DNA of 28,146 nt from a virus: the IMG/VR virus record IMGVR_UViG_3300044834_000029, positions 1-28,146 of that record; one strand, written 5' to 3'. Positions within the stretch are counted from its first letter, which is position 1; each line of letters begins with the position of its first letter. The notes beneath the pieces are model-generated. The model worked only from the letters and a program-made list of their open reading frames with translations. It did no database searches and was not told the origin of the DNA. Below are positions 1 to 28,146 of the stretch, piece after piece. A program made the translations under genes and the position numbers.

Positions 1-106
1 CGCGGTGATTTTGGGCTTCGGGGGCCGTTCTTCCGGCCACTGGGCGGAGGCTCTTCACCTCCCTAGCGGGGTGGCTTTCGCCTCCCCTCGCCCGTACCCG
101 TCCAGC
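1..106. other. Probable flanking host DNA left of the prophage end
   Basis: This stretch lies outside the inferred phage terminus at position 107. Reading frames are open for short distances on both strands, but I recognise no protein in them. It holds short GC-rich inverted repeats and nothing phage-like. If the terminus call is right, the five bases at 102-106 (ccagc) would be one copy of the target duplication. It could instead belong to an IS21-type insertion sequence, whose ends can carry similar GCGCGC motifs; I cannot separate the two from the sequence alone. Confidence 0.4.
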
Positions 107-154
107 TGTAGCGCGCAAAATCGAATGGCACTCCGCGCAACTTCGAATGTCACC
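107..154. repeat. Putative right end of the transposable prophage: TGTA plus two tandem 22-bp repeats
   Basis: Position 107 begins TGTA, followed by two adjacent 22-base units, 111-132 and 133-154, that agree at 17 of 22 positions; both contain CGCGCAA-type and CGAATG cores, and the CGAATG cores (122 and 144) are exactly 22 bases apart. Mu-family transposases bind 22-bp sites, and the Mu right end carries adjacent R1 and R2 sites just inside a terminal TG. The last phage gene stops at 163, so the location fits a prophage end. An IS21-family terminus, which also carries repeated subterminal motifs, is the main alternative. Confidence 0.55.
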
Positions 155-162
155 CCCTCGAC

Positions 163-363
163 TTAGGTGATTTGGACAACAGTGCGGTCAGCCTCGCCGC
201 CGGTAAAACCTACCGGATAGAAGACGCCTTTCCCGGTCCTGACGGGGACTACCAGCAACTTGCCGGCCGGCTGGAGCGCGTCCGTTTTTGGAATCGATGT
301 GGCCACCAACGCATTCTGGTCGGGCAATATTCGCAAGGCTTCGATCAGCTCAGTTACGGTCAC
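163..363 (-). CDS. Small phage protein of unknown function, last gene before the right end
   Basis: I place the start at a GTG at 363 because an AAGGGAGG ribosome-binding sequence sits six bases upstream; the frame continues further 5' to a TTG at 417, but without a comparable signal. The 66-residue product begins MTVTELIEALRIL, a short helix typical of small phage proteins, followed by a beta-rich segment. I do not recognise a functional family. It lies 85 bases downstream of the adenine methylase gene and 9 bases from the inferred terminal repeats, the slot that in Mu holds late, non-structural genes such as mom. It is probably co-transcribed with the methylase. Confidence 0.55.
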   Translation of the reverse strand: MTVTELIEALRILPDQNALVATSIPKTDALQPAGKLLVVPVRTGKGVFYPVGFTGGEADRTVVQIT

Positions 364-448
364 GGGCGGCCTCCCTTGCATCCCTCTGTGGCGCTGGAAT
401 CGGCTTACCAAGGCCAATGGCTGTATACCAGTTGGTACACCGTGAAAC

Positions 449-1255
449 TCAGCGTGCCGTGATCACCAGCTCGCGCGCTGGCTGCCGCCTGCCCTTCATG
501 ACCGTATAGGTCAACCGCACTGGCCGGAGCTTGAAGCCGGCGAAGGTTTCCCGGATCGCCGGCACGTCGTTCAGGGACAGGATGAAGCGGCCTTGAAGCC
601 GTCTTAAAACGCTCGCCAGCTCGGCGTATTCCTCGCGCTGGAACAGCCCCGTGCCATAGTCCCGCTCGCTCCCCCAATAAGGCGGGTCGAGGTAGAACAG
701 CGTCCCCGGCCGGTCGTAGCGGGCGATGAAGTCGGCCCAGGGCAAGCACTCGACCACGACGCCGGCGAGCCGCTCGTGCAGCTCCTCCAGCATCGGCCCA
801 AGCTTGGTTACGTCGAACCGGCCGCCCAAGCCAGGGCTCACCCCAAAATTCCGGCCGGCCACCTTGCCGCCGAAGGCCGTGCGCTGGAGATAGAGAAACC
901 GCGCGGCGCGCTCCAGATCGGTGAGCGTCGTGGGCTCGGTCTGCGCCAGGCGCTCGAATTCGCGCCGCGAGGTGAGCTGGAAGCGCAGCATTTCCCTGAA
1001 CGGCACATAATGCCGCTGCAGGATACGAAAGAACGTCGCCACGTCGCCGGAGCGATCGTTGATCACCTCCGATATTGGCGCGCGCCGGCGGCGAAAGAAC
1101 ACCCCGCCCATGCCGACGAAAGGTTCGGCGTAGGTCTCGTGCGGAATGCGCTCGATGCATGCGATGATGGCCCGCGCCAGCTGTTTCTTCCCCCCGATGT
1201 AACCAGCCGCGGGGGAGACCGGCTCAACGTTCCTGTAGGCAACTCCGTTACGCAT
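449..1255 (-). CDS. D12-class DNA N6-adenine methyltransferase (Dam-like)
   Basis: The 268-residue product has the layout of D12-class adenine methyltransferases: a GYIGGKK segment near residue 19, the S-adenosylmethionine-binding motif PFVGMGG at 45-51, an NDRSGDV segment at 66-72, and the catalytic DPPY motif at 190-193. It should transfer a methyl group to the N6 of adenine at a short target site, which I cannot predict. The length is normal for Dam-type enzymes and no motif is missing. It sits near the phage right end, the place of the DNA-modification gene mom in Mu, so it probably protects replicated phage DNA from host restriction. The start is an ATG at 1255 with only a weak upstream signal. 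A 158-base stretch with no convincing gene (1256-1413) separates it from the next gene upstream; that stretch contains a CGCAGCG/CGCTGCG hairpin and could hold a separate promoter. Confidence 0.9.
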   Translation of the reverse strand: MRNGVAYRNVEPVSPAAGYIGGKKQLARAIIACIERIPHETYAEPFVGMGGVFFRRRRAPISEVINDRSGDVATFFRILQRHYVPFREMLRFQLTSRREFERLAQTEPTTLTDLERAARFLYLQRTAFGGKVAGRNFGVSPGLGGRFDVTKLGPMLEELHERLAGVVVECLPWADFIARYDRPGTLFYLDPPYWGSERDYGTGLFQREEYAELASVLRRLQGRFILSLNDVPAIRETFAGFKLRPVRLTYTVMKGRRQPARELVITAR

Positions 1256-1413
1256 CTACTCTTGGGCTCCCGACTCGCCTCACGCTTCCGATGCTGTGCA
1301 GAGGCTCTGTGCAGCGGCGGCGGGACGGCGAGAACGGTCTTCTTCGTCGTGCGGGTCTGGCGTCAACCTGGCCCGCGGTTCGCAGCGTTAGCGCGCTGCG
1401 GCCCCCGCCACTC

Positions 1414-1797
1414 TCAAACGGCGGGGCGATCGGCTCCTGATTCTGTGCTTGCTTCGCAGCTTTCTATTCTGACTTCGGGCTCCATTCGCTCAGCGGCGAG
1501 CGCCTGCTTGGCCATGAAGGCCGCGATGCATTCCGGGGTGTGTTCCGATGCGACGAGGCGCCGGGCCCGGTCCCATTCGCTCGCTTCGACTTCAGCCTCA
1601 CCAGTCTTTTTCAGATGGTCCTGCACGACGAGAATGGCCGCCTCCAGATCGGCGCCGGGCTCAAAATCAATGCGTAAAATTTCTGAACGCACCACTTCTT
1701 CACCGTCAAGGCGTTGCTTCAGCAACACCAAGAATATCTTGCCGTCCCGCTCGAACTCAGTCCGATTGATGATTGTCCGCCGCTCAATATTGCTCAT
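1414..1797 (-). CDS. Unknown protein downstream of the tail fibre gene
   Basis: The 127-residue product starts at an ATG preceded by AAAGGAAAC and follows the tail fibre gene by 15 bases, so it is very likely translated from the same message. The N-terminal half is predicted to mix beta strands and helix (RDGKIFLVLLKQRL), and the C-terminal half is acidic and helical. No signal peptide or membrane helix is visible. Its place directly after the fibre gene is where many phages encode a fibre assembly chaperone, but I see no recognised chaperone motif, so that role is only positional inference. Confidence 0.7.
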   Translation of the reverse strand: MSNIERRTIINRTEFERDGKIFLVLLKQRLDGEEVVRSEILRIDFEPGADLEAAILVVQDHLKKTGEAEVEASEWDRARRLVASEHTPECIAAFMAKQALAAERMEPEVRIESCEASTESGADRPAV

Positions 1798-1812
1798 GAT
1801 CTAGTTTCCTTT

Positions 1813-2937
1813 TTAGACGAAGTAGGACCCGTAGAATCTGAATGTCGAGGAGTTGTTCACGTTGGCCCAAGCCCCATCTGTCCAAGTCGTGTTGTTTCCG
1901 CACTCATACATCGTGATCTTGGTGGTGGCGCCCGAGGGGAATCCGTAGAGCATCGTATTGCCGGCACTAAACGTGTAGAGAATCCAAAACATGGCAGCGC
2001 CGGGCCGGCTGTTGCTGGCTCCGCCGACCGTAAAGGGTAAGCCGCCTATTTCCGGTCTTCCGACTCCCCCGGTACCCTTGGAGGTTAAGTCGATCGAGGC
2101 CGAAACAGTCACTAAGTTTCCGATCTTGGTATATTGGCCAAGCTGGCCCCCATAGGTCACACCCGTCGGCGGTGTGGTGGACGCCGTGAAGGTCGGGATG
2201 AATGTTCCCTCCTCGTAGTCGTCGAGCGTGTTCGCATCAGCGGAGGCGTTCTGCGTCGCCGGAAATTTGATCTGCCCGAGCGTGGTGAGTAGGCCTGTCG
2301 TCTTGTCGATGATCAGCGCGTCTTTCCAGCTGCTGCCATCGGGCGAGACCTTGAACGTCAAGTTGTCGTCGCCGATCAGGCCGACCTCGGCGCGTCCGGA
2401 AAAATTCGTTTGAAACAGAAACGACGCGGTCTTCGCGGCGCTTTCCTTGCTGAGCTTGTAGCGCAGATGCCCATCGCCGCCTTCGGCGACGGTCTTGGCC
2501 GTCCACAGCGCATTGTTGAGCTTGGCGCTGAAAGGATTGGTGGCGTCCGCCGTTGTGCCGACGCCGAGCAGCAGGATGTTCTGCAACGTGGTCAGCACCG
2601 ACAGGAAATCGACCCAGTTCGCGCCGTTCCAGGTCAGCAGCAATCCTTCCTCGATTACAAAGGCCACCCAGCCGACCTTCGGGACCATAAATTGCCACGC
2701 CCCGTCTTGCCAGGCGGCGATGTGCTTGGCGTGACCCGCCCAGGCGCCCGTTGGCCCCGCGGCGACGATCCAGCGCTCGCCCTCGGCCGGCGCGCCGGGC
2801 GGCGCGCTGCGGTCGCGCTCGACCACCGCGAGCTGCACCAGCGAGTCGAGAACGCGTAGCGCCTCGTTGTGCGTCACATGCTTTTGCGCTTGCCCCGCTG
2901 CCATGATCGGCAGGCCGAGATTGACGGTGTTAGACAT
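1813..2937 (-). CDS. Tail fibre / receptor-binding protein with N-terminal DUF2793 domain
   Basis: The 374-residue protein begins with the DUF2793 pattern: QAQKHVTHNEALRVLD near residues 16-31, then an ERW and GAW-rich beta region to about residue 115. DUF2793 proteins occur at the end of tail modules in alphaproteobacterial phages and near gene transfer agents. A middle segment carries a LDDYEEGTFIPTF motif that typically opens a C-terminal fibre tip domain, and the rest is beta-rich with many Gly, Thr and Asn, as expected for a host-contacting tip. The ATG at 2937 has AGGAG nine bases upstream. It follows the large tail-tip protein by 25 bases. Probably a trimeric fibre that decides host range. 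Confidence 0.8.
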   Translation of the reverse strand: MSNTVNLGLPIMAAGQAQKHVTHNEALRVLDSLVQLAVVERDRSAPPGAPAEGERWIVAAGPTGAWAGHAKHIAAWQDGAWQFMVPKVGWVAFVIEEGLLLTWNGANWVDFLSVLTTLQNILLLGVGTTADATNPFSAKLNNALWTAKTVAEGGDGHLRYKLSKESAAKTASFLFQTNFSGRAEVGLIGDDNLTFKVSPDGSSWKDALIIDKTTGLLTTLGQIKFPATQNASADANTLDDYEEGTFIPTFTASTTPPTGVTYGGQLGQYTKIGNLVTVSASIDLTSKGTGGVGRPEIGGLPFTVGGASNSRPGAAMFWILYTFSAGNTMLYGFPSGATTKITMYECGNNTTWTDGAWANVNNSSTFRFYGSYFV

Positions 2938-2962
2938 TAAAAGTTGCTCCTGTCGGCTTCGA

Positions 2963-5900
2963 TCACGGTGATGAACTCAAGGATGCCTCGCCGGCGATGC
3001 CGCGGCCGAAGACGGTGCTGATCTGGTAGACCCGGTAGCGGATGCTGGTCTGCGCCGCCCCGAAGTCGGTGACTTGCGTTGCCGATGGATACAAATAGGA
3101 GGGCGTGATGAGGCCGCTTATCGTGCGCTTCACCGTGGTCCCGGCGGCGTTTAAAATCTCCACTTCGTATTCTTCCGACTCCTCGCCCAGCGGAACCTTC
3201 GACTGCGCCCAGGAATCGCCCCCGATCCGCGTGCGGCGTGTCCATTGCAGCTTGATATCGGCATCGGCCTGAAAGACGGCGCTGAGGTGCACCGGACTGT
3301 ACGGCCGCAGCGCCTTGGCCTCGATCGTCACCGTGCGCTGCTGGAAAAAACTATTGGTCACCTCCAATTCGGCCGGCCCGACCCGCCAATTGATCGGCAG
3401 GCCGCGATCCTCCGGCCGCAGACCGGTTTGCTGCAGCTCCTCGTTGAGCACCAGGACGCGGGCCTTCGCGGCCACCGGGTTGCGCATGGCGTGTTCGCTG
3501 CCCCGCTGGCCGCGCAATAACCGGGTGAGTTTGTAGCGGCGCTCGGCGATCAGCTCGGCGTTGACGTATTGCACCACCTCCCACTCGCCGTCGGCGTTCT
3601 CCACGGCGATCGCGTTGGCACCATTGAGCACCGCCAGGTCCGAGACCGACGACAATTGGCCGCTTCGCAGGTCAACCCAAAGCTCGCTGAGATTGTCCCA
3701 GCGCCAGAGCGGGCCGGGATAAAACGCAAAGGCGAGCTCGCCGATCTGACACGGACTGGTCATCGTGCTGTCGAGCTCGAATCCGGCGGTGTCCGGCGAA
3801 CGCCAAAAAGCAACGCCGCTTCTCCACGGGGCCGCATAGGCCGCGATATACGCGGCATTCGGATCGTCCTGGTCGCGAAGCAACGGACCGTCCATGAAGA
3901 CAAACTCGGCAGGTCCGACGCTGTAGGTGGGCGACGACGCGCGCCGGCGTTTGCGGTGACCCGGGATTACCTGATCGGTGTCGCAGCGGACCGCCCGGCA
4001 GCGGCGGTAGGCATCGTCGCTGATCTCCAGCAAGCGATAAGTCTCGGTTTCCTCGGCGAGCGCGAAGACGTCGCCGGGTTCAAGCTCCGTCCGCGAAGGC
4101 GGAAGCCCGCACTCCAGGGTTTCGCGGCCGCGCCAGGCGTCGCGCAGCATGATGTCGGCGGTGGCCTGTGCCTTGCCGTCCGGCATCACGCAGGGCAACG
4201 ACACCTGAAGTGTTTTTATGCTGGTGGTATTCTGCCGGATGGCCCGCACCGCTCCCGGCTTATCGTCGGCGGCCGGCTCGCCATATGAAATGTTGATGAC
4301 CGCCGGCAGATCGGTCTCTTGCGCGCGGGTACGCTGGAACGGCTCGTTGTCGCCGTCATTGACCAGATCGTCGATCAGCACCGTGGCCCGGCTGGGCGCG
4401 CCAAGCTGAGGCTCGACCCGGACCACGTCGCCGCTTTCGATTGCCTGCATGCAGTGGACGGCGCTTAAGCCGTCGAGCATCGCACGCGGTGACGTGAGGC
4501 CGCGGGCCAGCACAGCGTCAACGACGCTGCCGATCGGCCGGATGTCATAGTCGGTAAAATTTGCGCGCTCGAAGATATCGCGCACGGTTTCGCTCGCCGG
4601 CGCGGCGCCAAGCCGTCCGGAAATCCAGTGCCCGAGCTCCCAATTGTCGCCATCGGGCCAGGATTTGGTGTCCTCGGGAAAGCCGGGGCTCATCCTGGAG
4701 TCCCATGCCCAGATGCAGATGCGTGCCGTGTTGATCATGCGGCCGGCAAATACGCCCGACATCGGATTGTTGCCCGGGTCGTTCCAGTAGTTCAGCGTGG
4801 CCTGCAGCGAGGCGCGCTGCATCGCGTCGTCGCGCGCGCCCGTGCTGAAATACGGCAATATGCTTTCGCTCGACTTCGGATCGAAAAAGACGTTCGGCTG
4901 GTTGGCTCCTTTGTCGACGGCGGGGCAACCCAATTCCGTGAACCAGATAGGCTTCGACTGCGGGACCCAGTCCGTCGACGCGATGTTGCGCACGCCGCCC
5001 GGCCGGTTGCGGTGCGCATTCGACCACCAGCCGCGAATGTCCTTGTTGCGGAAGACCCAATGCTCGGCATGCGCGGCGTCGGCGATCGGCGTCCGGGTCT
5101 GGGCGGCGCTGGCGGCCGCGCTCGCATAGTACCAATCGAAATGCTCACCGCTCTCGATATTGCCGGCGAGATAATCGGGATCGTAAATCGTGGTGGGACC
5201 GGCCTCGGCATAGTCGAGGTGCTGCTTGCCGTCGCGCCAGTCCGCCAGCGGCAAATAGTTGTCGAGGCCGATGAAGTCGATATTCGCGTCCGACCACAGC
5301 GGATCGAGGTTAAAAAACACGTCGCTGGTGCCATCGTTCGGCCGGTGCGAGTGATATTCCGACCAGTCCGCCGCATAGCCGAGCTTGGTTCCCGCCCCGA
5401 CGATCGCGCGCACGTCCGCAGCCAGCGTCTTCAATGCCGTTACAAAGGGATAGGTCGCGGCCGCGCTGCGCAATGTCGTGAGGCCGATCATTTCCGACCC
5501 GATCACGAAGCCGTCGACACCGCCGGCCGCCGCAGCGAGCGTGGCATAATGCAAGATGAAATTGCGGTAGCCCCAGGTACGGGTCAGAAATGTGTTGAGC
5601 TGCGCCGCCGCCGCCGCGGTCTTGTCGACGGTCCCGGCAAAGCCGGCCGCCGGCGAGCAGGTGATGCGGCCGCGCCAGGGATACACGGCTTGCCCAGCGA
5701 CAGCCGCCGCGTTGGAATAAGGATTCGGCAGGGTGTTTTCCGCAGCGATGTCCATCATGATGAAAGGCGAAAGGATCACGGCAAAGCCGCGATCCTTTAA
5801 ATCCTGGATGGCGGCGATCACGCTCTCGTCGTTGGGCGATCCGCCATAGGCGGCGCGGCCGTCCACCAGCGACACCTCTTGCGCATCGCCGCGGGCAACG

Positions 5901-6886
5901 CCGGCGACCGACCAATTGAATTTGTCGGCGCCCTTCCAGGTGCTCTTCTCGCGGGTCTCAACCTTCGGCCGGATTTCGCACTCGGCGCAGCGCAGGTCGC
6001 TGCCGAACCAGGCCACCACCAGGTTGACCACCCCGCAGTTCGGCGCGAGCTGCTTGAGCATGCCGATCGAAGCCTGCCAGTCGCTCTTCTCGATCAGCGT
6101 CGTTCGATTGTCCGCCACGGTGCCTTTCTCGGTAGCGACGAAGGTGTCGCCTTCCTGCTTGCCAGTGCGCAGGATCGTCTCCGGGTCGTAGCCGAACTCG
6201 GTCGATCCGGGGATGACACAGACGCCTTCGACCAGCGGCTCCAGATCGCCAACGGCGCGGAACACTTCCACCTTGATCTGCGGGATTCGGTTGCCGTATT
6301 TGGTGACCGGCATCAATTCGAAAACGATGTAAGCCAGCCCGCGATATGCCGGCGTATTGGCGAGGCCCTCTTTTGCGGCGATCAAGCTGTCGGCTTCCTG
6401 CGTTTCGGTGCCCCGGTAGACGCGCATCGTCACGCTGTGCTGGTCGAGCTCCTTGCCATCGGCCCAGATGCGGCCGACGCGGGTGATCGGGCCTTCGCAA
6501 AGGCCGATCGCAAAATTGGCAAAATATTTGTACGTCGTCGTCGTCGTGGAGACGGTGGAGCCGCCGCCCTTGCCGCCCGCAGTCTGGGTTTTTTTGCTGA
6601 CCTCTTCCTTGAAGCGCGTCGCCCAGATGATCTCCCCGCCAAGCACCGACCGGCCTTGCAATCGGCTGATGCCGGCGCCCTCCGTCGCTGCCGTGATGTC
6701 GACCGAGCCGAGCCGGGGGCCTTCCTGCTGTGTTTGCGTATGCGTGCCGAACAACGCCTGGTCCACCACACCGCCGGCGAAAACGCCCACGGTTCCGAAT
6801 AGACCGCCCCAGGTCAGGCCGCCGATGCCGACGAGGCCGGTCCCGCCCAGCGCCGCGCCGCCAAGTCCGAGCAGCAACGTCGCCAT
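2963..6886 (-). CDS. Gene-transfer-agent-type tail tip protein gp15 ('megatron', TIM barrel)
   Basis: This 1307-residue protein matches the large tail-tip protein of RcGTA and related siphophages. A Gly-rich hydrophobic N-terminus (residues 1-45) is followed by a hub-like region, a TIM-barrel glycoside-hydrolase-like domain (roughly residues 370-790) with a WFTELGCP strand whose Glu651 is the likely catalytic residue, and a C-terminal phage-tail domain with a fibronectin-like end. The protein forms the central tip below the hub and probably penetrates or degrades the cell envelope. I chose the ATG at 6886 because it overlaps the stop of the NlpC/P60 gene as TAATG; an in-frame extension to 6940 would run into that gene. 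The length and domain order are normal for the family. Confidence 0.93.
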   Translation of the reverse strand: MATLLLGLGGAALGGTGLVGIGGLTWGGLFGTVGVFAGGVVDQALFGTHTQTQQEGPRLGSVDITAATEGAGISRLQGRSVLGGEIIWATRFKEEVSKKTQTAGGKGGGSTVSTTTTTYKYFANFAIGLCEGPITRVGRIWADGKELDQHSVTMRVYRGTETQEADSLIAAKEGLANTPAYRGLAYIVFELMPVTKYGNRIPQIKVEVFRAVGDLEPLVEGVCVIPGSTEFGYDPETILRTGKQEGDTFVATEKGTVADNRTTLIEKSDWQASIGMLKQLAPNCGVVNLVVAWFGSDLRCAECEIRPKVETREKSTWKGADKFNWSVAGVARGDAQEVSLVDGRAAYGGSPNDESVIAAIQDLKDRGFAVILSPFIMMDIAAENTLPNPYSNAAAVAGQAVYPWRGRITCSPAAGFAGTVDKTAAAAAQLNTFLTRTWGYRNFILHYATLAAAAGGVDGFVIGSEMIGLTTLRSAAATYPFVTALKTLAADVRAIVGAGTKLGYAADWSEYHSHRPNDGTSDVFFNLDPLWSDANIDFIGLDNYLPLADWRDGKQHLDYAEAGPTTIYDPDYLAGNIESGEHFDWYYASAAASAAQTRTPIADAAHAEHWVFRNKDIRGWWSNAHRNRPGGVRNIASTDWVPQSKPIWFTELGCPAVDKGANQPNVFFDPKSSESILPYFSTGARDDAMQRASLQATLNYWNDPGNNPMSGVFAGRMINTARICIWAWDSRMSPGFPEDTKSWPDGDNWELGHWISGRLGAAPASETVRDIFERANFTDYDIRPIGSVVDAVLARGLTSPRAMLDGLSAVHCMQAIESGDVVRVEPQLGAPSRATVLIDDLVNDGDNEPFQRTRAQETDLPAVINISYGEPAADDKPGAVRAIRQNTTSIKTLQVSLPCVMPDGKAQATADIMLRDAWRGRETLECGLPPSRTELEPGDVFALAEETETYRLLEISDDAYRRCRAVRCDTDQVIPGHRKRRRASSPTYSVGPAEFVFMDGPLLRDQDDPNAAYIAAYAAPWRSGVAFWRSPDTAGFELDSTMTSPCQIGELAFAFYPGPLWRWDNLSELWVDLRSGQLSSVSDLAVLNGANAIAVENADGEWEVVQYVNAELIAERRYKLTRLLRGQRGSEHAMRNPVAAKARVLVLNEELQQTGLRPEDRGLPINWRVGPAELEVTNSFFQQRTVTIEAKALRPYSPVHLSAVFQADADIKLQWTRRTRIGGDSWAQSKVPLGEESEEYEVEILNAAGTTVKRTISGLITPSYLYPSATQVTDFGAAQTSIRYRVYQISTVFGRGIAGEASLSSSP

Positions 6887-7359
6887 TACATCGCCTCCAT
6901 CGGAAAGCTGAACGCGGCGACGATGCGCGCCCGCCACCACTCACCCAAAGGGACCTCTGCGACCGGCGCGCTTTCGATCGCATGGATGAACGTGCTGGCT
7001 GTCGCCAGGACGCCGCAATGCTTGGCGATGCGCCCGCGCCGCACTCGAAAGACCAGGACGTCGGCCGGCTGCATGTCGCTGGGCGCGACCTCCAGCAGAT
7101 GCTTCCGGCAGACCGCGAGCAGCGTCTCTTCGCCTGTGATGTCACCCCAATCGGCGCTGTAGGCCGGCAACGGCTCCGGCTCCGGTCCGATCAGGTCGCG
7201 CCAGACACCCCGCAGCAAGCCAAGGCAATCGCAGCCCGCGCCTCTGCAGGACGCTTGATGGTGATAAGGCGTGCCGATCCATGCGCGCGCTCCTTCAACG
7301 ATGCGCGCGCGATGGCGGCCGGCCGCGTCAAGCTCAGTTGAAGAACGATCCGCCATCAT
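6886..7359 (-). CDS. NlpC/P60 family tail peptidase (GTA gp14-like)
   Basis: The 157-residue protein has the NlpC/P60 cysteine peptidase signature: the catalytic cysteine in CDCLGL (Cys45), the second catalytic residue His114 in IAKHCGVL, and a likely third polar residue near His126. Such proteins in gene transfer agents and siphophage tails cleave peptidoglycan peptides during DNA entry. The start could be either ATG of an adjacent pair (7359 or 7356); both lie within the last 26 bases of the upstream hub gene, so the genes overlap and are probably translationally coupled. Downstream it shares a TAATG junction with the large tip protein. It fits the fixed order DUF2460, DUF2163, NlpC/P60, TIM barrel. 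Confidence 0.9.
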   Translation of the reverse strand: MMADRSSTELDAAGRHRARIVEGARAWIGTPYHHQASCRGAGCDCLGLLRGVWRDLIGPEPEPLPAYSADWGDITGEETLLAVCRKHLLEVAPSDMQPADVLVFRVRRGRIAKHCGVLATASTFIHAIESAPVAEVPLGEWWRARIVAAFSFPMEAM

Positions 7360-8227
7360 GTTTCCCGTCGCCTGGAGCGGCATAGCTCAGCGCGAAGTCA
7401 TCGCCTGGAATGGTTGGAAAGCCGCGGTGGTTCTCGACGTTGTCGAACTTCACCCGGCAGGTTTCGAGGGCTTTGTCGCAGCCCGCGCGCACGGTGAACG
7501 CGTCGCCAAAGGCGACCGGCTGCACCGCCTTTTCCACCAGCGCCAATGTGACCGTGCCATCGGTCTTGCGATGCAGGGACACTTCGGTCCGCGCGCCGGC
7601 GTTATCGCCGCCGGTCCATTCCAGCCGGCCGCCGGTGAACCAGCCGGCCGCAAATGCGCCGAGGCCGGAAGCCGTCAGCAAAAGGTTGTCGCTGGAGGCC
7701 GTGACCGTGCCGTCGCCTTTGAACGCTGCAAGGTTGAGATTGACCGTGCAGCGGGCATCGCCAAGCACCGCATCGCAGGGCCGCGAATAGACCCGCCCGA
7801 CCTCTTGATTGAGCCTATGCGCCATCGCCCGCAGCTCGGCGCGAAACGCGAGCACGCCGCGCGTCACTTCGCCGACTGACGATTTACACAGCAACAGCCG
7901 GTTTGCCGGGGCGGACCAATCGACGAGGAAAATCTTTACGGTGGCGTCATCCCACAGTCCGTTCGCCAGATCCTCCTCGGTCAGTGAATCGTTCGATAGA
8001 GCACCCATGGCGTCGATGGTGTCGACCGCCAACCCTGCGGTGGCTGCGAAAGCCGAGGCGGTGAACCCGCTCGCCGCCTCGTAAAGATCGCCAGCGAATG
8101 ACAGGTCGGCGTCATGGTCGGTGAAGCCGAGCACGAGTCCGTCCCGGCGCTCCAGCCGCCAGCAGTAGCACAAGGTCGTGACGCCGGACGCAAGCGACGC
8201 AGCCAGGCCGGCAGGCAAAGTCTTCAC
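7334..8227 (-). CDS. DUF2163 tail hub protein (GTA gp13-like), probable iron-sulfur protein
   Basis: The 297-residue product fits the DUF2163/TIGR02218 family, the tail hub of gene transfer agents. It starts at a GTG overlapping the previous stop (GTGA), with AAGGAG upstream. Four C-terminal cysteines are arranged as Cys151-x8-Cys160 and Cys250-x6-Cys257, the same spacing as the cysteines I recall binding a [4Fe-4S] cluster in the lambda tail tip protein gpL; cluster binding here is therefore a strong inference. The ending CRVKFDNVENHRGFP is typical of the family. The protein should connect the distal tail ring to the large tip protein. Confidence 0.92.
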   Translation of the reverse strand: MKTLPAGLAASLASGVTTLCYCWRLERRDGLVLGFTDHDADLSFAGDLYEAASGFTASAFAATAGLAVDTIDAMGALSNDSLTEEDLANGLWDDATVKIFLVDWSAPANRLLLCKSSVGEVTRGVLAFRAELRAMAHRLNQEVGRVYSRPCDAVLGDARCTVNLNLAAFKGDGTVTASSDNLLLTASGLGAFAAGWFTGGRLEWTGGDNAGARTEVSLHRKTDGTVTLALVEKAVQPVAFGDAFTVRAGCDKALETCRVKFDNVENHRGFPTIPGDDFALSYAAPGDGKHDGGSFFN

Positions 8228-8856
8228 AGCCGCAGCTCCTTCAACGGAATGGAGGGCATGTCGCCGATCGGACCGCGGATCGCCGTCTGGTCGAGCTTTC
8301 CGTCGAAGCGCACGGGCACATGGAACTGCCCGCCCCATTTCAGGTCCGCGCCTACTGCCGGCGCGGCGCCGAAGGTCACGTTTCCGGTATTGTTGTTGAC
8401 CGTAAAGCCCGCACCGATCGGCGCGCCGTTGACGGCGATCAGGGTCGTGCCGAAGGGCTTGCTGATGCGGCGGTCGAATATGTTGGCCGCGACTTTGTAG
8501 CGCTTGACCAGTGGAAAGACCGTCGTCACGCCATCGCCAGTGCCAAGCTTCTGATCGGTGGCCGCTGGCGTCTGTTGCGGCGGGCCGGAGCGATAGTCGG
8601 TCCAATCCATCAGCCGGAAGCCGCGCGTCGGCCCCATCGCGACATGATAAAGCTCAAGCACTTCATAGAGCTCGTCATGGGTGCGCACGCCGTAGCGCGC
8701 GTCATAGCTGCGCAGCGGCGCGCTCCACGGCGTGTTGCGCTCTTCATGGCCGGACGATTTTTCGACAATTTTGACCAGCCACTCGGGGCCGCCGGTCGAG
8801 CCCCAGGAAATGTGGATCGGGAAGATCACATCGTCCATGAAGGAAACGTCGGGCAT
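8224..8856 (-). CDS. DUF2460 distal tail protein (GTA gp12-like)
   Basis: The 210-residue protein matches the DUF2460/TIGR02217 family, the distal tail protein that forms the ring under the tail tube in gene-transfer-agent-like tails. Visible family features are a YDARYGVRTHDELYEV segment, a GFRLMDWTDY motif and a C-terminal GGQFHVPVRFD strand. The true start is the ATG at 8856, which overlaps the tape-measure stop by one base (TGATG); the much longer open frame that continues upstream is a shadow of the tape-measure gene. The gene ends in a GTGA overlap with the hub gene. Confidence 0.92.
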   Translation of the reverse strand: MPDVSFMDDVIFPIHISWGSTGGPEWLVKIVEKSSGHEERNTPWSAPLRSYDARYGVRTHDELYEVLELYHVAMGPTRGFRLMDWTDYRSGPPQQTPAATDQKLGTGDGVTTVFPLVKRYKVAANIFDRRISKPFGTTLIAVNGAPIGAGFTVNNNTGNVTFGAAPAVGADLKWGGQFHVPVRFDGKLDQTAIRGPIGDMPSIPLKELRL

Positions 8857-11336
8857 CAGGAAAATCTCCCCGCCCGAGCCAGCATGCGGCGCGCGCCGCG
8901 CATCATGGTGACACGATCCTCGGCGAAGGCGCGCGGGTTGGGCGTTTGGATATGGAAGTGAGTGACCTGGTTGCCGCCGGCGCGAGGCCGATCGTTGAAA
9001 GATGACGACGTTGCGGGCTCCGTCCAAGGCGGCGCGGACAGCGGGCCGGCATAGCCGCCTTGGCTGTAGCCGGGCAGCCGGTTGTCGTTGATCGCTTTGA
9101 GCAGCGAGAAATGCTTTGCCGTGGCTTCGGCATTGACGACGAACTCGTGGCCATGCACCACGCCGGCAATCGCGCGCCGGTCGATCGCACCGGTGAAGCC
9201 GCCTTTTTCGTAGAGCCTTCCGAAGCCAAGGCCTGTACCGCCCGAGACCGGGCTTTTGCCGCCGAACAGTCCCTGCAGCAGCCCACCAAACAATCCGCCG
9301 CTGGCCTGTGTGCCGAACAGACCGGCGAACGAACCTTGCCCGGCCAAGGCTGCCTGCAACACCATCTTCCCGATGCTGCCGGAGAGCTGCAGTATCGCCT
9401 GCGACGCGGTCTGCGCGCCGGTCGCCCAGCCATACAAGGCATCGGTGAACTGCCCGCTGACGGCATCGGCCGCCATCTTGGCGTTGCGGTATCGCTCGAC
9501 CGCCGCGGTGGCCTCGCCGAAGGCCTGCGCTTCGCCGCGGATCGCCGCCTGCTGTTGCGGCGACAGCGCGATGCCGGAGGCCTTGGCGCGCGCAAGTTGC
9601 TCTTGCTCGGCGCGGTAGGCGGCGGCGCTGCCGGCGCTCATGCCGAAGGTCTCGGCTTCGATGCGCGCGGCTTCGGTCTGCTGCTTGATGCCTTCGACCG
9701 CGCCGCGGGTGAATTGTGCGGACAGCGAGGCATTGACGCGCGCTTCGATCGCGGCGCCGGCGGCCTTCTCCGCTTCGGTGACGCCGCCGGTGGCGGAGAT
9801 CAGCGCCTGCTCGCGCGCGATGAACTTCTGTTGTGCCGCCTCGCTCAGTCCGTAGAGCTGCGCTTGCCGATCGAGCGCGATGTTCTGCTTGGCGATCGCG
9901 TCCGCCTGCGCCTGCGACAAAGGATTGGAAACCGTGACCTGGGGCCGCGCGGGCGCTGGGTAGAAGCCGGACAAATCCTGCTGGAGGGGCTGGCCCTGGC
10001 CGGCGATCAGTTGGTTGACGCCGGCGCTGTAGGGATTGGGGCCTGGAATCCCCCGTGCCACCGGGGCCGCGGGACTGAGGAAAGTCAGCCCGGAAGGCAG
10101 GCCAAGCGGGGCGACCGCGTTGTTGCGCGCCTCGATCACGCCCTGGCCGGCGGCGCGGTTGCGGTTGTAGCGCTCCCACGCGTCGGCGGCGGAATTGATG
10201 TAGCCCGTGATGCTGCTGAAGAAGTCCTTCAGGCCGGTCGTTTCATTGACGCCTTTGCCGCCGGTTTCAAACAGACGCTCGGCGGCGTTGCCGACACGGC
10301 CGAAGGCCGCCGCGGTGGTGTCCGCCGCATCGGCCGTTGAGCCGCCGAGCTGCGCGGCCGTGATCTTCAGCAGCGCATTCTGGAATTCGATCTGCTTGCC
10401 GCTGCGGAAAAGATTTTCAAGAAACTTTTGCTGGACCGGATCGATGCGGAGGCCGGCCTCGCGCAGCGCGTCCAGCCCATCGACCGGGTTTGTCAGCGCG
10501 CGGCCGAAGGCCTGCGCCCCGCGGGCGAGATCTGTGAAGCCGGTATTGGCGAGGTCTTGCGATTGCCGCAGCGCCTCTGCAAACACCCGGCCGGACACGT
10601 CGCGGAATTTCAGCAGCTCGACTTGCGCGGCGCGGATGTCTGTCAGGTTCTGCGTGCCCGCACCGCCGAGCTGGCCGGTGAGTCCTTCCAGGCTCTTCGG
10701 CGTCTGGCCGGAAGCGCCGCCGGTCAGCCGCAGCGCGTTCCCCACCCGCGCCTGGTTCATTTCGAGCTGCGCATAGGCGGTCGCGGCCTTCAGCGCGGCC
10801 GCCGCGACCAAGCCAAGCACGGCGACGCCGGCGATCAGGCCGATGCCCATGCGGTTCGTGCCCTGCAGCACCATGTTGGTCTGCGCGATCATGCCGCCGA
10901 GCGGGCCGCCGGTAAGCGCGGCGGCGTTGGCCAGATCGCGCAGCGCGGCTTTGTGCGTGAGCGCGCCGCGCGCCGCGCGCTCTTGCTTGTCGCGCAGGTC
11001 CACATTGCCGGCGGCCAGCTTGGCGATCGCCTGGCCTTCGGCCGAGGAGGCCGAGACGCCGGCGGCGCGCAGCGCGTTATGCACCTCGCGGTCTTTGCTG
11101 TTGCGCTTGAGCTGATCGGACTCGAATTTCAGCTGGTCGACCACGGTCCCGGTCGCCTTTGCCTGGCGGTTGAGGGACCCGACCTCGCGGTCGAGCTCCG
11201 CCTGCAAGCCTTTCAGGATGGTTTGCGTGCGGCCGGCCGCGCCGCCGACATCGTCGATGCCGCGCGCGGTGCTTTTTAGCTCCTTGACGGCGACCTCGCC
11301 ATTGGCGCCGATCTCGATGAAAAGCCGGAGCGTCAT
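8856..11336 (-). CDS. Tail tape measure protein
   Basis: The 826-residue protein is the longest helical protein in the tail block, with Ala/Gln-rich coiled-coil stretches, a hydrophobic central segment near residues 150-190 (IGLIAGVAVLGLVAAAALK) and a Gly-rich C-terminal part. This is the usual composition of a tape measure protein, which sets the length of the flexible tail and is ejected before the DNA. At roughly 1.5 angstrom per residue the tail would be about 120 nm. It begins in an ATGA overlap with the end of the frameshifted GT chaperone, the conserved neighbour arrangement in siphophages, and is followed at once by the distal tail gene. Confidence 0.92.
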   Translation of the reverse strand: MTLRLFIEIGANGEVAVKELKSTARGIDDVGGAAGRTQTILKGLQAELDREVGSLNRQAKATGTVVDQLKFESDQLKRNSKDREVHNALRAAGVSASSAEGQAIAKLAAGNVDLRDKQERAARGALTHKAALRDLANAAALTGGPLGGMIAQTNMVLQGTNRMGIGLIAGVAVLGLVAAAALKAATAYAQLEMNQARVGNALRLTGGASGQTPKSLEGLTGQLGGAGTQNLTDIRAAQVELLKFRDVSGRVFAEALRQSQDLANTGFTDLARGAQAFGRALTNPVDGLDALREAGLRIDPVQQKFLENLFRSGKQIEFQNALLKITAAQLGGSTADAADTTAAAFGRVGNAAERLFETGGKGVNETTGLKDFFSSITGYINSAADAWERYNRNRAAGQGVIEARNNAVAPLGLPSGLTFLSPAAPVARGIPGPNPYSAGVNQLIAGQGQPLQQDLSGFYPAPARPQVTVSNPLSQAQADAIAKQNIALDRQAQLYGLSEAAQQKFIAREQALISATGGVTEAEKAAGAAIEARVNASLSAQFTRGAVEGIKQQTEAARIEAETFGMSAGSAAAYRAEQEQLARAKASGIALSPQQQAAIRGEAQAFGEATAAVERYRNAKMAADAVSGQFTDALYGWATGAQTASQAILQLSGSIGKMVLQAALAGQGSFAGLFGTQASGGLFGGLLQGLFGGKSPVSGGTGLGFGRLYEKGGFTGAIDRRAIAGVVHGHEFVVNAEATAKHFSLLKAINDNRLPGYSQGGYAGPLSAPPWTEPATSSSFNDRPRAGGNQVTHFHIQTPNPRAFAEDRVTMMRGARRMLARAGRFS

Positions 11337-12054
11337 GCGTCAGTCTCGTTGAGCGCGTCGCGCGCCGCCCGTTCCATCACCTGCAGGCCGGCCCAGAGCT
11401 CCGGCGTGACCGTCATGCCCAAGGCATCGAGCCCCGCGCGCACGCCGGCATAGTCCAGGCCGACAAAGCGAATGCGCGTTGGCACCATGCCGCCGCCGAT
11501 CGGCGCGGTACGCCATTGCGTGTCGACGGCGAAAAACGCTTCGACGATCGCGACGTGCTCCGGCCATAACCCCTCGTCCCCCTCGGCGCTCTGCTGCAGC
11601 ATTTCGCGGATAGCGGCGACCGACGCGTCATCGAAACCAAAGCGGCGCGCGTCGCGCTCCGCATCAGAATCTTCACCGGGCGAGATCGTCGGGCCGCCGC
11701 GCGCCCAGAACCGCGCGGCCCACTTCAGTTTCCCGCTTTGGCTTTCGTGACCGCCGCGAGATAGCCTTCCATCAGCGCGCGCCGCGCATATGGCAGATCC
11801 AGCACCTGGTCGCGCACGGCGTCGCTATAGGTGATCGGCGCGCCGGCTTCGTCGGCGATGTCGTCTAGCTTCACCACCGCTTGCTGGAGGAATGCGAGCG
11901 TGCCCTCCGGCGAGCTCAGATCGTGATTTGCGACGGATGAGGCCGCGATTACTTTGTAGGTGGCCTTGAGCGTCTCCTTGCGGTAGCCGCCATCAGACGG
12001 AACCATCACGTCCACCGAGTGGGTGAAGGTGGGTTCGGACAGGACTTTAAACAT
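11333..12054 (-). CDS. Tail assembly chaperone GT made by -1 frameshift (DUF1799-type C-terminus)
   Basis: This is the longer of two products from one start. Ribosomes that slip back one base on GGGAAAC (minus strand, 11734-11728) avoid the TGA at 11725-11727 and continue for 131 codons, beginning LKWAARFWARGGPTISPGE, down to a stop at 11333-11335 that overlaps the tape-measure start. The extension contains a DUF1799-like sequence. No start codon with a ribosome-binding site lies at the head of the extension; the first ATG in the frame (11602) would remove its conserved beginning. In lambda-like tails the G and GT proteins coat the tape measure and recruit tail-tube subunits. The fused length is about 240 residues. 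Confidence 0.85.
11725..12054 (-). CDS. Tail assembly chaperone G (unshifted product)
   Basis: The 109-residue product begins at an ATG preceded by AAAGGAG and ends in ...KAKAGN directly on the frameshift heptamer. Its place between the tail tube gene and the tape measure gene, and the frameshift at its last sense codon, identify it as the G-type chaperone even though sequence conservation in this family is low. It is expected to bind the tape measure protein during tail assembly and not to be part of the finished particle. Most ribosomes should stop here, giving an excess of G over GT. Confidence 0.87.
   Translation of the reverse strand: MFKVLSEPTFTHSVDVMVPSDGGYRKETLKATYKVIAASSVANHDLSSPEGTLAFLQQAVVKLDDIADEAGAPITYSDAVRDQVLDLPYARRALMEGYLAAVTKAKAGN
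11728..11734 (-). promoter_or_regulatory. Programmed -1 ribosomal frameshift site GGGAAAC
   Basis: On the minus strand the last zero-frame codons are GCG GGA AAC TGA, so the heptamer G GGA AAC has the classical X XXY YYZ form in the correct phase and is followed immediately by the stop. The -1 frame is open for 131 codons and matches the expected downstream partner. Lambda uses the related GGGAAAG at the same place. The downstream sequence is GC-rich, with GCGCG-type self-complementary stretches within 40 bases that could stimulate slippage. Confidence 0.85.
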
Positions 12055-12082
12055 CGGCTTCAGGCTCCTTTGAAAAAAGCAC

Positions 12083-13024
12083 TCAAGTGAGCGCGATGGA
12101 AAACTGATCGTTGCCCGCCGCGGACGGCAAAGGCGTCAGGCTCAGCGGCCACTCCTTGACGCCCTGGTTGTTCTGCAGCCCGGTCGGCCGCTTCACCTGG
12201 CACGTGGGCGCGGCGATGGTGGCGATGTTGCCGGCCACGGTGCCGTGCACGATGGTGACGGGGACCAAAGTCTGTGCATTGGCCAGCGCGAAGGGATCGA
12301 TGGTGGTGAGCGGCGTCGCTTCGACGACGACGTCGAGCGTCTCCGCGCGATCCACAATAAGGATTTCCTCCCGGCCGATCAGCAGCCGCGGCTGGACGTC
12401 GCAACCGAGGTTGAGGCTGTAGCTGCGCATCACCAGAGACACGCCGTTGACTGTGAAGGACGGGGTGTTGGCGTGGGTCACCAGCTTGGGCTTGATGAAG
12501 CCGGCCAACGTGGGCGTGGCGGGAGCCGCTTCGGCCGGCAGGGTAAACAGTCCCATGAAGGTCCAGCGGATGCGCGGCACGCCCTGCGCGGTGAGGCCGA
12601 CAACGCCCCCGCCGCGCGCGCCTTTGAAAATGTATCTGGTCGAGCCGATCCAGAAGTAGAAAGATAGGCTCTCCATCGTGCCGCTGATCGGGTTGTAGGT
12701 CACCGAGGTGTCGGCGACGGTCACCTCGGCCATGCCGCAGGCGCGCGCGAGCGGTCCCCATTTCGGCGCCACGCCGGCCGTACCGCTGCCGGCGATCTCG
12801 GTGTCGAAGGCAATCACCGTGCGCAAAGCGGTCGGAATCGTGGCCTGCGCGCCGGGATAGGGGAACTCCAGGTCGCGCGAAACGTCGTCACCATCCATCG
12901 GCGTGAGCTCGACATTGGTGGCGAGGATGGCGTTGGCGACGCCGGTCGGCGTCGCATCAACACCATAGGTGCCTTCGATCTTGGCCAGCAGGACTTTGGA
13001 TTTCCATTTGATCGAGTTTGGCAT
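12083..13024 (-). CDS. Tail tube (major tail) protein, siphovirus type
   Basis: The 313-residue protein lies after the tail terminator gene and a short spacer gene and before the chaperone pair, which is the position of the major tail tube protein. Its N-terminus (KVLLAKIEGTYGVDATPTG) and mainly beta composition fit the tube proteins of B3/D3112-like transposable siphophages. Mu would have a contractile sheath gene L followed by tube gene M here; only one gene is present and it is not sheath-like, so the tail should be non-contractile. A T-run follows the stop on the minus strand, but the preceding stem is only about three base pairs. Confidence 0.8.
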   Translation of the reverse strand: MPNSIKWKSKVLLAKIEGTYGVDATPTGVANAILATNVELTPMDGDDVSRDLEFPYPGAQATIPTALRTVIAFDTEIAGSGTAGVAPKWGPLARACGMAEVTVADTSVTYNPISGTMESLSFYFWIGSTRYIFKGARGGGVVGLTAQGVPRIRWTFMGLFTLPAEAAPATPTLAGFIKPKLVTHANTPSFTVNGVSLVMRSYSLNLGCDVQPRLLIGREEILIVDRAETLDVVVEATPLTTIDPFALANAQTLVPVTIVHGTVAGNIATIAAPTCQVKRPTGLQNNQGVKEWPLSLTPLPSAAGNDQFSIALT

Positions 13025-13027
13025 GCG

Positions 13028-13201
13028 TCACTTCTCCTTCGCGGCGCGCTTTGGCGATCCGCTCTCGCCGGACTGCGGCATGGGCTCGGTGAGGGTCGGC
13101 ACGAATTGTCCCTCTTCGTATTCCGCCTCGATACGCTTGAGCGCGCCGCTCTTGTCGCGGATGTAGCTGCCGCCTTCGCTGGGCATCGGTGTTTTGGTCA
13201 T
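13028..13201 (-). CDS. Small tail-region protein (57 residues; slot of Mu gp38/DUF2635)
   Basis: This short frame runs from an ATG at 13201 overlapping the stop of the upstream gene (ATGA) to a TGA three bases before the tail tube start. The product begins MTKTPMPSEGG and contains YIRDKSGALKRIE, and is rich in charged residues, Pro and Gly. In Mu and relatives a similarly small protein (DUF2635 in many) lies between the gp37-like gene and the first tail gene, so the position is conserved, although I can only call the resemblance weak. Tight coupling on both sides supports real translation. Its role is unknown. Confidence 0.7.
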   Translation of the reverse strand: MTKTPMPSEGGSYIRDKSGALKRIEAEYEEGQFVPTLTEPMPQSGESGSPKRAAKEK

Positions 13202-13638
13202 CGTGTGATCCTCAGTTGATCATCGAGCGCGAAATCCAGTTGATAGAAAACCGTGCCGGCCACGACCGACACCAGCCGGCCGCGCAGCAGAACGAAGACG
13301 CCGATCGCCTCGGCCGGCGCCCAGCCGGCGAGCGCGGCGATCACCGCATCTTTCAGCGTGTCGATCTTGACAAGGGCGCGCTTGGCCTTTGGGTCGCCGG
13401 CGGATTCCGCCACCAGGACCACGCCGATCACTTCGCGGAAGCTCTGGCGATAAAGGCCAGCGGCAGCGTCGGGCTCGCGGCCGTCGCAGCCGAGCGGGAT
13501 CACGAAGCCCGCCGGCAGCCGTTGCGGCAGCGCATTCTGTTGCACCAGCGCCGAGAGTTCAGCCACTTCCTCCAGCACGCCGGTGAGCGCGGCGACCTGG
13601 GCCGAGATCTGTGTCTTCACGGTTTCGACAAGGGTCAT
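13198..13638 (-). CDS. Mu gp37-like tail terminator / tail completion protein
   Basis: The 146-residue product begins with a helical segment (MTLVETVKTQISAQVAALTG) and ends with strands including VFYQLDFALDDQLR, a pattern seen in gp37-like proteins of transposable phages that close the tail tube at the head end. The gene sits between the gpG-like virion morphogenesis gene and the small tail gene, as in the Mu order 36-G-37-38. Its start overlaps the previous stop as ATGA and its stop overlaps the next start in the same way. The assignment rests more on order than on a diagnostic motif. Confidence 0.7.
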   Translation of the reverse strand: MTLVETVKTQISAQVAALTGVLEEVAELSALVQQNALPQRLPAGFVIPLGCDGREPDAAAGLYRQSFREVIGVVLVAESAGDPKAKRALVKIDTLKDAVIAALAGWAPAEAIGVFVLLRGRLVSVVAGTVFYQLDFALDDQLRITR

Positions 13639-14189
13639 GGCCGGGCCTCGCCGGCGAGCCAGTCTTCGCCGATGCGGATGATCTCGCGGCCGTCGTCATC
13701 ATCGAGGCCGAGGAACGGCCGCGCCGGGATTTTGATGGTATGGGCCGGGACGTTCACGTCTTGCGCAAAATTGGAGCTGCGCTTCCTTGCGAACTTGGTG
13801 CCGAGCTCGCCGGTGCGTTTGTCGCTGCGGAAATAAATCGTCTGCTTGCGCGCCGCTTTCTGGATCGTCCCGCCGAGCTGGTGAATGGCGGCATAGAGAA
13901 CGTTGGTGCCGACTTCGACGCCGCTGTCGGACGCGACGAAAGTGATCGACTGCATCAGCCGCGCGGTCTTGATCAAGGTCTTGCCGCCTTCGGCCAGTGC
14001 GCGCAGTGACGGTGGCCAGGCCGACCCGTCCGGTCCATGGCCTTCCTCGAAGCGGCGCTGCGTCGAAGTCACCAGCGACAGCCCGATATTTTCGAACATG
14101 CCGCGCGGATGCTCCACCCGCGACAAGATCGCGTCGAGCTCGCGCAGCGCCTCGTCTTTGCCGGAGATCTCCAGGCGGACGCCGCTCAT
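13635..14189 (-). CDS. G: Phage virion morphogenesis protein (Mu gpG-like)
   Basis: The 184-residue protein matches the phage virion morphogenesis family (Mu gpG, Pfam PF05069). Visible hallmarks are an N-terminal ISGKDEALRELDAIL helix, the conserved FEEGHGPDGSAWPPSL motif, the central VGTNVLYAAIHQLGGTI motif and a C-terminal IPARPFLGL. Members act in head-tail joining or tail completion. The gene overlaps the DUF1320 gene upstream (TGATG) and the gp37-like gene downstream (ATGA). Length and motif order are normal. Confidence 0.93.
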   Translation of the reverse strand: MSGVRLEISGKDEALRELDAILSRVEHPRGMFENIGLSLVTSTQRRFEEGHGPDGSAWPPSLRALAEGGKTLIKTARLMQSITFVASDSGVEVGTNVLYAAIHQLGGTIQKAARKQTIYFRSDKRTGELGTKFARKRSSNFAQDVNVPAHTIKIPARPFLGLDDDDGREIIRIGEDWLAGEARP

Positions 14190-14617
14190 CAGACGAAGCC
14201 CTTCAGGTTGTCTTCGGTGAAGGGCCGCTCCCGGTCATTGGTGCGCACGCCGGTCGCGCCGCTGCCGGCCGGCTCGGTGCCGGCGACGTCGAGACGGACG
14301 GCGCCGGAAGCGATCTCGCGCAAGCTGCGCATCGCGTCCTCGTAATCCTGGCGGATTTTTTCCGAGGCGACGTTGCGGTGGAGCTTGTAGACCGCGATGG
14401 ACAGCGCCAGGTCGCGCAACAGCGGCGGCGTGCTGGCGAGCGGCAGCGCGTAGCGACCTTTCAAATAGCCGTCGATCAGCGCATCGGTATCGGCGAGCGC
14501 GCGGTCGACCACGGCCGGATCGATCGCGCCGGCCGGCGGCTCGGCTCGGTCGGTGAGGTCGAGCAGCATCGACTGGCCGTAGCGCTCGACCAGCTGGGCT
14601 TGCGTGGCGTAGCTCAC
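14189..14617 (-). CDS. DUF1320 family head-tail connector protein (Mu gp36-like)
   Basis: The 142-residue protein opens with SYATQAQLVERYGQ and has the DUF1320 pattern: an ALADTDALIDGYLKGRY helix, then a long helical segment with SIAVYKLHR. Proteins of this type act as head-completion adaptors between portal and tail. The start is a GTG that overlaps the stop of the ACP-like gene (GTGA), so its translation is coupled to that unusual neighbour. In Mu, gene 36 directly follows gene 35; here the tRNA-like gene and the ACP-like gene have been inserted between the two. Confidence 0.92.
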   Translation of the reverse strand: MSYATQAQLVERYGQSMLLDLTDRAEPPAGAIDPAVVDRALADTDALIDGYLKGRYALPLASTPPLLRDLALSIAVYKLHRNVASEKIRQDYEDAMRSLREIASGAVRLDVAGTEPAGSGATGVRTNDRERPFTEDNLKGFV

Positions 14618-14856
14618 CGGCGCGCCTCCAGAAAGCGGATGATGTCGCCGGGCGTGGCGAAGGTCTCGATCGCGTCGTCGTTGATGTCGATGTTGAAGTC
14701 CTCTTCAAGCGCGACGATGATCTCGATGCGCTCCAGCGCATCGGCCCCGAGGTCTTCAAACAACAGCGCGTTCGGGTCGATGCTCTTGGCGTCGATGCAC
14801 AAGGTCTTGGCGATCGCCGCCTTGACTCGCTCCCCGATGCTGCGCGTTGCGTCCAT
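14614..14856 (-). CDS. Acyl carrier protein-like protein lacking the phosphopantetheine serine
   Basis: The 80-residue acidic protein has the length, four-helix pattern and signature of an acyl carrier protein: helix I (IGERVKAAIAKTL), a linker with DPNALLFEDLGAD, helix II (LERIEIIVALEEDF), and a C-terminal TPGDIIRFLE helix. In functional carrier proteins the motif is DSL, with serine carrying 4'-phosphopantetheine; here it is DAL, with Ala40 in the serine position, so it cannot be charged in the usual way. It lies inside the structural operon and is coupled to the DUF1320 gene by a GTGA overlap. Its role could be structural, or it could mimic the host carrier protein; both are inference. Confidence 0.88.
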   Translation of the reverse strand: MDATRSIGERVKAAIAKTLCIDAKSIDPNALLFEDLGADALERIEIIVALEEDFNIDINDDAIETFATPGDIIRFLEARR

Positions 14857-14880
14857 GTCCACTCGCCATCGTTTTGAAAG

Positions 14881-14929
14881 CCCGCCGCGGCTTCCTGGCA
14901 CCGCGGCGGGGTGCGGCGCTTGCCGCCGC
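14881..14929 (-). terminator. Two adjacent GC-rich hairpins between the tRNA-like gene and the ACP-like gene
   Basis: A perfect 10-bp inverted repeat (14881-14890 with 14901-14910, 10-base loop) and a 6-bp one (14913-14918 with 14924-14929, 5-base loop) follow each other. In the direction of transcription the larger hairpin is followed by CTTTC and not by a true T-run, so termination would be partial at best. They may instead delimit or protect the RNA segment carrying the tRNA-like structure. Confidence 0.4.
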
Positions 14930-14984
14930 TTACCGGAACTCCGCGCGCCGGGGATGCGGAGCAACCGGATCGCTTGTCTTGGTT

Positions 14985-15055
14985 GCGGGGGGCTGGGTTC
15001 GAACCAGCGACCTTCGGATTATGAGTCCGACGCTCTACCGACTGCGCTACCCCGC
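14985..15055 (-). tRNA. tRNA-Met(CAT)-like gene, degenerate acceptor stem
   Basis: The minus strand folds as a tRNA: anticodon stem TCGGA/TCCGA with loop CTCATAA (anticodon CAT, T33 present), T arm GCTGG-TTCGAAC-CCAGC perfect and canonical, and D arm GCGC-loop-GAGC with one G-A mismatch. The acceptor pairs for six base pairs (GCGGGG with CCCCGC), but the 5' side is one base short, leaving one C unpaired. No CCA is encoded. The anticodon stem lacks the GGG/CCC pairs of initiators, so it would be an elongator-type Met or an Ile2-type tRNA. Its 5' end overlaps the last nine bases of the gp35-like gene, whose TAG stop supplies the conserved TA of the tRNA. Possibly a decaying or tRNA-mimic gene. 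Confidence 0.75.
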
Positions 15056-15451
15056 CGCTTTAGGTCCTGTCGGCACGCGCGTGATCACCACGAGCTCGCG
15101 ATCGCCCTTGATCGCGGTGACCTGGTCGTCGGTGAGCTCGCTCAATGGAATGACCGCCTCCACGCCGCGCGTGAAGAAGCGGCCCGCACGCCAGCGGCCA
15201 CGCTCCGGCTTTGCCCGCACCACGAGCGATGCGTTTGCCAGGGCTTCCGGCGGAATTCCGGGCGGCAACGGATCTGCGAGGTCGACCGTGGCCGGGGCGT
15301 TGGGGGCGGCGGCAGATTCCGCCGCCCCCGCGTCGTTGGCTTCGCTCACGGTCATATCGCTGCCTGGCTTATCCGCACCGGCATTGGCGGTGAGCGCCGG
15401 AGCTGTTTCCGGCTGAGGCGCTTCCTTGTCGGGCTTTGGCTTTTTGCTCAC
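15047..15451 (-). CDS. Mu gp35-like (HI1506-type) head protein
   Basis: The 134-residue protein follows the major capsid gene by eight bases, the position of Mu gene 35. It starts at a GTG with GAGG upstream. The first 70 residues are low in complexity and rich in Ala, Pro, Asp and Glu; the C-terminal 65 residues form the conserved-looking part (LVVRAKPERGRWRAGRFFTRG, LTDDQVTAIKGDRELVV), similar to short Mu gp35 homologues, which contain the pattern of a modified arginine-rich strand followed by LTxxQ. The function in this family is not established. The stop codon lies within the tRNA-like gene. Confidence 0.72.
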   Translation of the reverse strand: MSKKPKPDKEAPQPETAPALTANAGADKPGSDMTVSEANDAGAAESAAAPNAPATVDLADPLPPGIPPEALANASLVVRAKPERGRWRAGRFFTRGVEAVIPLSELTDDQVTAIKGDRELVVITRVPTGPKAAG

Positions 15452-15459
15452 TGATCACC

Positions 15460-16353
15460 TCACGCGAGCCAGGGGCAGACCAGCAACTCGGCGGTGCCCT
15501 TGTAGACGTTGGTGGCGCCGGCGGCGTCGCGTTCTGCATTGAGGATTTCAAGCGCGTTGCCCTCCAGCGTCGGCGGCACGACCAGCAAGCGGGGCTGGAT
15601 GTTGAGGGGCACGCCGTAATCGCCCTTCATGCTCATCAGTGACTCGCGCGCGGTCTTGTAGTGCGCCTTGTCGAGGGTCTGCTTGGAGCCCCAGGCCATC
15701 TGCCAGAAGCCGAAGCCAGCGTTGCCGCGGCCGTCCCAGCCGTACTGGAATTCCTTCTGCCGGAAGACGTTGTCGTCATCGGGCCGATCGAGCGAAACGA
15801 ACTCTCCCTTCTTGCGCAACTGCCAGATAAGCGGCTTGAGAACGCGGCCGACATCCAGCAGGAACCAGGACGTGCCCGCGCCGCCGTCCGTGTTCGCCAC
15901 CGTGACCGGAGCGCCTGCGGCATTGAGCACGGGATGGTCGGTGTCGAAGAAGTTCTGGTCGTCATAGCCCGCGGTGGTGAAGCCGGTTTTCAGGAGCGCC
16001 CACACCAAGGTGTCCGGCCAGTAACCGACCGACTCGCCGAATGCCTGAAACAGTGGGGCGTAGATACCGAGCGTGTCGTCTTCGATGTCGTCGCGATCGA
16101 CACCGATCGTGCTCTCGAAAGATTTGTTCTTGATCGCGTAGTCGTGCTCCATCAGGTTCTGCACGACCCGCGGTCCGATCCATTCGCGCACGCCCGGCAT
16201 CTTCCCGAGCCAGCCGTATTTTTCTTCTTTGGTGGTCGACGGCACGACCGTGGCGACACGCGCATAGAGCGAGGTCGTCGCCTGCAGCTGGTTCTGGAAG
16301 TGCGTCTTGAAGCCGACGCGGAGATTATCGAGGTTGGTCCGATTGATGATCAT
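15460..16353 (-). CDS. T: Major capsid protein, Mu gpT-like
   Basis: The 297-residue protein is a clear Mu-like major head subunit (gpT, PF10124). It opens with the typical LDNLRVGFKTHFQNQL segment and contains EEKYGWLGKMPGVREWIG, the YAIKNKSFESTIGVDRDDIEDD motif and a late NIQPRLLVVPPTLEGNA strand, all family features. It folds as an HK97-type capsid subunit and builds the icosahedral head. The normal length and the absence of a long N-terminal delta domain fit the use of a separate scaffold, which is encoded within the protease gene upstream. Confidence 0.96.
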   Translation of the reverse strand: MIINRTNLDNLRVGFKTHFQNQLQATTSLYARVATVVPSTTKEEKYGWLGKMPGVREWIGPRVVQNLMEHDYAIKNKSFESTIGVDRDDIEDDTLGIYAPLFQAFGESVGYWPDTLVWALLKTGFTTAGYDDQNFFDTDHPVLNAAGAPVTVANTDGGAGTSWFLLDVGRVLKPLIWQLRKKGEFVSLDRPDDDNVFRQKEFQYGWDGRGNAGFGFWQMAWGSKQTLDKAHYKTARESLMSMKGDYGVPLNIQPRLLVVPPTLEGNALEILNAERDAAGATNVYKGTAELLVCPWLA

Positions 16354-16386
16354 GAGAAGCGCTTCTCTCTCTGTAAGGCGCGGTTA

Positions 16387-17163
16387 TCAGTCGCGCTCGA
16401 TTTCGAAGATGGCGTTGGCGGCGGACGCGGTGGCGTTGGTGCCGCCGACCGTGAGCGATAGCTCGTCGCCCGGCGCGACGATGTTCAAGGCGGTCGGGTT
16501 GCAGGAGTCCTTGTCCCCGGCCGCCGAGCCCGCCTGGGTGATGATAATGACGCCGGTGGTGATGGCGGCGCCGTTGATCGCGCCGGTCAGCGTAGCGTCC
16601 CCGGTGGTGAGCACGCCTTCGATCACCGACCAAATTTTCACCACGCGACCGGCGTGGATCGAGATCTGGCGGTAAACGTTCGCGCCCACCAGGGTGGTCA
16701 CGCGCACCGGCACGAAGACACGGCGGTTGGCCTGGTAGGCCGCAAGCGAGGCGGGCGAGAAGAGAACGTAGACGCCAAGATCGTCGACATCGATAATGAT
16801 GCCGGCTACCGAGCGGGTGTTGCTGCCGCTGGTCTTGGCGACCGTCTGATCGTCGACCGCGTAGCAAATCCGGCCGCGGTCGGCGACGGTGATGGCGTCG
16901 CCGGCGGCCGAGTTGCCGACGCGGAAGATGCCTTCGCGCACCCGCACGGTGACATCGCCGTTGGCGCCGGCGGTATTGTCGACCTGCTGCTGGGCAATGC
17001 CCGCACCGATCAGGTTGACGCCAGTAGCGCCCGGCGTCGCGAAGCCGGCAGTGGTCATCAGGACGATCGCGCCGGCGAAAATCTTTTTGGCGGCGGCAAC
17101 GCCCATCACTTTGTCGTCGCCCGCGGAGCGCGGCGTATTCCGGTCGGAAGTCAGAGCACCCAT
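16387..17163 (-). CDS. Probable capsid decoration / structural cement protein
   Basis: The 258-residue protein lies between the protease/scaffold gene and the major capsid gene, the usual slot for a capsid decoration protein. It is predominantly beta, rich in Gly, Ala, Val and Thr, and seems to contain two parts: residues 1-140 resemble a small cement-protein fold, with KIFAGAIVLMTTAGFATPG and a run ending AGIIIDVDDLGVYVLFSP, and residues 145-258 form a second beta domain beginning VFVPVRVTTLVGANVYRQI. The ATG at 17163 has GGAG upstream. A GCGGCC-TCA-GGCCGC hairpin lies in the 54-base gap before it. I assign the role from position and composition. Confidence 0.7.
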   Translation of the reverse strand: MGALTSDRNTPRSAGDDKVMGVAAAKKIFAGAIVLMTTAGFATPGATGVNLIGAGIAQQQVDNTAGANGDVTVRVREGIFRVGNSAAGDAITVADRGRICYAVDDQTVAKTSGSNTRSVAGIIIDVDDLGVYVLFSPASLAAYQANRRVFVPVRVTTLVGANVYRQISIHAGRVVKIWSVIEGVLTTGDATLTGAINGAAITTGVIIITQAGSAAGDKDSCNPTALNIVAPGDELSLTVGGTNATASAANAIFEIERD

Positions 17164-17217
17164 GTCGTCTCTCCAAATTGCGGCCTCAGGCCGCGGGGGT
17201 TGTTCCTCAACGGCGCG

Positions 17218-17820
17218 TCAGGCCGCGGCGTCCTCCGCCTGCAAGGTCTTGGCGTAGTCCTCCGGCTTGACGCCGAGCACCGTCGCGGCTTGGAGCTGCT
17301 CGGCGTTGAGCGCAAGCTTGCCGTCCTTGTCTTTCGCCGGCGGCGTGATTTGCGCGCCGCTCGGTCCGACCATCGGCATGGCGTTGATCAGCGCCTCGGT
17401 GTTGGCGGGGTCAGCGGCATGCATTGCGAGGTAGCGGTCGCGCAGCGGCTTCACGCCAACGCGGCCGGCCTTGATCGCGCCGTCAACAAAAGCGGTGGCC
17501 TTGTCTTGCGCGCTGTTCTTCTGGATCGTTGCGAGCTGCTTGCCGAGGTCGACGATCTCGGCCTGCAGCGCCGCGACATCCTTGGCGTCGCCGGCGGCGA
17601 GCGTCGTCACCGCCGCCACGATCGCGGCCTGGTCGGCGTTGTCGTTCAGGCCGGCGGCCTGGGCGATCGGCGCCAGCGCGGTCTGCAGCGCGGCACCAGC
17701 CTTTGCTTTCTCGGCGGTCGCGGCGCTCACGACCGCGCTGACCGCCTGATAGATTTTGTCGGTATCTGAATCAGCATCGAGACCTAGAAGCGACCGAAGC
17801 TTGCTGAGCAGCTCTTCCAT
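17218..17820 (-). CDS. Z: Nested scaffold protein from an internal start (Mu gpZ-like)
   Basis: Within the protease gene an in-frame ATG at 17820 (Met159) is preceded by AGAGGAAAACCAA, a good ribosome-binding site at suitable spacing, exactly where the protease domain ends and the helical scaffold part (MEELLSKLRSLLGLDADSD) begins. Mu makes its scaffold gpZ from the 3' part of gene I in the same way. The 200-residue product would be the main internal scaffold, with the full-length form as a minor, protease-bearing species. Supported by motif and precedent, not proven. Confidence 0.75.
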   Translation of the reverse strand: MEELLSKLRSLLGLDADSDTDKIYQAVSAVVSAATAEKAKAGAALQTALAPIAQAAGLNDNADQAAIVAAVTTLAAGDAKDVAALQAEIVDLGKQLATIQKNSAQDKATAFVDGAIKAGRVGVKPLRDRYLAMHAADPANTEALINAMPMVGPSGAQITPPAKDKDGKLALNAEQLQAATVLGVKPEDYAKTLQAEDAAA

Positions 17821-18294
17821 TTGGTTTTCCTCTGCATGAAGCGCGGCCATGCCGCGCAGATTGGGTGTGTTGGTGAGCGACGCGCGTGGGATGCTGAGCA
17901 CGCGGCCATCTTTGGCGTGCATAATGACGGGCGAAATGCCGCGATAGGCGCGGTCGGCGAGCAGCTGCTTCCCGCTCTCGGTCCATTCGACTTTGCCGAA
18001 CAGTCCGGTTGCGCGCGCCTCCAGCCCGACGATCCAGCCGCGCGCCGGCGACGGCTCGCCCTTCGGCGCGGCAAGATCGGTGGAATGATTTTCGTCAATT
18101 GGCAGCATGCCGCCCGCCGCCTGCAAACTGTCGGTTGCGAGCTGCGCGGCATCGACTACGTGATAGGGGCCGCGGCCATCGACTGTCTGCACGACGCGGC
18201 CCGGCGGCAGCAGCATGATAAATTCAGGCGCCCCGCCTTCCGCGTTGAGCGCCTGTACCGCCGCTAAAGCTGCGCTTGCCTTAATCCCGGGCAT
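17218..18294 (-). CDS. I: Capsid maturation protease with C-terminal scaffold (Mu gpI-like)
   Basis: The 358-residue protein matches Mu-like prophage I protein (PF10123). The protease part (residues 1-155) contains LPIDENHSTDLAAPKGEPSPARGWI, with the His70 region and the AxGWI signature of the family, and LADRAYRGISPVI. From about residue 159 the protein is a long Ala/Gln/Glu-rich helix, the scaffold portion. I chose the ATG at 18294; upstream in-frame starts would translate the regulatory palindrome at 18330-18347. A 6-bp inverted repeat (18296-18310) abuts the start codon. The enzyme is expected to cleave the scaffold and itself during head maturation. It is the first gene of the capsid operon. 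Confidence 0.92.
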   Translation of the reverse strand: MPGIKASAALAAVQALNAEGGAPEFIMLLPPGRVVQTVDGRGPYHVVDAAQLATDSLQAAGGMLPIDENHSTDLAAPKGEPSPARGWIVGLEARATGLFGKVEWTESGKQLLADRAYRGISPVIMHAKDGRVLSIPRASLTNTPNLRGMAALHAEENQMEELLSKLRSLLGLDADSDTDKIYQAVSAVVSAATAEKAKAGAALQTALAPIAQAAGLNDNADQAAIVAAVTTLAAGDAKDVAALQAEIVDLGKQLATIQKNSAQDKATAFVDGAIKAGRVGVKPLRDRYLAMHAADPANTEALINAMPMVGPSGAQITPPAKDKDGKLALNAEQLQAATVLGVKPEDYAKTLQAEDAAA

Positions 18295-18326
18295 GCGGCG
18301 ACAATCGCCGTCAGCCCGCCGAGTCG

Positions 18327-18349
18327 TAACCCGGACAGCTGTCCGGGGC
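18327..18349. promoter_or_regulatory. Copy B of a 23-bp regulatory repeat with a perfect 18-bp palindrome
   Basis: The palindrome CCCGGACAGCTGTCCGGG occupies 18330-18347, flanked by TAA on one side and GC on the other; the full 23 bp recurs exactly at 26356-26378 and I find it nowhere else in the window. It lies 36 bases before the protease start, at the head of the capsid operon, and 40 bases before the divergent zinc-ribbon gene. In Mu the activator C binds dyad sites at PI, in front of gene I. On the minus strand the repeat is followed by TTACGAC, a poor -10 candidate. A hairpin role is less likely, because no T-run follows. Confidence 0.75.
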
Positions 18350-18386
18350 ATTGGCCCCTGAGGTGGCCGCGGGTAAACTGCCGGCC

Positions 18387-18794
18387 ATGTCGCACTCACC
18401 CACGCGCCGGAAACAGGCCGAATTTCTCGCCGAGCGGCGGCGCCGCCGCGAAGCGGCGCGGCAGGCGGTCATCGACCGGGCCGCCGCGCAGCTGCGGCCC
18501 ATCATCCCGATCTGGAACGCGCAAGCCGCGGGCGGGGAATTGTGGTTCTATCCGACGATCGGCGGCGCGGTCATCGCCGGCTTTCCGTTTCTCGACTTCT
18601 ATTGTCCAGGTTGCCTGCAATGCGGCACGGTCGATCTACGCCAGATCGACCGGCATCCCTCCGCTTCGCTGCAAAGCCTGATCCCGGCACTATCGTGCCG
18701 CCGGTGCACGCCGAATCCGCCCTTCGCCCAGCTGGCAGGGCTACGGCAACCACCGCCGCTGGTCTGGCCGCCGCCCGGCCAAGCGCCGCTTTAA
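18387..18794 (+). CDS. Zinc-ribbon-like moron protein on the opposite strand
   Basis: This 135-residue protein is read against all neighbouring phage genes. A basic helical N-terminus (SPTRRKQAEFLAERRRRREAA trimmed here to its character: very Arg-rich, residues 5-27) is followed by a conserved-looking core with LWFYPTIGG and a Cys73-x2-Cys76 and Cys104-x2-Cys107 pair, a likely zinc-binding site. From memory, similar short proteins recur in Bradyrhizobium-type genomes, without known function. I prefer the ATG at 18387; a TTG at 18351 is in frame but touches the palindrome flank. The gene is probably a moron, expressed independently of the lytic operons. A DNA- or RNA-binding role is inference from the basic helix and zinc site. 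Confidence 0.75.
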   Translation: MSHSPTRRKQAEFLAERRRRREAARQAVIDRAAAQLRPIIPIWNAQAAGGELWFYPTIGGAVIAGFPFLDFYCPGCLQCGTVDLRQIDRHPSASLQSLIPALSCRRCTPNPPFAQLAGLRQPPPLVWPPPGQAPL

Positions 18795-18837
18795 GGAGGG
18801 AAGCCGAGGGACATATCTCGAACTAAACCCAAACATT

Positions 18838-18866
18838 TTGGCATCGCAAAAAACCTCTTTTACAAC
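18838..18866 (+). promoter_or_regulatory. Candidate sigma70-type promoter for the opposite-strand small membrane protein
   Basis: A TTGGCA (18838-18843) and a TACAAC (18861-18866) are separated by 17 bases, in the only clearly AT-rich stretch of the area (about 18815-18875). It points to the small plus-strand gene at 19051. The rest of the 256-base gap 18795-19050 is GC-rich, contains a CAGGG-GCAAA-CCCTG hairpin (18895-18909), and shows no convincing gene. Confidence 0.35.
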
Positions 18867-19050
18867 CCAAACTGGTAGCCAAGGGCGCGGGTCCAGGGGC
18901 AAACCCTGTCAGGGGGTCATCCACCGCCCGGGAATGGCCACGGTGGGGCGCACAGGGCTTTCAATTTCGCTTTCAAAGGATTCCGGCGGCCATTCTGGCG
19001 GGCCGGGGTCCCGTGCCATCCTGGGGCGCGATTCTCAGCGGGGCTGAAAA

Positions 19051-19221
19051 ATGGGCTGGCGCGGCGGGGAAGCTTACGACAAGGCGGAGCGGCTGCGGCA
19101 GCGAGAATGGCTGCGGTCATTGCCGAAAAGCGAGCGCTGGCGGGTGCGGGCCGGTCAGGCCGTGGGGATTTGCAGCCTCCTCATGATCGCCAGTGGCCTG
19201 CTGCTGGCGAAAATCCTCTAA
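19051..19221 (+). CDS. Possible small membrane protein on the opposite strand
   Basis: A 56-residue frame opens with ATG at 19051. The first 35 residues are basic and helical (YDKAERLRQREWLRSLPKSERWR) and the last 20 (VGICSLLMIASGLLLAKIL) form one convincing membrane helix ending at the C-terminus, a tail-anchored layout. It overlaps the 3' end of the head morphogenesis gene on the other strand by four bases. The upstream sequence is only weakly like a ribosome-binding site. Phage morons of this shape often act in superinfection exclusion, but nothing specific shows that here. Confidence 0.5.
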   Translation: MGWRGGEAYDKAERLRQREWLRSLPKSERWRVRAGQAVGICSLLMIASGLLLAKIL

Positions 19222-19949
19222 GCCTGCGCGCGCTGCCGAAGCGCGGCCAGGATGGCTTCCGCCGGTGGCGCGCCCGGCCGGTAGCCGAAACCGGGATCGA
19301 TGCCCTTCGGCACCATGATCTTGCGTTGGCCTTCCCCGGTGTTGATCACGCGCTCGACCATGTCCACCGGCGGCGCTGCTTCCGCGACGGCGAGCCCATA
19401 GCGCGTTAGGTCGCGCTGGTTAAGGCTCTGCACGCTGCAGCGGCAACCCCATCCATTCGGCGGAAAATGCGTGAGCCACCACGGATCGTCCGCCGGCAGC
19501 ACCGTGTCATGCCAGCCGGCGTGTTCCGGCCGACTGTCTGGGTCGCCCAAATTCGGATCGACGTGCACGTAGCGCAGATACGGCCGCTGCTCTTTCACCC
19601 GCTGAATTTGCTCCCAGCGGCCAGCCGCATAGGCCGTGCGCAAGTTGGTTTGAAAGATCACCTTGGAGCGCCAACCTGGAGATCCATTGTAGCTCCAGCC
19701 GTGCTCGCTCACGATGCGGTCGAAGTCGCCGCGGAAGTCCGCGAGCGTGCGGCCCTCGGCGATGGCGCGCACCACGGCCTCCTGAAAATCCTTGATCAGC
19801 GCATCGCTCTGCGCGCCGGCGACGACGAAGGCGGCCGAGTGCATTTCGTGCCAGATGTCGGTCCACGTCTTGGTCGGCACGCGCAATTTGTTGCGCAGGA
19901 AGTCGATTGCCTCCAGCGGATCGACGCCGAACGGCGTGACCTCAGGCAT
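19218..19949 (-). CDS. F: Head morphogenesis protein, Mu gpF-like
   Basis: The 243-residue protein matches the phage head morphogenesis/SPP1 gp7 family. The key features are the FQTNLRTAYAAGRW motif, YLRYVHVDPNLGDPDSRPEHAGW and the C-terminal HFPPNGWGCRCSVQSLN motif, with its conserved PPNGxGCRC. I chose the ATG at 19949, which overlaps the portal stop; a TTG two codons upstream is also possible. The protein is shorter than Mu gpF, lacking a long C-terminal region. It is a minor head protein associated with the portal. It is the last gene of the packaging block; a plus-strand island follows. Confidence 0.92.
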   Translation of the reverse strand: MPEVTPFGVDPLEAIDFLRNKLRVPTKTWTDIWHEMHSAAFVVAGAQSDALIKDFQEAVVRAIAEGRTLADFRGDFDRIVSEHGWSYNGSPGWRSKVIFQTNLRTAYAAGRWEQIQRVKEQRPYLRYVHVDPNLGDPDSRPEHAGWHDTVLPADDPWWLTHFPPNGWGCRCSVQSLNQRDLTRYGLAVAEAAPPVDMVERVINTGEGQRKIMVPKGIDPGFGYRPGAPPAEAILAALRQRAQA

Positions 19950-21474
19950 TGGCAATGTCCGCGCGGCCGGAGAGCTCCGCCATCACCATCGCCTGGCGCA
20001 TGAGCTCGGCGAGCTTGGCGAGCGGCATGTTCGGCTTCAGCGCCAGCAGGCCGGACTTCACATCGTCGAGAGTCTTCGCGCCATCGACCACGGATTGAAT
20101 GGCGTTGATCAGCTCGTCGGCGCCGGGCCGCACCACGACCTCTGCCGCGGCGGCGAGCTCGTCGACCGCGTCGCGCCGGCGCTGTGCTTGCAACGCCGGC
20201 TCCGGCCGTGGGAACAGCGCGGGCGCGGCCGGCGCGGTCAGCAGCTCCGCGCCTTTGTCCGGATCGGGAATGCCGAGCTTGTCGTTCATCCAGCTCTTCT
20301 GCACGCGCAGCCCGTAGGGGACGAGCTCCTTCACGCCGCTGATCAGTTGCGCGATATCCTCTTCCTCCTCGCGCCCGACGCGCGCGCGCGGATATTTTTT
20401 CTGCGGGCCGTATTCCAGATCGATCCACGGCCGCACCAGGTCGCGGTTGATGATCGCGGACAACGCCTTGGCATCCGCCCGCTCGATGTCCTCCTGCACT
20501 TCGCGGTGCGTGTCGCCGGAACCGAGCCCGCCGATCTCCGCGTCGGTGGTCGAGGTCTGCCCGAGCACCGCCTTCGAGACCTGCTTATCGAGCCAGTCGC
20601 AGCGCTTTTCGTAGAGATCGCCATGCGCGGTGACGCCTTCGATGCGGACGAACTCGATGTTCATCGAGTCCGGCACGATCGCCGCGCAGTCGCCGGCGAT
20701 GTTGGCGACGGCGCGGAACAAGGTGTCCTTGTCGGCCTCGGTCGCGCCCGCCCCGTATTTGCCGACACGGATCGGCTGGCCGAAAGTCTGGGTGAAGATC
20801 GCCCAATCCCGCAGTGAAAACGCTTTGAACATCCACGACCAGGCGGCGAGCCGGGCGATGCCGGAGCGGATCGGCAGGCCGGACTTGGCGCGGATCACGG
20901 CGCAGATGAATTTGAACGGCGGCAGCGGCGTGTCGCCATTGTCGCCACGCAACAGCGGCGTCTTGCCATCGGTTCGGCTGAAGCGGAACCAGCGCGGGTC
21001 GCGCCATTCCAGCCGGGCTGGACGCCACTGGCCTTCCGAGGTGTCCCAGATAATCTCGGTGAAGCTGACGCCCTTGCCGATGGCGTCGAGGATGTCGAAG
21101 GTTTCATCCTGCAGCTCGTCACGCGCCAGCCACTCGCGCACCATGTCGGCTTTTTCCACATCCTCCTTGTCGTCCGACGCGGCGTCGACCTGGACTTCCA
21201 GCTGCGACACCGAGCGCTTGCGCGTCGCCAGCACCCCCGCGTAATGCATGTCGCGCTCTTCGATCTGCTCGGCGAGCTCCAGGAAGCGCAACGGTTCGCC
21301 CTGGTCGGCTTCGCGCAACAACGAAGCCAAGCGGCGCGGATTTAATCCGTCACCGGGATAACCGGTGATCGGAGAGCGCACGCCGGTGATGGTCGGCCCC
21401 GCGACTTCCGTGGTGAGCGCGGCACGGCTGATCGGCTGGCCATCGGGACCATAGAGGGTCGGTTTGTCAGCCAT
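19942..21474 (-). CDS. Portal protein, DUF935 (Mu gp29-like)
   Basis: The 510-residue protein is a DUF935 portal. Visible features include an N-terminal TLYGPDGQPISR segment, LASLLREADQGEPLRFLELAEQIEERD (characteristic helix, cited in part), a DAIGKGVSFTEIIWD core and the FGQPIRVGKYG motif followed by the helical stem region. Portal rings sit at one capsid vertex, and DNA enters and leaves through them. Its start lies eight bases inside the end of the small gene upstream. The C-terminal 100 residues are Ala-rich and helical, as usual. Length is normal for the family. Confidence 0.95.
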   Translation of the reverse strand: MADKPTLYGPDGQPISRAALTTEVAGPTITGVRSPITGYPGDGLNPRRLASLLREADQGEPLRFLELAEQIEERDMHYAGVLATRKRSVSQLEVQVDAASDDKEDVEKADMVREWLARDELQDETFDILDAIGKGVSFTEIIWDTSEGQWRPARLEWRDPRWFRFSRTDGKTPLLRGDNGDTPLPPFKFICAVIRAKSGLPIRSGIARLAAWSWMFKAFSLRDWAIFTQTFGQPIRVGKYGAGATEADKDTLFRAVANIAGDCAAIVPDSMNIEFVRIEGVTAHGDLYEKRCDWLDKQVSKAVLGQTSTTDAEIGGLGSGDTHREVQEDIERADAKALSAIINRDLVRPWIDLEYGPQKKYPRARVGREEEEDIAQLISGVKELVPYGLRVQKSWMNDKLGIPDPDKGAELLTAPAAPALFPRPEPALQAQRRRDAVDELAAAAEVVVRPGADELINAIQSVVDGAKTLDDVKSGLLALKPNMPLAKLAELMRQAMVMAELSGRADIANA

Positions 21475-21727
21475 GGTCGTCTTTCCTTGCCGGCGAAAGC
21501 CTCAGGTCCAAGATCGCGCCGCAGAGGTTCTTGGCCGCGACGATCTCCAGGAGAACGGACGCGAGGATGGCGGCGGTCGTGTAGCGCCGCGCGGCTTCCT
21601 GCTCGATCAGCCGCAGGGCATCCCTGCGCGGGCGCACTTCCAATTGTTCCGTGAACATGTTGCTGCGCAGATCTGGATCGAGCCGCGGCTCGACGTCCTT
21701 GCGGAGGCGAGGCGGCAGGCGTCTCAT
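21467..21727 (-). CDS. Small unknown protein between terminase and portal
   Basis: The 86-residue product starts at an ATG overlapping the terminase stop (ATGA) and ends eight bases inside the portal gene. It is basic at the N-terminus (RRLPPRLRKDVEPRLDPDL) and has a hydrophobic helix in the middle (TTAAILASVLLEIVAAK). I do not recognise a family. The double overlap makes real translation likely. A gene in this slot is not part of the basic Mu order (28 then 29). Confidence 0.68.
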   Translation of the reverse strand: MRRLPPRLRKDVEPRLDPDLRSNMFTEQLEVRPRRDALRLIEQEAARRYTTAAILASVLLEIVAAKNLCGAILDLRLSPARKDDHG

Positions 21728-23370
21728 AAGCTGCCCCGCAATCCGGCGCCGAGCGGCGAGCGGTATTCGTCACGGCGGCGGTCATCATCATCGTCGTCGG
21801 GAAGCCGGCCGTCCCGCGCGTCGGCATCTGTGGCGGCCGAGCGATAGGCGAACTCGACGAGCCCGCTCTTCATCGCGGCAACGGCCAGCGCGCCCGCCAC
21901 GCCGGCGTCGCCGTGGCGCTGCCCCCCATCCACGCCCTTGGTGTGCATGTTGTCGGGAATCAGCGGGACACCGCGCACCATTTTGATCAGCCTGAAATCG
22001 GCCTTCACGTCGGCGTCTTTCGGCAGCAGGATGGTGCGGTCCTCAAACGTCGCCTTCATCACCGGCATGTTCGCCAAATACCACGGCTGCGAGAGCATCA
22101 CCGCTTCGATGCGCAGCGCGCTATATCTCTGCACCGCGTATTCCGCCAGGAACTGCCCGTTGCCGCGCGCGTCGTGCTTGCCCGCGCAGAAGCGCGGCAG
22201 CCGATCGACGATCCAGAACAGCACCTGCTCTTGCTGGCGGAAGGGAACGTTGCGCAGCTCCAGCATGAAGGGCGCGCGCAACAACAGGTTCGGCTGCTCA
22301 GCGAGCGGCAGAAACACGGACAGGTCGCCAGATCGGCCGAAGTCGAAACCGTAGCCGTGGCGCAGGCGCTGGTCGAGCGCATCCACCACCGGCTTCAAAT
22401 GCTCTTCAAGCCACGCCTCGACGAAGGAACGCCGCGCCTCGTCGGATTGCAACTCGAAGCCGTCAGGGCAGCGCAGCCGGAAAACCTTCGTCTCCGCCGT
22501 CATGCAGGCTTCGATCACCGCGCTGGTGAGATAGACTCCAGAGCCTTGCGATGGGACGCAGTCGAGCTCCTCCGCGGCGTCGCTGCCGTAATAGCTGTGG
22601 ATCTCCGCGCGCCACTCGGCTTCCGCCTCCGCCGACCAGGTCTTGCCGGTCACCAGGCAGATGCGCTGATAGAGCCCTTGCTCAAGCGCATCGTCGAAGG
22701 TGCAGCGTACGACATGACCCTTGCGCTTGCCCGAGCGGATTTCGTTGATCAGCTCGTTGAACGGATTGTCGTCGCCGTTGTGCGTGGAGATCACCAGCAC
22801 CTTGCCGCCCCAGATCAAGAGCGCCATCGCCGCCTTCAGCAGCTCGGCCGCGTTGTCATGGAAGGCGAACTCGTCGAGGATCACGAAGCCTTGCCGGCCG
22901 CGCAGCGAGCGCGGCCGCGACGACAGCGCCACGATCTCGAAGCCGGACGCGAAGGTGATGCGGAAGGCGGCGATGCTGCGGTCCGCGCCCTTGTCGTCCT
23001 GATCGGCGAAAAGAAATTCCTCGACCGCTGAGCAGGCCGGCATGAACGCCTTCGCCCACATGGCGCAGACGTCGATGAACTCGCGCGCCATGTCGAGATT
23101 GTAGCCGAGATAGAGCGTGTCCATCCCGCCGGCGGACTTGGCGGCGGCCGACGTCAGCACCGCGTCGGCGCCAGTGCCCCAGGTTGCGCCGATGCGCCGC
23201 GACTTTTCATCGACGACGAGCTGATGCGCCGCCGTCGCGAGCAGCCGTTCCTTTTGATAGGGCAGCAGCACGTCGGGCAGCGACGACGCGCGCAGCGCCG
23301 CCGGCAATTCCGACATGGCTTCGCGGCGATGCCTCGCCCACTCGGCCGCGGTGACGGGCGCGGTGTTCAT
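21724..23370 (-). CDS. Terminase large subunit (Mu gp28-like)
   Basis: The 548-residue protein has the large terminase plan. The ATPase half contains a variant Walker A, SRRIGATWG (57-65), a Walker B ending VILDE (163-167), and a coupling motif STHNG (195-199). The RNase H-like nuclease half has GFDFGRSGDLSVF with Asp343 and Asp349, and a later Asp400. It cuts and pumps phage DNA into heads; in transposable phages packaging starts at a pac site near the left end and runs into host DNA. I take the ATG at 23370, overlapping the stop of the small subunit gene as ATGA; the longer open frame upstream is a shadow. Confidence 0.95.
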   Translation of the reverse strand: MNTAPVTAAEWARHRREAMSELPAALRASSLPDVLLPYQKERLLATAAHQLVVDEKSRRIGATWGTGADAVLTSAAAKSAGGMDTLYLGYNLDMAREFIDVCAMWAKAFMPACSAVEEFLFADQDDKGADRSIAAFRITFASGFEIVALSSRPRSLRGRQGFVILDEFAFHDNAAELLKAAMALLIWGGKVLVISTHNGDDNPFNELINEIRSGKRKGHVVRCTFDDALEQGLYQRICLVTGKTWSAEAEAEWRAEIHSYYGSDAAEELDCVPSQGSGVYLTSAVIEACMTAETKVFRLRCPDGFELQSDEARRSFVEAWLEEHLKPVVDALDQRLRHGYGFDFGRSGDLSVFLPLAEQPNLLLRAPFMLELRNVPFRQQEQVLFWIVDRLPRFCAGKHDARGNGQFLAEYAVQRYSALRIEAVMLSQPWYLANMPVMKATFEDRTILLPKDADVKADFRLIKMVRGVPLIPDNMHTKGVDGGQRHGDAGVAGALAVAAMKSGLVEFAYRSAATDADARDGRLPDDDDDDRRRDEYRSPLGAGLRGSL

Positions 23371-23978
23371 TTTGCCTTCGGCTCCACGCCCAGGATTTTG
23401 CCTTTGATGGCGTCGACCGTTTCCTTTGTGAGCCCGGCCGACTTCGCCACAGCGTCGATCGCCTTGCTGGCCTTGCTTGCGAGCTCGCCTTCGAGCTTGC
23501 GGCGCGTCTCGCCGCTGATCTTTTTCGACTGCTCGGCTGCCATCAGGGCGCGCGCCGTCATCATCAGCATTTCCGCCGTGTCGCCATCGGCCTTGAGCTC
23601 GCCGGCGTTGGAGAGCATTTCGGAGATCAAGGTCTTGATGGTTTCGGACACCAGCAAGGTGAGCGAGGAGTCGCCGGCCTCGTCGAGCTTGGGCGCCAGC
23701 ACGGCGGCGATCTCGCGCGTCTCCTCCAGCCGGCGGCCGAGCAACGCCAACCGCAGCGCGGTGCGGTTGAAGGCCGACTTGGAAACCTGCGGCGGATCTG
23801 TCACGCCTTGCAGCAGGGCTGCGGCGCGGAGCCTGGCGTTGAACTTCTCTAGGATGTCGAGCTGCGCCAGCTTGCGCTTCTTCAGCTGCTCGAATGCCCA
23901 GACCTTGGCTTCGTCCGCCCATTCCGGCAAGGTGTCGATCGACGACAGCCGCCCGCGCTTCGCCCGCTCCCTCGACAA
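23367..23978 (-). CDS. DUF3486 protein, small terminase subunit (Mu gp27-like)
   Basis: The 203-residue helical protein matches DUF3486: an N-terminal basic GRLSSIDTLPEW segment that resembles a DNA-binding motif, FEQLKKRKLAQLDILEKFNARL, then long helices. The start is a TTG at 23978 with GGGAG seven bases upstream; no suitable ATG exists. It directly precedes the large subunit, with an ATGA overlap. Its family is regarded as the small terminase subunit, which recognises the packaging site. Confidence 0.88.
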   Translation of the reverse strand: MSRERAKRGRLSSIDTLPEWADEAKVWAFEQLKKRKLAQLDILEKFNARLRAAALLQGVTDPPQVSKSAFNRTALRLALLGRRLEETREIAAVLAPKLDEAGDSSLTLLVSETIKTLISEMLSNAGELKADGDTAEMLMMTARALMAAEQSKKISGETRRKLEGELASKASKAIDAVAKSAGLTKETVDAIKGKILGVEPKAK

Positions 23979-23982
23979 ATGA

Positions 23983-24279
23983 TTACTCCCGCGGGCTCGG
24001 GCGCTTGATGCCCTCGATCATCAGCAGCCGGCCGACATGGTCGAGGCCCTTCGTGGTGGCGGTAGCGACGGACACCGTCCCGGCCTGCACCAGGGTCACG
24101 GCGCCGAGGTCTTCCATCCGCCGCAGCTCCTCGCGCACCCATTCGCGCGAGCGTGCGATGCCGAAGGTTTCCAGCGTCCGCTGCAGCAGCGCGTCGTTGA
24201 GCGCGTTGTTGGGCTGCTCGGCGAGCTCGCGCAGAATGATCAGCCGGGCTTCCTCGCGAATGATGCGGTCGAGAGACAT
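23983..24279 (-). CDS. Mu gp26-like winged-helix protein
   Basis: The 98-residue protein lies between the DUF2730 gene and the DUF3486 gene, the slot of Mu gene 26. It has the pattern of a small winged-helix protein: REEARLIILRELAEQPNNALND, a recognition-like helix SREWVREELRRMEDLGA, and a beta wing VTLVQAGTVSVATATTKG. Homologues in transposable phages are annotated as ArsR-like or VpaChn25_0724-family phage proteins. It may bind DNA during packaging or act in regulation; which is unknown. Start and stop are coupled to both neighbours (TAATG overlap upstream). Confidence 0.82.
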   Translation of the reverse strand: MSLDRIIREEARLIILRELAEQPNNALNDALLQRTLETFGIARSREWVREELRRMEDLGAVTLVQAGTVSVATATTKGLDHVGRLLMIEGIKRPSPRE

Positions 24280-24644
24280 TATGCGCCTCGCCCCCGTTCC
24301 AGCATTTCGTCCTGCATCCGCTCCGCGATCGCGGAAACCGGCTTCAGATTGGCGGCGAGAACCTTCACATCGGCGCGCAGCGACTCGATCGCCAGCTCCA
24401 TCCGGTGCGTGACCTTGGTGTCCGGCAAATGCTTGAGGTCGGATTCGATCCGCACCAGCCGGTCCTCGACCGTGTCGACCTTGAGCGTTAGCGCCGAGAC
24501 CGCGATCGCATTCGCCTTGTCCCCGAGCGCGGTCTCGATCTTTTGAACGCGGTCGTTATTCGCCTTGCTGCGATTGTTGATGATGCTGGCGATGAACATC
24601 ACGACCGCTACAATTGCCGAAGCGTAGCCTGCGTATTCCTGCAT
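24279..24644 (-). CDS. DUF2730 protein (Mu gp25-like)
   Basis: The 121-residue protein has one N-terminal membrane helix (YASAIVAVVMFIASIIN, residues 7-23) followed by a long coiled coil with regular heptads (IETALGDKANAIAVS, VDTVEDRLVRIESDLKHL). This is the DUF2730 layout, found just before the terminase genes in Mu-like phages. The function is not settled; its topology resembles an inner-membrane spanin, but a spanin pair is already present upstream. It begins directly after the stop of the Rz1-like gene. Confidence 0.88.
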   Translation of the reverse strand: MQEYAGYASAIVAVVMFIASIINNRSKANNDRVQKIETALGDKANAIAVSALTLKVDTVEDRLVRIESDLKHLPDTKVTHRMELAIESLRADVKVLAANLKPVSAIAERMQDEMLERGRGA

Positions 24645-24854
24645 TTAGTTCACTGCCTTCCAGCCACAGACTTTCTCGCCGAACTCGTTGTGCGCGACGA
24701 TCTGCCTTTTCGTCCCCGGGTCCATCGCCAGCGCGTCCTCGTGCGTCAGCACGATCGGCGCGAAGCCATCGCAGGCGTTACTGCGTATCGTCGCGCACCC
24801 AGCGGTCCACACGCCGATCAAGATCAGCGCCGCCAAGACCATCGATCTCCGCAT
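24645..24854 (-). CDS. Rz1-like outer-membrane spanin lipoprotein (candidate)
   Basis: The 69-residue product has a lipoprotein signal: MRRS, a hydrophobic core and the lipobox TAGC, with cysteine at residue 20. The mature part contains ACDGFAPI and a late GEKVCGW, so it has two further cysteines that could form a disulfide. It starts inside the Rz-like gene in another frame (77-base overlap) with AGGAAA before its ATG, the classical Rz/Rz1 arrangement. It is not proline-rich like lambda Rz1, but the ACDGxxPI...AHNEFG pattern recurs after Rz in alphaproteobacterial phages (from memory). Confidence 0.75.
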   Translation of the reverse strand: MRRSMVLAALILIGVWTAGCATIRSNACDGFAPIVLTHEDALAMDPGTKRQIVAHNEFGEKVCGWKAVN

Positions 24855-25035
24855 TGGTTTCCTGCCTTGTCCTGAGGTTTTGCAGCGACTGCCGGTCCTG
24901 CTGCGCGCGCTCGGCGTCCCGGCCGGCGCTGAAGATTTTCAGCACGGCGATGCCGATCGCCAAAGCGATCGCTGCGCCGGCGGCGATGGCGCGGCCGACT
25001 TTGGAGGTAGCGAACCAGGCGACGATGCCGCCCAT
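24778..25035 (-). CDS. Rz-like inner-membrane spanin (candidate)
   Basis: The 85-residue protein has an N-terminal membrane segment (GRAIAAGAAIALAIGIAVLKIF, cited in part, about residues 14-34) followed by a charged coiled coil rich in Arg, Gln and Asp (AERAQQDRQSLQNLRTRQE). That is the topology of an inner-membrane spanin, which pairs with an outer-membrane lipoprotein to fuse the membranes at lysis. The partner is nested at its 3' end. It follows the muramidase with no gap (TAGATG), with GAGG upstream. Confidence 0.75.
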   Translation of the reverse strand: MGGIVAWFATSKVGRAIAAGAAIALAIGIAVLKIFSAGRDAERAQQDRQSLQNLRTRQETNAEIDGLGGADLDRRVDRWVRDDTQ

Positions 25036-25965
25036 CTAGTGATTCCTCGACGGCGGCGGCGACCGCCGCGGCTTGCGCGCGGCGGGGACGTATTCCGCAT
25101 CATGGAAGCTGGCGACGATGCCGCCGTCGATCGCGGCTTTCGCCTTGCGGTTCTTGTAGGCGGCCCACAGCGCGTAGCCGACGCCAGCGACCGCGATCAG
25201 CGCGGCGATGGTGACCAGCAACAAGTAGACGTTGCGCGCCCAGGGCGAGGCGCCGATCAACGGCTTCAGCGTGTCGGTCGCGCCTTGAATGATGGCTGCC
25301 GCCCCGCCGCCGCCGCCCGCCGCGGCGGTGCCAACCTCCGGCGCGACCGGCGCCGCGACGATATCGCCGGCATAGGCCTTGGCGTCGCCGAGTTGCTCAT
25401 GCACGGGCACGGGCGCCGGGCCGACGGAGCCGGACGCCCAGGCCTGGCCGATGTCCTTGACGCTAACGACGCGCGCGGTCCAGCCTTTGCCGAAAGCATC
25501 GAAGGTCGAGAGGTTCTGCAACATGCCGAGCCGGCGCGCCAGCATGTCGGCGATCAGCGCGTCGTGGTCGGGGTGCTGCTCGATCGCGCCGAGCGTGCCT
25601 TCGCCCAGGTGCCCGTCGATATCGCCGTGATAGAGCCCGGCCGCCTGCAGCGCGCGCTGCAGCCATTTGGCCGATTGACCGGGGCCGGAATTGACCGCGC
25701 CGTCGAAGACGGCGAGATCGACGCCCGCCGGCAGCCGGTCGCCCTGGATGGCGTCCCAATACTGCGTGCGGTAAATCTCCCGCAGCTCCTCGTCGGTGAT
25801 CTTGCGCACGCTGCGCGGCTCAAGCCCCTTGGATCTGCGGTAGCCGTCGTACACCCGCTTGATGATGCCCTTGTTGGTTTCGCCGCCCGGGTCGCGCGGA
25901 TGATTGCTGTAGCCGCCTTCGTAGACGAGGACACGGTCGAGCGCTTTGCCGAAGTCTTCCCTCAT
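25036..25965 (-). CDS. GH108-type muramidase (endolysin) with a C-terminal membrane helix
   Basis: The 309-residue protein begins with the glycosyl hydrolase 108 domain (residues 5-90): VLVYEGGYSNHPRDPGGETNKG, with the catalytic Glu16 in EGGY, and later QYWDAIQGDRLPAGVDLAVFD. A peptidoglycan-binding-3-like part follows to about residue 165. After a Pro/Ala/Gly-rich linker there is one strong membrane helix near 246-270 (VYLLLVTIAALIAVAGVGYALWAAY) and a basic tail. Enzymes of this family are usually about 170-200 residues, so the C-terminal 120 residues are an addition. It has no N-terminal signal, and its start overlaps the stop of the holin-like gene (ATGA). Confidence 0.92.
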   Translation of the reverse strand: MREDFGKALDRVLVYEGGYSNHPRDPGGETNKGIIKRVYDGYRRSKGLEPRSVRKITDEELREIYRTQYWDAIQGDRLPAGVDLAVFDGAVNSGPGQSAKWLQRALQAAGLYHGDIDGHLGEGTLGAIEQHPDHDALIADMLARRLGMLQNLSTFDAFGKGWTARVVSVKDIGQAWASGSVGPAPVPVHEQLGDAKAYAGDIVAAPVAPEVGTAAAGGGGGAAAIIQGATDTLKPLIGASPWARNVYLLLVTIAALIAVAGVGYALWAAYKNRKAKAAIDGGIVASFHDAEYVPAARKPRRSPPPSRNH

Positions 25966-26297
25966 CGCCGGCGCGCCCCGACGTCAGCGCGCCGCTGCGG
26001 GCGCAGGGCGCGCAACAGAAAGCCGAGCAGCATCAGCGGCCATGCGATACCGCAGAGGATGGCGATGCCGAGGGTGTTGGTTTGCGAGACGCCGGGCACC
26101 TCCTCCTGCTTGGTCTCGACATAGATCAGCACGAAGGTACCAAAGGCCGCGAGCCCGTCGATCAGCGCCCAGGTCCAGAAGATGAAAGCGTCGGCGATGG
26201 GAAGGCGCAGCATGTCGCGCGAAAACGCGCCGCCCGGCGCGAGCGTCAAAAGCGCTGCGATCACAACGATCGCCAGCAGCCGTTTGCCGTGAAACAT
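25962..26297 (-). CDS. Holin-like membrane protein
   Basis: The 111-residue protein has three hydrophobic segments (about residues 5-25, 36-60 and 75-97) and a basic C-terminus (RPQRRADVGARRR), the layout of a class I holin. It is the first gene of the lysis and packaging operon and overlaps the muramidase start by four bases, which supports a lysis role. I do not recognise a named holin family in it. The first segment could alternatively be a cleaved signal peptide (APGGAFS). A purine-rich GAGGGGGA lies just before the ATG at 26297. Confidence 0.7.
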   Translation of the reverse strand: MFHGKRLLAIVVIAALLTLAPGGAFSRDMLRLPIADAFIFWTWALIDGLAAFGTFVLIYVETKQEEVPGVSQTNTLGIAILCGIAWPLMLLGFLLRALRPQRRADVGARRR

Positions 26298-26355
26298 TCC
26301 CCCTCGCGCATCCCCCGACGCACGAGCGAAAGCTAAATCCCGAATTGTCCCGATA

Positions 26356-26378
26356 TAACCCGGACAGCTGTCCGGGGC
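26356..26378. promoter_or_regulatory. Copy A of the 23-bp regulatory repeat with a perfect 18-bp palindrome
   Basis: This copy carries CCCGGACAGCTGTCCGGG at 26359-26376, identical to copy B over 23 bases. It lies between the 67-residue gene and the holin-like gene, 61 bases before that start, at the position of Plys in Mu. On the minus strand the palindrome is followed by TTATATC, a fair -10 element, and further on by GATTTAGCT. A Mor/C-type activator is encoded just upstream at 26601-27002 and is the obvious candidate to bind here. Confidence 0.78.
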
Positions 26379-26386
26379 GTGGCGAG

Positions 26387-26590
26387 CTACCGCTTACCGA
26401 ATTGGTAGCAGTCCATCATTTCGTCGGTGGTGACCTGTGACGTGCGGCCGAGGACGCGGATCGATTGAATGCGGCCGCCAACAGGCCGGAGCTTCCGCGC
26501 CGCCTCGGCCGAGGCGTGGCGAAAGGTCAGCGCATCGAGCTCCCACACACTCGTCTTTCCCAATGAGACACTCACGACCTCGAATCGCAT
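26387..26590 (-). CDS. Small unknown protein downstream of the Mor-like activator
   Basis: The 67-residue product starts at an ATG with AGGAG seven bases upstream; that AGGAG lies directly at the stop of the Mor-like gene, so the two are surely co-translated. The sequence is of mixed charge, with strands FEVVSVSLG and IQSIRVLGRTSQVTT, and no helix-turn-helix, so it is not a second C-type activator. The frame extends further upstream inside the Mor-like gene, but that part is a shadow. Function unknown. It occupies the place of Mu gene C, between mor and Plys. Confidence 0.72.
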   Translation of the reverse strand: MRFEVVSVSLGKTSVWELDALTFRHASAEAARKLRPVGGRIQSIRVLGRTSQVTTDEMMDCYQFGKR

Positions 26591-26600
26591 TTCACCGCTC

Positions 26601-27002
26601 CTAGAAAAGTCTGCCCTGCTTGTCGCCCTTGCCGCCACCGCGGTGGGCGCGCCGATGCCGGCGCACGGTGCGTCCGGTGACACGCACGTCCTTGGCGATT
26701 TCGCGCTCGGACTTTTTCGCCAGGTCGAGTTCGTGGATGCGCCTGGCGACGGCACGGCGCAACTGGGCATAGGCGCCGCCGCCGGCGATGGGGACGTCGA
26801 TCTCCTGGCCGCCGCCGTCCACCGCAAAATGCCGGCAGATCTGCTCGGCCTTGGCGCGGCCGACGCACTCCACCAGCCAGTGATCGTCCGCCACCGTCGC
26901 CGGGATGTAGACGCGCGAGCCGCCGACGCGCGCGGCGATATTGACCGCCGCCGGCTCGCCGACGAGCTGCGCGATCTCCGCCAGGATGCCGGGGAGGTTC
27001 AT
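26601..27002 (-). CDS. mor: Mor/C-family transcription activator
   Basis: The 133-residue protein matches the Mor transcription activator family (PF08765). An N-terminal dimerisation part contains VNIAARVGGSRVYIPAT near residues 20-36, as in Mu Mor and C, and the C-terminal helix-turn-helix is SEREIAKDVRVTGRTVRRHRR (residues 98-118, cited as the motif). The basic tail ends GKGDKQGRLF. In Mu, Mor turns on the middle promoter and its relative C turns on the late promoters. Here only one family member is visible, immediately before the late blocks, so it may do both jobs. Its ATG overlaps the previous stop (ATGA). Confidence 0.92.
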   Translation of the reverse strand: MNLPGILAEIAQLVGEPAAVNIAARVGGSRVYIPATVADDHWLVECVGRAKAEQICRHFAVDGGGQEIDVPIAGGGAYAQLRRAVARRIHELDLAKKSEREIAKDVRVTGRTVRRHRRAHRGGGKGDKQGRLF

Positions 27003-27229
27003 GCCAGCACCAGACCCTGCACGGTATAGGTGACGGTGGAAACGAGTTGAACGCGATTGCGCCAGACGATGCGCGCGGTGTAGGTGCGGTCGCGGCAGAG
27101 CCAGAGCCGCGCGCTCGATCGCTGATAGCCCTGCGCGCGCCAGAGCGTGTCGCTGGCGGCGAGCCTGGCGTCGGCGAGCAGCAGCCGATCGAAGTCGATC
27201 ACCATGCGCCGCCGGCCGCGCTTGCTCAT
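26999..27229 (-). CDS. Unknown small early/middle protein
   Basis: The 76-residue protein is coupled by ATGA overlaps to the zinc-finger-like gene upstream and to the Mor-like activator downstream. It has a basic start (SKRGRRRMVIDFDRLLLADAR) and a beta-rich C-terminal half ending YTVQGLVLA. I do not recognise its family. Its conserved coupling to the activator gene suggests a role in the same stage of infection. Confidence 0.65.
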   Translation of the reverse strand: MSKRGRRRMVIDFDRLLLADARLAASDTLWRAQGYQRSSARLWLCRDRTYTARIVWRNRVQLVSTVTYTVQGLVLA

Positions 27230-27474
27230 GCGGTCACACCCGCGCTGCGCTCGATCGCCTGCTTGCGGATTTTCTCCCAGGCATAATTCGCAACAGCAGG
27301 CCGGCCTTGCCGCACGCCGCGTCGGTACAGCCGACGATATTTTTGATCGGCCAGCCGTGCGTGCTTGCCGCAGATGATGCGAGTACCCGGCTCATGCTTC
27401 GTGGCCGGCGCGGTGCGCCGGCAGAACGGCACTTCGCAGGCGATCCGGCCTGGCTTGGGTGCTTTCACTGGCAT
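27226..27474 (-). CDS. Small zinc-finger-like phage protein
   Basis: The 82-residue basic protein contains CEVPFCRR near the N-terminus and IICGKHARL about 20 residues later, a C-x4-C...C-x2-H arrangement that suggests one zinc site, followed by an Arg-rich helix (QKYRRLYRRGVRQGRP). Short proteins opening with RIxCEVPFCRRT are familiar in alphaproteobacterial prophages (from memory), without known function. Start and stop overlap the neighbours by 10 and 4 bases. Confidence 0.72.
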   Translation of the reverse strand: MPVKAPKPGRIACEVPFCRRTAPATKHEPGTRIICGKHARLADQKYRRLYRRGVRQGRPAVANYAWEKIRKQAIERSAGVTA

Positions 27475-27716
27475 TTGGAGACCCCGGCAATATCAACTTC
27501 CGCATCGTCGAAGGCTTCGGCGCAGATATCGACGAAGGCCTGCTTCTCGCACCGCTGATTGACCCAAAGGAGCGCTGCCAGATCGATCAGCAGCGCAATC
27601 TTGGCGGCGGCATTGTCCCGTTCGGAGACCCCTTCACGCAAAGCCACGTCGGAAAGCTCGCGCGCCGCGGCGCCGAACTTGTTGCGACAGACTTGCGCGA
27701 ATTCCTCAAAGGTCAC
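27465..27716 (-). CDS. Unknown small early protein
   Basis: The 83-residue acidic protein begins at a GTG that overlaps the stop of an 18-codon frame (GTGA). It looks fully helical (FEEFAQVCRNKFGAAARELSD, KIALLIDLAALLWVNQ). I do not recognise its family. It lies in the string of coupled small genes that precede the activator; in Mu the corresponding region holds small early genes of accessory function. Confidence 0.62.
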   Translation of the reverse strand: MTFEEFAQVCRNKFGAAARELSDVALREGVSERDNAAAKIALLIDLAALLWVNQRCEKQAFVDICAEAFDDAEVDIAGVSKCQ

Positions 27717-27769
27717 AGAGCGTGCCCTTCTGCTCTACAGCGCAGCTTCTCTCTTTCGCGCGGCTTCAT
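27713..27769 (-). CDS. Very short coupled reading frame (18 residues)
   Basis: A frame coding for MKPREREKLRCRAEGHAL begins in an ATGA overlap with the gene upstream and ends in a GTGA overlap with the gene downstream. It fills exactly the 50-base gap between them. Both junctions are of the kind used throughout this region, so it may be translated to keep ribosomes moving across the gap. Whether the peptide itself has a function is unknown. Confidence 0.4.
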   Translation of the reverse strand: MKPREREKLRCRAEGHAL

Positions 27770-27981
27770 CGCCCGCTTTCCTCGCGGAAGGCGGTCCACA
27801 GCGCGATCATGTGATTGGCGAGGGCGCGGCGCGCGCGGCCGGAAAGATCGCTCGCCTGACCGGCTGCGATGTCCCCGTCGTACACGGTCAGCGTTTCATC
27901 AATGCCTGCGCAGGCGTTGTAGAAACGCCACGGGCAGCCGCGCGCTTTAAAAGGAACTTTCTGCCGGGCTGGGCGCTTCAT
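27766..27981 (-). CDS. Unknown small early protein
   Basis: The 71-residue protein starts in an ATGA overlap with the gene upstream. It is basic at first (KRPARQKVPFKARGCPW), with two cysteines, and has a helical C-terminal half (GRARRALANHMIALWTAFREE). I do not recognise its family. The coding case rests on gene-to-gene coupling and composition. Confidence 0.58.
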   Translation of the reverse strand: MKRPARQKVPFKARGCPWRFYNACAGIDETLTVYDGDIAAGQASDLSGRARRALANHMIALWTAFREESGR

Positions 27982-28146
27982 CGCTTCTTCTCCTCAGCGT
28001 CCAGTTTCTGCCGCAGCACGCGCGCGAAGCCCGAGCCGTAAGTCTTCTCGATGTCGGCGAGCCTGAATTCGCGCGAGAGCGGAAGCGCATCGCGCAGCTC
28101 GTCGAGCAGTTTCTCGATCGTGCTCACCGGCGGGGGGGGCGCCCCC
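27978..28146 (-). CDS. Small early protein, 5' end uncertain at the window edge
   Basis: The frame ends with a TGA at 27978-27980 in an ATGA overlap. A GTG at 28127 would give a 49-residue charged helical protein (STIEKLLDELRDALPLSREF, ...RQKLDAEEKKR), but the frame stays open to the window edge through a proline-rich stretch, so it may be the end of a longer gene. No ribosome-binding site is visible before the GTG. The last 20 bases are an almost pure run of G and C, and may be less reliable sequence. Confidence 0.5.
   Translation of the reverse strand, partial: GAPPPPVSTIEKLLDELRDALPLSREFRLADIEKTYGSGFARVLRQKLDAEEKKR

What the first reader, a model, noticed from the sequence alone, without database searches (positions are those of the whole stretch)
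18327..18349. Exact 23-bp repeat with an 18-bp perfect palindrome at the heads of two late operons
CCCGGACAGCTGTCCGGG plus shared flanks occurs exactly twice, at 18327-18349 before the protease/capsid operon and at 26356-26378 before the lysis operon. These match the places of PI and Plys in Mu, two of the promoters driven by activator C. A 23-base exact repeat 8 kb apart, only at operon heads, strongly suggests one regulator, most simply the Mor/C-like protein encoded next to copy A. Its symmetry is more extensive than that of the Mu sites, and the palindrome sits directly beside possible -10 elements (TTATATC, TTACGAC), which would also suit a repressor or a MerR-like twist mechanism.
Basis: partly seen in the sequence, partly recalled or inferred. 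Interest (0 to 1): 0.72.

Follow-up and report, generated by a model that had tools for sequence, protein, structure and literature searches.

The report
Paired operators of a phage late-gene activator
The repeated palindrome is almost certainly the DNA address read by this Mu-like phage's own late-gene switch protein; across many relatives the address changes in step with three amino acids of the protein that reads it.

Summary
TAACCCGGACAGCTGTCCGGGGC occurs exactly twice, at 18327-18349 (before the Mu-I-type protease) and 26356-26378 (before the lysis genes). Correction: the Mor/C-like gene (26601-27002, minus) lies next to the lysis copy, not the protease copy.

The interpretation (Mor/C-like activator) is strongly supported and sharpened; its MerR-like/abutting -10 alternative is not. 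In relatives gathered by protein alone, a 16-bp palindrome usually follows the mor stop codon and recurs 7-9 kb downstream (31/55 loci against 2/343 control anchors). Its sequence varies by lineage and follows the Mor recognition helix: of all Mor residues, R115 best predicts half-site positions 1-2, R111 positions 3-4, R114 position 5. On a tree of the N-terminal domain, operator position 2 follows residue 115 in 11 of 12 independent pairs, never the opposite way. A close relative keeps the protease promoter but has R114H and the matching C-to-A operator change.

Spacing matches Mu: operator centre about -44.5, a -10 at fixed distance, no -35. Best reading: the activator binds both sites and recruits host RNA polymerase to two late operons; the protease mRNA may be leaderless. 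Binding and activation were not tested.

The parts
18327..18349 (-). Operator copy A (23-bp repeat; 18-bp palindrome 18330-18347, 16-bp core CCGGACAGCTGTCCGG 18331-18346), head of protease/capsid operon
   Evidence: recurs upstream of the head-gene operon in relatives
18301..18306 (-). Predicted -10 hexamer GATTGT of the protease promoter (k=33-38 after operator centre)
   Evidence: identical GATTGT at the same distance from the right half-site in L125
17218..18294 (-). Mu-I-like head maturation protease; ATG at the predicted +1 (possible leaderless mRNA)
   Evidence: Pfam Mu-like_Pro 7.9e-55; PHROG 328; ATG at k=45
26356..26378 (-). Operator copy B (23-bp repeat; palindrome 26359-26376), head of lysis operon
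   Evidence: relatives have the site mostly 0-30 bp after the mor stop codon
26330..26335 (-). Predicted -10 hexamer TAGCTT of the lysis promoter (k=33-38)
25962..26297 (-). First gene of the lysis operon, 111-aa membrane-like protein (holin candidate, by eye), no family match
25036..25965 (-). Endolysin (glycosyl hydrolase 108)
   Evidence: Pfam 1.3e-27; PHROG 315
26601..27002 (-). Mor/C-like late activator, 133 aa; recognition helix G110-R111-T112-V113-R114-R115-H116
   Evidence: PHROG 836 1.9e-23; Pfam Mor 1.7e-4, below cut-off; model pLDDT 81.6 with C-terminal helix pair
26390..26591 (-). Small ORF between mor and copy B, no family match

Best explanation
The two copies are operators of the phage's own Mor/C-like activator (26601-27002). 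A dimer binds the 16-bp palindrome CCGGACA-NN-TGTCCGG. Residue 115 reads half-site positions 1-2, residue 111 positions 3-4 and residue 114 position 5. Bound at about -44.5 it stands in for the missing -35 element and recruits or activates host RNA polymerase at a -10 located 33-38 bases downstream of the operator centre (GATTGT for the protease/head operon, TAGCTT for the lysis operon). One protein thus switches on both late operons. The protease mRNA is predicted to begin at the A of its ATG. Shown computationally: site recurrence, residue-base covariation, -10 spacing. Inferred: dimer binding, activation, start sites.
For: (1) Protein-only relatives: a palindrome pair, one just after mor and one at least 3 kb downstream, scores >=26 in 31/55 loci against 2/343 control anchors, with no sequence assumed. 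(2) Covariation: sites chosen without regard to the code (best palindrome within 60 bp of the mor stop); R115 with position 2 = G, p 1.7e-11; R114 with position 5 = C, p 5.5e-13. On an N-terminal-domain tree operator position 2 follows residue 115 in 11 of 12 independent pairs, 0 opposite, while the cross-control (115 against position 5) shows 0 of 12 following. Scan of all protein columns: recognition-helix residues 110-115 rank first for positions 1-6. (3) Orthologous promoter in L125: H at 114 goes with TGTCA in place of TGTCC, while flanks, -10 GATTGT and ATG are kept. (4) Geometry: the xA...W hexamer peaks at k=33 in 29/50 non-redundant sites, at most 5 at any other k from 17 to 59; both window copies fit. 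Mu Mor: 16-bp dyad centred at -43.5 replacing the -35 (PMC4390567, PMC4287176). (5) The cultured phage POA1180, not used to derive the code, carries the predicted half-site TGTCAGG right after its mor.
Against: No binding or transcription data. Fisher tests ignore relatedness; on starred branches alone only 3 independent pairs remain for residue 115 (2.9 concordant on average), so the 12-pair test uses weakly supported branches; 114/position 5 gives only 4.8 of 7 pairs. 60 of 159 Mor relatives show no good palindrome within 60 bp, among them L169, the closest by identity (60%), where no predicted site was found within 10 kb. L144/L153 have mixed half-sites and L233 breaks the position-5 rule. 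Spacer length is 1 or 3 rather than 2 in POA1180 and L125. Of four more distant phages, three show no 16-bp palindrome near mor and one only an unrelated one at +101. Two residue calls (L208, L218) were corrected by hand from a second alignment.
Confidence: 0.92

Rival explanations
1. The palindrome is an operator for a different phage or host regulator (for example the lysogeny repressor) that silences late operons, with Mor acting elsewhere.
For: Perfect GC-rich palindromes are typical repressor operators; a repressor could use the same two heads (sequence).
Against: Operator bases covary with Mor recognition-helix residues, which rank first among all protein columns for positions 1-6; the site follows mor in most lineages; position -44.5 upstream of the -10 suits activation better than occlusion of the start.
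Confidence: 0.05
2. The palindrome works as RNA: an intrinsic terminator or hairpin at the end of the preceding transcript.
For: A 7-bp GC stem could form; one relative (L090, second site at locus position 9234) has a 32-bp palindrome followed by CTTGCTTTT.
Against: No T-run follows either window copy and the terminator scan reports none there; half-site letters are conserved or change with the protein rather than as free compensatory pairs; spacing to the -10 is fixed.
Confidence: 0.02
3. MerR-like twist mechanism: the palindrome lies in the spacer between -35 and a directly abutting -10 (TTATATC/TTACGAC).
For: AT-rich bases follow both copies.
Against: Those bases are not conserved: AT fraction 0.31/0.17/0.30 at k=10-12 in 54 lysis-side sites, most relatives having GGCG there; the conserved -10 is at k=33-38. 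No sigma-70-type promoter was detected.
Confidence: 0.01

Closest known systems
Phage Mu Mor and its middle promoter Pm (PMC4390567, PMC4287176)
   Same: Mor/C-family protein; 16-bp dyad centred at -43.5 (here about -44.5); -10 present, -35 absent.
   Different: Mu dyad is two 5-bp repeats around a 6-bp G/C-rich spacer; here symmetry extends into the spacer and positions 1-2 are read; Mu uses Mor for middle genes and a second protein, C, for late genes.
Phage Mu C protein and Plys/PI/PP/Pmom (PMC4461284)
   Same: Late operons for lysis and head genes under one activator; C gene directly precedes the lysis genes.
   Different: Mu has four C-dependent promoters whose C sites and promoter elements differ; here two identical perfect palindromes and no further copy in the 28-kb record.
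Ochrobactrum phage POA1180 GP51 (KX669658)
   Same: Mor-like gene followed by a palindrome and the endolysin gene.
   Different: Operator CCTGACA-C-TGTCAGG with a 1-bp spacer, matching its Y114 helix; no study of its regulation turned up in the library searched here.

Membership tests
Mor/C transcription activator family | Homologous protein with N-terminal Mor domain and C-terminal HTH | tested here: met
   PHROG 836 over residues 2-133, E 1.9e-23; Pfam Mor E 1.7e-4 but 22.0 bits against a cut-off of 24.9
Mor/C transcription activator family | Fold of Mu Mor (PDB 1RR7) | tested here: inconclusive
   1RR7 among Foldseek hits over 121 columns, 23% identity, but E 1.2; a monomer model cannot show the dimer
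Mor/C transcription activator family | Target promoter just downstream of the activator gene, before late genes | tested here: met
   copy B lies between mor and the lysis operon; same in most relatives; Mu C-lys order
Mor/C-dependent promoters | Dyad centred near -43.5, -10 present, no -35 | tested here: met
   conserved -10 at k=33-38; no sigma-70 promoter found; start sites themselves not mapped
Mor/C-dependent promoters | Activator binds as a dimer and is required for transcription | not testable with these tools
   needs footprinting and reporter assays
MerR-type spacer-twisting promoters | Palindrome within the -35/-10 spacer, directly beside the -10 | tested here: not met
   abutting AT-rich bases not conserved; -10 is 33-38 bases from the centre
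Intrinsic terminator | Stem followed by T-run | tested here: not met
   none reported at either copy

The most novel reading that the evidence does not exclude
The single-activator Mor/C relatives of Mu-like phages, mostly of Alphaproteobacteria, obey a readable protein-DNA recognition code: R115 gives G at half-site position 2, other residues mostly T; R114 gives C at position 5, E gives G, aromatic/H mostly A; R111 gives TC at positions 3-4. This supplies many natural activator-operator pairs with different specificities, some driving leaderless lysis or protease mRNAs. I found no report of such a code in the library searched.
Probability: 0.8. Interest if true: 0.72.

Novelty: new variant of a known kind. 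Interest (0 to 1): 0.64.

Why it matters
Mor/C proteins are known almost only from Mu, where the dyads are weak and hard to read. Here the operators are near-perfect, paired and lineage-specific, so specificity can be read from sequence, late regulons can be annotated in uncultured phages, and the residue-base contacts proposed here can be tested by single substitutions. The pairs are also candidates for mutually independent activator-promoter parts.

Tried and rejected
Exact-word protein search with the window Mor alone found no relative in IMG/VR; an alignment of closer sequences did. The 16-sequence alignment was too diverse to seed a scan. The predicted TGTCA site was looked for within 10 kb of mor in L169 and not found. 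Mu itself was examined: no 16-bp palindrome of this kind follows mor or C, so the code was not tested on Mu. Four distant phages (B23, YPCBV-1, QH16, HXX_Dennis) gave no clear operator. L004, which holds the same 18-mer upstream of a Mor-like ORF, may be chance: no second copy was seen in its stretch. No further full copy in the window: the 4 other matches at 3 mismatches are within chance (6 in all; shuffles reach 6). MerR-like twist, terminator and repressor readings were considered and set aside as above.

Full report
Observation. The window is a 28,146-bp IMG/VR virus record whose structural genes run on the minus strand. TAACCCGGACAGCTGTCCGGGGC occurs at 18327-18349 and 26356-26378. The 18-bp palindrome has no other match at up to 3 mismatches; shuffled sequence gives 0.07. 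Copy A is upstream of a Mu-I-like protease (Pfam Mu-like_Pro 7.9e-55). Copy B is upstream of the lysis genes, with a glycosyl hydrolase 108 endolysin.

The same site elsewhere. The exact 18-mer is in two other IMG/VR records. In L003 it lies between a Mor-like gene and a lysis gene that looks like an amidase (by eye), and a second related site lies 7.2 kb on. In the loci with a Mor-like ORF the site typically lies within about 30 bp after the mor stop, often with a second site about 8 kb downstream. As that scan presupposed the sequence, relatives were then gathered by protein only.

Unbiased test. For each Mor locus with enough DNA downstream, the best pair of similar 16-bp palindromes was sought, one within 450 bp of the mor stop and its partner at least 3 kb downstream, with no sequence assumed. 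31 of 55 loci score 26 or more, against 2 of 343 control anchors placed 2-9 kb upstream in the same DNA. A minority of those 55 loci came from the palindrome scan; most came from the protein search. The palindromes found differ by lineage: GGACA-NN-TGTCC as in the window, GGAAC-NN-GTTCC, GGAAAATTTTCC and CTGACA-NN-TGTCAG among them.

Recognition code. Aligning the Mor C-terminal helix with the operators shows that residue changes track base changes. With 159 Mor proteins, 99 of which have a palindrome (at least 6 of 7 pairs) within -12 to +60 of the stop, R115 goes with G at half-site position 2 (60/11/3/24, Fisher 1.7e-11) and R114 with C at position 5 (43/8/6/41, 5.5e-13). These p-values ignore shared ancestry. 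On a tree built from the N-terminal domain only, restricted to 47 perfect palindromes, operator position 2 follows residue 115 in 11 of 12 independent pairs and never goes the other way; position 5 follows residue 114 in 4.8 of 7; residue 115 against position 5, a cross-control, follows in 0 of 12 with 3 opposite. Many branches are weakly supported: on starred branches only 3 pairs for 115 remain (2.9 concordant on average). A scan of every protein column against every operator position puts R115 first for positions 1 and 2, R111 for 3 and 4, R114 for 5 and G110 for 6. Two helix alignments (L208, L218) were corrected by hand from the MAFFT alignment or the plain sequence.

An orthologous comparison. 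L125 has a Mor 55% identical to the window's with H at 114. Its protease promoter, 7.8 kb after mor, aligns with copy A: GGGTTACGA, the GATTGT -10 and the ATG are kept and the protease is 57% identical, while the operator reads GCTGACACCGTGTCAGG in place of CCGGACAGCTGTCCGG, the change at position 5 that the code predicts. The spacer is one base longer. The cultured phage POA1180 (Y114, R115), not used to derive the code, has CCTGACACTGTCAGG directly after mor.

Promoter geometry. In 50 non-redundant sites oriented by transcription, a hexamer of the form xA...W starts at k=33 after the palindrome centre in 29, against at most 5 at any other k from 17 to 59. Copy A gives GATTGT (18301-18306) and copy B TAGCTT (26330-26335), both at exactly k=33-38. 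Counting that hexamer as -12 to -7 puts the operator centre at -44.5. In Mu, Mor binds a 16-bp dyad centred at -43.5 that replaces the -35 element (PMC4390567, PMC4287176). No sigma-70-type promoter and no terminator is found at the copies. In 23 of the 50 sites an ATG stands at k=44-48, that is between -1 and +4, opening an ORF of at least 50 aa in 21; copy A is one of them (protease ATG at k=45). Leaderless mRNA is therefore predicted, not shown. Copy B has its lysis ATG 26 bases further on.

Mechanism. The best-supported account is that the Mor/C-like dimer binds both palindromes and turns on the head/protease and lysis operons together. Recurrence, covariation and geometry are computed results; binding, dimerisation, activation and start sites are inferred by analogy with Mu.

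Limits. 60 of 159 Mor relatives lack a good palindrome within 60 bp, including L169, the closest by identity. L144, L153 and L233 break parts of the code. Four distant phages show no clear operator, and Mu's own sites do not fit this pattern. The fold search listed Mu Mor (1RR7) over 121 columns but without significance, so family membership rests on sequence (PHROG 836), gene position and promoter layout. The literature library searched holds open-licence papers only; a code of this kind may be reported elsewhere.

Noticed in passing
18389-18794 (+): A 135-aa ORF (MSHSPTRRKQ...FPFLDFYCPGC...) runs against the late operon between the protease and the gp30-like head gene, divergent from copy A; no Pfam match and no plasmid match. 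Possibly a cargo gene.
   Followed up: partly
14614-14964 (-): ORF within the structural gene block whose C-terminal part reads like an acyl carrier protein (LLFEDLGADALERIEIIVALEEDFNIDI); by eye only, no family search run.
   Followed up: no
449-1255 (-): D12-class N6-adenine DNA methyltransferase (Pfam 1.2e-22) at the far end of the record, downstream of the tail genes.
   Followed up: no
1813-18294 (-): Mu-like protease, gp30-like head protein and portal-like genes are joined to a tail block with a 1325-aa ORF of phage-tail-component type (2963-6940) rather than a Mu-like contractile tail; by eye only.
   Followed up: no
28120-28146: The record ends in a G-run followed by CGCCCCC, an odd end that may be an assembly artefact.
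   Followed up: no
L004:7832-8509 and 2788-3513: A record with two Mor-like ORFs, one with the same 18-mer directly upstream; possible autoregulation or chance.
   Followed up: partly
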